From positions 1 to 53,432 of the forward strand of contig BNZQ01000008.1 in assembly GCA_026001225.1 (NCBI GenBank): 53,432 bases of DNA, written 5' to 3'. The number at the start of each line of letters is the position of its first letter. Positions within the stretch are counted from its first letter, which is position 1. The position numbers and the translations under genes were made by a program. This DNA is from Clostridia bacterium. Lineage in GTDB: Bacteria > Bacillota > Clostridia > Christensenellales > DUVY01. Positions 1 to 53,432 of the stretch are shown here, piece after piece. The notes below the pieces were generated by a model that made no database searches, was not told the origin of the DNA, and worked only from the letters and a program-made list of their open reading frames with translations.

Positions 1-575
1 CCATATCGGGGGGCGGCGAATCCCCCGAGGAGGCCCGGCTGAAGCGGCGTTACGGTATCGTATTTCAATCCGCAGTGCTGTACGAATGGCGCACCGTCCG
101 GCAAAACGTGGCCTTGCCGCTCGAGATCATGAAGCTTCCCCGAGCGGACAGGGAACGCCGCGTCGATCAAATGCTGGAGCTTGTGGGCCTGCAAAAGTTT
201 CATAAGCACTACCCGCACCAGCTTTCCGGCGGTATGCAGCAAAGGGTGTCCATCGCCCGCGCGTTCGCCGTCAATCCGGAGATTCTCTTGATGGACGAGC
301 CGTTTTCGGCGTTGGACGAATTCACGCGGGAAAAGCTGCACGAGGATTTGCTTGCGATTTGGAGAAAGACCAATAAAACCGTCGTTTTCGTTACGCATAA
401 CATCTCCGAGGCGGTGTTTTTGTCCGACAAGGTGGCGGTTCTAAGTCCGCATCCGGGCAGATTGACCAATCTCGTGGATATCGAATTGCCGCGACCCCGC
501 ACGATCGAATTAAAGGGCACCAAGGAGTTCGCGGGCTATGTGGGCAGAATCAGGTCAAGCTTCGAGGGTATATAA
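1..575 (+). CDS. ABC transporter ATP-binding protein, NitT/TauT (SsuB/TauB) type, 5' end outside window
   Basis: The reading frame is open from base 3, so the start and the Walker A motif lie upstream of the window. Visible are the Q-loop ([14 protein letters not shown], translated from about 58), the ABC signature LSGGMQQR, Walker B ILLMDEP with its D-loop SALD, and the switch histidine in FVTHN. The tail after the H-loop ([14 protein letters not shown]) is typical of nitrate/sulfonate/taurine/pyrimidine-precursor importers. It would energise uptake through the two permeases that follow at 588 and 1423. Spacing of 12 nt to the next gene supports an operon. The substrate is inferred from the downstream pyrimidine-catabolic genes, not from this protein. 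Confidence 0.93.
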
Positions 576-587
576 GAGCGTAAAGAT

Positions 588-1421
588 ATGTTGATGAACC
601 GGAAGAAAGCTATATCGGCGGCGGCGTGGATTTTGGGCGTCGCGCTTTTTTGGGAGGGGATCGCCCATATCCTTTCCGACGTTGCCAAAAATCCGACGGC
701 CAAGCAAGCGTTGCCGGCGTTGGAGGTTATTTTGCGCAGCTTATTCAAAAATGGGTTTTTCTTGGGAGACCTTTGGGTAACGGTGTCGCGCGCCGGAATC
801 GGTTTTCTTCTCGGCGTGACGTTAGGATTTCTTTTCGCCGTGCTGATCAGTCTGTCCAACCTATTGGAAAAGGTCGCCTATCCGTATCTGTTGCTATCGC
901 AGATGATTCCGGTTTTGGGCTTGGCTCCCATTTTCAGCACGATTTTGCGGGATAACGGCGCGACAAGAATAGCGATTTGCGCGTTCCTGACGTTCTTTCC
1001 CGTAACGACGAACACCTTGGCCGGATTAAAAGCGGTGGAGCGGGCGCAGAAAGATTTATTGACCTCCTATGCCGCGGGCAAGCCGACGGTTTATATAAAG
1101 CTCATGGTGCCGGCGTCGTTGGGCTCGTTATTTTCGGGCGCGAAGATCGCCGCGCCGATGGCGGTTACCGCCGCGGTTATCGTGGACAGTTTAGGCGGAC
1201 AGAACGGGCTCGGGAGCCGTATGCTGTACGCCTTGGGCGGCGGAATATTAGACGTTTTTTGGGCGTGCGTCGTCATTGGCGCGCTGACCGGCATTTTGAG
1301 CTTCGTACTCGTGGGCATGCTCGAAAGGCTGGTCATGCCGTATAAGTTCGATAAGTCGCTGCTCGGAATCAGGAAGAAGGCCGTTCGGGAAACGGGCGCG
1401 GCGGCGGAGGCGGGGCGATAA
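588..1421 (+). CDS. ABC transporter permease, NitT/TauT type (first of pair)
   Basis: A 277-residue polytopic membrane protein of the binding-protein-dependent transport inner-membrane family. The cytoplasmic coupling (EAA-like) loop is visible as SYAAGKPTVYIKLMVPAS, with hydrophobic helices before and after it. It should form a transmembrane dimer with the similar permease at 1423 and couple to the ATPase upstream. ATG codons at 588 and 594 are both possible; I took the first. The 1-nt gap to the next start suggests translational coupling. Family assignment is firm; specificity for cytosine or another pyrimidine is inferred from the operon. Confidence 0.92.
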   Translation: MLMNRKKAISAAAWILGVALFWEGIAHILSDVAKNPTAKQALPALEVILRSLFKNGFFLGDLWVTVSRAGIGFLLGVTLGFLFAVLISLSNLLEKVAYPYLLLSQMIPVLGLAPIFSTILRDNGATRIAICAFLTFFPVTTNTLAGLKAVERAQKDLLTSYAAGKPTVYIKLMVPASLGSLFSGAKIAAPMAVTAAVIVDSLGGQNGLGSRMLYALGGGILDVFWACVVIGALTGILSFVLVGMLERLVMPYKFDKSLLGIRKKAVRETGAAAEAGR

Positions 1422-1422
1422 A

Positions 1423-2271
1423 ATGAAATTGGAAATGAAATCGAAAAAGCTGAAGAACGGTATGCTTACGGTTTTATTGCCCGTGCTGTTCGGCGTTTTC
1501 CTCTTGCTCCTGTGGCGGTTCAAGGCGTTACACGCTTTGCTGGGGTTGAACGAAAGCCAGCTGCCGTATTTAGAAAACATTTGGGTTTTTATCAAAAACG
1601 GCGGAGACGGCACGGCGAGAATAACCGTCAACGTAAAAAGCACGTTGGCCGTGGTGTTCTTGGGACTGATTATAGGTTCGCTCTTGGGATATTTCGTCGC
1701 TGTGATCGCCGCGCTTTTTCCGAAATCCAAAGGCGTATTGACCGTGCTTGCCGCGTTTAACGCGATACCCGTGGTAGCCCTCGCGCCGATTATGGGCCGA
1801 TGGTTTCCGCAGTCGGCGCAGGTCGCGAAGGTCGCGATAGCGGCGATTCTTTGTTTGGTGCCTATGAGCGTGAACGCTTACAGAGGACTGACCGAGCTGA
1901 AGCCGTATTCGCAGGATTTGTTAAAGTCGTATGCGGCGAGCAAGACGCAAATCTTCTTGAAGCTGAAGCTGCCGAACTCGGTTCCTCATATCTTTACGGC
2001 GTTGAAGCTGTGCGTGGTGTCCGCCATGATCGGCGCGATCATCGGCGAATATTACATCAGCGGGCCGATGATCGGCATCGGCAAGGTCATTCGGAACGAC
2101 TTAAAGGGCGGACGGCTGACTTCGGGTTGGAGTCATGTCTTGATCGCCACTTTAATAGGCGCGCTGCTGTACGCGGCGGTATTGCTTTTTGAAAAATATA
2201 CGGTCAGAGCGGTCAACGCCGTCAAAACTCGTATGACGGAAAGAACCGTCGGAAAACGGACAAACGGTTAA
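1423..2271 (+). CDS. ABC transporter permease, NitT/TauT type (second of pair)
   Basis: A 282-residue integral membrane protein, paralogous to the one encoded at 588. The coupling loop reads SYAASKTQIFLKLKLPNSVPH, and helices flank it. The purine-rich GGAGGCGGGG stretch just upstream overlaps the end of the preceding gene and can serve as its ribosome site. Two different permeases encoded side by side point to a heterodimeric channel. This arrangement resembles HMP/pyrimidine-precursor importers (ThiX-like), which fits the cytosine-degrading genes downstream. The match to the permease family is clear; the transported molecule is not shown by sequence. Confidence 0.92.
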   Translation: MKLEMKSKKLKNGMLTVLLPVLFGVFLLLLWRFKALHALLGLNESQLPYLENIWVFIKNGGDGTARITVNVKSTLAVVFLGLIIGSLLGYFVAVIAALFPKSKGVLTVLAAFNAIPVVALAPIMGRWFPQSAQVAKVAIAAILCLVPMSVNAYRGLTELKPYSQDLLKSYAASKTQIFLKLKLPNSVPHIFTALKLCVVSAMIGAIIGEYYISGPMIGIGKVIRNDLKGGRLTSGWSHVLIATLIGALLYAAVLLFEKYTVRAVNAVKTRMTERTVGKRTNG

Positions 2272-2340
2272 CCTCTTCGTACCGGTCGCGAACGGGACGG
2301 AGCGTTAAAATTTTTAAACGGACAAAAAAGGAGATCTATC

Positions 2341-3552
2341 ATGAAAAAGGCGACAAGAAGGCTGCTCATCCTCGCGATGAGCGTGGCAATGGCTTTAAGC
2401 GCGTTTGCGTTTACCGCCTGCAAGAAAGACGATTACGACATTGTGATTCAGCTGAAATGGCTGCCGGACGCGCAGTTTATGGGCTATTTTACGGCTCAAT
2501 CCAAGGGGTACTACGACGAAGTCGGCTTAAAGGTTAAGATCGTACCGGGCGGCGGCGACGTATCCGAAACGCAGGCCGTCATTAACGGCAGCGTGGATAT
2601 CGGCGTCACTTGGGTGTCCAATTTGATCGCGGCGAACGCCGGCGGCGCGAACCTGGTTTTGGTATCGCAGATCTTTCAGCGGTCGGGCCTGTATTTGGTT
2701 TCCCGCAAAGGCGAAAACGGACTGCCCGCGGAAGGCATTACCGCCGAGAACTATCAAACCGCGTTGACCGATACGGTCAAGGTCGGCAATTGGGGCTACG
2801 GCAACGAATACGAGGTGTTGGCCCTGCTGAAAAAAGCGGCAAGCCGCACGGACATGACCTATATCGGACAGGATTTTACGATGCATTGCTTCGAGGTAGG
2901 CACGTCGGACGCCGCGTATTGCGATTTGGCTTCCGGTATGTCGTATAACGAATATCTGTTGACGATCAAAGACTACGAGGGCACGGTGAACCATAATTTG
3001 GGCGTGCCCGGCAAGTACAATACCGATAATATCGCGGTTTTGGACATGAACGACGTCGGCGTGGCGATGCTCGAGGATTGCTTGTTCGTATCTCAGACCT
3101 GGCTGGATAAATCGGGTAATGAGGAAAAACTGACCAAATTCCTGCAAGCGTCGCTGAAAGGATGGACGTATGCCGCGAACCATCCGAGCGAAGCCGTAGG
3201 ACACATCACCGAGGGCGGCGACACCAATCTGCCCGAGCATCAAACGTCCATGACGCCCGAGGTGGCGAAGCTCGTGAAATACACGCCCGCCGTTTCTTCG
3301 GCCGCGATCAAGGCCGGCACCGCGACGGCGATCGACGACAAGCTGATCGGCGTCGTCGATACCCGCGCGGGAGGCGCGGTCGAACAGACCTTGCAGCTGG
3401 CGAAGGACAATTTCGCTCTGACGGGAACCGACGCTTCGCGGCTTGCCGCGATGAAGGTTTCTGACCTTGTGAAGACAAAATATTGGGAGGATGCGGTAAA
3501 GGCCCTTTACGGCTCGGTCCCCTCCGTATCGGAATTGCCGGCGTTGGCGTAA
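2341..3552 (+). CDS. NMT1/THI5-like substrate-binding lipoprotein
   Basis: A 403-residue exported solute-binding protein. A Lys/Arg-rich N terminus and hydrophobic stretch end in the lipobox FTAC (Cys27), so it should be lipid-anchored outside the membrane. The mature part opens with IQLKWLPDAQFMGYF and the KGYYDEVGL motif, typical of the NMT1/THI5 family, whose characterised members include pyrimidine-precursor binders such as ThiY. A strong site (AAAAAAGGAG, 2324-2333) precedes the ATG. It is the receptor for the importer encoded at 1-2271. A strong hairpin directly downstream (3565-3618) could let it be expressed above its neighbours. Confidence 0.92.
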   Translation: MKKATRRLLILAMSVAMALSAFAFTACKKDDYDIVIQLKWLPDAQFMGYFTAQSKGYYDEVGLKVKIVPGGGDVSETQAVINGSVDIGVTWVSNLIAANAGGANLVLVSQIFQRSGLYLVSRKGENGLPAEGITAENYQTALTDTVKVGNWGYGNEYEVLALLKKAASRTDMTYIGQDFTMHCFEVGTSDAAYCDLASGMSYNEYLLTIKDYEGTVNHNLGVPGKYNTDNIAVLDMNDVGVAMLEDCLFVSQTWLDKSGNEEKLTKFLQASLKGWTYAANHPSEAVGHITEGGDTNLPEHQTSMTPEVAKLVKYTPAVSSAAIKAGTATAIDDKLIGVVDTRAGGAVEQTLQLAKDNFALTGTDASRLAAMKVSDLVKTKYWEDAVKALYGSVPSVSELPALA

Positions 3553-3564
3553 GCGGCGCGGCGG

Positions 3565-3618
3565 TCAAACAAGTTTCCGCGGCCGGCGGTTGCGCGCCGG
3601 CCGCGGGGAACGGTTTGA
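3565..3618 (+). other. Long intercistronic hairpin between binding protein and codA
   Basis: CCGCGGCCGGCG (3577-3588) pairs perfectly with CGCCGGCCGCGG (3595-3606) around a 6-nt loop. Further out, TCAAAC (3565-3570) pairs with GTTTGA (3613-3618). No U-run follows, so this is not a typical terminator. It lies between the highly expressed type of gene (binding protein) and the enzyme genes, where mRNA-stabilising hairpins are common. Confidence 0.75.
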
Positions 3619-3651
3619 TCGGGTATACGGGCATAATCGAGAGGATTCGGT

Positions 3652-4896
3652 ATGATTTACAGAAACGCGTACATAGAAAATCAAAAACAATTGAGCGACA
3701 TTACGACGGAGGGCGGCAGGATCGTCAGGATCGCGCCGTCCGATCAAACTGCGACGAAGAACGCAAACGAAACCGTGGACTTAGGCGGCAAGCTGGTGCT
3801 TCCCCCGTTTGTGGATTCTCATCTGCATTTGGATACGACGCATACCGTCGATCCCGCGGAGAGCCGCGGAACGCTGTGGAGCGGGATCGCTTTTTGGAGT
3901 TCGTACCGCGACACGGTGACGAAAAAGAGCGTGAAAGAGAACGCGAAAAAAGCCGTGCTGTCCGCCGTTTTGCGGGGGGTACAGCACATTCGGACGCATG
4001 TCGATATTTGTCCCGCGAGGCTGACGGCGATGGAAGCCCTGCTCGAATTGAAGGACGAATTAAAAAAGATCGTCGGACTGCAAATCGTCGCCTTTCCGCA
4101 GGAGGGGATATTGAGTTATCCCGGCAACAAGGAAAGAATAGAAACCGCCCTCAAAATGGGAGCGGACGCGATCGGCGGGGTTCCTCATTACGAATACACG
4201 AGGGAGTACGCCGCCGAGTCCATGAAATACGCCGTCGATTTGGCCGTGAAAACGGGCAAGCTGATCGACGTGCATTGCGACGAAACCGACGACGACAGCT
4301 CGCGCGGCTTGGAGAGTTTGGCCGCGTTCGCGTTGGAAGCGGGCATCGGGGACAGAGTGACCGCGAGCCATACGACGGCCGCGGGCTCGTATTCGGATGC
4401 CTATATGAACCGTCTGATGCGCGTTCTCGTAAAGTCCAAAATCAACTTTGTAGCCAATCCGCTCGTCAATCTCCATTTGCAGGGCCGGTTCGATACGTTT
4501 CCCAAAAGGCGCGGCTTGACCCGCGTGAGGGAATTGACGGAGGCGGGGTTGAACGTTTCCTTCGGACAGGACGACGTGAAAGATCCGTGGTACCCTATGG
4601 GGAACGGCGATATGATCAACGTCGTGCATACGGGCCTGCACGCGTGCCATATGACGGCTTACGACGATATTTTATCCTCGTATAAATTTGTGACCGTAAA
4701 CGGCGCGAAAACATTGAACCTGCGGGGCTACGGCGTCGCGGAGGGCAATCCGGCCGACTTTATCGTGTTGAATTGCGCGGACTTTTACGAGGCCGTGTCG
4801 GAGCGCGCGGAGGTCCTGTATTCGATCAGGAACGGCGAAATTATCGCTTCGGCGACGCCCTGCCGGAGGACGTTAAAGGCCGCGGGATTGTTTTAG
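3652..4896 (+). CDS. codA: Cytosine deaminase
   Basis: A 414-residue amidohydrolase that should convert cytosine to uracil and ammonia in the cytoplasm. Long stretches match E. coli CodA as I recall it: the metal-binding HLHLD (His57, His59), LQIVAFPQEGILSYP, DVHCDE, VTASHTTA, INFVANPLVN, LQGRFDTFPKRRG and the active-site DDVKDPWYPMG. The residue before the catalytic Asp pair is Gln (GQDD) where E. coli has His (GHDD). The GAGAGGA site at 3640 supports the ATG at 3652. It is the entry step of the operon's catabolic route. Other substrates (isoguanine, creatinine) are possible within the family, but the CodA-like motifs are unusually complete. Confidence 0.93.
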   Translation: MIYRNAYIENQKQLSDITTEGGRIVRIAPSDQTATKNANETVDLGGKLVLPPFVDSHLHLDTTHTVDPAESRGTLWSGIAFWSSYRDTVTKKSVKENAKKAVLSAVLRGVQHIRTHVDICPARLTAMEALLELKDELKKIVGLQIVAFPQEGILSYPGNKERIETALKMGADAIGGVPHYEYTREYAAESMKYAVDLAVKTGKLIDVHCDETDDDSSRGLESLAAFALEAGIGDRVTASHTTAAGSYSDAYMNRLMRVLVKSKINFVANPLVNLHLQGRFDTFPKRRGLTRVRELTEAGLNVSFGQDDVKDPWYPMGNGDMINVVHTGLHACHMTAYDDILSSYKFVTVNGAKTLNLRGYGVAEGNPADFIVLNCADFYEAVSERAEVLYSIRNGEIIASATPCRRTLKAAGLF

Positions 4897-4923
4897 GCGT
4901 TCGATAAAAAGAGGAAGAATAGA

Positions 4924-6219
4924 ATGAACATTTATGAAAGGATCAAGGCAACGGCGAAGGAGCTTTATCCCGATATGCTCGCTTTCGCGCAAAAGCTGAT
5001 ACGGACGCCGAGCATAAGCGGCGGCGAGGGCGCGTTGGCCGAGCTGAATCTCGCGGAGATGAAAAAGCTGGGCTACGACGAGGCGTTCGCCGACGCGCAA
5101 GGAAACGTGATCGGCATCGTCGAGGGCACCGCTCCCGGTCCGGCGATCCTGTACAATTCGCATATGGATCACGTTTCGCCGGGAGACAAAGCGAATTGGC
5201 AGGGCTACGACCCGTACGGCGGCGTTATCGACGTGTGCGAGGCGGACAGCGCGGACAAAAGCCGGAAAGAGCAAGCCGAATGCTTACACGGGCGGGGCGC
5301 GTCGGACGTTAAATGCGGCGAGGCCGTGCAGATCTACGCGGGCGGCGTGCTTGCCGCGTTAAAACGGGCGGGGTGCCCGATCCGGGGCCGGTTTATCTTT
5401 ACCGGCGTCGTACAGGAGGAGCCGGCCGAAATGGTGGGCATGACGCATTTGCTGGACGTTACCTTTCCGGAAAGAGGGCTGACCTATGACGCGATGGTGT
5501 CCAGCGAGGCCACGAGCCTGAAGCTGTATTTGGGGCATCGCGGCAGGATCGAAATGCTGGTGACCGTATACGGCAGGACGAGTCACGGCTCCGCGCCGTG
5601 GCTCGGGATCAACGCGGTTTACAAGGCTATCCCCCTCATCAATAAAATAAAAGACGAATTGTATCCGAGCCTGCCGTCGGATCCGGAGCTGGGAAAATCG
5701 TCCGTCGCCTTGACGATTATCGAGTGCTCGCCGGGCGCGTTGTCCATCGTCCCCGATAAATGTATGATCAGCTTGGATCGGCGTATTGTGCCGGGAGAAA
5801 CGAAGGAGGACGCGTTGCGGCAAATAGAGCAAATGATAGCGGATATCCAAAGGACGGATCCCGAATTCCGGGCGGACGTTCGGGTGAAAAGCGCGCGCGA
5901 GGTTTCCTATACGGGCGTGACGTATACGGCGGATAAAATTATGCCCGCGTGGAAATTAAGCCCGTCGCATCCCTTTGTCAAATCGGCGGTTAAAGCGTTG
6001 GCGGGCGTCGGACAAAAAGCGGAGTACGGATACTGGGACTTCGGCACCGACGCGTCCAAAACGTGCGGTATCGACAAAAAACCGACGATAGGCTATTCGC
6101 CCATGCAGGAACAATACGCCCATACGCCCTATGATAAATGCCGATCGGACTTCATGAAAAAGGCGTTGGAGGGCAACGTGGCTATCTTTTTGGACGCCGA
6201 CGGAATAGGAGAAAAGTAG
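4924..6219 (+). CDS. M20 metallo-amidohydrolase, YgeY-like; candidate N-carbamoyl-beta-alanine hydrolase
   Basis: A 431-residue cytoplasmic M20-family hydrolase. Metal and catalytic motifs are present: SHMDHV (His80, Asp82), GASDVK (Asp128) and QEEPAE (Glu165/Glu166), with the dimerisation insert in the middle (GRTSHGSAP). Its overall pattern, including YNSHMDHVSPGD and DPYGGVID, resembles the YgeY selenium-metabolism-linked hydrolases. Because it lies between cytosine deaminase and dihydropyrimidinase, and no separate beta-ureidopropionase is visible, I infer that it removes the carbamoyl group from N-carbamoyl-beta-alanine. The next gene starts 1 nt after its stop, which implies tight coupling. 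The fold and catalytic class are firm; the substrate is inferred. Confidence 0.85.
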   Translation: MNIYERIKATAKELYPDMLAFAQKLIRTPSISGGEGALAELNLAEMKKLGYDEAFADAQGNVIGIVEGTAPGPAILYNSHMDHVSPGDKANWQGYDPYGGVIDVCEADSADKSRKEQAECLHGRGASDVKCGEAVQIYAGGVLAALKRAGCPIRGRFIFTGVVQEEPAEMVGMTHLLDVTFPERGLTYDAMVSSEATSLKLYLGHRGRIEMLVTVYGRTSHGSAPWLGINAVYKAIPLINKIKDELYPSLPSDPELGKSSVALTIIECSPGALSIVPDKCMISLDRRIVPGETKEDALRQIEQMIADIQRTDPEFRADVRVKSAREVSYTGVTYTADKIMPAWKLSPSHPFVKSAVKALAGVGQKAEYGYWDFGTDASKTCGIDKKPTIGYSPMQEQYAHTPYDKCRSDFMKKALEGNVAIFLDADGIGEK

Positions 6220-6220
6220 A

Positions 6221-7597
6221 ATGTTGGATTTAATCATAAAAAACGGCAAGGTCGTTTCGGACGGCTCGGTCGTTTCCGTTGACGTCGGCGTCAAAAACGG
6301 GAAGATCGCGGCGTTGGGCGCGAACCTAAACGGCGCGGAAACCGTGGCGGACGCGCGCGACTTTTATGTTTTGCCCGGAGCGGTGGACGCGCACACGCAC
6401 CTGGCCATGCCCTTCGGCGGAACGGTTACGGCCGACGGCTACCTGTCCGGCACGCGCGCGGCGGTTTGCGGCGGGACGACCACGGTTTTCGACTACGCGA
6501 TCCAAAGAAAGGGCGGCGGAATCGTGGAAACCGTAAAGAAACGCCGGGAAATGTGCGAGACCGAGGCTTGTTGCGATTACGCCTTTCACGCCGCGATCAC
6601 CGATCTCGGCGAAAGCGAATCGTTGCTCGATGAATTCGACGCGGCGGCGGCGTACGGGATCACCAGCTTTAAAACCTTTATGGTTTATAAAAAAGAGGGT
6701 ATGATGATCGGCGACGGTATGTTCGTCAAAATTTTAAAACGCGCGAAGGAGACGGGAATTTTGATCAACGTACACGCCGAGAACCCCGACGTCATCGACG
6801 CCAATATCGAGGATTTCCGTAAAAGCGGTACGATGACCGCCTATTACCATTATCTTTCGCGCCCCGAATTCGTCGAGGAGGAAGCGGTCAAACGCGCGAT
6901 TCATTTCGCGGCCGCCGTCCGCGCGCCGCTCTATATCGTGCATCTCGCGAGCGTCGGCGGCGTGAAAGCGGCGGAGGCCGCCAAAAGAGACGGTCATTCC
7001 GTCTATGCCGAAACCTGTCCGCACTATTTGGAATATACGAGCGACGTATACAAGAGGCCGGACGGCGTGAACTTTATTTGCTCGCCGCCTATGAAGGGTC
7101 CGAAGAGCCGCGACGCGTTGCGGAAAGCGGTGGCGGACGGGCTTATAGACACCGTGGCTACCGATCATTGCCCGTTCAAACGGTCGGAAAAGGAGTGGGG
7201 CAAGGACGATTTTACCAAAACGCCGAACGGCTGCGCGGGCATAGAAACCATGTATCCTTATATGCTTTCGCTGGCGAACGCGGGCAAAATCAGCTATCCG
7301 CGCGCGGTCGAATTGTGTTCGACGGCTCCCGCGCGGCTTTTCGGCTGCAAGGACAAAGGCGGCTTGCATATAGGAAAGGACGCCGATATCGTGCTGTACG
7401 ATCCTAAAAAGCCTTTTACGGTTTCGGCGGGCAATATGCACTCCGACGGCGATCACACGATTTGGGAGGGCTTGCGGTTAAAGGGCTATCCCGTCAAAAC
7501 GTTCTTACGCGGAAAGTTGGTTTATGACAACGGCGAATATGTCGGCGTTCCGGGCGAGGGAAAATATATCAAACGGGCAAAATTTTCTTGTCAGTGA
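6221..7597 (+). CDS. hydA: Dihydropyrimidinase (D-hydantoinase family)
   Basis: A 458-residue zinc amidohydrolase that hydrolyses dihydrouracil to N-carbamoyl-beta-alanine. Hallmarks are DAHTH (His58, His60), the carboxylated lysine in SFKTFMVYK (Lys151), VHAEN, YIVHLAS, AETCPHYL, SPPMKG and the catalytic Asp of VATDHCPF. Length is normal for the family. GGAGAAAAG upstream of the ATG is the ribosome site and lies within the end of the M20 gene. Hydantoinases for other cyclic amides look alike, but the company of CodA and PreA makes the pyrimidine role the best reading. Confidence 0.92.
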   Translation: MLDLIIKNGKVVSDGSVVSVDVGVKNGKIAALGANLNGAETVADARDFYVLPGAVDAHTHLAMPFGGTVTADGYLSGTRAAVCGGTTTVFDYAIQRKGGGIVETVKKRREMCETEACCDYAFHAAITDLGESESLLDEFDAAAAYGITSFKTFMVYKKEGMMIGDGMFVKILKRAKETGILINVHAENPDVIDANIEDFRKSGTMTAYYHYLSRPEFVEEEAVKRAIHFAAAVRAPLYIVHLASVGGVKAAEAAKRDGHSVYAETCPHYLEYTSDVYKRPDGVNFICSPPMKGPKSRDALRKAVADGLIDTVATDHCPFKRSEKEWGKDDFTKTPNGCAGIETMYPYMLSLANAGKISYPRAVELCSTAPARLFGCKDKGGLHIGKDADIVLYDPKKPFTVSAGNMHSDGDHTIWEGLRLKGYPVKTFLRGKLVYDNGEYVGVPGEGKYIKRAKFSCQ

Positions 7598-7615
7598 TTT
7601 TTGAGGAGAACGCGC

Positions 7616-9088
7616 ATGAAAACGAGTGTAATCGACCCGATAAAGGAAGCTTCGAGATGCCTAATGTGCGGGGACGCGCCGTGCGCCGCCGCTTGTCCGA
7701 ACGGCCGGAATCCGGCGAAATTTGTCGCGGGCGTTCGGTTCGGGTTGGGAAAAACGGCGGCGCGGTACGCCGACTGTCCGAGCGGAAAGTGCGGTAAGTT
7801 GTGCGAGAAAGCGTGTATCCAACCGGACTTTCCGATCAGAATATCCAAAATCAGAGAGGCGGTTTCGCCGCTTGAAGAAGCCCGCGCGGACGAGATCGCG
7901 GACGCGCCCTCGCTCGCCGTCGATTTTTTAGGCGTTCGTTGTCCGAACCCGTTTCTGATTTCCTCGTCGATCGCCTCCGCGACGTACGAGATGTGCGCCG
8001 CCGCGCTCCGGGCCGGTTGGGGCGGCGTCGTTTTTAAAACGATAGGCGCGGGGCCAATCCGGGATGTGTCGCCGCGCTTTGACTCGATCGGCAAGGAGGG
8101 TACGCCGTTTTTGGGATTTCGGAATTTAGAGCAGATTTCCGATAAGCCTTTGACGGAGAATTTAGCGGCGATCCGGCGGCTGAAAAAGGAGTTTCCCGAC
8201 CGGCTGATCGCGGCTTCGATCATGGGCTCCGACGACGCGGAATGGGCGATGCTGACCAAGGAGTGCGAAAGGGCGGGCGCAGATCTTGTCGAACTGAATT
8301 TCTCCTGCCCGCATATGGAGGCGGACGGCAAGGGCTCGGACGTGGGGCAATCGGCGGAATTGGTCGCGCGGTACACCTCCGCGTGCAGAAAGGCGTCGCG
8401 GATTCCCTTGTTGGCTAAAATGACGCCCAATTTGGGCGATATGACGTTGCCCGCCGCCGCCGCGCTCGAGGCGGGCGCGGACGGGATCGCGGCCATCAAC
8501 ACCGTTAAAAGCTTTACGGGATTTGCGTCCGGCGGTTTCGACCCCGTCCCCTTGTTGAACGTTTCGGGAAAAAGCGCGATTTCCGGCTACTCGGGAAAAG
8601 CGGTGAAGCCCATCGCATTGCGGTTTTTAATCGACCTTAAAAAATGCGAAAAGACCGCGGCCGCGCCGTTGTCGGGCATGGGCGGTATCGAAACCTTTTT
8701 CGACGCGTTGGATTTTTTCCTCGTGGGGTGTCAAACCGTTCAGGTGACGACGGCTGTCATGCAGTACGGGTACAGAATCATTGAGTTCCTGACGGACGGC
8801 CTACGGGAATATATGCGCCGCGGCGGCGTAAAATCGGCGGCCGATTTCATAGGCAAGGGACTGAACCGTATCGAGCAAAGCGCGGCGTTGGACAGAGAGA
8901 GCGTCAGCCGGGTCGCGATAGATTACGGTAAATGCGTGAAATGCGGCCGGTGTGTCATATCGTGCCGCGACGGAGGACATCAAGCGATCGTTTGGGACCG
9001 CGCGGGCCGTAAAGCGGCGATCGACGGCGGAAAATGCGTCGGTTGTCATCTGTGTAAATTGGTTTGTCCGGTCGGAGCGATCGGCTGA
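7616..9088 (+). CDS. preA: PreA-like dihydropyrimidine dehydrogenase with PreT-type N-terminal Fe-S region
   Basis: 490 residues from the ATG at 7616, which has GAGGAG (7603-7608) upstream; a TTG at 7601 is less likely. Residues 1-80 carry eight cysteines (15, 18, 23, 27, 54, 59, 63, 67) in the pattern of the Fe-S helical domain that opens PreT and eukaryotic DPD. Residues about 100-415 are the FMN barrel (ELNFSCPH, AKMTPNLGDM, SGYSGKAVKPIALRF, QVTTAVMQYGYR). The C terminus is a two-cluster ferredoxin domain (CVKCGRC, CVGCHLC). The FAD and NAD(P)H domains of PreT are absent and no neighbour supplies them. The expected reaction interconverts uracil and dihydrouracil; the electron donor is unknown. 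Confidence 0.9.
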   Translation: MKTSVIDPIKEASRCLMCGDAPCAAACPNGRNPAKFVAGVRFGLGKTAARYADCPSGKCGKLCEKACIQPDFPIRISKIREAVSPLEEARADEIADAPSLAVDFLGVRCPNPFLISSSIASATYEMCAAALRAGWGGVVFKTIGAGPIRDVSPRFDSIGKEGTPFLGFRNLEQISDKPLTENLAAIRRLKKEFPDRLIAASIMGSDDAEWAMLTKECERAGADLVELNFSCPHMEADGKGSDVGQSAELVARYTSACRKASRIPLLAKMTPNLGDMTLPAAAALEAGADGIAAINTVKSFTGFASGGFDPVPLLNVSGKSAISGYSGKAVKPIALRFLIDLKKCEKTAAAPLSGMGGIETFFDALDFFLVGCQTVQVTTAVMQYGYRIIEFLTDGLREYMRRGGVKSAADFIGKGLNRIEQSAALDRESVSRVAIDYGKCVKCGRCVISCRDGGHQAIVWDRAGRKAAIDGGKCVGCHLCKLVCPVGAIG

Positions 9089-9154
9089 CGGACGGCGAGC
9101 CGCCGGCGGCGGACGGAATTAAATAATCTTAAAAAAAACGGAGGTATTCTAAAA

Positions 9155-10477
9155 ATGTCGGAAGAAAGCGTAAAATTCAATCATAGCGCGTACAATTTGC
9201 AATCGTGGTCAAAGCAAAGAGGTTTGGACCCGATCGTCGTGGACAAGGCGGAGGGCATCTATATGTACGACGCTTCGGGCAAACGATATACCGATATGTC
9301 CAGCCAGCTGGTCAACCTCAATTTGGGGCACGGTAACCGCGCGATTATCGAAGCGATCAAAAAGCAGGCCGAGAGGTATTGCTATATCGGGCCGTCCTAC
9401 GGTTCCGAACCGCGGGGCGAGCTTGCCAAAATGGTGATAGGGCTATTGCCCGATAATTTCGGCAAAATCTTTTTCACGAACGGCGGCACGGACGCCAACG
9501 AAAACGCCATCAAGATCGCGCGGATGTATACGGGCAGGAACAAGGTGTTCTCGCGCTACCGCAGCTATCACGGCGCGACCTTCGGCGCGGGCAATTTGAC
9601 GGGCGAGCCGAGGCGGTATCCTTTAGAGCCGGGGATACCCGGTTTCGTTAAATTTTTCGATCCCTATCTGTACAGGGAGAGAATTGAGTTCCCCTCGGAA
9701 AAGGCGGCCTCCGAATATTACGTCGCCAAATTGCGCGAACAAATCGTGTACGAGGGGCCGGATAACGTCGCCGCCGTCGTTTTAGAGACGGTAACGGGCT
9801 CCAACGGCGTCATCATTCCGCCGGAGGGATATTTGCCGGGCGTTCGGAAAATCTGCGACGAATTCGGTATATTGCTGATTTGCGACGAGGTTATGACGGG
9901 CTTCGGGCGCACGGGTAAAATGTTCGGCTTTGAGAATTTCGGGATGAAACCCGACATGGTCGCCTTCGCCAAGGGCGTCACTTGCGGCTATGTACAGCTC
10001 GGCGGAGTTGCGGTTTGTAAAAAGGTAGCCGATTCTTTCGACGATCGGTTTTTGTCCTGCGGCTTGACGTACAGCGGCCATCCCTTGGCTTGCGCGGCGG
10101 GCGTCGCCTGCGTGAGTTACTACAAGGAGCATAAAATTTTGAAGAACGTCGCGGCGCGGGGCGCGGAATTAAAAACCGCTCTGCGCTCGCTCGGGGAAGC
10201 GCATAAAAGCGTGGGCGACACGCGCTCGATCGGACTGTTCTCGGCGGTGGAATTGGTCAAAGATAAGCGCACAAAGGAGCCTCTCGTCCCCTACGGAAAG
10301 GATCCGGACGGCGTCATGAAAAGGATCGTAGGCGAGCTTGCGCGGCGCGGATTCATGACCTATTCGCACGAAAATATGATCATCGTCGCCCCGCCCTTGA
10401 TTATCGAAAAGGAGCAGCTGCGCGAGGAATTGGCAAAGTTGGACGAAGTGCTTTACATTGTAGATAAATCGTTGTAG
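9155..10477 (+). CDS. Class III (omega) aminotransferase, probable beta-alanine aminotransferase
   Basis: A 440-residue PLP-dependent enzyme. Visible are the cofactor-binding FFTNGGTDANE, YRSYHGATFG, the ICDEVMTGFGRTG Asp loop and the Schiff-base lysine in VAFAKG (Lys273). The N terminus HSAYNLQSWSKQ resembles taurine:pyruvate and beta-alanine:pyruvate aminotransferases. In this operon the obvious amino donor is beta-alanine, giving malonate semialdehyde. CGGAGGT at 9139-9145 is a strong ribosome site. Taurine, GABA or another omega-amino acid cannot be excluded. Confidence 0.88.
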   Translation: MSEESVKFNHSAYNLQSWSKQRGLDPIVVDKAEGIYMYDASGKRYTDMSSQLVNLNLGHGNRAIIEAIKKQAERYCYIGPSYGSEPRGELAKMVIGLLPDNFGKIFFTNGGTDANENAIKIARMYTGRNKVFSRYRSYHGATFGAGNLTGEPRRYPLEPGIPGFVKFFDPYLYRERIEFPSEKAASEYYVAKLREQIVYEGPDNVAAVVLETVTGSNGVIIPPEGYLPGVRKICDEFGILLICDEVMTGFGRTGKMFGFENFGMKPDMVAFAKGVTCGYVQLGGVAVCKKVADSFDDRFLSCGLTYSGHPLACAAGVACVSYYKEHKILKNVAARGAELKTALRSLGEAHKSVGDTRSIGLFSAVELVKDKRTKEPLVPYGKDPDGVMKRIVGELARRGFMTYSHENMIIVAPPLIIEKEQLREELAKLDEVLYIVDKSL

Positions 10478-10541
10478 ACTTATATCGTTCACTTCGGATA
10501 GAAAAGGAATGGTCAAACCGTGAGTTATTAAAGGAATGGAT

Positions 10542-11657
10542 ATGCAAGCTTTTTACTCTCCCACAAGGATTATAGCGGGCGACGGCGCGGTTGCCGGCGC
10601 GGCCGGGCTGATTCAAAAATTCGGAAAAACCGCGTTGTTGGTGACGGGCAAGGCCTCCGCCAGGGTATCCGGCGCGTTGGACGACGTTATCCGCGTACTG
10701 AAAGCCAACGGACAGGACTACGCGCTGTTCGATCGGGTCGGCCCGAATCCTTCCGTAGAGACCGTTTTTGCGGGCGCGGCGTTTTCGATTGAACACAAAT
10801 GCGACTTCTGTATCGGAATCGGCGGCGGTTCTCCGTTGGACGCGGCGAAGGCGATCGCGGCGTTTGCCGCGGAGACGCCGAAAAAAGAGGACGTTTTTCT
10901 GCATATTCCGAAAATCGCTTTGCGGCTCGTCGCGATCCCCACGACCGCCGGCACCGGATCGGAGGTCACACAATACGCGATCCTGACCAACGATCAGGAG
11001 GAAACGAAAACGAGTATCGCTTCCGACGCGCTTTTCCCCGCGCTGGCGCTGCTGGATCCTCGCTACACGGTGGGTCTCAGCGTCGAAACGACGGTCAATA
11101 CGGCGATCGACGCGCTCTCGCACGCGGCGGAGGGTATGCTTTCCGTCAAAGCGGGCGAGATAACGGACGCCCTGGCGATCGACGCGTTGGGGCTGATCTC
11201 CTCGCGTTTTTCCGCGCTTCGGGCGGGAGAATTCACCGAGGATGACCGCCGCGCGCTGTTGCTGGCCGCGTGTCTTGCCGGACAGGTCATCGCCAATACC
11301 GGCACGACGGCCGTTCACGCCCTCGGATATTCGCTCACCTATGATCGGCATATCGACCACGGACGGGCGAACGGTTTGGTGATGGGCGCGTTTTTACGCG
11401 CGGTGGAAGCGAAATCGAAACGGAGCGTAGCGCGGATTCTCCGGGCTATGCGCCTAAAAAGCACGGAGGATTTTTGCGTCCTCTTGGAGGATTTGTTCGG
11501 CAAGGTATCCTTAACCGACGGGGAAGTGTCGAAATACGCGCGAAAGGCCGCGAAAACAAAGAACATGAAAAACCTGATCGTGAGCTTAAACGAGGAAGAA
11601 TTGAGCGGGATTCTGACGGCTTCCCGCGCAGGAGGCGCCTATGGAAAAGTATGGTAA
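10542..11657 (+). CDS. Iron-containing alcohol dehydrogenase, candidate malonate-semialdehyde reductase
   Basis: A 371-residue group III dehydrogenase. The nucleotide motif GGGSPLDAAKA, the AIPTTAGTGSE strand, AIDALSHA (metal Asp/His) and HALGY with HIDHGRANG (metal histidines) are all present. The AAGGA at 10531-10535 overlaps an ATG at 10536 but is 6 nt from the ATG at 10542, so I prefer the latter. Following an aminotransferase that would yield malonate semialdehyde, it most plausibly reduces that aldehyde to 3-hydroxypropionate, regenerating NAD(P). Other short aldehydes are possible. Its end overlaps the next gene by 17 nt. Confidence 0.87.
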   Translation: MQAFYSPTRIIAGDGAVAGAAGLIQKFGKTALLVTGKASARVSGALDDVIRVLKANGQDYALFDRVGPNPSVETVFAGAAFSIEHKCDFCIGIGGGSPLDAAKAIAAFAAETPKKEDVFLHIPKIALRLVAIPTTAGTGSEVTQYAILTNDQEETKTSIASDALFPALALLDPRYTVGLSVETTVNTAIDALSHAAEGMLSVKAGEITDALAIDALGLISSRFSALRAGEFTEDDRRALLLAACLAGQVIANTGTTAVHALGYSLTYDRHIDHGRANGLVMGAFLRAVEAKSKRSVARILRAMRLKSTEDFCVLLEDLFGKVSLTDGEVSKYARKAAKTKNMKNLIVSLNEEELSGILTASRAGGAYGKVW

Positions 11658-12033
11658 CGCGAAGTTTGCGGATTTAGAAACTTATATTCCGTCGCAATTT
11701 TTCAGATTGATTCTGCCGAGCCAACTCGACACGCCGTGCGGCTATTCCGAATATCGCGTGGAAATCGAATTGCTCGCGGATTTTGCCGAGTCCTTAAATT
11801 TTTCTACGCCGTGGGATCGCAGGCTGTACGGCTTTTTCCACGGAAGCGCGGAGAGCCGCGCGATTTTCGACGGCTTTAACGAAAAGGAGAAGGGCAAGGT
11901 TTGTCTTTACGATTGGGGCGACAAGATTTTGCTCCTGTTCGTCGGCCGTTCGCAGCGCGGCGAGAAAGCGTTCTTTTGCACGCGCGGCGAATTAAAATTG
12001 TTGTTGGAACAGGCCCCGAGGGGCAGAGAATAA
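11641..12033 (+). CDS. Conserved-looking hypothetical protein, 130 aa
   Basis: I do not recognise this family. The 130-residue product is soluble, with no signal peptide or membrane segment, and is rich in aromatic residues (YIPSQFFRLILPSQ, WDRRLYGFFHG, VCLYDWGDKILLLFVG). It starts inside the dehydrogenase gene with a good site (GCAGGAGG, 11629-11636), so it is the translationally coupled last gene of the pyrimidine operon. The alternation of charged and hydrophobic strands suggests a small alpha/beta domain. It could be a regulatory or accessory subunit, but nothing in the sequence proves that. Confidence 0.7.
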   Translation: MEKYGNAKFADLETYIPSQFFRLILPSQLDTPCGYSEYRVEIELLADFAESLNFSTPWDRRLYGFFHGSAESRAIFDGFNEKEKGKVCLYDWGDKILLLFVGRSQRGEKAFFCTRGELKLLLEQAPRGRE

Positions 12034-12168
12034 CGGCGTACTCAAAAGCGCGGAAAGAGTTGTTTGCGTTGAAGAAATTATCTATACTTCGGTCATATTG
12101 TCATAAGCGGGCATCGAGTCGAGCGTTTTCCGTTTTGCGTTCGAGTTTGCCTTGTTTGTTTCGGAAAA

Positions 12169-12187
12169 GACATTTAAATTAAATGTC
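12169..12187. repeat. 19-bp perfect palindrome in a 235-bp AT-richer gap
   Basis: GACATTTAA is followed by one A and then TTAAATGTC, a perfect 9-bp inverted repeat of operator form. The surrounding stretch 12034-12268 has no convincing gene or U-tailed terminator. The palindrome lies about 80 bp upstream of the candidate promoter for the CorA gene. Confidence 0.5.
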
Positions 12188-12268
12188 ACAATTGTTGGAC
12201 GTATTTGAAAGTTTGGATTTAAGTTTCCGCGGATATTCGATTGGCGTATTATTTTTACTTCCATATGA

Positions 12269-12297
12269 TTGACATTCGTTCGTAAATATTGTAAAAG
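12269..12297 (+). promoter_or_regulatory. Candidate sigma-A promoter for the CorA leader
   Basis: TTGACA (12269-12274) is a perfect -35 box. At 17 nt spacing comes TAAAAG (12292-12297), a 4/6 match to the -10 box. Transcription would start near 12304 and give a leader of about 170 nt before the corA start codon. Confidence 0.5.
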
Positions 12298-12330
12298 GTC
12301 GGGAAGGCCGTTAGGGGATATAAGGTTTTT

Positions 12331-12397
12331 GTCCTATGAGTAGCTGTTTTGCCGTAAAAACAGTTGCAAAAATCGCCTCTTTGTGAGAGAATAAGAC
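12331..12397 (+). promoter_or_regulatory. Candidate metal-sensing riboswitch (pieces resemble yybP-ykoY), upstream of corA
   Basis: GTCCTAT (12331-12337) can pair with ATAAGAC (12391-12397) with one mismatch, forming a closing stem. Just inside lies GAGTAGC (12338-12344), recalling the conserved GGGGAGUAG of the manganese riboswitch family. Then comes a 7-bp hairpin, CTGTTTT (12344-12350) with AAAACAG (12357-12363), followed by GCAAAAATCG. The 3' side has GTGAGAGA where the family has a purine-rich strand. The match is by eye and partial; the canonical GGGG is missing. Confidence 0.35.
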
Positions 12398-12415
12398 GGG
12401 CGGTAAATAAAAGAA

Positions 12416-12455
12416 CGGAGCAAGACCTTAAAAAAACCGGAGCAAAACCTCAAAA
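12416..12455 (+). repeat. Two 18-nt direct repeats just before corA
   Basis: Copies at 12416-12433 and 12438-12455 share CGGAGCAA-ACCT-AAAA with two mismatches and a 22-bp period. Each contains a GGAGC that resembles a ribosome site, although the corA ATG is 31 nt beyond the second one. Confidence 0.6.
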
Positions 12456-12472
12456 GAACAAGTTGGACCGTT

Positions 12473-13399
12473 ATGATAAAATATTTTAAAACCGACAAGA
12501 ACGGCAAGGCCGTCGAAATTCAGGAGTGCGAAAGGAATTGCCGCATCTATATCGAACGGCCCGACGCCGGCGAGCTGAACGACGTGTCGCAAAAAACGGG
12601 CGTACCCCCGTATTTCTTGCAATGCGCGCTGGACGAGGAGGAATCCCCGCGCCTCGAGCATGAGGACGATGTGCGCATGACGCTCGTAGACGCGCCGATC
12701 ATCGAGGAAAACGGCAAAATCAGCACAATCCCTATGGCTATTATTTATAACGCCGCGTATTTTATCACGGTCTGTCCGCGCCGGATCAACGCGGCGGCGG
12801 ACTTCCTCAACGGAAAGGGGCACTGCACGGACACGGCGCGGCATAAAAAAAGCCTCTACGCGCTTTTGAACGCCGTCGTCAAAAGCTTTTTACTGTACCT
12901 AAAACAAATCGACAAGGCGGACAACGCAATTCAACAGCGCATCGGCAAGCGCTCCGTCGAAAACAAGGAAATTATCGAGCTTTTGGAGCTGCAAAAATCC
13001 CTCGTATTCTTTGCGGCGTCCCTCTCCTCCGATCAGTCGATCGCACAAAAGCTGTTGCTCGGCAACGGCGGCGACACCGAGGACGAAAAGGAGCTGCTCG
13101 ACGAATTGATCATCGAGCTGCGGCAAGCGGTCGAAATGTGTACTATTTACCGCGAGGTCTTGAAAAACGTCACCGACGCGGTCTCCTCCGTCGTCAACAA
13201 CAACATGAATTTTATCATGAAGTTTTTGACGGCAATCACCATCATTCTGTCCGTCCCGATGGTCATAGCGGGCTTTTGGGGCATGAACACCGCCGTCCCG
13301 TGGGAAGGCAAGCTCTACGGTTTTTGGATCGCCGTCGGCATCTCCGTAGTCCTGTCGGCGGCGGCCCTCGTTTGGCTTTGGCGCAGACGCATGCTGTAA
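12473..13399 (+). CDS. corA: CorA-family divalent cation transporter
   Basis: A 308-residue protein with the CorA plan: a long charged cytoplasmic alpha/beta and coiled-coil region (residues 1-about 240), then two C-terminal transmembrane helices. The signature GMN at the end of the first helix (GFWGMN) is intact, and the chain ends with the usual basic WRRRML. It should form a pentameric channel for Mg2+ or Co2+/Mn2+/Ni2+. No clear ribosome site precedes the ATG; the nearest purine stretch is GTTGGA. A long structured leader (12304-12472) suggests RNA-level control. Confidence 0.92.
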   Translation: MIKYFKTDKNGKAVEIQECERNCRIYIERPDAGELNDVSQKTGVPPYFLQCALDEEESPRLEHEDDVRMTLVDAPIIEENGKISTIPMAIIYNAAYFITVCPRRINAAADFLNGKGHCTDTARHKKSLYALLNAVVKSFLLYLKQIDKADNAIQQRIGKRSVENKEIIELLELQKSLVFFAASLSSDQSIAQKLLLGNGGDTEDEKELLDELIIELRQAVEMCTIYREVLKNVTDAVSSVVNNNMNFIMKFLTAITIILSVPMVIAGFWGMNTAVPWEGKLYGFWIAVGISVVLSAAALVWLWRRRML

Positions 13400-13478
13400 C
13401 GATAGTACCGCATACCGTTCCGAGCCGATTTGCGTCGGCGCCCGAATCCTTTCGTTCGCATAAAAAGGAGACCGTACC

Positions 13479-13946
13479 ATGAAAAACGTATACTATTATG
13501 AATACCCGATCGGCAGAATAGGAATTGCCGAGGAAAACGGCGCAATCTCGCACGTATTTTCCCTAAAAGCCCCGCGCCTTGACGGCTTCGAAATTGCGGA
13601 AACCCCGCTTATTAAAAGAGCGGCGGCGCAGCTTTCGGAATATTTTGACGGCAAGCGCAAAAGCTTCGACCTGCCGCTGTCGTTAAGCGGCACGGATTTT
13701 CAACGATCGGTATGGCAAGCCTTGCAAGCAATCCCCGCGGGAGAAACCCGCAGCTATAAGGACATAGCCGCGCAAATCGGAAAGCCGGCCGCAAGCCGCG
13801 CCGTCGGCTTAGCGAACAACCGAAACCCCGTCATGATCATAGTCCCCTGTCACCGCGTAATAGGCCGCAACGGCAATCTGACGGGCTATGCGGGCGGCCT
13901 TCCCGCAAAGCAATGCCTATTGGATTTGGAACGGACTCCCTTATAA
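13479..13946 (+). CDS. ogt: Methylated-DNA-protein-cysteine methyltransferase
   Basis: A 155-residue suicide DNA-repair protein that moves the alkyl group from O6-alkylguanine to its own cysteine. The active-site motif IVPCHRVIG (Cys124), the DNA-binding helix SRAVGLANNRNP with its arginine finger, and the SYKDIA segment are all present. Length is normal for Ogt/MGMT. AAAAAGGAG upstream (about 13463-13470) is a strong ribosome site. It lies 79 nt after corA and ends before a strong terminator, so it may share the corA transcript; there is no functional link apparent. Confidence 0.95.
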   Translation: MKNVYYYEYPIGRIGIAEENGAISHVFSLKAPRLDGFEIAETPLIKRAAAQLSEYFDGKRKSFDLPLSLSGTDFQRSVWQALQAIPAGETRSYKDIAAQIGKPAASRAVGLANNRNPVMIIVPCHRVIGRNGNLTGYAGGLPAKQCLLDLERTPL

Positions 13947-13998
13947 GAGAAAAGGATCCCCGTATACCTATCCCTGCCGTACGCCTATCTCCGAAAAG

Positions 13999-14040
13999 AA
14001 AAGCCTTCCGCCGAGTTTGACGCCGACGGAAGGCTTTTTT
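13999..14040. terminator. Bidirectional intrinsic terminator
   Basis: AAAGCCTTCCG (from 14000) pairs with CGGAAGGCTTT (from 14027), with T-runs on both flanks (TTTTTT on +, TTCTTTTC on -). It ends the ogt transcript on the + strand and the convergent surface-protein transcript on the - strand. Confidence 0.9.
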
Positions 14041-14068
14041 ATCGCAAGTATTTAAATCGGTTGAAAGC

Positions 14069-17000
14069 TCAGTATTTCTTTTTGAGAAAGACCGCGGAGA
14101 GAACTGCGAGCAGCGCGAACGTTACGGCGGCGGCGTTTCCGCAACCGCTTTTCGCGGGAGGATTATTCGCCGCTTCCTCGAGCGCGGCTATTTTCGCCTC
14201 CGCGGCCGTCAAAACATTTTCGTTCGTGACGAGCGTTTTTTGGTCGGCCGTCAGCGCGTTATAGGCCGTCCTTGCCAAAGCAACCGCCGCCTTGTCGGTC
14301 AGCACCAGATTGTCGGCCGCGGGCAACGCCGCGATTTGATTTTGTACAGACAGGGCCGCCGCCGCGTCGTCCGCATCCTTTTCGAGCGCGGCTATCTTCG
14401 TCTCTGCCGCCGTCAAAACATTTTCGTTCGTGACGAGCGCCTTTTGGTCGGCCGTCAGCGCGTTATAGGCCGTCCTCGCCGAAGCAACAGCCGCCTTGTC
14501 GGTCAGCGTCAGACTGCCGGCCGCGGGTAGCGCCGCGATTTGATTTTGTACCGTCAAGGCCGCCGCCGCGTCGGCCGCGTCCTTTTCGAGCGCGGCTATT
14601 TTTGCCTCCGCGGCCGTCAATACGCTCTCGTTCGTGACGAGCGCCTTTTGATCGGCCGTCAGCGCGTTATAGGCCGTCCTTGCCGAAGTAACCGCCGCCT
14701 TGTCGGTCAGCGTCAGACTGCCGGCCGCGGGCAACGCCGCGATTTGATTTTGTATCGACAGAGCCGCCGCCGCGTCGGCTTCCGCCTTGATTTCCGCGTC
14801 GGTATTTACGTCGTCGATAATACCTTTCGCCGCCGCGAGAGCCCCGTCCACGGCCGACTCGTGCTCCGCGCCGTCTATTGCCGTACAGCCCTCGCTTCTC
14901 GCCGTCGTGATTGCGGTAAGGTTTGCGCCCGTATAATTTCCGATAACCGTCGTTCCTTTTAAGTATGCATTGAGTTCGGTTTTGGCGGCGTCCTTATAGA
15001 GATCGAGCGCCTCTATTTCCGCGATTTTTTCTTCCGCGTCGGTCAGCCGCGTATAGTTGGAAACGTGCTGCTTTTGCGAAGGGGCAAGCGCGGCGAAGTG
15101 CCCTCGCGCCGCCGTCACCGCCGCCTCGTTCGCAAGTGTGACGGCTTCCTTTGCGGGAAGCGCCGCTATTTCATCGATAACGTTTTGTACCGCCGGATTT
15201 TCGTACAGATAGACCTTTTCGGCCACGGCCGCCGCGGTCGCCGCATATGCCGCCGTATCGGCCGGAGGAAGCGCGTTATAGACGGTCAGCGTGTCCCGAA
15301 TGTCCGCGACGTTCGAAGCGTCTACCGCAACGCTGCCAAGCCCCGCAAATTCCGTTGCAAGCATGGAAAGCGCGTTCGTCTGAATTGCGGCAAGGTCGGC
15401 CGCCAACGCGTCGAGAACCGACTGCCGCGCGGTTTTGTCAATGGAACGCAACGCCGAAACGTTGGGCTTATCGGCGGAATAAAACGCCTTTAACTGCGCC
15501 TTTGTGACGCCCGCGCCGTAGCCCGCCGTCGTTTCCGTCAGCGTTTTATAGGCGTTCACGCCGCCGGTCACGTTTGACAGCAGCGCGGCGTAATCGTCCT
15601 CGGCCGCGCCCGCCACCGAGTGAACGGTCAGACGTATGTCGTCGCCCGCTTTGTCGGCGGTGCCGTAATCGTAGATGTTAGACGAACCGTCGTAATAGTT
15701 ATTGTTGCCGTATTCGCCCGTAAACAACGAGAAGTGCAGGGCGGTCGTGTCGATTCCGTTCGCCGTGAAATAATCGTTAAAGTCATACGAAACGCTGTTA
15801 CCGCCTTCTATGGCGACGGTCAAAATGATATGATCCGAAATGTTTTTTTCAAACCCGACGGTTATTTTCTTGCCGACGACCGTACCGCCGGACGTTAAAT
15901 TGCCGAGGCTACCGTAATATTCGGTCGGCAGATAAATCGCTTGTCCCCGACCGCCCGCGACCTCCACGGACGCGCCGTTGCTCATGCGGAACATGAGGAA
16001 GTAGCCCTTGGTTACCGCCCCGGTTTCCCCGACGGGATAGCCGACAAACCCGTTTGCGCTGTCCGTGAACATGAGCCCGAAGCGGCCGTTCTTATTGATT
16101 TCATCGATTGTAAATTCAAAGGTGAAATCGCTTAAATCCGCCGTATAGGATTTGCCCGCCTCCCCGAAGCGCAGACGCGAATAGGCAAAGAAATCCAGCA
16201 AGGTGATCTCGGTGTCCGAGCCGTTTTTCACCGCGCGGCCGCCGGCAAAATATTGCCCGCAATCGTTGGTAAAGTACGTGCCGTCCGTCTTATAGAATTG
16301 CCCGCGGATATTCTTCTCCGACATTTGAAAGCGCGTTCTGAACGCGGACAGCTTTGTGCCGTCCACAATATTCCGAATATCTACGCTTGCCGCACGGTAG
16401 GCGGAGAGAGCGGCAAGGTATGCCTGATACGCCGCCTCCGCGTTGCCCTCGGTCAGGGTCGCATAGGTAGTTGAAAGCGCGTTGAGCTTTGCGACGACGT
16501 CCTCATACGCCGCTTGTTGACCGGCGTTGTCGAGCAGGAAAATACGGAAGATCAGCGTGTCCGCTAATTCTGTAAAGTCGGCTGTAAGGTCCGTCGGCAA
16601 GAAGTGATAGACCTCCAACACGTCCTCCGCCGCGGCGCGGTTTGACGCGTTGATTTCCGTTTCCGCGGGAAAGCCCGCGAACACGTCGTCCAACCGGGTC
16701 GCGATATAGGTATTTATGTCGGTCAAATCAATCGCCGTAATTTTTCCGCCGTAAACGTATGCGTCGTGCGTGCGCATTCCCGACAGGTCGAGTGCGTTGT
16801 ACGCTTTGACGTAGGCTTTGATATTGTCGACGGTGATTGCCGCGCCGTCCGTTATCGCCTGTTTAAAGGTATCCGTGTCCGTCACAAACGTTTCGATCGC
16901 GGTTTTCTTTGCCGCTACGGTCGATAAGTACGCGGTCGTGTTAGGCTCGACGATACTGTTTATGTCGAAAACAATATCAACCTCTCCGTTATATGCCGTT

Positions 17001-17770
17001 CCGCCTTCACCCTCGTTGAATACAAGCGCTATATCGGTGTAATCAAAATTCAAAGCCGTTTTCGGAATGTTTACGGCGGTTGAGGTTACTCCGTCCGCAT
17101 AACGCATATCCAGAACGATATAGGAACCGGACTCGGTAAGCGTTAAGGTCAATTCCTGATCGAGTAATGTTACCGTATTCCAGTCGCCGGTTGAACGCTG
17201 TAAGTGTCCGACGGAATTATAGCCCTCGGCAATATAACTTCCGTCTTCTAATGCAAGCGCCCCACCGTTCACGTCCGTAAGAACGACTTGAAAGTCAACG
17301 GGAAACCCCGCCCACCAACCGCCGGAACGCAAAGTAATAACCAGCCCGTTCCCCGCCGATTGATTCCAATAGCCGGGAATAGCGTCGATACTTTCCATAA
17401 AACCGATGCTGATTCTGCCCGTACCGGTGTCGTTGCAAAGCATATCCTGCACCTTGAGTTTCATCTCAAAATCGGTCATATCAACCGCATACGGCGTAGT
17501 CCCCTCCCCGTAGAACGCGCGGGTCGCGCCTCCGTCGCTTTTTAGTGTAAGACGCGTATCGCCGTTTTGCAGCGTTTCCGCGCCGAGCCCGTCGTATGCG
17601 AGCCACGCACTGCGTGCGATTGTAAAGTCAACGCCCTCTCCGATGGTGTAGACGGTGTCCGCGCGTACCGTTTTCGCCGCGGGCGCAAGCGCGAGGACGA
17701 GGCACAATGCGGCAAGCAACGCGATCAACGCGATTGCCGGCGCCGTTTTTCTCTTTGTCGTTGTGTTCAT
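14069..17770 (-). CDS. Large secreted cell-surface protein with LamG-like domains and helical repeats
   Basis: 1233 residues. A signal peptide (positively charged start, hydrophobic core, cleavage near VRA-DT) is followed by two similar beta-rich regions, about residues 40-275 and 495-770, that look like laminin-G/concanavalin-type sugar-binding folds (paired ADLSDFTFEFTI / VDMTDFEMKLKV strands). After helical spacers come three near-identical 68-residue repeats (AR.AYNALTADQK.LVTNE..LTAAE pattern). The C terminus is SGCG, a hydrophobic helix and KKKY. GGGAGGAAA precedes the ATG. It closes the glycan locus, suggesting substrate capture on the cell surface. No catalytic motif is seen. Confidence 0.85.
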   Translation of the reverse strand: MNTTTKRKTAPAIALIALLAALCLVLALAPAAKTVRADTVYTIGEGVDFTIARSAWLAYDGLGAETLQNGDTRLTLKSDGGATRAFYGEGTTPYAVDMTDFEMKLKVQDMLCNDTGTGRISIGFMESIDAIPGYWNQSAGNGLVITLRSGGWWAGFPVDFQVVLTDVNGGALALEDGSYIAEGYNSVGHLQRSTGDWNTVTLLDQELTLTLTESGSYIVLDMRYADGVTSTAVNIPKTALNFDYTDIALVFNEGEGGTAYNGEVDIVFDINSIVEPNTTAYLSTVAAKKTAIETFVTDTDTFKQAITDGAAITVDNIKAYVKAYNALDLSGMRTHDAYVYGGKITAIDLTDINTYIATRLDDVFAGFPAETEINASNRAAAEDVLEVYHFLPTDLTADFTELADTLIFRIFLLDNAGQQAAYEDVVAKLNALSTTYATLTEGNAEAAYQAYLAALSAYRAASVDIRNIVDGTKLSAFRTRFQMSEKNIRGQFYKTDGTYFTNDCGQYFAGGRAVKNGSDTEITLLDFFAYSRLRFGEAGKSYTADLSDFTFEFTIDEINKNGRFGLMFTDSANGFVGYPVGETGAVTKGYFLMFRMSNGASVEVAGGRGQAIYLPTEYYGSLGNLTSGGTVVGKKITVGFEKNISDHIILTVAIEGGNSVSYDFNDYFTANGIDTTALHFSLFTGEYGNNNYYDGSSNIYDYGTADKAGDDIRLTVHSVAGAAEDDYAALLSNVTGGVNAYKTLTETTAGYGAGVTKAQLKAFYSADKPNVSALRSIDKTARQSVLDALAADLAAIQTNALSMLATEFAGLGSVAVDASNVADIRDTLTVYNALPPADTAAYAATAAAVAEKVYLYENPAVQNVIDEIAALPAKEAVTLANEAAVTAARGHFAALAPSQKQHVSNYTRLTDAEEKIAEIEALDLYKDAAKTELNAYLKGTTVIGNYTGANLTAITTARSEGCTAIDGAEHESAVDGALAAAKGIIDDVNTDAEIKAEADAAAALSIQNQIAALPAAGSLTLTDKAAVTSARTAYNALTADQKALVTNESVLTAAEAKIAALEKDAADAAAALTVQNQIAALPAAGSLTLTDKAAVASARTAYNALTADQKALVTNENVLTAAETKIAALEKDADDAAAALSVQNQIAALPAADNLVLTDKAAVALARTAYNALTADQKTLVTNENVLTAAEAKIAALEEAANNPPAKSGCGNAAAVTFALLAVLSAVFLKKKY
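14162..14773 (-). repeat. Three tandem 204-bp coding repeats
   Basis: The unit recurs at a period of 204 bp (for example TGGTCGGCCGTCAGCG at 14241 and 14445, with a one-base variant at 14649), encoding three 68-residue alpha-helical repeats of the surface protein. Near identity at the DNA level implies recent duplication or gene conversion, so copy number may vary between strains. Confidence 0.92.
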
Positions 17771-17825
17771 TTCTTTTTCCTCCCAGAAAAAATTTTTATT
17801 TTTAGGTTTTTGATTTCTTTATACG

Positions 17826-17873
17826 CCGCTTTGTTTCTACGGCATGTGCCCGTTACTCTGTAAAACAAAGCGG
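17826..17873. other. Intercistronic hairpin
   Basis: CCGCTTTGTTT (17826-17836) pairs perfectly with AAACAAAGCGG (17863-17873); an ACGG/CCGT mini-stem sits inside. No U-run follows on the - strand, so it looks like a processing or stabilising hairpin between the esterase and surface-protein genes, though weak termination is possible. The AACAAAGCGGG sequence recurs at about 17917. Confidence 0.6.
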
Positions 17874-17898
17874 GAGTGAACAAACCGCATCAACACCA

Positions 17899-19209
17899 CT
17901 ATTTGTCCACTCCGAAACAAAGCGGGGAGCTTTCCGTCGCACGAACGCCGTCCTTCTCGGTTACGATATTGATATACAGGATACGGCAGACCCACGGAGT
18001 GCGGATACTGATCGCGCCCCTCACCGTGTCGAGCTTAATAACGGGGTTTACCTCCTCGAAATCCTCGTTTATGACGTATTGCCACCCGTTTTCCAGCGTG
18101 TATTCGAGCGGCTTCCTTTTGGAGAACGCCGCGATATCGACAATTTCCGCGCCCTCGGGGATTGAAAATTCCGCGTCGTACCAATCGTCCCTGCCCCGTG
18201 TGAGCGGGCCGACCGCAGCGCGTATTCTTTTCCCGAAAACGATCTCGTCCGCAAACTGATAGGTGTCGGGTATCGCCTCCGCCTCGGTTTCGCCGTGCGT
18301 ATGCACCGCTATATACGACAAATGCGAGCCCGCCAGCGCGTTGTGCGACTTCGAGGTGATATTTGGTGAAAAATAGCCGTCGTGGTCGGAGTTTATATAC
18401 AGAACGGCGGCGTTGTAGTTTTGGTAATAGTTACTCGGATTCCACCACGCGAAGCCCGTTTCGCTTATGTCGTAGCTTTGCGTAAAGCCGGACAGAGATT
18501 CGTCGAGAAAGCCGGAGCCGTAAATCGGAACGGCGAACTTAAAGCGGCCGTCCACGCCGATCGTGATGCCCGTGACGACGCTGCCCCACGATACGCCGAC
18601 GATACCCGTGTTTGCGGCGTCCACCCTTTCGTCGTTTATCAAAAGCGTGTGAGCGTTGATCGCCGCCGCGACCGCGTGGTACATCCACTGTTCGTCGAGC
18701 GGTTTGGTTTCCGTGCGGAACATGTAATCGTTCTGCGGCCCGTTCAGCCCGCCCTTGGTTTTATCGGGACGGCGGCCCTCGGTGTCGATCGCAATCGCCG
18801 CATAGCCCCTGTCCGTCCAGAGCTTGACCCATGCGGGAAAGGCCGTGCCGCCCGCGCCGTGGACAAGGACGACGGCGGGAACCTTGTGCGCGGCGTCCGC
18901 GCCCGACGGGAAACCGAGATAGGCGAACACGCGCGTTTGCAAGCCCAAATACGATATACTCTTATACTCGATCGCCCGTATGCCGGCGTTGTAGTCGTAG
19001 GCGGGATTGAACTCGTATCCGACCGATTGCGCCGTTTCGCCGAGTCCCGTGTATTTACGCAGGTATTTGTACGGCACGGGCTGCGGAGCGGCGGCGGTCT
19101 CGTTTAAGGAAGCCGTCCGTATATCTCCGCCCGCCGCGTCAAAATTGCCTAAACTCAAAACGCAAGCCGCCATAATGATCGCCAAAAAGATAACGCTTGC
19201 TTTTTTCAT
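17899..19209 (-). CDS. Exported alpha/beta-hydrolase, acetyl-xylan-esterase/dienelactone-hydrolase-like
   Basis: 436 residues from the ATG at 19209, whose ATGA overlaps the stop of the rhamnosidase gene; GGGAGGCGG lies just upstream. An open frame extends further 5' but only antisense to the rhamnosidase. The N terminus is a signal sequence with a possible lipobox (MAAC, Cys16). The fold shows the oxyanion loop VHGAGG, nucleophile elbow GVSWG (Ser207), acid in NSDHDG (Asp275 or 277) and a histidine near AVHTHG (His303/305). It probably removes acetyl or other ester groups from the glycan outside the cell. The exact ester is unknown. Confidence 0.85.
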   Translation of the reverse strand: MKKASVIFLAIIMAACVLSLGNFDAAGGDIRTASLNETAAAPQPVPYKYLRKYTGLGETAQSVGYEFNPAYDYNAGIRAIEYKSISYLGLQTRVFAYLGFPSGADAAHKVPAVVLVHGAGGTAFPAWVKLWTDRGYAAIAIDTEGRRPDKTKGGLNGPQNDYMFRTETKPLDEQWMYHAVAAAINAHTLLINDERVDAANTGIVGVSWGSVVTGITIGVDGRFKFAVPIYGSGFLDESLSGFTQSYDISETGFAWWNPSNYYQNYNAAVLYINSDHDGYFSPNITSKSHNALAGSHLSYIAVHTHGETEAEAIPDTYQFADEIVFGKRIRAAVGPLTRGRDDWYDAEFSIPEGAEIVDIAAFSKRKPLEYTLENGWQYVINEDFEEVNPVIKLDTVRGAISIRTPWVCRILYINIVTEKDGVRATESSPLCFGVDK

Positions 19210-21788
19210 GAAACCGCCTCCCTTTCCTCTGCCATTTTGCCGCGCGCTTTTACGGATATTCTGCCGCCGCCGATGACGGAAACGGGAGTTCCGCCGCCGG
19301 CGGACCTGCCGTTCACACCGCAGACGTTCTCTATGAGAATTTCCGCGTCGGTATTCGGCGGTATGACGATATCGAAGCTTATATACGCGCCCTCCTTGCG
19401 CCAAGCACAAGACACCTCGCCGCGCACTGTTTTTACGGAGCCCTCCGCGTGCGTCAGACCGGACGGTATGACGGGCTTTATGATCAGCTTGTTCATGCCG
19501 ACGGCGTCCTCCGCCGCGTTGATGCCCAGCACGGAATTGAAAAACCACGCGTCATAGCTCGCGAACATGGGATGACAGAACGAGTGCATTTTTTGTTGCA
19601 TTTCAACCTCCCAACGCTCCCAAACCGTCGTCGCGCCGCACGCGACCATATAGCCCCAGCCGGGATATTCGGGATTGATAAGCAGCTTATGCACGGTGTC
19701 GGCGTAGCCGTATTTCGTCAGCGCGTCGAATAGGTGGCGGTACGCCTGATTTCCGGTATACGCATGGTAGTTCATCGAAACGATATCGCCGTTGAGCCTT
19801 TGCGCGAGTTCCTCCGCCTTCTCGCCGGCGGCGAGCCCGAAATTGAGCGCGAGCGCGTGAGCGGATTGGCTGCCCGTGGCATAGATACCCTTGTGCCCGT
19901 CATAGTATTTTTTATCGATCGCGCGAAAGGTTTTTTCCGCTAACTTTTTGTATTTTGAGCAATCCGAGTCGTTCCCCGTAATTTCCGCCGCGCGGGCCAT
20001 ACATTGCAGGTGCCAAAAATAGTACAGCGCGGAAACGTATTCGCCGGGCGTGGTATAATTAGCGGGATCGTCCGTACCGGAGTAGTTTCCCGGCGGGCAC
20101 CAGTCGGCGTACCGCGAGTACAGCGCCGCGCCGTCCTCCGCCGTTTGCCCCGTGAGATACTCCACCCATGCCTTATAACCGTCGTAGTTGTTTTCTATCG
20201 TCGCTTTGTCGCCGTAATATTTGTAGTTGAAAAGCCCGAGCAATAGGTAGCAGACCGAAACGGGGTCCGCGGGACGGAAGCCCGTAAAGAACGGCGCGGT
20301 GTCCGCAATGCGGCCCTCCGCGTCCTGCGTATCGGTTATGTCCGCGACGGTTTTAGCGTAAATACCCGTCATCGAATAGTTGTTGACGGACTGATAAATG
20401 CGCGAGCTGAGGTCGTTGAGCCAGCCGAAACGCTCGTCGCGCTGCGGGCAGTCCGTCATGACGCCGTGCAGAGTGCTGCCCTCCGTCATCACCGCGTTTT
20501 CGTGCAAGCGGTTGAGGATTTCGTCCGAGCAGGAGAACGCGCCGACCTTTTCCGCCGAGCTGCGGACGTACTGCCCCGTCAATTCCGTGATTTCCGCAAC
20601 GCCCTCGATCACCGCCTCGACGTACCGAAAGCCGTGATAGGTAAAGCGCGGACAATATTCCTCAACGCCCGTACCGTTCAATATATAGAGGTCGCGCGCC
20701 TTAGCCGTGCGCAGGTTCAGCTGATTGACGCCGCCGCGCCCGGTCAGCTGCTCGCCGTATAGGAGCGTCACCTTTGCGCCCTCCGCGCCCTTTACCTTTA
20801 TTTTGGCATAGCCGGAAAAGACCTGTCCCAAATCGTAGACCTTATTATTTCCGTGCGCCGTGATCCCGACGGGCGTATACTCGCCCATGACCCTGATCGG
20901 CTCGAACGCCTGATACGTCAATTTGCCCTGCGGCGCGTCGGTCAGCATACAATACATCCAGCCCGTCGCCCAGTCCGCGTCGTAATCGGGATTACACCAC
21001 CCCGCGAGCTTCCCCGCGATCCGTCCGTCGAACACCTCGCCGTCATAGATACTGTCCGCGACGATCGGCGCGCCCGTCACCCACCAGCCGCCGCAGTTCG
21101 CGGTACAGAAAACGAGGTCGGTACCGTCGGTAAAGTCAATATGCACTTGCGCGAGCAGTTTACGGCCGCCCAGCCAACCGTTGCCCACGGCGACGCCGAA
21201 AGCGTTCTTGCCGGGTAAAAGCTCCCGATCGAGCTCGTACACGCAATACAATACGCGCTTTGCATAGTCGGTCACGGCGGGATTCAGCACCGCGTCGCCC
21301 GACTTCTTGCCGTTGACATAGACCTCGTGACAGCCGAGACCGCACACGTACGCGCGCGCCCGCTTTACGCGTTTGTCGGACGGAATAACGAATTGCTTCA
21401 AAAACAGCAGAGAGCCGCCTATACGCGACGCCTGCGCGGAAACCCATTCGCCGTACCAATCCGAGCGGTTCAGCAAGCCGATTTCAAAGCGGGCCGCCTC
21501 GCTTTCCGCGCCGTTCACGACGGCCTTCCAATAGCAGCGTTCGCGGCTTTTAAGCGGCTTTCCGCCGTATTCGACGCCCGTTTGAGCGTCCGATGCCACG
21601 ACGCCGGAATCCCATTTATCGGCCTTGCCGCCGGAGAGCAAATCCGGCGCGGTCGCGACAAATATACGGTAGGTGTTTTGCGTGAAAGCCGCGTCGGTTT
21701 CGGCGCGCCACGAAAAACGGGGCTTCCGCGTTTCCAAGCCGAGCGGCTGTGTCAGATATTCGGTTTTCAAGTCGGTAATTTTCAGCAT
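19206..21788 (-). CDS. Alpha-L-rhamnosidase, GH78 (cytoplasmic)
   Basis: 860 residues without a signal peptide. The Bac_rhamnosid_N opening (PRFSWRAE, TYRIFVATAPDLL, WDSGVV), the carbohydrate-binding beta-domains, then the (alpha/alpha)6 barrel with the GH78 signature TDCPQRDERFGWLND, which contains the catalytic acid Glu. Late barrel motifs EYPGWGYMVACGATTVWERW are also typical. It should remove terminal alpha-L-rhamnose from imported oligosaccharides. Length is normal. It is coupled to the esterase gene by a 4-nt overlap and follows the DUF5722-like gene by 7 nt. Confidence 0.93.
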   Translation of the reverse strand: MLKITDLKTEYLTQPLGLETRKPRFSWRAETDAAFTQNTYRIFVATAPDLLSGGKADKWDSGVVASDAQTGVEYGGKPLKSRERCYWKAVVNGAESEAARFEIGLLNRSDWYGEWVSAQASRIGGSLLFLKQFVIPSDKRVKRARAYVCGLGCHEVYVNGKKSGDAVLNPAVTDYAKRVLYCVYELDRELLPGKNAFGVAVGNGWLGGRKLLAQVHIDFTDGTDLVFCTANCGGWWVTGAPIVADSIYDGEVFDGRIAGKLAGWCNPDYDADWATGWMYCMLTDAPQGKLTYQAFEPIRVMGEYTPVGITAHGNNKVYDLGQVFSGYAKIKVKGAEGAKVTLLYGEQLTGRGGVNQLNLRTAKARDLYILNGTGVEEYCPRFTYHGFRYVEAVIEGVAEITELTGQYVRSSAEKVGAFSCSDEILNRLHENAVMTEGSTLHGVMTDCPQRDERFGWLNDLSSRIYQSVNNYSMTGIYAKTVADITDTQDAEGRIADTAPFFTGFRPADPVSVCYLLLGLFNYKYYGDKATIENNYDGYKAWVEYLTGQTAEDGAALYSRYADWCPPGNYSGTDDPANYTTPGEYVSALYYFWHLQCMARAAEITGNDSDCSKYKKLAEKTFRAIDKKYYDGHKGIYATGSQSAHALALNFGLAAGEKAEELAQRLNGDIVSMNYHAYTGNQAYRHLFDALTKYGYADTVHKLLINPEYPGWGYMVACGATTVWERWEVEMQQKMHSFCHPMFASYDAWFFNSVLGINAAEDAVGMNKLIIKPVIPSGLTHAEGSVKTVRGEVSCAWRKEGAYISFDIVIPPNTDAEILIENVCGVNGRSAGGGTPVSVIGGGRISVKARGKMAEEREAVS

Positions 21789-21795
21789 TTCGTTA

Positions 21796-24351
21796 TTAAT
21801 TTTCCTTTTTCTTATTGAATATGAACAGCGTCGCCGTCATGACCGCCGCGGCGCCTATGACGCACGACCCCGCTATGATGAGGATTCTTGCCGCAGAGCT
21901 CAACGGCCCCTTCGCGGGCGCCGTGGAGCCGCCGCCTCCCGCGCCGCCGTTATCGGGGCCCGCCGCCGTGCGGAAGCCTATATCGTCGAAATACATCATG
22001 CCGGACGGAGCGTTCAGACGGTCGGAGCTGTACCAAATCTTTATCTTATCGACCTTATCGTAAAACGCCCAATCGCCGTTGTCGAGCACGGCGGCGTACC
22101 TTTCGTAATCGTCCGACGGAGCGGCGATTTTATGCTCGACAACGTTTTCGCCCGAATAAAAACGCACGCGCACGGTATTGACAATGCCGGTCGTGTTCGT
22201 GACAAGCTTTAAGGAGAAATAGAACCGATCCTTTCCGGATAAATCCACGCCGTTTTCGAACCGCTTTTCTATGCCCTTTTCGGCAAGCCCGCCGCCCGCG
22301 CCGCCCGTACTCGAATAATCGACGGCAAGCCCCGCGCGTCCGGTCGCCGCGACGGCGTCGGCGTTCAAGATAACCGCGTTTGTCGCGGCGTTCGCGCGCG
22401 TCCACCCGTCTGCGTTACCGTCCTCGAAGCCGGTTTTCCCCGCCGCGTCGTACTTGTCCGTCGTCAGCGCCTTTTCGACGGGCAGCGGCGATTTTTCGAG
22501 CTTCTTTACCGAGAATCCGGGGATGATCTCGCTCCACGATTTGGGGCTTTCGTCGGACGGATATTTTTTGATAAATTTTAAGTACGGCGCGGTGTACTCA
22601 TAGGAACGCTCCGTGTCGATATACCGCATGACCTCCCAAAGGGGCTTTTTCTTATAGATGTCTCCGCTGTTTTTCGCGCGCGTCCATATCCCCAAATTCT
22701 CGCCGTCCTCCGCTATGTAGTCGATTTGGCGGTGCAGGATATAGGATTTCGCGCCGTGGAAGTACAACATATAGTAGGAATAGATATAGGAGGCAACTTG
22801 AGTGTCGAGGTCCTCGTCCGTCAGCGCGTCGGGGTCGTATTCATAGCCGCGGTGCGGCGTTCCCGCGCCGTACTCGGTCACATAGAAGTCGCGCGGCGCG
22901 CCGTTATACGTCATAAAGTCCTTTTTCAGATAATTTGCAAGCACGTCGATATTGAGCGGCGTCACCTTCGGAGCGTCCTCGTTGTGCTGCGACGCCTCAT
23001 AGTTGACGTCGTTCCAAAACACGGACTCGCCGATCGCGTTCGCGCGGTAGGGATGATAGGCGAGCAGCCACGGATAATCCCCCTCCTCCCGCGATACGCG
23101 GGCAAAGTTGGTCAGAATTTGCTTCGTCGTAAAGGAACCCTTGCCGATAAACGGCTCGTATGTCGCCGAATCGTAGTTGCCGAACTGCGTCGCCACGTCG
23201 AGATTCCAAAAATGGCTGCAACAAATCATGACGTTCGCGTTCGACCACCGCGATTTGATCGCGAGGAACGCGAGGCGGACGGCGCGCTCGTACTGCCTTA
23301 TATATTCATCGAGCGGCATATAGCCCATGTTGTTCCACTGGCAGGCGGACTCCACCTCGTTACCGATGACGAAGTTGGACACGCGACCGTATAGTTGGTC
23401 GGGGCGCGTGTACCGTTCGGCTAAAAATTCATAGACGGCTATGTACGTCCCGACGGCAAGGTCGGTGGTGACGTTCGGAGCGCAGATATTGAGCGGGAAC
23501 GTGGGAATCCGCACAAAATCCGGATGCGGCAGTATGCTCGACACGCCGATCCTGCTCGCCCATATCAGCATGAGCTGCGTCACGATAAAGCCCGCGTCGC
23601 TCATGCCCTTTACCTGCCTGTCGTTACCGCTCAAGGTATTGCGGCTGAAATAATAGGTTTTTCCGTTGGATGTAAACGGGATCGCGTCGGCGGCCGTCGC
23701 CGTCGTGAGGATCGAGTTTATGTCGATACCGACCGAGCTATGCTTTACACCGAGCTTTTCCGCGTCGTCGTAGTTCACCGCCTCGATACCCTTTATGGAC
23801 GAGGCCGTCTGCCGCACGAACGTGCGATCCGACACGAATTCCGTGATGAATTTAGGCCCCGCGACGACGGTACCGCCGGACACCCTGCCCGCCGCAACCG
23901 AGCCGCCCGTCAGCAGATAGTATTTATCATATAATTTATCGAAGCCCTCCTCGCCCGCCGCCGTTGAGATCCGCGGAAACGTAACGGTGCGGGCGGTAAC
24001 GTCCGCCTCTAAAAAGCCCGTCGCATCCGGATCGTAATAGTTGCGGTCGGTCGCGTACCCGTCCAAATCGTTGTTGTCGCCGACTCCGTCATAGAACGGG
24101 ATAAAGTCCGCGGATCCGTGATACTCGCGCGCCTTGAAACGCACGAGCCGTAACCCCGCAAGCGGCACTCCCGCGCCGATATGCGCGGTGACGGCGTCGG
24201 CCGACGCGCTCAATACGAGGGCGCTCTCCGGCGCGTCCGCGCGGACGGACGGCGCGCCCCGCGCGGGGAGGGTAAACCCCGACAGGATAAACGCAAGGCA
24301 CAGGACTCCTATGACCGCGCTTTTTAAATATCTATTCATCGCTTTGTTCAT
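21796..24351 (-). CDS. Secreted, membrane-anchored DUF5722-like glycoside hydrolase
   Basis: 851 residues with an N-terminal signal peptide (about 1-35), a TIM-barrel-like catalytic region and a C-terminal Gly-rich linker, transmembrane helix and KKKEN tail. Probable clan GH-A residues are the acid/base in NFVIGNEVES and the nucleophile in FYVTEYG, with barrel strands such as YPWLLAYHPYR between them. The stretch after residue about 630 (GFEDGNADGWTR) is a jelly-roll carbohydrate-binding-like domain. It is likely the outside enzyme that cuts the polymer into importable pieces. DUF5722 membership is from memory of its motifs; the substrate is unknown. Confidence 0.75.
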   Translation of the reverse strand: MNKAMNRYLKSAVIGVLCLAFILSGFTLPARGAPSVRADAPESALVLSASADAVTAHIGAGVPLAGLRLVRFKAREYHGSADFIPFYDGVGDNNDLDGYATDRNYYDPDATGFLEADVTARTVTFPRISTAAGEEGFDKLYDKYYLLTGGSVAAGRVSGGTVVAGPKFITEFVSDRTFVRQTASSIKGIEAVNYDDAEKLGVKHSSVGIDINSILTTATAADAIPFTSNGKTYYFSRNTLSGNDRQVKGMSDAGFIVTQLMLIWASRIGVSSILPHPDFVRIPTFPLNICAPNVTTDLAVGTYIAVYEFLAERYTRPDQLYGRVSNFVIGNEVESACQWNNMGYMPLDEYIRQYERAVRLAFLAIKSRWSNANVMICCSHFWNLDVATQFGNYDSATYEPFIGKGSFTTKQILTNFARVSREEGDYPWLLAYHPYRANAIGESVFWNDVNYEASQHNEDAPKVTPLNIDVLANYLKKDFMTYNGAPRDFYVTEYGAGTPHRGYEYDPDALTDEDLDTQVASYIYSYYMLYFHGAKSYILHRQIDYIAEDGENLGIWTRAKNSGDIYKKKPLWEVMRYIDTERSYEYTAPYLKFIKKYPSDESPKSWSEIIPGFSVKKLEKSPLPVEKALTTDKYDAAGKTGFEDGNADGWTRANAATNAVILNADAVAATGRAGLAVDYSSTGGAGGGLAEKGIEKRFENGVDLSGKDRFYFSLKLVTNTTGIVNTVRVRFYSGENVVEHKIAAPSDDYERYAAVLDNGDWAFYDKVDKIKIWYSSDRLNAPSGMMYFDDIGFRTAAGPDNGGAGGGGSTAPAKGPLSSAARILIIAGSCVIGAAAVMTATLFIFNKKKEN

Positions 24352-24369
24352 ATTTTCCTATTTATACCG

Positions 24370-25227
24370 TTACAGCTTGAGCCCGCTCGCAAAGTCGCCG
24401 TTTATAAAATATTTCAGACCGACGGCGGACGTTATGATTAACGGGATACCGCTGCAAATATAGACCGCGTATTCTATGCCCTTGTTGAGATTTTCGTCGT
24501 AGAGGTTGGAAATCCCGCCCTTCAGAATGGGCATCAGCATCTGCCGTTGCTGATTTTCAATGACGAGCAGGGGCCACAAATAATCATTGTACTGCCCCGA
24601 AAACACGCCGATCAGCTGAATGATCAGCACGGGTACCGAGAGCGGAATCGCTATTTTAAAGTACATTGTCATATCTCCCGCGCCCTCGACCCTCGCGCTT
24701 TCGTATAAATCCTTAGGCTGCTGCGACATAAAAGTTTTAAACAGAAACACGCCGCCGACGATATTCGCCGCAATTCCCGGCAGGATCACCGCGAACCACG
24801 TGTTGTTCAAACGCAGATTCAGCACGTTCATAAAGGAGGGCGTCAGAGTAAGTATTCCGGGCACCATCATGAGAGCGATAATAATCGAGAAAAGGAAGTT
24901 TTTGCCCGTAAACTCGTAGCGCGAAAACACGTAAGCCGTCAGCGAGGAAACGAACACCGCCGCAAAGGCGGTAATCGCGCCCGTGACGATCGAGTTCAGC
25001 ATATTGAGCCCCATGATCCGAAAGCCGTAGGCGTAATTGCCGAAGGCGAGCGACGACGGCAGCGCCCAAAAGCCGCGCGTGAAATCATTCGTATTTTTCA
25101 GAGAGAACACAAGCGTCATAAGCAGCGGGAACATAACGAAAAATACGGTCAGCCACACGCAGATATGAACGATCACCTGCCGCGCCGCCGCGCCCGCGCC
25201 GTTCTTTTTAGCGACCCCGTCCGTCAT
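24370..25227 (-). CDS. Carbohydrate ABC transporter permease, MalG/LplC type
   Basis: 285 residues, six predicted membrane helices. The EAA coupling loop reads YESARVEGAGDMTMYFKIAI, followed by PLSVPVLIIQ. It should pair with the permease at 25224, which overlaps it by 4 nt (ATGA), and take substrate from the lipoprotein at 27268. No ATPase is encoded in the locus; sugar importers of Bacillota commonly share a general MsmX-like ATPase encoded elsewhere. Confidence 0.93.
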   Translation of the reverse strand: MTDGVAKKNGAGAAARQVIVHICVWLTVFFVMFPLLMTLVFSLKNTNDFTRGFWALPSSLAFGNYAYGFRIMGLNMLNSIVTGAITAFAAVFVSSLTAYVFSRYEFTGKNFLFSIIIALMMVPGILTLTPSFMNVLNLRLNNTWFAVILPGIAANIVGGVFLFKTFMSQQPKDLYESARVEGAGDMTMYFKIAIPLSVPVLIIQLIGVFSGQYNDYLWPLLVIENQQRQMLMPILKGGISNLYDENLNKGIEYAVYICSGIPLIITSAVGLKYFINGDFASGLKL

Positions 25228-27227
25228 ACCATCGGCCCCTCCTTGCTCTTTTTTACGTTCAGCAGCACCATAGACCCGGTGAATATGATGACGAACAGGA
25301 ATATGCCCATCGCCGCCGCCGCGCCGTAATCCTTCAAATTGTTGATATTTTTGAACAACTCGAGCGCGGGAACATAGGTCGCGCCCATCGGCCCCCCCTC
25401 CGTCGTCAGATACACGCGGTTAAAGTCCTGCATAGAGCCGACGAACGTCGTCACAAAGAGGTATTTCATCTGTGCGAATATCATGGGCAGATCGATCGCG
25501 AATACGCGCCTGAAACGGCCGCAGCCGTCCAGCTTTGCCGCCTCGTACAGCGAGGGCGGAATACTCATCAGCGCGCCGTAAATGATAATATAGCTGCCGA
25601 CCCACGGAAATCCCATGAAAATCAGCGAGGGCATCGCGGTTTTCACGCTGCCTAAAAAATTAAAGCTCGCGTATTCCGCGGAGCCGAACGCGCCGAATAT
25701 CTGATTCATGAGCCCGCCCGAGCCGTAAATGCCCGTCACCCAAATGAGCGTGGACGCGACGCCGGGCAGAATGCCGGGTATATACATGAGAATGCGCGAC
25801 CAGTATTGCGAGCGTTTACTGCGCATGGAAATAATCAATTCCGCTATCAGTACGGGCATGATCGTCGCTTTCAGCAGGTCGGTGACGAGGAACAGCAGCA
25901 TATTTTTTATGCCGCCCGTAAAGTAGGTGTTTTTGAATATGCCCGCGAAGTTGGCGAAACCGACCCACTCCGCGAAAACGCCGTTTTCATAGCGTTGAAA
26001 CGCGATCGAAAAGCCCCACGCCACGGGATAATATACGAATACGGCGAGGAACGCGAACGCGGGCAGCAGCATAAGATAGTATTTCTTGGACTTGTACATG
26101 CCCTTGCCGAGTCCCCGAAAAGCGGCGGCGACCTTGTCCCCGAAGGAATGGAACAGCGTCAGATAACAGACAAGCATGACGAGCGCGGACAGGACGGTCA
26201 AAACGAGCGCGACGGGCTTCATGACCTTGCAGGCCGCGACGGCGTTTGCGTTTTCCGAATCGTAGAACGCCAAGGCCTTATCGGACGACAGCACGGCGAC
26301 GCCGCTTGCCGAATAATCGAAGCCGACCGCGGAGGAAATTCCGCCCGCCGCGGATACCTTTACCTTCTCTCCGAGCTCGATAAACGCGAGCGAGCCGTTG
26401 TTGGCGACGGACAGCGCCTTACCGCCCCCGCCGTAAACGAGGTTGAGCCTCGCGTTGGCAAGCTTTTTCGCATAGACGGGCGCGAACGCGGAATTGTAAA
26501 TATTCAGGTTGCCGTTCTGCGCTCCGAACACGAACAGCCCGCCGTCGGAGATAAAGAAGGATTGCGGCGTATGCGCGCTGATAAACACCGCCTTCGATAT
26601 CCCGTTTTGCGTCAGGCCGTCGCGCGACAGCCGATAGAGGTTGGCGTTATATTCGGCGTACCAAAAATCGCCGTTTTTCGGGTCTATACCCACCCCCGCG
26701 GGCGTCGCGTCCGCGCTGTAATAATACGTAAAGCCCGTCACGGCCGAAAAATCCGCTATGTCCTCGAACGCAAACAGATAATTTTGCGTCGAGGTCACGG
26801 AGGCCGAAATAATCAGCTTGCAAAATTCGGGACGGTACGCGATATTTTTGACGTTGTATTTGAGGTCATACTCCCATACGACCGCGCCGTTTTCGGATAA
26901 AAGCACGACATGCTTATTTTGGAGCGAGACGGCAAGATACGGCGCCGCCCTATGCAGAGACACCACCTCGCTCGATAAGGGCGTTTCCCATTTCTTGCCG
27001 CCGTCCGCGCCGTACGCCGAAACGGCCGTACCGTTATGCGGCGCGGATACGAACGTGTCGCCTAAAAACGACACGCCGCTTCCCGCCGCGACGTCCGTCG
27101 GCGCGGCCTGCCTGATCGGCGCTTCGAGGATGATACAGGCAATCACGAGCGCAACGATACTCAGCAGCGCGACGGCCGCCGAGATCGCGAAGCGCAGGAT
27201 CCTTTTTTTGCCTACCGAATTTATCAT
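25224..27227 (-). CDS. Sugar ABC permease (MalF/LplB type) fused to an extracytoplasmic beta-propeller
   Basis: 667 residues, about twice the normal permease length. Residues about 11-33 form a signal-anchor helix. Residues about 40-325 are PQQ/WD-like beta-propeller blades (VSAYGADGGKKWETPL, VVLLSENGAVVWEYDL, WYAEYNANLYRLSRDG). A helix at about 335-358 leads to a canonical permease domain (about 375-667) with coupling loop YEAAKLDGCGRFRRVFAIDLP. The propeller would sit outside, beside the binding protein. The 4-nt overlaps on either side and the continuous frame argue against a sequencing fusion. A role in sensing or docking is inference. Confidence 0.88.
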   Translation of the reverse strand: MINSVGKKRILRFAISAAVALLSIVALVIACIILEAPIRQAAPTDVAAGSGVSFLGDTFVSAPHNGTAVSAYGADGGKKWETPLSSEVVSLHRAAPYLAVSLQNKHVVLLSENGAVVWEYDLKYNVKNIAYRPEFCKLIISASVTSTQNYLFAFEDIADFSAVTGFTYYYSADATPAGVGIDPKNGDFWYAEYNANLYRLSRDGLTQNGISKAVFISAHTPQSFFISDGGLFVFGAQNGNLNIYNSAFAPVYAKKLANARLNLVYGGGGKALSVANNGSLAFIELGEKVKVSAAGGISSAVGFDYSASGVAVLSSDKALAFYDSENANAVAACKVMKPVALVLTVLSALVMLVCYLTLFHSFGDKVAAAFRGLGKGMYKSKKYYLMLLPAFAFLAVFVYYPVAWGFSIAFQRYENGVFAEWVGFANFAGIFKNTYFTGGIKNMLLFLVTDLLKATIMPVLIAELIISMRSKRSQYWSRILMYIPGILPGVASTLIWVTGIYGSGGLMNQIFGAFGSAEYASFNFLGSVKTAMPSLIFMGFPWVGSYIIIYGALMSIPPSLYEAAKLDGCGRFRRVFAIDLPMIFAQMKYLFVTTFVGSMQDFNRVYLTTEGGPMGATYVPALELFKNINNLKDYGAAAAMGIFLFVIIFTGSMVLLNVKKSKEGPMV

Positions 27228-27267
27228 CGTTTACCTTTTTGTTCTATTTCTAAACGGATTGACTATA

Positions 27268-28947
27268 TCAGGACGGGAACGGATTGGCCGTGACGTCCGC
27301 AAGCGCGTTGCTTCTGTAGCCGCGCGTCACGAGATATTTGCCCATGTTCGCCGTGAAGGACGTCTGCATTCTTTGTCCGTAGACGTCTATGGTAATCGCG
27401 TTGCTCGCGGCGAACAAGCTCTGCGTATTGGTTTGGAAATCGCGGGTAGTCGAACCCTCGTTGCGTAAGCCCCTCGCGAACACCATTGCGGGATTAAAGT
27501 CCGCTATTCCTTTCAGCTTGTAACCGCCTATCATGTTTATCTCGTCGGGTATGCTTACGCCCTTTACATACGGAACGCCCTTTATAAATTGATTGTATTG
27601 CTTGTACGCCTGCATTTCAATGTCCTGCCCCCGTTTGGAAACCCAGAACATCATGAAATCCATCGCAAGCTCGGTCTGCTTCGCGCTCTTGTTGACGATA
27701 CCGTAATAGCCGTGCGGACCGCCGATAGAGCGGGTGTAGTCCGTGACGGGCGCGCCCTCGGGATAGGAGGGATGGGAGGTCATGGCGGGGAAATCAAACC
27801 GCCCGATCTCGAACAGCTTGTCGCCCGCGGGCGAGAGGTCGTACCTCTTTTTCCATTCCACGAGCAGATCGGTCGTATCGAGCGCGATAGCCGATTTACC
27901 CGTCCAAAACGAGGTGTCCTCCTTCTCCAAAAAGCTGTAACAGTATTGCGGAAAGACCTGCTTCAAATTCGCCAGCATATTTTTATAGCGCGGCGTGTTG
28001 TGCCCGTACTCCCCTTCGGTTATCTTTTTCAATGTGCGGAGCTCGTTTTCGGTGTAAATGCGCGGGTCGTCGTTATAGTACGCCCGTTCCCACGCGGCCT
28101 CCGTCGATAACTCGGGATAATCGCCGGGCGTCACGCCGTAGGTCCACGCGTCGTCTTTCAACGGATCGTAATTCCAGTCCCCGCTCCGCGTATGCACTGT
28201 GGACGCGGCGTCGCGGAAGTATTGATCGACATAGGTGCGGAAAATCCAGCTCATCTGTCCCGACCAAAAGCTGTCCTCCGAGCCGTTGACCGACAACGGC
28301 TTTACGCCGCCGCCCAAAGCGTTCAGAGCGGCGCAGACGGAAACGAATTGCGGCCACGTCTTAATATCGTCGGCGTCTATCCCCGCCGCCGCGAACAAGC
28401 TCTTATTGTAATAGAAGGAAACTTGCGTACTTTGAAAGCTCATCGAATAAATTTCACCGAACGAGCCGTCGGGCACAAGCGCGAGACTGTCGAGCGAATT
28501 TTTCCACGGCGTATTGTTCGCATACGGGTTGTTCAGCGAGAGGTAGTTGTTGAAATCGACGAACTTCCCGCTGCCGAAATAGTGCGAAACCATATTGTTG
28601 CGGACTATATCGAAGGATACGCCCGACAGGTCGGACACGCTGAGCGCGTTGTCGAGCGCGGTATTATAGCCGCCGCCCGCGCCGCCGTTGTCGATCGAGA
28701 TCGAAACGAGCGGGTTCAGCTTACGGTACTCGTCCACAACCGTTTGCAGAATGTTCGTTTCCGCCGCCGTCATCGGCACCTTAATCGTGAGCGCGCCCTG
28801 CCTTGACGTCGCGCCGTCGGGGCCGTTGCCGCCGCCGTCGGGGTCTATAATCGTACCGCCCCCGCCGGGATCGCCGCCGCAGGCCGCAAGGATCAGGCTC
28901 AATACGCAACAAAGCGATAATAATACGCTTTTAAGACGTTTTTTCAT
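27268..28947 (-). CDS. Extracellular sugar-binding lipoprotein (family 1 SBP)
   Basis: 559 residues. The signal peptide ends in the lipobox LAAC (Cys23) and a Gly/Asp-rich linker. The mature protein carries family 1 SBP features: LTIKVPMTAAE opening, VSFDIVRNNMVSHYF, SFQSTQVSFYYNKSLFAAAGID with the usual KTWPQF continuation, and a late FMMFWVSKRGQ. It is larger than maltose-type binders and closer to LplA/YtcQ-type proteins for complex oligosaccharides. Start ATG overlaps the stop of the giant surface-protein gene (ATGA), and GGAGAAG inside that gene is the ribosome site. Confidence 0.92.
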   Translation of the reverse strand: MKKRLKSVLLSLCCVLSLILAACGGDPGGGGTIIDPDGGGNGPDGATSRQGALTIKVPMTAAETNILQTVVDEYRKLNPLVSISIDNGGAGGGYNTALDNALSVSDLSGVSFDIVRNNMVSHYFGSGKFVDFNNYLSLNNPYANNTPWKNSLDSLALVPDGSFGEIYSMSFQSTQVSFYYNKSLFAAAGIDADDIKTWPQFVSVCAALNALGGGVKPLSVNGSEDSFWSGQMSWIFRTYVDQYFRDAASTVHTRSGDWNYDPLKDDAWTYGVTPGDYPELSTEAAWERAYYNDDPRIYTENELRTLKKITEGEYGHNTPRYKNMLANLKQVFPQYCYSFLEKEDTSFWTGKSAIALDTTDLLVEWKKRYDLSPAGDKLFEIGRFDFPAMTSHPSYPEGAPVTDYTRSIGGPHGYYGIVNKSAKQTELAMDFMMFWVSKRGQDIEMQAYKQYNQFIKGVPYVKGVSIPDEINMIGGYKLKGIADFNPAMVFARGLRNEGSTTRDFQTNTQSLFAASNAITIDVYGQRMQTSFTANMGKYLVTRGYRSNALADVTANPFPS

Positions 28948-31900
28948 ACGGATCTTCTCCTTATAACCAGTTTACCGAACGCCAAAATAAGCGCCGCGGA
29001 AAGTATCGAAATCGTATTAGCGGCGGAGCGGCAGCCGCCGCCGTCCGGATTGCCGCCGGATCCGTCGCCGCCGTCGCCGGGCGTTTGCGGAGCGGCCACG
29101 CGGACGGTGACCGTCAAATCTCCGTTGTCCGCGCGGATCGTAATTTGGTTGTCGCCCTCCGCCAGAGTTCTCAGCCATTCGGCATAGAAGATGACGGTAC
29201 CCGCCGTATAATCGGCCTCGTATAAATCCGCCGTGATATAGCAGCCGTCGATCCGCAGAATTTTGCCCTTGTTGAAATTGACCGCAACCGAAACGTCGCC
29301 CTGCGCGACGTCCTTTCCCGCCGTCACGTCGAGCACGAACGCGTCCCCGCCGTCTCCGAACACGGGCTTCAGCGAATTGATCACCCTTACGGTGACGCTC
29401 ACGTCGTTATAGACGTCTATGCCGTAACCGACCTTGACGGTCAGCGCATACGCGCCGAAGTCAAGCCTGTCGAGCCAGCTTTCCTTAACGGTTATTTTTT
29501 GCTCCGCGAGGCTGTACGAATAATCGGCCGGCGAGATACCCTTGCCGGACAGCGAAAGCGAGACGGCGAATTTCGGATCTATGCCGAAAACAATGTCGCC
29601 GGGGCTTTGGCGGTCGAACTCCTTTACGGCGTCCGCAAGCGCGGGCGGCGTCATATCGACGACGTAAACCGTGAAGCTTTGCCCGTTTGTGTCGAGCGCG
29701 GAAACCAGCCTTTGCGCGTACGCGCCGATCGAAAGCGCGGACAGAAACTCCTTTTTGATCGTGAGTAAGCCCGCCGAACAGGTATAATCCGAGGAAGTAA
29801 TGCCGTTATCTCCGGTCAAAGAGGCGAACGCGTCCATGTTTTCCATGACCTTAATCGTCAGATCGCGCGGCGCGTTTTTATCAAAGTACAGATCGCCGCG
29901 GCTGACAATTTCTATCTTTTCCGCCGAGGACACCCTGAGCGTCACGTCGGTATAGCCGTCGTCGTTGCGGATCCGCAAAAGGTACTCGCCTCCCGCGGCG
30001 AAATATTCGTTGAACCGGACCGCGTCCGCGGGAAATCTTATCCGCGCCGCGCCCGTGCCGTAGTCCTGCGAAACGGTGTAGCCCGTGATCTCGCGCTCGA
30101 TCGCGCCGTCAACGTAATATATCCCTTTCAGTACCGAGCCGTCCATATTCACGTTTATGTCGAGGTTCGCGGCCGAATGCGTGTTGACGACAAAATAATC
30201 CGTGTCCGCGGCGAGCTTACCGTTCGCTTTAAAGCTGTATTCAAGCAAATCGGGCAGGGCGATGTCGAGACCGACGTAAGTGAACGGCGAAAACAAAACA
30301 TAAGCCTTCCCGTCGGTGAAGCTGCCGCGCTTTATCTGACTGAACCGGCGGATCAGACGGCCGTTATAGTAAATCGCCGTATCGTTCTCCCCGATATCGA
30401 ATATGAATTGCTCGAACTGTCCGCCGCCCTTGCGCGCCAGCAGCTCGTGCGGGATTTGGGAGGAGCCGCCGCCGTGGTACTGATTCTTTCCGAAGTAAGC
30501 GTTCATGATATAGCGGTCGCTCACGGAAAACGCGCCGAACAGCTCCGCCTCGTCCGAGCCGCTGCCGTAAAACATTTTATAGGTATCGGACGCGATACTG
30601 AATATGTAGGAATACCCCGCCTTTTGCGTGAACGCGGTAAAGTTGACGTACAGCTCGATCGGTTTACTTACGTCGAATTGATATTTCGCCTTAACGCCGC
30701 CGAGCAGTATCGCGTCGCCCGTTTTCGGGCGGTAAGACACCTTTACCGCGCCGTTGTCGTCCGTCATCGCGCCGTAAGTAACGCCGTTCGCGGAGCCGTC
30801 GAAAACGTACAGATCGGACGGGCTGTATTTCGGAGAATACGTTATGTACGCGCGGAGAACGCCGTTATCGAAGTTGACGTTAAACGGCGCCGGCAGCTCG
30901 AACGGTATTGTCCGCAGGTATTCCTTTTTAAAGGTTACGGCGCCCGCCGCCGCGTTGAACGAATAATCCGCCGCCGTTATGCCGTTGCCCGTGACCGAGG
31001 TAAATACGCCGCGGTTGGCGACGACCGAAAGCGCGTAATCCGCATTGTCGGGCGCCTTTATGTAAATCGTCGCCGCGCCGTTTTGCAGCGCGGGCGCAAG
31101 CGAGTTTGTGACGTTGACCGTCAGGACAATCAATCCGTTATCGAATTCGACGTTGATAACGTTCGTCCCGTTGCGCAGAGTCTGCAAATACGGCGGCAAC
31201 AGCGTGACCGTCATGACTCCGGCCGTCACCGAAGAGGCGTAGCCGTTACCGTCGATACCGGAGCCGTAAACGCGCAGCAACGACGCCATGTTGAGCGTTA
31301 TTTTATAGACGAGGCTTTGCGTCCCCGTTTGTTTTTCAAAATTGGCGACGGACGCGCCCTGCGACAAGACGGGCGGGTTCGCCGTATAAACCGAGATCGC
31401 GGCGGCTATACCGACAGGGTTATACCTTGTGACAATCATAAAAGTTTTGTCGCCGTCGGTCGTAAAGGCCGCGCCGATAAAGCCTCTCGCTATCGTCAAA
31501 AGTCCCGTTTCGGCGTCGAACGTATACTCCCCGCTGGCAATCCCGTGGCCCGTGACGCGCACAAATGAATCGTATTTCATATCGAGGGTAAACCGCGCGT
31601 CGATCGGACTCGAACGGTTGACCTCGAATATACCGCCGGAGGTCAATACCGCAGGCTCGGAGTGTATAATTTTCACGGGAATATCAACCCCGCCGTGTGT
31701 CCCCGTAAATGTAAAATGCCGCGTCGTATTCGGCGCGAGCGCGGAAAGATACTCTTTTTTAATTGTCAGCACACCCGAATCGGTATCAAAGGAATAATCC
31801 TCCGGCGTCATCCCGTCGCCCGTCACCGACGCAAACGTGTTCTGATACATATCCATAGTGACCGCGAGGTCCGCGGGCGCAAAGCGGTCGAACTCCGGCG

Positions 31901-33128
31901 AAAGCGGCGCGGCAACCGACGGCGGCGCGGTGTCGGAGATAGTGACGGTAAAGTCTATGCCGTTTCCGCCCGACGGTTGATTGACAGTATACAGCTTAAA
32001 GCTTTTCACGCCGTAGGAGAGCGAGGCGAGATATCCCGCGCGGACGGTCAGAAGCTCGGCGTTGCCGTCGTAAACGTAATCCGCAGGACCGATCCCGTTC
32101 CCCGAAATACCGTTAAAGCCGTCTGTGTTGAGATAAAGCGGCAGCGTTAAATCCTTGCCCGCGTTCACGTATTGATCGTAGCCTATGGAGGGTACGCCGA
32201 ATTCCATATCCGTACCGTTGCCGACGTTTAAAGCGAGGGTGATATTCCGCGCGGGATTGACTATGGTAATCGTATAATCGCCCGTGTCCGCGCCGTTCAA
32301 AAGCCCCGATAGATACACCGCCCCGACGGTGAGCGCGGTATCCGTCAGCGTATATCCCGCCGGTTCGAGATGAACCACCGCCCCGCCTGCCTTTTGCAGG
32401 CTCACGCGCGTAGCCGCCGCGCCGTTCAAAGCGATCTCGTAGGTAAGCGCGGCGGTCTGTCGGTGCGTAAAGTGGCGGAATTGCGTGACCGCGGCCGGAT
32501 TTCCGATACGTATATCGGCTTCCAGCTTAACCTCCGGGCCGAACGCCGCCCAATAATATGCGCCGCTTCCGAATTGCAGATGCACGCCCGAGGCGAACGC
32601 GTTCTTGCCCGCCGCCCAGCTTTGAAGAAGCGCGCCGTTCAGATAAAAATGCATATAGTCATCGTCAAATTCGATTTTGTATTCGTCCGCGCCGCCGTTG
32701 CTTCCGAAACTGTCCCAAATACCGCCCTGCGTGCGCAGGTTGACCATCGACGCGCTTTGACGGGTAACGTTAAACGCGTAGCGGCGGTTTGTATGCGCCG
32801 CGTCGGAAAACAGCAACACGGAAATATAGGTGCCGTCGCTCTGAACGGGGTTGACGTACAAATAAATCGGCTCGGCGGCGCTCAACGCCTTATTATAAGT
32901 AATCGATATGTTGTCCGCGTCGGGAATAGCGAGCGTCGCGTGAACGCCGCCGTCCGTCCGCGCCGTCACGGTCGTCCCGTTCAACGGCGTATAGAGCGCG
33001 CCGTCGGCACGAACGGGCTTCCCGGCTATTGCGGATAAAAGCGAAAATACGGCGAGCGCCGCGAGCAGCGCGCCCGTTATAAACAGCCCGTTACCGCTTT
33101 TTAAGAATTTCTTTTTCAGATTACCCAT
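28944..33128 (-). CDS. Giant surface protein with CBM_X2-like modules and two LamG-like domains
   Basis: 1394 residues. After a signal peptide (ending near VRADG) comes a LamG-like region (about 50-200) with a second around residues 800-940. The rest is about eight to ten copies of a roughly 85-residue beta-sandwich of the pattern G.GI...DYSF....G.LTIKKEYL..L, which matches the CBM_X2 carbohydrate/cell-wall-binding family. The C terminus is a Gly-rich linker, GGGC, a hydrophobic helix and RRRSV. It sits between a rhamnosidase and the sugar-binding lipoprotein, so it probably captures polysaccharide near the importer. No catalytic site is visible. Confidence 0.85.
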   Translation of the reverse strand: MGNLKKKFLKSGNGLFITGALLAALAVFSLLSAIAGKPVRADGALYTPLNGTTVTARTDGGVHATLAIPDADNISITYNKALSAAEPIYLYVNPVQSDGTYISVLLFSDAAHTNRRYAFNVTRQSASMVNLRTQGGIWDSFGSNGGADEYKIEFDDDYMHFYLNGALLQSWAAGKNAFASGVHLQFGSGAYYWAAFGPEVKLEADIRIGNPAAVTQFRHFTHRQTAALTYEIALNGAAATRVSLQKAGGAVVHLEPAGYTLTDTALTVGAVYLSGLLNGADTGDYTITIVNPARNITLALNVGNGTDMEFGVPSIGYDQYVNAGKDLTLPLYLNTDGFNGISGNGIGPADYVYDGNAELLTVRAGYLASLSYGVKSFKLYTVNQPSGGNGIDFTVTISDTAPPSVAAPLSPEFDRFAPADLAVTMDMYQNTFASVTGDGMTPEDYSFDTDSGVLTIKKEYLSALAPNTTRHFTFTGTHGGVDIPVKIIHSEPAVLTSGGIFEVNRSSPIDARFTLDMKYDSFVRVTGHGIASGEYTFDAETGLLTIARGFIGAAFTTDGDKTFMIVTRYNPVGIAAAISVYTANPPVLSQGASVANFEKQTGTQSLVYKITLNMASLLRVYGSGIDGNGYASSVTAGVMTVTLLPPYLQTLRNGTNVINVEFDNGLIVLTVNVTNSLAPALQNGAATIYIKAPDNADYALSVVANRGVFTSVTGNGITAADYSFNAAAGAVTFKKEYLRTIPFELPAPFNVNFDNGVLRAYITYSPKYSPSDLYVFDGSANGVTYGAMTDDNGAVKVSYRPKTGDAILLGGVKAKYQFDVSKPIELYVNFTAFTQKAGYSYIFSIASDTYKMFYGSGSDEAELFGAFSVSDRYIMNAYFGKNQYHGGGSSQIPHELLARKGGGQFEQFIFDIGENDTAIYYNGRLIRRFSQIKRGSFTDGKAYVLFSPFTYVGLDIALPDLLEYSFKANGKLAADTDYFVVNTHSAANLDINVNMDGSVLKGIYYVDGAIEREITGYTVSQDYGTGAARIRFPADAVRFNEYFAAGGEYLLRIRNDDGYTDVTLRVSSAEKIEIVSRGDLYFDKNAPRDLTIKVMENMDAFASLTGDNGITSSDYTCSAGLLTIKKEFLSALSIGAYAQRLVSALDTNGQSFTVYVVDMTPPALADAVKEFDRQSPGDIVFGIDPKFAVSLSLSGKGISPADYSYSLAEQKITVKESWLDRLDFGAYALTVKVGYGIDVYNDVSVTVRVINSLKPVFGDGGDAFVLDVTAGKDVAQGDVSVAVNFNKGKILRIDGCYITADLYEADYTAGTVIFYAEWLRTLAEGDNQITIRADNGDLTVTVRVAAPQTPGDGGDGSGGNPDGGGCRSAANTISILSAALILAFGKLVIRRRSV

Positions 33129-33167
33129 TCCTACTCCGTCGTATTCTATGAGAATTGGTCGCCGCCG

Positions 33168-35828
33168 TCAGAAGCTGATTCTGATTTCGTGCCTGCCCGC
33201 GGGGAGCGTCACGCCGTACAGCCCGCCTCTTTTTGCGGGAGTTACGGCTTTTCCGTCCACGCTCCACCCCGCCCGAAAGGGCAGCTCGACGTCGGCGGTA
33301 CAGGAATACGGCGCCTCGATTTTGAGCGCGGCTTTCAAAGCGTCCTTTTCCCACTCGACCGCCGCGCGGCCGAAAATCGTTTCCTTGCTTGCGGAGGCGC
33401 GGTTGATTTCGCCCGTTATATAGGGCGCGACGCGGATTTTACGCGTAACGCCGAGCCCGTCTATGTCCAGCCCGCCGATCCCTTTAAAAAACCACGCGCT
33501 GATACTGCCCAGCATAGGGTGGTTGTGCGTTACGCCGTAGCCCGTTTGCGGCGTGCCGTCGCGCAGAAGATAGTCGGGCCCGTCGCGTTCCTCGAAGCCC
33601 TCCCAAAGGGTCGTCGCGCCGCGCTCGATCATGTGGCCGTATCCCGGATATTCCTTACGGCTCATGATTTTATATATCACGTCGCCGCGGCCGTATTCGG
33701 TCAGAACTTTAAACAGGAGCGGCGTGCCGAAAATGCCCGTTTCGATCTTATAGCCGGTCGCCTCATAGTATTTCAGCGTTTCCTCGAGGCATAGTTTCGC
33801 TTCCTTCCCGTTTAAAACGCCTATGTCGAGCGCAAAAAACGCCGAGCCCTTCGTTCCCTTGCAAAAGATATGCTTTTCAAAGTTATAGTATTTTTTAACA
33901 AAGCTGTCTCGTATGTTCTTTTCGAGGGCGGCCAGCCAAAGCAAATCCTTTTCCCTGCCGCAGAGAGGCGCGATCTTTTGCAGGAGCCGAACCGACAGGA
34001 TAAAGAAATAGGTGTTGACAAAAGGTATGTCGAGGTCGATGAGGGTCGGGTTAAACCACTCGCCGATACACCAGCCCTTTTCCTCGCGGACGACGATATA
34101 ATCGCCGTCGTGGCGCGAGTTGAGGTACTTCACCCAATTGACCATGCCGTCATAATTCGCCGTCAGAAGCGAAACGTCGCCGTAAAACCGGTACATTTCC
34201 CACGGAACGATGATACAGCCGCTCCCGAAACCGGGCCCGCCACCCCCCGCCGAAAAGGGCGCGGTGTGCGGCATATAGCCCGTTTTGCTTTGCGCGTCGA
34301 ATATGTCGCGCATCCATTTGCCGTAGGCCTGCTGCATGTCGTAGTTGTACATAGCGGCAAGCAGCGCGGCGTGCCCGTCGCCCAAAAATCCGCGCCGTTC
34401 GCGGTGCGGGCAATCCGTCGGAACGTTGCCGTGCAGATTGCTGCGGTGCGTATAGAGATAATTTTGATTGATCCGGTTAAAAAGCCCGTCGTCGCAAGTA
34501 AACAGCCCGTCGTTCTCGATTTCGCTGTACACGAAAAGCGATTTTATCTCCGTGATAACGACCTCCGCGGAGCTTGCCTCGGCCTCGCAGAAGCGGAAGC
34601 CGTGCACGGTAAAGGTGCAAACGTATTCATCCGTACCGCCGCTCAAAATAAGCTCGTCCGTTTGGATATGCCCGCCCCAGGAGGAGCTGTACACGTCCAC
34701 GGTATTGTCGTCGTTCTTTTCCTCGCCGTAAACGAGCCGAATCCGATCTCCCGCCCCGCCCTTCGCTTTCAGGCTGATCACGCCCGAATGGTTCTGCCCG
34801 AAGTCGTACAGCGTCTTACGGCCGTTTCTATAGGTTTTTTGGACCGTGAAAACCTCGCCCGCCGTGTCGCTCCTTTCCCGCTGATATGGCAGCGCGCCCT
34901 CGGGATCGCGGAGCTCGCGGACTTTTAACGGCTCGCCGGGCTTGTATTCCGAAAGCAGATAACGGTTTTTGATCCGGAAATCGACGACCTCGCCCGTATA
35001 CAGCGTATTGCGGAGCAGATTGGTGTCCGCAACCGAAACGGAGTTATCGCTTATGACCGTTTCCCCGTCGCCGTCCGCATAGGTTATCCGCAGCTCGAAC
35101 AAGGTTTTCGGCTCGCCGTAGTAAAAGTTGCCCTCGTTCGGCTTTTCGCGGTTTTTGTACCAGCCGTTGCCGACCAGCACCGCCAAGGTATGGCCCGCGC
35201 CGCCCTTATCCGCGTTCAAAGCCTCCTTTACGTCGTAGCAAAGATAGTAGATACTCTTTCGCGTTTCGAGCGGAAACGTCTCGAACAGACCGTTCAGCTC
35301 TCGGCTCCCGTAATCGGAAACCTGCGGCACAAAGCCGTCCGTCCCGATCCTTTGGCCGTTCAGGCGGGCGACAAAATATCCGAGCCCCGTTATGTACAGC
35401 CGCGCGCGTTCTATCCTTTTATTTTTGAGCGTGAAGCCCTTTAAGAACAGCGGCGCAACTTCGGAAACCTTTTCGCGCGTTATCCACCGCGCCGTCCAAT
35501 CCTCGCGGAACAAGCCGATCCCGAACGGCCGCACCGCCGACACAACCGCTCCGTCGCCGTCGAGTACCGCCCAAAAGCAGTCGGAGTCGGGCCGCAGCTC
35601 CCTGCCGGCGTATTCGATCAACACATTCTCGGAATATTTCAGCGTTTCGCTTTGCCAAAGGTCGGGGCGCGTTATCGAAGCGGCAGAGGAAGCGACGGCA
35701 ATTTTAAAGGTGAAATCCGATACCTCCGCGCTTTTTACGGCGAACGAAAAACGCGGCTTCCTTTCCGTAAGCGCAATCGGGGCGTCCGCCCCGCAAACTC
35801 TCATTCTTTCTATCGTAAATTTGCCCAT
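33168..35828 (-). CDS. Alpha-L-rhamnosidase, GH78 (second copy, cytoplasmic)
   Basis: 886 residues, no signal peptide. The N-terminal domain (PRFSFAVKSAE) and middle carbohydrate-binding domains precede the GH78 barrel motif PTDCPHRERRGFLGDGH with its catalytic Glu. Further motifs are EYPGYGHMIERGATTLWEGFE and a closing beta-sandwich. It is clearly distinct from the GH78 at 19206 (HRERRG against QRDERFG), so the pair may act on different rhamnosyl linkages. The ribosome site upstream of the ATG is weak (ACGGAACAAAG). Confidence 0.93.
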   Translation of the reverse strand: MGKFTIERMRVCGADAPIALTERKPRFSFAVKSAEVSDFTFKIAVASSAASITRPDLWQSETLKYSENVLIEYAGRELRPDSDCFWAVLDGDGAVVSAVRPFGIGLFREDWTARWITREKVSEVAPLFLKGFTLKNKRIERARLYITGLGYFVARLNGQRIGTDGFVPQVSDYGSRELNGLFETFPLETRKSIYYLCYDVKEALNADKGGAGHTLAVLVGNGWYKNREKPNEGNFYYGEPKTLFELRITYADGDGETVISDNSVSVADTNLLRNTLYTGEVVDFRIKNRYLLSEYKPGEPLKVRELRDPEGALPYQRERSDTAGEVFTVQKTYRNGRKTLYDFGQNHSGVISLKAKGGAGDRIRLVYGEEKNDDNTVDVYSSSWGGHIQTDELILSGGTDEYVCTFTVHGFRFCEAEASSAEVVITEIKSLFVYSEIENDGLFTCDDGLFNRINQNYLYTHRSNLHGNVPTDCPHRERRGFLGDGHAALLAAMYNYDMQQAYGKWMRDIFDAQSKTGYMPHTAPFSAGGGGPGFGSGCIIVPWEMYRFYGDVSLLTANYDGMVNWVKYLNSRHDGDYIVVREEKGWCIGEWFNPTLIDLDIPFVNTYFFILSVRLLQKIAPLCGREKDLLWLAALEKNIRDSFVKKYYNFEKHIFCKGTKGSAFFALDIGVLNGKEAKLCLEETLKYYEATGYKIETGIFGTPLLFKVLTEYGRGDVIYKIMSRKEYPGYGHMIERGATTLWEGFEERDGPDYLLRDGTPQTGYGVTHNHPMLGSISAWFFKGIGGLDIDGLGVTRKIRVAPYITGEINRASASKETIFGRAAVEWEKDALKAALKIEAPYSCTADVELPFRAGWSVDGKAVTPAKRGGLYGVTLPAGRHEIRISF

Positions 35829-35876
35829 TTGTTTTCTTTGTTCCGTAAAAGCCTCCGTATGAACATTGCTCCTCTT

Positions 35877-37208
35877 TTAATAGCTTTCGATCAGAGCCGC
35901 CAGCGTCGCCATAGCGTAGACCCGCACCAAAAAATCGTTGGGGTGGTTAATGTTGTTGGCGAGCATATCGGCGTAGAATTTATTTTGCAAAAAATCCTCG
36001 TGAATCGCCCATATATCGACGAGTACGACGCCCGACGTTTCCTCGGCCAGCTGCCGCATGACGGGCGGGAACAGATTTGCCGTCTTGTCCTGCTCCCAAT
36101 ATTGATTCGCTTGAAGCGAGGTGTACAGCACGAAATCGACCTGCTTGGACGACGCCGCGCGCGTCTGTTCGATGATCTGTTTCGTTCTGTTATAGAAATC
36201 GGACGCGGGGACGTTGAACGCGCCGTCGTTCAGCCCGAAGTGAACGAACACGAGATCGGGCCCGTATGCGATGACGTTTTCTTGCAAATTGATAAGCCCC
36301 CAATTGTTGTCCTTGCCGCCGACCGCCGTATTGATCGCCGTATACTCGGTACCGTAATAGCTTTCAAGGCCGCGTAAAACGAGGTCGGGCCACGAGGGCA
36401 TAAACGGATCTATATCCATAAACGAGGAGCTGTTGCAGCCCGTCGCGACGCTGTCGCCGTAAAACAGAATTTTCGGACGCGCCGCTATGATCTCGGACTG
36501 CGCCGCCCCCGCATCCCGCAAGTCGCGCGTCTTTTTCAAGCGAGCTATAGTCGTCGGAATTTTTGCGCCCCGATACCGATATTTGTCCGTGTCGAAACCG
36601 ATGGCGGACGCTTTGAACTCATACGTCACCTTTAACTGATTCCACACGAGCAGCGGCCCCTCGGAGTAGAAGATTTGCGGATTTTCAAAGCCCTCGGGGA
36701 ACATGGACGCTTTCCCGGGCTGACCGTTACCGCCGAAGCCCGTGCCGATCAATTCGGAAAATTTCAGAAACGACATAACGGAGCCGTCAACGCGGGATAT
36801 TTTCCGCCCGTCGGTCACATAATCCGTTCCTTCCGTAAAATCGAGATCCTCGCCGTAGTTCTGTACGCGTAAAATTTTAGTCGGCGCATAGGCGAGCGTG
36901 CCGTATGCCGCCGCGCCGTCTTCATGCTGCACCATCGTAACCGTTTCGTCGGTCATCGTCATCGTTTCGTCCCCGTCGGCCGGCGCGTTCCCGATCCAGA
37001 ACGGCTTGATCAACGCTTGACTGTAATATTTCTTTGCCGCCCAATCCTGATCCAAGGCCTCGTCCTCCCCGCCGTCGGGCGCGGTTATTTCGCTTTCGTT
37101 CTCCTCGTCAACGCCGTCGGTATTTGCGCCCGCGCCGCAGGCCGCAAAAAAGATACTCATACACAGGCACAGAACAATCATTCCCGCCCTGATAAGATTC
37201 CTTTTCAT
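35877..37208 (-). CDS. SGNH/GDSL hydrolase lipoprotein
   Basis: 443 residues from the ATG at 37208; a TTG 30 nt upstream would add residues before a normal signal peptide and lies on the -10 box side. The lipobox is FAAC. After an acidic linker and a beta-rich N-terminal domain comes the SGNH core: block I ILFYGDSVATG (nucleophile Ser), FVHFGLNDG (block III Asn) and NHPND (catalytic Asp/His region). It probably deacylates the target glycan on the cell surface. No Shine-Dalgarno sequence is present and the -10 box lies 9 nt from the start, so the mRNA is probably leaderless. Confidence 0.88.
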   Translation of the reverse strand: MKRNLIRAGMIVLCLCMSIFFAACGAGANTDGVDEENESEITAPDGGEDEALDQDWAAKKYYSQALIKPFWIGNAPADGDETMTMTDETVTMVQHEDGAAAYGTLAYAPTKILRVQNYGEDLDFTEGTDYVTDGRKISRVDGSVMSFLKFSELIGTGFGGNGQPGKASMFPEGFENPQIFYSEGPLLVWNQLKVTYEFKASAIGFDTDKYRYRGAKIPTTIARLKKTRDLRDAGAAQSEIIAARPKILFYGDSVATGCNSSSFMDIDPFMPSWPDLVLRGLESYYGTEYTAINTAVGGKDNNWGLINLQENVIAYGPDLVFVHFGLNDGAFNVPASDFYNRTKQIIEQTRAASSKQVDFVLYTSLQANQYWEQDKTANLFPPVMRQLAEETSGVVLVDIWAIHEDFLQNKFYADMLANNINHPNDFLVRVYAMATLAALIESY

Positions 37209-37217
37209 AATGAGTTT

Positions 37218-37246
37218 AGTATACGCCCTGCGGGGCAAAAAGTAAA
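37218..37246 (-). promoter_or_regulatory. Promoter for the glycan locus (- strand)
   Basis: Read on the - strand: TTTACT (37246-37241, 4/6 to the -35 box), 17-nt spacer, TATACT (37223-37218, 5/6 to the -10 box). The predicted start of transcription is near 37211, only about 3 nt before the ATG at 37208. Confidence 0.6.
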
Positions 37247-37395
37247 TACAGAAAAATAGGCAAGATATTGCACTTTTGTTGGATTTCTATTTTTAAGTCT
37301 GAAAACTCGTTTCTTAATTTTTGCGGACTTTCGCGGCGTAAAGCCCGTTTTGCGCCGCTTTTATAACCGAATTTTACTTTTCGGGCGCAAAATCC

Positions 37396-37424
37396 TTGCT
37401 TTATGCAAAAAAACGATATATAAT
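37396..37424 (+). promoter_or_regulatory. Promoter for the AraC regulator (+ strand)
   Basis: TTGCTT (37396-37401), 17-nt spacer, perfect TATAAT (37419-37424). Transcription would start 6-7 nt downstream, at or next to the A of the ATG at 37431. It is divergent from the promoter of the glycan locus, with about 150 bp between the -35 boxes available for regulator binding. Confidence 0.75.
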
Positions 37425-37430
37425 ATTTTC

Positions 37431-38225
37431 ATGGGCGCTTACGAATATATTTTAGAGGATACGCATTTTAAAATCCACGAGGCGAGCCGCACCACGGTGA
37501 CGCGCGATTGGAGCCGCGTCGTATCCGTCTATCCTTACAACCGTATATACCTCATTATGCGCGGCGAGGCGGAAATCGTCTTGAAAAACGAAACGATAAA
37601 GCTGCAAGCGGGAAACCTGTATTTTCTGCCCGCCTTTCAGGTCATGACCTCCGATTGCCAGGACATGATGGAGCACTATTATATCCATTTTCAAACGACC
37701 GCGACGACCCTGAACCGCGACCTTTTGGAATCCTACAGCTTCCGCACGCAGATACAGGCGGAGGAAAACAGCGAACTGTATTTCAAAATCGCGACCGACA
37801 ACCGTTTCCCGAAAAACGTCTCCGAACAAATAAAGCTGGACGCCGCCTTGCGCCTGCTCCTCGCTCCGTTTATCCTCACCGACTCCTTAAAGGATTTTAA
37901 AACCGAGCTTTTCGCGGACGTCCTCGACTATATCGGCAAAAATATAAACGCCGAAATCGAAATATCCGAGCTGGCGCAAATCGCCAACTTCAACCGCTCC
38001 TACTTTTCCCTGCTGTTCAAGGAAACCTTCGGCGTTCCGCCCAAGACCTTTATTCTGAACCAAAAACTGAAAATAGCCCAAACCCTTCTCTTAGAAAGCG
38101 ACATGACCTGCGGCGCGATCGCCGCAAGCCTCGGCTTCGAAAGCAACATGTATTTCTCCCGCCTCTTTAAAAGCAAGCTAAGCATGGCCCCCTCGCAATA
38201 CCGCAGCCAATCAAAAAAACTATAA
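37431..38225 (+). CDS. AraC-family transcriptional regulator, likely controller of the rhamnosidase locus
   Basis: 264 residues from ATG 37431; frames open further upstream lack any ribosome site and would cross the promoter. The N-terminal half is a cupin-like sensor (IYLIMRGEAEIVLKNETIKLQAGNLYFLP). The C-terminal part has two helix-turn-helix units: ISELAQIANFNRSYFSLLFK, ending in KETFGVPP, and CGAIAASLGFESNMYFSRLFK, with the family-typical SMAPSQYR end. Divergent placement beside the 23-kb glycan locus makes it the obvious regulator, with a rhamnose-containing sugar as possible effector. No Shine-Dalgarno sequence precedes it, consistent with a leaderless mRNA. Confidence 0.92.
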   Translation: MGAYEYILEDTHFKIHEASRTTVTRDWSRVVSVYPYNRIYLIMRGEAEIVLKNETIKLQAGNLYFLPAFQVMTSDCQDMMEHYYIHFQTTATTLNRDLLESYSFRTQIQAEENSELYFKIATDNRFPKNVSEQIKLDAALRLLLAPFILTDSLKDFKTELFADVLDYIGKNINAEIEISELAQIANFNRSYFSLLFKETFGVPPKTFILNQKLKIAQTLLLESDMTCGAIAASLGFESNMYFSRLFKSKLSMAPSQYRSQSKKL

Positions 38226-38226
38226 A

Positions 38227-38640
38227 GGTCACAAAAGCTTTAACGGGCGCAAGCGCAAATATCCGCCGCCGAAAACGAAAAATTTTGACACCAAACCGCC
38301 CAAGGTCAAGGAAATGCTAACCGACGAAGTAATAGCCGAGATAGCCTGCCTGACTGCCGACGCTTTGGAAAAGGAACGGCGCACGGAATGCTTGACGCGT
38401 TTGGACAAGAAACTCTCCGACAACAAAAAGGCGATCGACGCGCTTTTGAATACGCTTGCGCTCGGACGGTCGCCGGAATTGATCCTCGACAAGATTGACT
38501 GTTCCAACTTTCTGACCCGCATCCGCGACTTCACTGTCAAGGAGAACGACATCAAGGCCAAAGCCTTATTCGTCGATATCTTTATTTACAAGGTTTTCTA
38601 CCATAACGACGAAACGCTCACTATCCCTTCATACTTAAAC
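38227..38640 (+). pseudogene. C-terminal remnant of a large serine recombinase
   Basis: Starting 1 nt after the araC stop, an open frame without its own start encodes a basic segment, then MLTDEVIAEIACLTADALEK, a charged coiled-coil-like stretch and ALFVDIFIYKVFYHNDETLTI. That order (post-zinc-ribbon linker, coiled coil, final IYKV.Y..DE.LTI strand) is the usual C terminus of large serine recombinases. The resolvase and recombinase domains are missing. After about 38640 the frame continues into unrelated Arg/Pro-rich residues, so the end is also disrupted. Confidence 0.6.
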
Positions 38641-38687
38641 GAGCGTACGCAGACTTTGCCGCAACCTTGTTCGGGGCGGCGACCGCT

Positions 38688-38981
38688 TCAAGATAAGCGC
38701 CCTGCACCGATGCCCTGAAATTTCATACGTGGAGCATACCCGCACTTTCCGAGAAAACGCCGCCAACAATCGACCGAGGCGGCGACTTTCTCTATTGAGT
38801 CGTAAATATTGTCCGCCGTGCCGGTAAAATGCTCTAAGGTCAGGACGGTTTCCGCGCAAACGGGCGGAAAGCCCTCCTCGGCCGAGCGTATATTGCATAA
38901 ATTTCCCCGCGGCGGATAGCCGTCAATCGTTTTCACGATGTCGGCCAAGATATTCCCCGCGACCGCTATGCCTTTTTTCAC
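38688..38981 (-). pseudogene. N-terminal remnant of a PfkB-family sugar kinase
   Basis: From a GTG at 38981 (GGGAG upstream) the first 30 residues, KKGIAVAGNILADIVKTIDG followed by YPPRGNL, match the start of PfkB-type carbohydrate kinases. The following residues drift away (no GG.G.N motif) and the frame ends after 97 residues, against about 310 normally. Substrate-binding and catalytic GAGD parts are absent. It faces the recombinase remnant, with overlapping ends, and looks like a deletion scar. Confidence 0.6.
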
Positions 38982-39174
38982 AATTCAGTTTACTCCCTTA
39001 TTGAGCATAGAGTTTACGTTATCATTGAGGCAAGCGCTCGGCTTCTAATACTTCGTTCACCGCACCGTCTATGAACTATAGATCCTATCGGCATGACTAC
39101 GTATCAGCGTTTCCGTCGACAAATACTCGAACCGCCGCCGTATGACAATCCTTATTCTTATATAATTCAGATTT

Positions 39175-40836
39175 CTAAAGGATTTCGCAAAACGCGGCGT
39201 AATACCGCTCGCCCAAGGTATACAGCGCGTCGCGGCAAAAATGGATCTTATCGCCGTCGTTCAGGCGTTGATTGTTGGAAAGGAGTCCGTCCGTTTCCAC
39301 AAACGCGCCGCCCGGGAGATCGGCGGCCGAACGGCGCAGCGCGCGGAGAACGGGAGGAATTCGATCCCCGTATTCGCCGGTTTTCCTCCACTCCTCTACA
39401 AAATCTCCGACAACAAAAGGCAGGGACGGCGTTTTAAGCTTTTTGCGTAACGAGGTAATCAACGCGGCGAAATGATCCGTATAGGTTTGCTCGGACGAAC
39501 CCAACATAACGTCGTTTTCGCCCTGATGCCAAAGAAACGCTATGAGGTTATTTTTCCGACTCGTCCCCAAAGCCGCCGCCGACATACTTTCCATTCGGAC
39601 TTGCAGAGGATCGCCTATCCGCCAATTATTCGATAGAAATCCCGTCGCACCTACCGCCGAGCGCACGATCAGCAGCTTACGTCCCGCTTTTAAACGGCCG
39701 TCCGCCTTGTAGCGGCGGGCAAAGGCGAGCGAGAAATCGCTCCCCTCGTGTTCCGCGGCGCGCGACACACGAAAAGAAAAACCGTCCGACCAAAATAACG
39801 ACGTCAAATCCTGCCTGCAACCGTGAGGGCTGACAAAGGTATTCGTAGGTAAAGCGGTATCTTCGAGATAATAAACATCGCCGCACGGGATATACGGTTC
39901 GGATGCATCGCCGCGGCCGCTCCCTTGCGCGTTAGACTGCCCCGCCTGAATAATAACGTCAAACTCCGCGCCGTCGGGAATGCCCGATACCGCCGGTTTC
40001 TCATGAAGCTTGCTGCCCGGCAATGTTCCGGAACAGAACCTCAACATGACGACAGCCGCAGCGGAAAACGACGGATCGTCGATATTTTTTTCGACGTCGG
40101 ATAAAATAAAATCCTTATATTGAAAGTCGCCGTACGTACTGTCGAAATTATGAAAGTGTAAGCCGAAATACAGGAAATATTTCGCTCCCGTCGCGATACC
40201 GTCCGCGCGGGAGATAAGAATTTTGATCAAAGCCTCTTTTTTATCCGACGCACAATCGGAAAAAAGCGCGTACGCACTTGCGGTACTGTTCGGTTCTCCA
40301 CCCGTATAAGCGCGGAACAGACCGCTGCCGGCGTCGTAAAAGGCGTTGAAAATCCGCTTTTTAAGCGCGGCGGCCGCTTCGGCGTACCGATTACTCTCCG
40401 GCTTACCCCAATATATTCCCCAATGAAGCCGGAACGCATAAACCAGCAGCGCGTTCATCGCCAAAGAGCCGTAAGGCGGCGCGTCGGATTTTGCGTTAAG
40501 TCTGTCGAAAAAGCGGTTCTCCGTCTCCGTTATCCCGCCTTTAAGCGCGGTATAAGCCCCCGCGCCGTTATACACGGAGTATTCCAAGGCGGTAACCAGC
40601 AGAACGAGCGAGGAATCCACATGCCCGCAAAGCCTTTGCCGCCCGAAAAGAGTCTCGATAATACGCAGGGCGTTACCGGCATCGTAATCCTTTGAATAAG
40701 AACGCGCCAAAGATATGAGGCGCGTTTGAAGCGCGTAATCGAAATCGCCGAAGAACCGTTCGGTGTTTATATCGGGCAACGCTTTGAGCGCAGTCTCCGC
40801 CTTTGCGTAAAGTTTTTTAATCTTGTTTTCAGTCAT
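39175..40836 (-). CDS. Cytoplasmic SASA-type (sialate O-acetylesterase-like) esterase with helical N-terminal domain
   Basis: 553 residues, no signal peptide. The first about 285 residues are helix-rich with paired aromatic motifs (LRLHWGIYWGKPESNRY, FLYFGLHFHNF) and may be an alpha/alpha toroid; I do not recognise it. Residues about 290-553 form the SASA/SGNH domain: VIIQAGQSNAQGSG (nucleophile Ser), FLWHQGEND (oxyanion Asn/Gln region) and DGDKIHF (catalytic Asp/His). It would deacetylate an imported sugar. AAGGAATC upstream of the ATG is the ribosome site. Family assignment of the C-terminal half is good; the fused N-terminal half is unexplained. Confidence 0.8.
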   Translation of the reverse strand: MTENKIKKLYAKAETALKALPDINTERFFGDFDYALQTRLISLARSYSKDYDAGNALRIIETLFGRQRLCGHVDSSLVLLVTALEYSVYNGAGAYTALKGGITETENRFFDRLNAKSDAPPYGSLAMNALLVYAFRLHWGIYWGKPESNRYAEAAAALKKRIFNAFYDAGSGLFRAYTGGEPNSTASAYALFSDCASDKKEALIKILISRADGIATGAKYFLYFGLHFHNFDSTYGDFQYKDFILSDVEKNIDDPSFSAAAVVMLRFCSGTLPGSKLHEKPAVSGIPDGAEFDVIIQAGQSNAQGSGRGDASEPYIPCGDVYYLEDTALPTNTFVSPHGCRQDLTSLFWSDGFSFRVSRAAEHEGSDFSLAFARRYKADGRLKAGRKLLIVRSAVGATGFLSNNWRIGDPLQVRMESMSAAALGTSRKNNLIAFLWHQGENDVMLGSSEQTYTDHFAALITSLRKKLKTPSLPFVVGDFVEEWRKTGEYGDRIPPVLRALRRSAADLPGGAFVETDGLLSNNQRLNDGDKIHFCRDALYTLGERYYAAFCEIL

Positions 40837-40949
40837 ATGTTGATTCCTTATTAAAGGACTATTTTGGAGATTTCTCCGCTCCGCTTCGCTCCGGTAGAAA
40901 TGACAGGATTATGATTCGGTCGAGATGACAATATTATGTCATAGGAAAC

Positions 40950-41002
40950 TTCCGAAGCAAGGCGAACGCGCACTATTTAATGCGCATCCGCCTCGTTCGG
41001 AA
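40950..41002. other. Large imperfect hairpin and REP-like sequence in the 179-bp gap
   Basis: TTCCGAA (40950-40956) pairs with TTCGGAA (40996-41002), and ACGCGCA near 40966-40972 pairs with TGCGCAT near 40981, with GGCG/CGCC between. No U-run follows on either strand. Just upstream, 40867-40905 reads like a dispersed intergenic repeat (GCTTCGCTCCGGTAGAAATGA, shown here as a GC-rich mini-palindrome followed by GAAATGACAG). Confidence 0.5.
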
Positions 41003-41015
41003 TTAACATATAGTA

Positions 41016-42776
41016 CTACTTTTCGACAGCGTTGTAAAGACTGATAACCGGCAGGAACGAACCGCTCCGGTCATTATTTCCGACGGTTAAAACGTAATAC
41101 ATCGTTTCGCCCGCTTCCAATAAAACCGCCGGCGGATAGAATAGTGCGGCGCCCTCTACAGTACGGTCGCCGGCGGGCACCGTCTCGTTATACACTGTTT
41201 TTCTGACTGATTGCGCGTTTTCGACGATCACTTGGATTGTTATAGCTTCGATCCAACCGTCGATAGCGTTAGCGCCGCTGTTGTTCCATTTATCTATCTC
41301 CACAAAAATCCGGTCTTTTGCCCGAACCGCATAAATAACGCTGTCGTTCGCAAGCAAGCCGAATTGCCAGCCGTTGATTAAAAGACCCGACGAAGCTACC
41401 GCATCGCCCAACGTCTCGGCGGTATACGCGACGGGACTCGCCATAGAGCCATGGGACAGCTTGAAATCCGCTTTCGCGTTCCCGGTAGACCAACCGTAAT
41501 TAGCGGCGGTAACTGTGCTTAAAATAGCTGCGTTGCTAATTCCGCCCAGGTTCCCGATTTTCGTTCCTTTCTCATAGTCGAGAACCGGCGCGACATAATA
41601 TTCCTCATCGTCCGCGTCGGTGTCTTTAAATACGCGTATCTCGTCGATGAACATTTTGCACAATTGTCCGGAGCCGGGTCTGCCGCCGTTAGAGCCGCCC
41701 CAGATCGCCCATACCAGCTGCAAGTCGCTTAAGTTTGTGATGGGCAGATACGGCGCGGTCGGATTATCCATTTCGACAACGAGGCGGTACCACTTCCCCG
41801 CCGTAAAATGCAAGTGGTTCCCATAACCCGGAGCAACTATTTTTCCGTCCTGATCGTACATAGTCAATCCGTACTCGAATATGCTGTCCGGTTTGTACTG
41901 CGCGATAATGAGATCTGTGGGCGTGTAACCTTCCGGCGTTCCCAAAAGAAACCAGAACGAAAGTCTGTTATAGTCGCCCAGTACGTTGACGTCGTCGCCC
42001 AGCATCGTCCTGTCATAGAAATTGGTAATCTCATTATCGAACACGCCTACTTTCATGGAATGCCCGCCTTTCCACGCGTATTCGTCGCTGATCTCGGCCG
42101 AATAATGCTCGTAGCTCGGCATAAATTCGTCCTCAAAACTGAATTTCGTCGTGACATAGCAATCCTGATCGGTCGAGTTGCCGGACGAATCCTCGGCGTC
42201 GACATGGATCGTGTAAACGCCGAATTGGTCAAAGGTCACGATTCCGTCGACGGGCTCTACGGCGCCGTCACCGTACGTGACCGTTATGACGGGCGTAATC
42301 GTTTCGCCGCTGTTGTCCTCTACGGTGATCGTGCGTATGTCGAACGTTTCGTTTAAGCCGGTAATGTTATACTTGCCGATACCGTGAATCACCGGCGCGG
42401 TCTCGTCATAGCACTCGAGCGTATAGGACTTCGACGTGCTGCCGCCCTCCCCAATCGGCACGGTGTACGTTACGACGTAGTCGCCGACCACATTCGGAGT
42501 AAACCGCTTGTTGGTGACCGTCACGGCGGCGGCCTTCGGATCCTTGACGGAAACCTCGGGCGCATACGTTTTGTCGTCCGAGCCTTTTGCGGTGACGTTA
42601 GGTATGACGTACAGCTCCCCGATTTCCGTGAATTTCTTTGTTTGATCCACGTTGAATTCTGTGACCGTTACCGCAGAACCCGGATCCGGATCGTCGGTTT
42701 TTCCGCAAGCGAATGCGGAAAAGGCCAACATTGCGCACAGACAGAGTGTTACTACACGAATGACGAGTTTTTTCAT
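41016..42776 (-). CDS. Surface lipoprotein with Ig-like domains and a jelly-roll-like region
   Basis: 586 residues. Signal peptide with lipobox FACG (ACG after AFS), so lipid-anchored. Residues about 35-125 and 130-215 are Ig-like (APVIHGIGKYNITG, GVYTIHVDAEDSSGNST typical of bacterial Ig/PKD relatives). Residues about 220-400 resemble a carbohydrate-binding jelly roll (SDEYAWKGGHSMKVGV, KWYRLVVEMDN, CKMFIDEIRVFKDTD). No catalytic motif is seen, so binding is the likely role. A GGAG ribosome site lies 5' of the ATG. It follows the truncated beta-helix gene on the same strand. Confidence 0.8.
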   Translation of the reverse strand: MKKLVIRVVTLCLCAMLAFSAFACGKTDDPDPGSAVTVTEFNVDQTKKFTEIGELYVIPNVTAKGSDDKTYAPEVSVKDPKAAAVTVTNKRFTPNVVGDYVVTYTVPIGEGGSTSKSYTLECYDETAPVIHGIGKYNITGLNETFDIRTITVEDNSGETITPVITVTYGDGAVEPVDGIVTFDQFGVYTIHVDAEDSSGNSTDQDCYVTTKFSFEDEFMPSYEHYSAEISDEYAWKGGHSMKVGVFDNEITNFYDRTMLGDDVNVLGDYNRLSFWFLLGTPEGYTPTDLIIAQYKPDSIFEYGLTMYDQDGKIVAPGYGNHLHFTAGKWYRLVVEMDNPTAPYLPITNLSDLQLVWAIWGGSNGGRPGSGQLCKMFIDEIRVFKDTDADDEEYYVAPVLDYEKGTKIGNLGGISNAAILSTVTAANYGWSTGNAKADFKLSHGSMASPVAYTAETLGDAVASSGLLINGWQFGLLANDSVIYAVRAKDRIFVEIDKWNNSGANAIDGWIEAITIQVIVENAQSVRKTVYNETVPAGDRTVEGAALFYPPAVLLEAGETMYYVLTVGNNDRSGSFLPVISLYNAVEK

Positions 42777-42805
42777 GACATTGTTCTCCTTCTTTTTTTA
42801 TTTAC

Positions 42806-42835
42806 CCTTGCCCGTCCGGCCGCGGACGGACAAGG
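42806..42835. other. Intercistronic hairpin with 13-bp stem
   Basis: CCTTGCCCGTCCG pairs with CGGACGGACAAGG (one G-U) around a 4-nt loop. On the - strand it is followed by A-rich, not U-rich, sequence, so it is not an intrinsic terminator for the upstream beta-helix gene; on the + strand it is flanked upstream by Ts. It may protect the 5' end of the lipoprotein mRNA. Confidence 0.7.
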
Positions 42836-42872
42836 ATTAAATATCTGAATAAGTCAGTGATACGGAACGCGC

Positions 42873-44285
42873 CTATTTCAGCTCTACCGTCAGCCTCAAA
42901 GCCTCGCCGTAAACGCCGCAGTCGGATTCCGGCTGAACGACGAGATAGTAAATACCGTTGTGTTCCGGCTCAAAGGTAAAGGACGCCGTGTCGCTTTTGC
43001 CCAACATATCGCGGTAATCAAAGCTTGCATCCTCGCCCGCAACGGAATAGATATTGCACCGCCAGAAGTTGTCCGCGGGGTTAGTCCACTTCAGCTTCAA
43101 TTCGCCGTTTTCAAATGTGGCGGACGGTTTTGACGGCTTGCCGGGCGCGGCGTCGCTCAAAACCGAGAATGTCGAGCCGAGGTCGCGCACGGACCAAGCG
43201 TCGAACGTCGGAAGGCCGCTATATTTTGCCGCGCCGTCCTCGGTGTTGATCAGTATCGAATCGGTGCCGTCAAGGCAGCGGAACGAGGAGGTGCTCTTTG
43301 CAAAATAACGGTTATCGGCAAACTTATACCAGGATATCGACGGGCCGACGAATACGTAATTTATTTTGTTGGGCGAATCGCCGTCATAGACCACGCGGTT
43401 GCCGGTAAACTCGTTGCCCGACCAGCGCCCGTCCTTTCCGTCCGCATAGAACAAGCCCTTGTTATCCGGCGTGCCGATAATCATATTGTCCGTCACCTTC
43501 AGATTATTGACCCCGTAATATTTGGGCGGCACATAGTCGGGCGTTATGTAATCCCCGACATAGATTTGACCTCTGCAGATTGTCGCCGCTTCGTTGTTTT
43601 CCACGCGGTTATCGCGGATAAAGCAATCCAAGTTTGCCATAGTACCGATACCGCTGCCCATGTTATTGTAAGTATGGTTGTACGCCACGTCTATATCGTC
43701 GACGTACCAATCGATGTCGATCGCCATAGCGTCGTTCCCGCTTTGGGTGTCTTTATTTCCGTACGATTCGTTAAACATAATGTCCATACCGGCCGCCGCC
43801 ATCGCCATAATCCCCGCCGCATCGCCGACCCAATGGATTTTCGTATCCAGCCCGGTATTATAGACAAGATTGCGGTTGATCGTGTTGCGCTTTGTTCCCG
43901 CGGTCGTGCCCGCCATATACATGCCGATATGCCCTATATCGCGAACGGTATTGCCGTCCATATGCACGTCGTAAAAAGCGTGCCTTAAATTATTGGGCTC
44001 TTGGCATGTCCTTATCCCGAACATGCTGATATCGTACACCTCGTTTCCGGTAATATACAGCCCGGATAAGCCCAAAGCCGTCCTTGCGCCTCCGCTGAAC
44101 GATATGCCGAGGGTTTTGGTGCTTAGGCCGTCGCCGTAAACCGCGTTGTCGCATATGTAAACGTTGCTGCACTGCGCACCGCTCCCATAATTGCCGGTAA
44201 TCGCGGTACCCGCCGCCGTGACATGAAACGCGAGGCCACGCACAACGAGGTTTACACATTTTCTGGTTGCACGGGAATTACGCAA
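42873..44285 (-). pseudogene. 5'-truncated right-handed beta-helix (pectate-lyase-like) protein
   Basis: The reading frame gives 470 residues, but the true N terminus with signal peptide is missing: recognisable beta-helix sequence starts abruptly at NLVVRGLAFHVTAAGT (near 44250), preceded by residues that are antisense to an unrelated BspA scrap. Inside are repeating helix rungs (GMYMAGTTAGTKRNTINRN, GNDAMAIDIDWYVDDID, CFIRDNRVENNEA). Residues about 370-470 form an FN3-like domain (GKPSKPSATFENGELKLKW). It was probably a secreted polysaccharide lyase or hydrolase. Without a signal peptide it is unlikely to work as such. Confidence 0.75.
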
Positions 44286-44508
44286 ACAAACCTTGTAATT
44301 CCGAATACGGTAACAAGTATTGGCGTAGGTGCTTTCAATGGTTGGAAATCTCTGACAAGCATCACGCTACCGTTTGTGGGGCAAAGCTCAACAGTGACGG
44401 GCAGTAATGCGTTGTTTGGCTATATTTTCGGCACAAATGCTTACACGGGTGGAACATCTACGCAACAGTATTCCGCTGGGAACAGTTACACATACTACTA
44501 TATCCGAG
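44250..44508 (+). pseudogene. BspA-type leucine-rich-repeat gene fragment
   Basis: In the + frame of 44223, residues YTFSGCTGITQTNLVIPN, then VTSIGVGAFNGW, SLTSITLPFVG and ALFGYIFGT are the standard BspA/LRR_5 surface-protein repeat. Both ends stop abruptly: at the left it meets the beta-helix gene, at the right (near 44508) the resolvase remnant. No start, signal or stop of its own remains. Confidence 0.75.
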
Positions 44509-44925
44509 ATGTCCTTGGAGTAGCGGTCGTTCATGATGTTTTGGAACGGCATCATGTCGTTGTCGCCCCGTAAGGTGTCCGTGTTGTCGTTCACCGCTAT
44601 GTACCGGACATTTTTACTCGCGAAGTAAATCTCCGTGTAGTAGCCCGTCTGAATGTAATCGCGCCCCAATCTGCTCAAATCCTTGGTGATGACGAGGTTG
44701 ACTTTGCCGTCCTCGACGTCTTTGAGCAGTCTTTGGAAATCCGGCCTGTTGAAGTTCAGTCCCGTATAGCCGTCGTCCTTGTAAATGTCGTAGACCTTGT
44801 AGCCGTTGTTCCTTGCAGTAGCGTTCGAGCATGAGTTTCTGCGTTTCGATGCTTGAATTGTCGCAAGCCTTGCCGTCGTCCTTGGAGAACCTCGTGTAGA
44901 CCGCCGCGCTGTACAGGGCGGGGTT
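44508..44925 (-). pseudogene. Frameshifted N-terminal fragment of a serine recombinase
   Basis: On the - strand, AAVYTRFSKDDGKACDNSS (catalytic Ser in RFS) and IETQKLMLERYCKEQ are in one frame; the continuation GYKVYDIYKDDGYTGLNFNR, DLSRLGRDYIQTGYYTEIYF and PFQNIMNDRYSKDIS is in another, so there is a frameshift near 44815. The homology ends at 44508 against the BspA scrap. The recombinase and zinc-ribbon domains are absent. A matching C-terminal remnant of this family lies at 38227 in the opposite orientation. Confidence 0.85.
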
Positions 44926-45078
44926 GTGGCGGTTATGACCGTCAACAATAACGCCGTCCCAAACGATAATCGCGTCGCGGCAGCCTTCGTTTCTCAAACT
45001 TTCGCGCAAGTTTTCGTATTCCTCAAAATGCAAGGGCGGTATTAAGTCCTTAAATTTCGGATTGATTTGTAATTCCAT
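44926..45078 (-). pseudogene. ParB-like N-terminal fragment fused to the recombinase remnant
   Basis: From an ATG at 45078 (AAAGGAAAAGGAAT upstream), MELQINPKFKDLIPPL, EEYENLRESLRNEGCRD and IIVWDGVIVDGHNRH match the start of plasmid/phage ParB-like nuclease-domain proteins. After about 51 residues the sequence passes without break into recombinase (ALYSAAVYTRFS), so this is a deletion junction. The region 45079-45238 upstream holds no convincing gene. Confidence 0.65.
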
Positions 45079-45238
45079 ATTCCTTTTCCTTTTTTGATTC
45101 TTTTTTTCTGTTACTTGATACAATTCAAACGCTTTCGATTTTACCCCCGTTTAGACTACCCTTTTCGGCGATTCCTTTGATTGAGTGACACGGGAAAAAC
45201 GTCCCCGATACTTTTCTCATGGACACGCCGCCGCCGTC

Positions 45239-45706
45239 CTAAAAGCACGTTTTCCTACATTTGCAGTTCCTCCTTGTCCGCTTGCTTTCGGGCTTGCCGT
45301 TCGGCTTGGGCGATACGTTGTTCCACAGATACTTACGCAGGTACTGGCTCGCCATCGCCACAAACGGCGACGGCGCGGGTTTGCCGCTGCCGTCCTTTAC
45401 GAGCAGCCCGTGCTGCGAATTCTTTTCCTCGCACTCGATCCACCGCGCCTTGCAGAAAGCATACTCCTCCAAGTTGTACGGCAGTATACCCGTCGTACAG
45501 CCTATCTTTTTCAGCCACTCATGCACGTTGCGGTAAATATCCTTCGCCCTGTCCGAAAAGTATTCCGGCGGCTCGGTCGGGATTTCAAGCCCCGTGTCAA
45601 ACTCCAACAGCCGTATAGACCGCCTGCCGGGATTCCCCTCTAATATTTTCTGCGCCACGCCCTTGGGCTTTCTGCCCGCGCCGCTCCTCGCGCCTCCGCT
45701 CGCCAT
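45239..45706 (-). CDS. Phage terminase small subunit, P27 family
   Basis: 155 residues from the ATG at 45706, which has a perfect AAGGAGGT site; longer frames upstream lack one. GGARSGAGRKPKG at the N terminus, LEFDTGLEIPTEPPEYFSD, and FCKARWIECEEKN are typical of P27-like small terminases, which recognise phage DNA for packaging. The tail after WNNVSPKPNG is unusually basic (SKRTRRNCKCRKTCF) and may be frameshifted. The large terminase gene expected next is missing; a ParB/recombinase scrap follows instead. Confidence 0.85.
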   Translation of the reverse strand: MASGGARSGAGRKPKGVAQKILEGNPGRRSIRLLEFDTGLEIPTEPPEYFSDRAKDIYRNVHEWLKKIGCTTGILPYNLEEYAFCKARWIECEEKNSQHGLLVKDGSGKPAPSPFVAMASQYLRKYLWNNVSPKPNGKPESKRTRRNCKCRKTCF

Positions 45707-45796
45707 AGTTTCATACCTCCTTGCCTTATTCCAAAGATAAACACTGCCGCCGCAATGCCTTTGCTTGTCGGTCTTAATCCCACACATTGCCGAATA

Positions 45797-45999
45797 AATC
45801 AAAATAACAGCCCGATAAATCAAAACTGCAAGCGGATTTCAAGGTTTTGCACCTCAAAACACGCCGTTTTTGCAGCTTTTAATCAAAATAATTTTGATTG
45901 TTTTCAAAAATCAAAACCGATTTTCACCTCGAAACAGCCGTTTCCACCGCTTTTAACAGCTTTTTTTTGATTGTTTGATTTTTATTTTGATTTTTGATT
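45797..45999. repeat. Cluster of eight AATCAAAA/TTTTGATT octamers
   Basis: Exact copies lie at 45797, 45818, 45881, 45892 (inverted), 45909, 45965 (inverted), 45985 (inverted) and 45992 (inverted) within the 402-bp stretch between the HNH and small-terminase genes, which has no supported gene. One more copy lies at 45092. The stretch is AT-rich, unlike its surroundings. Confidence 0.7.
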
Positions 46000-46108
46000 T
46001 CGCGAAAATTCGCGCGCGACTGCTTGCCCGCTGTTTCCCGCCCCTTTTGCAGACTTTTTTACCCCCCTATGCCTGTTTTTGCATAAAAACACCGTTTCCG
46101 CCTCAACT

Positions 46109-46453
46109 TTATTCCTTGGCGGTTTTCTTATTGTGGCAAGCGACGCACAGGCTTTGCAGGTTGTCCGCGTCATACCGCGCGCCGCCGTTCTTGATTGACA
46201 CGATATGGTCGGCTATCCTCGCCGCGCTCAGTCTGCCCTCGGCAAGGCACCTCCCGCACAGCGGCTGCCGTTTCAGTTGTCGTTTTGCCATCGCCCGCCA
46301 CCGGCTGCCGTTATAGAACGCTTGCAGCTCGGGGTCGCGGCGGAATTGATTGTACTCGGCGGCTTTCGCTCTGCGGTGCCGCTCGCAATAGTATTCCTCC
46401 GACAAGTTCGGACAGCCGGGGCTTCGGCACGGCTTTAACGGTTTGTTCGGCAT
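46109..46453 (-). CDS. Phage HNH endonuclease
   Basis: 114 residues from the ATG at 46453 (GGGAGGGT upstream). A zinc-type start (CRSPGCPNLSEEYYCERH) and linker lead to the HNH core: CGRCLAEGRL, ADHIVSIKNGG (the first His), DADNLQSLCVACHNKK (Asn and last His with the CxxC pairs). Phage genomes of Bacillota often carry such a gene directly before the small terminase, where it assists DNA packaging. This agrees with the terminase at 45239 on the same strand. Confidence 0.9.
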   Translation of the reverse strand: MPNKPLKPCRSPGCPNLSEEYYCERHRRAKAAEYNQFRRDPELQAFYNGSRWRAMAKRQLKRQPLCGRCLAEGRLSAARIADHIVSIKNGGARYDADNLQSLCVACHNKKTAKE

Positions 46454-46480
46454 ATACCCTCCCTGCGTAGTTGACGGCAA

Positions 46481-46565
46481 AAGAAAAAGGAGCCGTTACA
46501 GCTCCCGCATTCGGCGCATTATCTTGCGCCCGACCTAACCGGTTCAGTTTGACCTGAACGGCTCC
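46481..46565 (-). ncRNA. Candidate structured RNA or leader upstream of the phage HNH gene
   Basis: On the - strand GGAGCCGTT (46565-46557) pairs perfectly with AACGGCTCC (46497-46489), enclosing a GGCGCA/TGCGCC hairpin and a weaker CAG/CTG hairpin. A T-rich run (TTTTTCTTTT) follows, so the 3' strand can also act as terminator with the nearby GGAGC. A TATAAT lies upstream at 46619-46614, but no good -35 box was found at 17 nt. No known family was recognised. Confidence 0.5.
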
Positions 46566-46641
46566 CTAATCCGCCGCCGTGTTTGATTCGTGCTTATCGC
46601 ACCCATCACTTATATTATAACGGCAAAAGTGGCGTTTTTGG

Positions 46642-46668
46642 GTTTACACTTGTCAACCGAGTGTAAAC
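46642..46668. repeat. 9-bp perfect inverted repeat around a TTGACA
   Basis: GTTTACACT (46642-46650) and AGTGTAAAC (46660-46668) flank a 9-nt centre that reads TTGACA on the - strand. It could be a repressor operator over a -35 box, or a weak hairpin after the toxin-like gene. Confidence 0.6.
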
Positions 46669-46689
46669 TTTTGTAAGGACTTTTTGCTT

Positions 46690-47403
46690 TTAGCCCTTTC
46701 TGATACTGTTTTGTCGCCAAATAAGCATAGGATGCATCGCAATTCTTTCTGCCATCGCTTTATCCTCAAAAAGAAAATCAAGCCTGCAATCGCCCGTTTT
46801 GAACAAGCGGATAAACTCAATCTCGCTTTCCGTAAGCGTCAACACGCTTTTCAAATACTCCCGCACAACCGCTTGCGCATTTTTTACATCAAACGTATCG
46901 GTTTTGGAAATAACCGGCTTCAACTGCCGCTTTACTTTGTCATAGGTTACGGTGTCAATAATATCAAAATTGAGATTGTCCGCGTCCTGATTACCGCCAA
47001 CCGCGTTATAGAAAACAAAACATTTGCGAAAAAGATTTTCATCGGCTATCACGCCGCCGGTTATCATCGTATAAACGTCATATAAATCTCTCGGCGCGCA
47101 ACGGGAAAGAAGCGCGGTCGTTTTGCTCGCATATAGTTCAATCGGATTCAATGCCAAAACGCTGAACTCCCTGCCCGCAACCTTTGGGGTCAATGTACGG
47201 TATTCAAGCGGCAAAATATGACACCTGTCCAGGTAATTGATTTCCACCTTGATATTGTCGCGGTTTCCGCTCACCCCTCCGTAGCTCAACATAAACGAAT
47301 CCAATGCGTAATGAACACGCGCTTTCTCGGTGACCGTCCCCGTCCAAATCAGCCCCACCTTTTTCGCGTGGTGCTTGACCTCCGGCGGAAAAATCCGTAT
47401 CAC
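46690..47403 (-). pseudogene. 5'-truncated AbiEii/AbiGii-like nucleotidyltransferase toxin
   Basis: 237 residues from a GTG with no ribosome site; an in-frame TGA lies 7 codons upstream. The middle and end of the family are recognisable: IKVEINYLDRCHILP, LALNPIELYASKTTALLSRC, APRDLYDVYTMI. The N-terminal part with the GG-T-L and FSeDiD catalytic motifs is gone. No AbiEi-like antitoxin lies beside it. It is most likely a dead abortive-infection or toxin-antitoxin gene. Upstream DNA reads on the + strand as an unrelated protein tail (ITAPDDVVQQFKRYMDKT, stop near 47508). Confidence 0.75.
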
Positions 47404-47526
47404 CGCTCCCGACGACGTTGTTCAGCAATTCAAGAGATACATGGACAAGACGGTTGACGGTTTTAAAGAATACTATCGGGAGCGGATATTAACCGCAAGC
47501 GCGGAATAGGCCTTTACCGCCAATGT

Positions 47527-47681
47527 CCTTGACCGCCTTGTGGATTTGTATCGCCGCCTTGCTCGCCGTCGAGGGGCGAGCATAAAGCACCCGTCAGGAG
47601 GGCCGTTCGTGTTTATCCCTCGCCCGTTTCCTCAGGCGGCTTCGCGGCGGCGGCGACGTTTCGCGATCAAGGCGGTCAAGG
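47527..47681. repeat. 14-bp perfect inverted repeat pair upstream of the recombinase
   Basis: CCTTGACCGCCTTG (47527-47540) and its exact reverse complement CAAGGCGGTCAAGG (47668-47681) are 127 bp apart. The stretch 47404-47723 between the toxin remnant and the recombinase has otherwise only a short unassigned + frame that ends at 47688. Such a long perfect match over this distance is unlikely by chance. Confidence 0.8.
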
Positions 47682-47723
47682 CCGAGAAGTAACGCACCGC
47701 CGAAAAAGGAGATTCACGTCACT

Positions 47724-49664
47724 ATGAACAATGCAGTCATCTATCCCCGTTACAGCAGCGCGGGACAAAACGAACAGAGCATCGAAGGTCAAATCCGAAT
47801 ATGTAAAGAGTTTGCCGAAAGCAAGGGCTTACGGGTAATCAACGTTTACCCCGAAAAGGCGCGGACGGGGACGACCGATGACCGGCCCGCTTTCCAACAG
47901 ATGATCGAGGATGCCGCAAACGGGACTTTCCAATATATTATCGTGTATATGTTCGACCGTTTTGCCCGAAACCGCATGGACAGCATACTGTACAAAGCGC
48001 AGTTGGCTAAAAAGGGCGTCAAGGTACTTTCCGCTACCCAGCCGATCAGCAACGACGAGGGCGGCGAACTGTACGAGATGTTTGTCGAGTGGAATGACGA
48101 GCGGTATTCCAAACGGCTTAGTAAGCGCGTGCGCGAGGGCTTGAACACCGGCGTAGCGAACGGCACGTTTCTGGGCGGCTATCTCATTTACGGCTACAAG
48201 ACCGTACCCAGCGCGGTCATCGGCAAGAAAGGACAGCCTTTAAAAGAAGTCGTTATCGACGAGGAAAAAGCCGCCGTCGTGCGGTACGTATTCGAGAAGT
48301 ATGCGGACGGCGTATCCAAAGAGAACATTGCGAAAGCCCTCAACGCGCAGGGGCATAGATACAAAGGCAAGCCGTATTTAGGGCGTTACTTTGACAAGTG
48401 GCTTGTCAACGAGCGGTACACGGGTTCGTTCACGTTCGGCGGCAGGCTTTGCGACAAGACCTATCCCGCTATCATAGACCGCAAAACCTTTGATAAGGCG
48501 CAGGAACTTCTTGCCAAGAATAAATACTTCGCCAAGAGCAATACGCCCCGCATACGATTCTTTTTGACGGGTAAATTGTATTGCGGTCATTGCGGTACGA
48601 CCATGATAGCGGACGGCGGCGTAGGCAAGTTGGGAACGGCCTATCAATATTATGTTTGCAAGACGGCGCGGAAAAACAAGTGCGGAAAGAAGCGCGAGGA
48701 CAAGAACGAGTTGGAAAAAGCGATCACCAAAATGATCATCGAGTATTTGAGCGACAAGCGGCGCGTTCAGAAAATTGCCGACGATATGATCGCCCACCAC
48801 GAGCGCAGGACGGAAACAAGCATATTGCGAAGTTTGGAGGTCAGGATAGCGAACACCCAAAAGGAAATCGACGACACCACGACGGCGTATATTCAGGCCG
48901 TAGCCGCAAAGAACGATCTGTTTGTCGCGGCTATCGACAAGCGCATGAAAGAGTTAGCGGCGTTATCGGAGGACTTGAAAGAGCAGCATATCCGGCTTGA
49001 AATCGAGCGCGGCGTTATTCCGACGCACGACAAGTTTTTCGCTTTCGTCGGAGACCTGATAGGAACGACCGAGCAAGAACGGGCCGAGCGCGCCGAGGAC
49101 AAAGCCTTTCAACAACGTATCATAGACAGGCTTGTCAATTCCGTCTATCTTTACGACAACCGCACGGTCATTTATTTCAGTTTCGACAACGGCGAAAGCC
49201 CCTTTGTCAGTAAGGACGATACCGACCAAGCCATCAACCAAGCAATAGAGCAGATTATAGAAAAAGTACCCGATACCTCCGAGGGTTCGGATACTGTTCC
49301 GTTTGGCGGAGAAGGAGAGGCTCGAACTCTCGCACCGGTTTCCCGATCTACTCCCTTAGCAGGGGAGCCCCTTACCGCTTGGGTACTTCTCCACGCCAAA
49401 ATAATTTTGTCCGTAAAGCATACCATATTCGACGAGAGTTTGTCAATCTTTTTATACGGGTATATAGATCCGCGCCGCCAGTACGGTCATATCGTCGTGC
49501 GGCGCGTCCTTGTCTTTTTTCACACAGTATCCCAGTACCTCGTCCGCCAAGGTCTGCGGGTTCAGCGTCCGAATATTGTTGACCAAATTCAAATAATCGG
49601 TCTGCGCGCCGAATTCGTCGGTCACGCCGTCGCTCGTCAGCACCACCATGTCTCCGCCCGATAA
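47724..49664 (+). CDS. Large serine recombinase (integrase); frame runs through tRNA-Ser
   Basis: 646 residues as an open frame. Resolvase domain about 1-150 with nucleophile in YPRYSS (Ser11) and FDRFARNRMD; recombinase domain about 155-265 (YGYKTVPS, ALNAQGHRYKGKPY); zinc ribbon LYCGHCGTTM with CKTARKNKCG; long coiled coil about 360-440; usual end VNSVYLYDNRTVIYFSF. Beyond about residue 525 the frame is only the complement of tRNA-Ser (49304-49392) and of spoIIE, so those about 120 residues are not native. GAAAAAGGAG precedes the ATG. It would integrate and excise the mobile region. Confidence 0.9.
   Translation: MNNAVIYPRYSSAGQNEQSIEGQIRICKEFAESKGLRVINVYPEKARTGTTDDRPAFQQMIEDAANGTFQYIIVYMFDRFARNRMDSILYKAQLAKKGVKVLSATQPISNDEGGELYEMFVEWNDERYSKRLSKRVREGLNTGVANGTFLGGYLIYGYKTVPSAVIGKKGQPLKEVVIDEEKAAVVRYVFEKYADGVSKENIAKALNAQGHRYKGKPYLGRYFDKWLVNERYTGSFTFGGRLCDKTYPAIIDRKTFDKAQELLAKNKYFAKSNTPRIRFFLTGKLYCGHCGTTMIADGGVGKLGTAYQYYVCKTARKNKCGKKREDKNELEKAITKMIIEYLSDKRRVQKIADDMIAHHERRTETSILRSLEVRIANTQKEIDDTTTAYIQAVAAKNDLFVAAIDKRMKELAALSEDLKEQHIRLEIERGVIPTHDKFFAFVGDLIGTTEQERAERAEDKAFQQRIIDRLVNSVYLYDNRTVIYFSFDNGESPFVSKDDTDQAINQAIEQIIEKVPDTSEGSDTVPFGGEGEARTLAPVSRSTPLAGEPLTAWVLLHAKIILSVKHTIFDESLSIFLYGYIDPRRQYGHIVVRRVLVFFHTVSQYLVRQGLRVQRPNIVDQIQIIGLRAEFVGHAVARQHHHVSAR
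49304..49392 (-). tRNA. tRNA-Ser (anticodon GCU)
   Basis: Acceptor GGAGAAG (49392-49386) pairs with CTTCTCC (49314-49308), followed by discriminator G and encoded CCA. The anticodon loop is CTGCTAA with GGG-rich 5-bp stems, giving GCU for AGC/AGU codons. A long variable arm (GATCGGGAAACCGGT) marks a class II tRNA, and the T arm is GAGAG-TTCGAGC-CTCTC. It lies 59 nt after spoIIE on the same strand, and its 3' end abuts the recombinase gene of the mobile region. Confidence 0.97.
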
Positions 49665-51800
49665 TAGGCGGCGGGACACGCAGGGCTTCATCTCTTCCAA
49701 CACACCCAAAGGCAGCGATCCCGCGGGCAATACCTCGACGTCGTTTTTGTGCTTTAACGCCCCGACCGGCGCACCGATCTTGATAAAGTCCGCCGCGCCC
49801 GCCCGCAAATCCATGACGCAAATATCCAAAGCCGTGAAGTTTTCCTCGCACCCGAGCGACACGAGGCGGTTGACGTTGTTTAAAATCAATTCGCTGTCAA
49901 AGCCCGCCTTGTATAAATTCTCGGTCAAAGACACGGCCAACTCGGCCACGGCGCGCGCTTTCTCGCCGCTTCCCATGCCGTCGCACAATGCCATCATGAA
50001 CTTATCGTCCCCGATCTTGACGAAGCTGTGCGTATCGCCGCATACCCGACTCCCCGCTTTGACTGCGTTCGCGGAACCGAACACCACGTCGAAGCGCGGA
50101 GCGGCCCGCAAATTGACCGCGCTCCACCCCGCTCGCGGCGATTGCCCATAGCCGACGATCGACATTTTGCACCCGCAGACCTTGCCGACGGCGCGCTCGA
50201 TCTTGCCGCCGTCGAACGTGTCCGTCCGCACGATCAGCGCCGCCGCCGGAATTTCGCCTCCTTTTTCGGCGTAGATCACGCTCTCGCAAGCCACGACGTC
50301 CATATAGGTCAATTCTTCCATGACGCGTTTCTCGGCCGCGGGATCGAAAGACACCGCGCCGCCGCAGTCCTTGGCGATCGCCTCGACGATCCCCGCCGCG
50401 CCCGCCAGCTGCTGTCCGGCCGCGGCCCGCCCGCCGTCCGCTTGGGCCGCCGCGCCCGCATAGCGCACAAAGGTCTCGGCCCGTTCCTGCAACGCCGCGA
50501 TCAGCCCGGACATACGGCGGCACCGACTGACCAAAAAGGGCGGTAAATCCAGCACGGTCGTTCGGCCCTTGATCACGCCCGCCTCGATACAATCGGCAAA
50601 AGCTCTTTGCGTTTCTTCCTTCAAATTCCCGTGACAGGAAGTATAGTTGCCGCAATCCGAGCAGTACTTTTCGACGGCCTCGACGGCCAGCACGGCCTTG
50701 GCCTCTTGAACGGGCATGACGCCCGTCACAAGACCGGAAAAGACGCCGCTCATTTCGCCGAACACGCCCGCGATGCTCGCTAAGCGGCGGCTTAAATCTT
50801 GCCGGTGTTTATTGACGATCGCGCGCGCGGCGAACTTGTCGGTAAAACCGAACACCGCGCCGGCGGCGGCTTTCAGCGCGGATTTGGGCAAGGCCCAAAA
50901 AACGGCCGCGCCGACGGCGGCGGACAGCGGCGCGCCCCACCCGTAGACGCCGAACGCGCGGAAATACAGCCCAAACAATAAATCCCCGATCACGGCCGCC
51001 GCCGCGCCGCACGCGCGGGGCGCGCCCGCGAAGATCAGCGCGAGCAAGGCCATCAGCGCGAAGCTGCCCGCGTATGCCATATCGCCGGTTTGGATTCCCG
51101 CGCCCAGACCCATGATCAGCCCGACCCCCAACGCATATCCCCCTTCGGGACAGCAATAAACGCAAAACAAAATCAGGAACGCGGCGGCGGCGCGAACGGG
51201 TTCGGCCGAATACGCGCCGAAAGCGGTCATGCCCATGGACACGGCGAGCAGCAAGACCCCGCCGCACGCCAATTCGGACGCGTTCAGCTTGTATTTGAGG
51301 CCGCGCACGAGGATACTGTGCAGTACGGTGGCGCAAGCGTACAGAAAGATCAGCCCGAAAATGACGGTCAGAGCGGGGACGAGATAATTGTCGGTGCGCA
51401 GGACCGTGAGGACGACATAGCCGGCTTGTCCCAGTCCGGCGTAAATCAGCAAAAGCGGCAGGGTGACGCGTTTTTTAAAAAAGATATGCGCGCCCTGTGC
51501 GATCAGGGTGACACCCGCCGAAATACTCGCGGCGACCAACGCGCCGTCCCCGGGCGCGGCGGCGGAGCACAGAATATACAGCGCGGACAGCACGAGCATA
51601 TTCTGGCCGGCGAACAGAAGGGCGTAGAAGAAGCCGAACGCGAACGGCCGGATTCCCGGCGCGAGCTCGGCGCGTTCTAAAATTAAAAACAGCGCGGCGT
51701 ACAGCGTGTATTTCAGTATGTCGCGGTATGTAATTTTGATTTTGGCTTTTTTTGTGGTTAAAGCGCGCGCCGGAGCGGCGGCGGAGCGTATATTCGGCAT
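49452..51800 (-). CDS. spoIIE: Stage II sporulation protein E (serine phosphatase)
   Basis: 782 residues with the full SpoIIE plan: about ten transmembrane helices (residues 30-310), a central cysteine-containing region (KYCSDCGNYTSCHG), then a PP2C-type phosphatase domain (about 575-782) with MALCDGMGSG and LTSDGVTDEF metal aspartates. In sporulating bacteria it dephosphorylates SpoIIAA to release sigma-F in the forespore and sits at the polar septum. It is strong evidence that the organism forms endospores. The ribosome site before ATG 51800 is weak. Confidence 0.96.
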   Translation of the reverse strand: MPNIRSAAAPARALTTKKAKIKITYRDILKYTLYAALFLILERAELAPGIRPFAFGFFYALLFAGQNMLVLSALYILCSAAAPGDGALVAASISAGVTLIAQGAHIFFKKRVTLPLLLIYAGLGQAGYVVLTVLRTDNYLVPALTVIFGLIFLYACATVLHSILVRGLKYKLNASELACGGVLLLAVSMGMTAFGAYSAEPVRAAAAFLILFCVYCCPEGGYALGVGLIMGLGAGIQTGDMAYAGSFALMALLALIFAGAPRACGAAAAVIGDLLFGLYFRAFGVYGWGAPLSAAVGAAVFWALPKSALKAAAGAVFGFTDKFAARAIVNKHRQDLSRRLASIAGVFGEMSGVFSGLVTGVMPVQEAKAVLAVEAVEKYCSDCGNYTSCHGNLKEETQRAFADCIEAGVIKGRTTVLDLPPFLVSRCRRMSGLIAALQERAETFVRYAGAAAQADGGRAAAGQQLAGAAGIVEAIAKDCGGAVSFDPAAEKRVMEELTYMDVVACESVIYAEKGGEIPAAALIVRTDTFDGGKIERAVGKVCGCKMSIVGYGQSPRAGWSAVNLRAAPRFDVVFGSANAVKAGSRVCGDTHSFVKIGDDKFMMALCDGMGSGEKARAVAELAVSLTENLYKAGFDSELILNNVNRLVSLGCEENFTALDICVMDLRAGAADFIKIGAPVGALKHKNDVEVLPAGSLPLGVLEEMKPCVSRRLLSGGDMVVLTSDGVTDEFGAQTDYLNLVNNIRTLNPQTLADEVLGYCVKKDKDAPHDDMTVLAARIYIPV

Positions 51801-51847
51801 AGGTAACGGCTATTGTACCGCACCCTTCATGCGTAAAGGTTTCTTTT

Positions 51848-51855
51848 TTGTCGAT
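51848..51855. promoter_or_regulatory. Candidate Spo0A box upstream of spoIIE
   Basis: TTGTCGAT on the + strand (ATCGACAA towards spoIIE) is one base from the Spo0A box TTGTCGAA and lies 48 bp before the spoIIE start. A TACAAT -10-like box lies near 51815 on the - strand. spoIIE is a direct Spo0A target in Bacillus, so the position fits. The rest of the 293-bp gap 51801-52093 has a TATAAT on the + strand near 51865 but no gene. Confidence 0.35.
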
Positions 51856-52093
51856 TCGGGAATATAATATAAAGAAGCTCTCGCGGGAAAAACTTTCCGT
51901 AACTTATGAACATTTTCCCCGCCTGCGGATAGGTGGCCGCGAAGCGGAGGGGGTGGCTGTTTTTTCCTACATATCGCATGAATCTTTCGGGCGGCCATCG
52001 GAACGCGTCGTGCACACTCGCATAATCTCAACCTTAATTTTCAGTTTTCAGTTCAAACCCCGCCCTTTACATAAAATAAAAGGACGGTAATTT

Positions 52094-52447
52094 ATGTTTC
52101 CCTTTTTTAACGGCTTCGGCGGCGGGTGCGGATACGGATGTTGCGGCGGCGGCTTTGGCGGGTGGGGCTTCGGCGGGCCGTGCGGTAAATGCGGCCACTG
52201 CTGTTATTGCAACCGCAACGCTCTGATGCTGCAAGCGGCTTGGCTCGCGGCCTCGTGCTGTCAATGCGGTCGCGGCGCGGTCGGCGGCGGCTTCAACGAT
52301 TTCAATAAAAATTTCGACCTCGGTCAAGGTGCGGGTTTCGGCGGCGGTTTCGGCAAGCTTCTTCACAACGGCCGCGGCGGCGAACGCAAAAAGGAAACGC
52401 CGCCCGAGGATTTACGCGGGCGGCGCGACAATTATCCTTATAGATAA
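52094..52447 (+). CDS. Small Gly/Cys-rich protein, possible spore-coat-type protein
   Basis: 117 residues with a supported start (AAAAGGAC upstream of ATG 52094). Residues 1-50 are extreme in Gly, Cys and aromatics (GGGCGYGCCGGGFGGWGFGG, CGKCGHCCYC), the middle LMLQAAWLAASCCQCG is hydrophobic, then GGGFNDF-type repeats and a charged tail. I know no enzyme family like this. Low-complexity Gly/Cys proteins are common in spore coats or exosporium, and spoIIE is the next gene, but the two genes are divergent, so the link is inference. Base composition matches neighbours. Confidence 0.65.
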   Translation: MFPFFNGFGGGCGYGCCGGGFGGWGFGGPCGKCGHCCYCNRNALMLQAAWLAASCCQCGRGAVGGGFNDFNKNFDLGQGAGFGGGFGKLLHNGRGGERKKETPPEDLRGRRDNYPYR

Positions 52448-52501
52448 AAAAGTCTTTTTCATAGACTTGTTGCGAAATGAAACGCAGAATTTCGCAACAA
52501 G
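52446..52501. terminator. Overlapping hairpins; terminator of the rpsF-ssb-rpsR operon
   Basis: On the - strand, a 13-bp perfect stem CTTGTTGCGAAAT / ATTTCGCAACAAG (52501-52466) is followed by an AGTCT/AGACT hairpin (52467-52451) and TTTTT. The two hairpins share 2 nt. The large stem can also stop the convergent small-protein transcript. Confidence 0.85.
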
Positions 52502-52513
52502 TATAGTGCAAGC

Positions 52514-52798
52514 CTAATCGTTGACGAACGGCAGCAACGCGATCAAGCGGGCGCGCTTGATACTCGTCGCCAGCTCGCGTTGATGCTTGGCACAGGTGCC
52601 GGACGCGCGGCGCGGAACGATCTTGCCCGCTTCGGTGATATACTTTTTTAAGCGGGGAACGTCCTTATAGTCAATGCTCTCAACCTTCTCGACGCAAAAG
52701 GTACAGACCTTTTTCTTGATGGGCCGTTTCGGTCTCTTGGCGTTTTTATCGTCGCCGCCGCCTGCGGCGTTAAAATAGGGTTTCTTGTATTCTGCCAT
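52514..52798 (-). CDS. rpsR: 30S ribosomal protein S18
   Basis: 94 residues. After a basic, variable N terminus comes the S18 core: [55 protein letters not shown]. The CxxC and later Cys are of the zinc-binding (C+) type. It binds with S6 on the platform of the small subunit. AAGGAAG precedes the ATG, and the gene follows ssb in the usual order. A strong terminator comes after it. Confidence 0.98.
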
Positions 52799-52867
52799 AA
52801 TATTTTACTTCCTTTTTATTTTTTTGAGCTCGCCGCGCGTCGGTATAACCGCCGCGCGCAATGACAT

Positions 52868-53284
52868 TTAGAACGGTAGGTTCTCGTCCTCCAACGGCGT
52901 CAATTCGGCCGTTTTTTTCTTGACCGGCGCGAGAGCGGGTTCGGTATAGTCGCCACCCGCGCCGCCTTCCCCGGCGGGACTCAAAAATTCCACGTCATCC
53001 GCGATGATGTCGGTGACGCTCTTTTTGACGCCCTCCTGCTCGTATGTACGGATTTCGACGCGGCCGGTGATCGCCGCTTTGCGGCCCTTGCGCAGGAATT
53101 TATTGCAGGTTTCGGCCAGCTTGTTCCACGTGACAATGTTGAAAAAGTCCACGTCGCGTTCGCCCGCCTGATTGGAAAAGCGGCGGTTGACGGCGAGACC
53201 GAATTTGCACACGGTGCTGCCGCCCTGCGTCGTCGAAAGCTCGGGGTCGCGCGTCAGGTTACCGATTAGGATTACTTTATTCAT
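52868..53284 (-). CDS. ssb: Single-stranded DNA-binding protein
   Basis: 138 residues from ATG 53284 with GGAGAAG upstream. The OB fold is clear: MNKVILIGNLTRDPELSTTQ, FGLAVNRRF, VDFFNIVTWNKLAETC, FLRKGRKAAITGRVEIRTYE. The short disordered linker ends in the acidic protein-interaction tip DENLPF, typical of Bacillota SSB. It coats single-stranded DNA during replication and repair. Its start overlaps the end of rpsF by 8 nt, and rpsR follows in the operon. Confidence 0.97.
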   Translation of the reverse strand: MNKVILIGNLTRDPELSTTQGGSTVCKFGLAVNRRFSNQAGERDVDFFNIVTWNKLAETCNKFLRKGRKAAITGRVEIRTYEQEGVKKSVTDIIADDVEFLSPAGEGGAGGDYTEPALAPVKKKTAELTPLEDENLPF

Positions 53285-53432
53285 TTTTATCTTCTCCTTG
53301 ATCGACCAACGGTTGCTCCGCCGGTTCCGTTTCAATCTTCGCCGCCGCTTCCGCCAACGGTTGCTCCGCCGGTTCCGTTTCAATCTTCGCCGCCGCTTCC
53401 GCCAACGGTTGCTCCGCCGGTTCCGTTTCAAT
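53277..53432 (-). CDS. rpsF: C-terminal part of 30S ribosomal protein S6, with repeated acidic tail (5' end outside window)
   Basis: Only the last 51 residues are inside the window. They read as three copies of a 16-residue unit built from IETEPAEQPL and AEAAAK, then VDQGEDKNE and a TAA at 53279-53277. Identity as rpsF is inferred from the universal rpsF-ssb-rpsR order and the overlap with ssb, because the S6 core is not visible. S6 tails in Bacillota are often extended and low-complexity; a clean tandem repeat of this kind is unusual. Confidence 0.75.
   Translation of the reverse strand: METEPAEQPLAEAAAKIETEPAEQPLAEAAAKIETEPAEQPLVDQGEDKNE
53306..53432 (-). repeat. 48-bp tandem repeat in the rpsF tail
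   Basis: The unit containing CAACGGTTGCTCCGCCGG recurs at 53308, 53356 and 53404, a period of 48 bp, in frame and identical over the visible copies. The array runs off the window edge, so the total copy number is unknown. Confidence 0.95.

Follow-up and report, generated by a model that had tools for sequence, protein, structure and literature searches.

The window, by which we mean the whole 53,432-nucleotide stretch analysed here, contains a minus-strand operon with the gene order GH78, CBM_X2 protein, binding protein, propeller permease, MalG, DUF5722 and GH78, in which the gaps from the first GH78 gene to the last range from -4 to 40 nt (Table 1). An esterase/peptidase-like gene ends the series; its longest ORF shares 343 nt with the last rhamnosidase gene, probably owing to an over-long start call. 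The operon order is kept in L039, a locus from the same genus as the window (L039 and G068:C132 are contigs of equal size with the same matches). Promoter-like sites were somewhat more frequent than in shuffled sequences (10 vs. 6.9) and terminator-like sites showed no excess (20 vs. 19.1); neither type of site was used here. BLAST clustering placed relatives of the DUF5722 protein near the transporter in seven loci (the window, L039, L040, L042, L088, L090, and L093), and for this family we found no solved relative and no description in open-licence PMC text. Elsewhere in the window, a 1233-aa ORF (14069-17770) had no Pfam match over the cut-off and no NCBIfam match.

Table 1. Features of the propeller-permease operon, ordered by position in the window.
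Feature	Position	Strand	Basis or remark
Second GH78-type alpha-L-rhamnosidase	19206..21788	-	Domain search
DUF5722 protein	21796..24351	-	18 nt downstream of MalG gene
MalG-type partner permease	24370..25227	-	Start overlaps propeller-permease stop by 4 nt
Propeller-bearing MalF-type permease (P0001), 667 aa	25224..27227	-	Intact ORF, domain matches
CUT1 permease core, residues 384-660, BPD_transp_1	25248..26078	-	Domain search, hydropathy
EAA motif / coupling loop, residues 562-581	25485..25544	-	Sequence; conserved columns
Second anchor TM helix, residues 341-359	26151..26207	-	Hydropathy
Seven-bladed PQQ/WD-like propeller, ~residues 36-338	26214..27122	-	Profile, Pfam, blade model; extracytoplasmic by topology
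First TM helix, residues 15-33	27129..27185	-	Hydropathy; Lys/Arg-rich N-terminus ahead (sequence)
Lipoprotein solute-binding protein (SBP_bac_1), 559 aa	27268..28947	-	Domain search
Enlarged segment of binding protein, ~residues 246-300	28048..28212	-	Family comparison
Lipobox LAAC, then Gly/Pro-rich tether	28879..28890	-	Sequence
1394-aa surface protein, seven CBM_X2 stretches, TM helix at each end	28944..33128	-	
GH78-type alpha-L-rhamnosidase	33168..35828	-	Domain search

The reading frame of the permease P0001 is open for 667 codons on the minus strand and encodes, in order, a predicted TM helix, a propeller region of ~300 residues, another TM helix, and a CUT1 core; hydropathy predicts the two flanking helices in 22 other propeller-type permeases as well. 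BPD_transp_1 matches residues 461-651 with 45.4 bits (cut-off 26.4), and the EAA motif reads EAAKLDG (residues 562-568) in a loop where G568, D579, and P581 are invariant and E562 is present in at least 90% of 15 aligned rows. Hydropathy resolved five helices in the core, the family expectation being six. The best-scoring solved relatives of the core are AlgM1 and then MalF, and the best NCBIfam models for the protein are UgpA and MalF, both far under their cut-offs (45 bits vs. 392 for MalF). The locus thus displays the features by which CUT1 systems are recognized, namely BPD_transp_1 over its cut-off, the EAA motif, a MalG-type partner, and a sugar-type binding protein. By its sequence P0001 is a MalF-type CUT1 importer permease, putatively engaged in ATP-driven sugar transport, in which a propeller is set between two extra N-terminal TM helices.

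Evidence for the propeller is weak by single-sequence Pfam search and strong by profile comparison. P0001 alone matches PQQ_2 with 16.1 bits, under the Pfam cut-off of 27.6, and has no Pfam match to DUF5711; the PQQ_2 cut-off is exceeded by L049 (35.0 bits) and L092 (30.5 bits), members outside the main sub-clade. A profile built from 10 homologous N-terminal halves (A4) matched solved propellers, namely the designed Bagel8 (8e-28) and Cake9 (1e-27), scores of a kind that repeat designs inflate, as well as 2ymu, a WD-40 protein (1e-26), 7eq5, a PQQ propeller (1e-20), and BamB (1e-8). Among its 10 members, six match PQQ_2 and four DUF5711 at E values up to 1. A blade model, partly circular as it was trained on the family itself including P0001, found seven blade-like stretches, each of 34-42 aa, from residue 45 to residue 332. 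The N-terminal domain of L046 has no Pfam propeller match and that of L048 only PQQ_2 at E 0.29, and in both a propeller is suggested by position, length, and phylogeny. The preliminary description of this DNA, which gave the ORF no strand, had proposed a propeller of about 285 residues, fused through its own anchor helix to a MalF-type permease and placed outside the cytoplasm. The intact ORF, the BPD_transp_1 match, and the profile matches to solved propellers bear out the fusion; the span of the blade stretches agrees with the proposed length, hydropathy with the anchor helix, and the predicted topology with the extracytoplasmic placement.

Protein searches returned 88 and 94 matches, the last 5 and 12 of which, respectively, belong to different long permeases or propeller proteins; the remainder consists mostly of a few types in nearly identical copies, some of them truncated. 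Two of the matches, P0002 and P0026, bear the database name 'sugar ABC transporter permease', and P0026, from 'Candidatus Borkfalkia ceftriaxoniphila', shares the propeller-permease architecture. Full-length propeller permeases are present in at least 6 of 297 order genomes (nine genes, three of them in G068; best four candidates per genome), at least 6 of 391 class genomes (E <= 1e-60; best three per genome), and at least 2 of 398 phylum genomes, the window's own counting among the positives in both the class and the phylum sample; all these counts are lower bounds from overlapping samples. A scan of named genomes yielded eight loci, all in MAGs whose titles read Clostridia or Clostridiales; in seven the match covers most of P0001, and in one, L046, only the permease part, although L046 nonetheless has a long N-terminal domain. 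The propeller by itself is a poor query, matching only itself among 7999 scored candidates. In the 297 order genomes A4 gave three clear matches (one in G000 and two in G068) and four further weak ones in probably unrelated proteins, and it missed known members in G105, G029, G095, G176, and G068:C262, so that propeller-only searches undercount.

In a midpoint-rooted core tree of 53 permeases, from which nine further rows had been dropped, a single branch (98/97) separates the 26 long forms from 27 other permeases, among which is the L107 row with its different long N-terminal region. A single change between long and other permeases suffices in 97% of 200 bootstrap trees. On this tree the propeller permeases are a single clade, a sub-clade of the CUT1 permeases. 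The L107 permease (5347-7125) is 592 aa long, has a weak pectate-lyase-chain match (E 0.0066), and adjoins a second permease of 469 aa. An assembly or gene-calling error joining two genes, which the preliminary description had named as a possible refutation, is vanishingly improbable because the same architecture recurs in many independent assemblies, as a 26-member clade, and the frame is intact. Nor is the architecture common or already characterized: it occurs in few Clostridia, with a scattered distribution, and once in another class, and a permease-propeller fusion is not described in the open-licence PMC text covered (titles and abstract starts), in which DUF5711 appears in work on Acinetobacter pittii.

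The propeller has diverged far more than the core to which it is joined, with a mean identity of 22% vs. 61% in 105 pairs from 15 proteins. The same holds among 54 near-identical 651-aa sequences, where the propeller's diversity is 0.0119 and the core's 0.0041. In L044/L045, the one pair to yield an estimate, all others having dS above 1 or saturated, dN/dS is ~0.17 for the propeller vs. ~0.03 for the core, and the propeller is therefore, by this measure, under purifying selection that is looser than in the core. Of the parts compared between the window and L039, which share a gene set, the propeller has the lowest identity (34%, vs. 41% for the CBM_X2 protein, 61% for the binding protein, and 69% for the permease). 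Across 28 members the propeller has not one invariant position, and those that recur mostly look like blade framework (G239, W80, and Y322); the sole exception in appearance is residue 105 in a second-blade turn, which is basic (K or R in 21/28 relatives). We rejected a PQQ-dependent enzyme on account of this lack of any invariant position and the sub-threshold PQQ_2 score of P0001.

A binding-protein gene is found in the cluster at 19 of 21 propeller loci (17 complete and 2 partial), either next to the permease pair or one gene away from it (the latter in L043 and L044); the two loci in which none was found, L045 and L051, lie on contigs shorter than 5 kb. All 17 complete binding proteins have an enlarged segment of 29-57 aa, counted as the residues between two anchors, vs. 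3-22 aa in 14/14 others, of which 13 come from propeller-less permease loci and one from elsewhere on L044 (a 14th propeller-less locus, L099, had no binding protein that we could find). The segment sits between stretches alignable to solved sugar-binding proteins, in what we take to be the C-lobe; Y-x-D-[QL]-[YF]-x-R precedes it in 17/17 cases, and GD[WFY]x[YF] follows it in 14/17 by manual count. Binding-protein tethers in propeller systems span 10-56 residues, and many are long and rich in Gly, Pro, and Glu; since their range overlaps the 11-43 residues of tethers outside propeller clusters (five with the lipobox Cys aligned), we discarded tether length as a marker of these systems.

The association extends to whole genomes. 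In 24 of them, 13/13 full-length members of the enlarged binding-protein type adjoin a propeller permease, and matches at other places have E values of 6e-32 or weaker. Two contig-end fragments in G068 cover complementary halves of the enlarged type, one of them adjoining a propeller permease, and G105 (62% complete) has the permease with no enlarged-type binding protein found. The enlarged type was found in 5 of 291 class genomes (E <= 1e-35; best four candidates scored per genome), and all five have a propeller permease. In the genomes searched the enlarged binding-protein type thus pairs exclusively with the propeller permease, a statement about genetic linkage and not about contact.

A MalK-type OB domain is encoded in 6/6 propeller genomes searched, and in the window's genome the ATPase is unlinked (G000:C53; UgpC subfamily model 497.9 bits, cut-off 432). 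This UgpC/MalK-type ATPase presumably serves the propeller permease. At ~611 aa (L058:544-2376, minus strand) it extends past ~residue 368 into an additional region that matches no Pfam family clearly, and it has a tail rich in Lys and Ala; long forms like it are found in L059, L060, and L061. Among 30 neighbour genes scanned in other propeller loci, 15 have no Pfam family at E 1e-6, a few are housekeeping genes, and the families identified include GH78-like, GH38, GH94, GH1, GH42-type, melibiase, and CBM_X2. Because neighbours differ between loci, the substrate probably varies as well. A putative lipoprotein family (ORFs of 586-736 aa, e.g., L043:10886-12757, L052:13790-15670, and L053:12997-15009) is encoded near propeller permeases in seven loci; most members end in a GDxAPxGR motif and one has a sub-threshold GH99 match.

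We propose that the propeller serves a dedicated binding protein as its docking scaffold, a reading based on sequence comparison in which the contact itself is inferred, and to which we give an even chance. Next to the translocation gate, on the outer side of the membrane, the propeller would give the tethered binding protein a permanent place to dock and would contact the enlarged segment of that protein, in the lobe that would face the MalF-type subunit. The loaded binding protein would thereby be kept in register during hand-over of an oligosaccharide, which at the window locus is probably rhamnose-containing because rhamnosidases adjoin, and transport would be powered by the unlinked UgpC/MalK-type ATPase. 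The propeller may diverge quickly because it would have to match only its own binding protein.

Comparison of evolutionary distances weakly backs docking. Raw distances correlate about equally between propeller and binding protein (r 0.81) and between propeller and core (0.80); once permease and MalG trends are removed, a partial r of 0.29 is left for propeller and binding protein (Mantel p 0.0085, from a permutation that is too lenient because the link to the core is lost in it as well). In the partial test the value for propeller and MalG is -0.007, and that for binding protein and MalG 0.23. Charge-complementary docking was not supported, both charge tests having failed to favour docking: in 17/17 systems both the propeller and the segment are acidic (rho 0.33, p 0.20), while the charge of the propeller varies together with that of the binding protein as a whole (rho 0.67, p 0.003). 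As the propeller permeases form one clade, the propeller and the enlarged segment may merely be co-inherited.

The main rival to docking is that the propeller binds glycan itself, as a fixed capture or feeding module holding a long or branched oligosaccharide near the gate for pick-up by the binding protein. Sugar binding is known for propellers of other proteins, and several loci, the window's among them with GH78 and CBM_X2, encode glycoside hydrolases or carbohydrate-binding modules. Against this, no site is invariant in the 28 members, whose recurrent positions are mostly framework apart from basic residue 105, and the propeller is the part least conserved between the window and L039 despite their common gene set; we regard glycan capture as unlikely. 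Rapid divergence with framework residues retained would also suit a passive crown or spacer, making no specific contacts, that stabilizes the two extra helices or determines how high the binding protein stands above the membrane, and the often long, Gly/Pro/Glu-rich tethers could be read in the same sense. A spacer would not, however, need to pair with a single binding-protein type, and the tether lengths are not peculiar to propeller systems, which makes this explanation quite unlikely.

The propeller could also sense the substrate or the state of the binding protein and signal to a regulator or to the ATPase. Propellers with TM helices do occur in signalling proteins, P0093 joins a propeller to a response-regulator domain, and some loci have AraC-type regulators and, by eye, LacI-like ones. 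We consider sensing very unlikely, since we saw no signalling partner common to all loci within 7.5 kb and the propeller belongs to the importer subunit itself. The preliminary description had offered docking and sensing, for glycan or binding protein, side by side; docking fits best because the enlarged binding-protein type accompanies the propeller in 17/17 complete systems.

Docking by an extra domain of a MalF-type subunit has a parallel in Escherichia coli MalF, which resembles P0001 in its MalF-type core with EAA motif, its two helices beyond the usual six, and an extra extracytoplasmic domain. The MalF P2 domain, of ~180 residues between TM3 and TM4 (PMC2246101), is described as touching the binding protein (PMC3150292; PMC2246101). 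Unlike MalF, P0001 has its extra domain, a propeller, between two extra N-terminal helices. This domain is not P2, because the P2 position in P0001 holds only ~40 residues, between predicted helices 385-403 and 443-461. By analogy it would work like P2, with another fold at another site. Thermotogales MalG1 and MalG2 are described as having a large unique hydrophilic region (PMC2246101), again a CUT1 subunit that gained such a region in one lineage; there it is on MalG and not on the MalF-type subunit, and the relevant passage of that source mentions no propeller.

AlgM1 (PDB 4tqu) shares the CUT1 core with P0001 (E 9e-18 over residues 379-647) and at 301 aa is too short for a propeller. The Pfam families PQQ_2 and DUF5711 resemble the propeller half of several members. 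Permeases such as OpuA and GlnPQ are fused to their own binding protein, and P0084 (874 aa) likewise consists of a binding protein joined via a TM helix to a CUT1 permease. These proteins resemble P0001 in having a TM-anchored extracytoplasmic domain ahead of the permease core; their fused domain is the binding protein, whereas in P0001 a propeller is fused and the binding protein is encoded by a separate gene.

The preliminary description's 'distinct class of ABC importer' is too strong a term, because the propeller permeases are a sub-clade of CUT1 in which the core is ordinary and a MalG, a binding protein, and a UgpC/MalK-type ATPase are present, and because MalF P2 is already known. We suggest more tentatively, as something somewhat short of an even chance, an undescribed CUT1 sub-class in which propeller and C-lobe segment would be a matched, fast co-evolving docking pair that makes the importer private to its own binding protein. 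The recognition of a permease by its binding protein, and the means by which one bacterium separates its many similar sugar importers, are best known from the maltose system. If our reading is true, docking modules would have arisen more than once, the propeller being a second, unrelated domain placed elsewhere on the same kind of subunit, and the propeller together with the enlarged segment would offer a handle for predicting permease-binding protein pairs in uncultured Clostridia.
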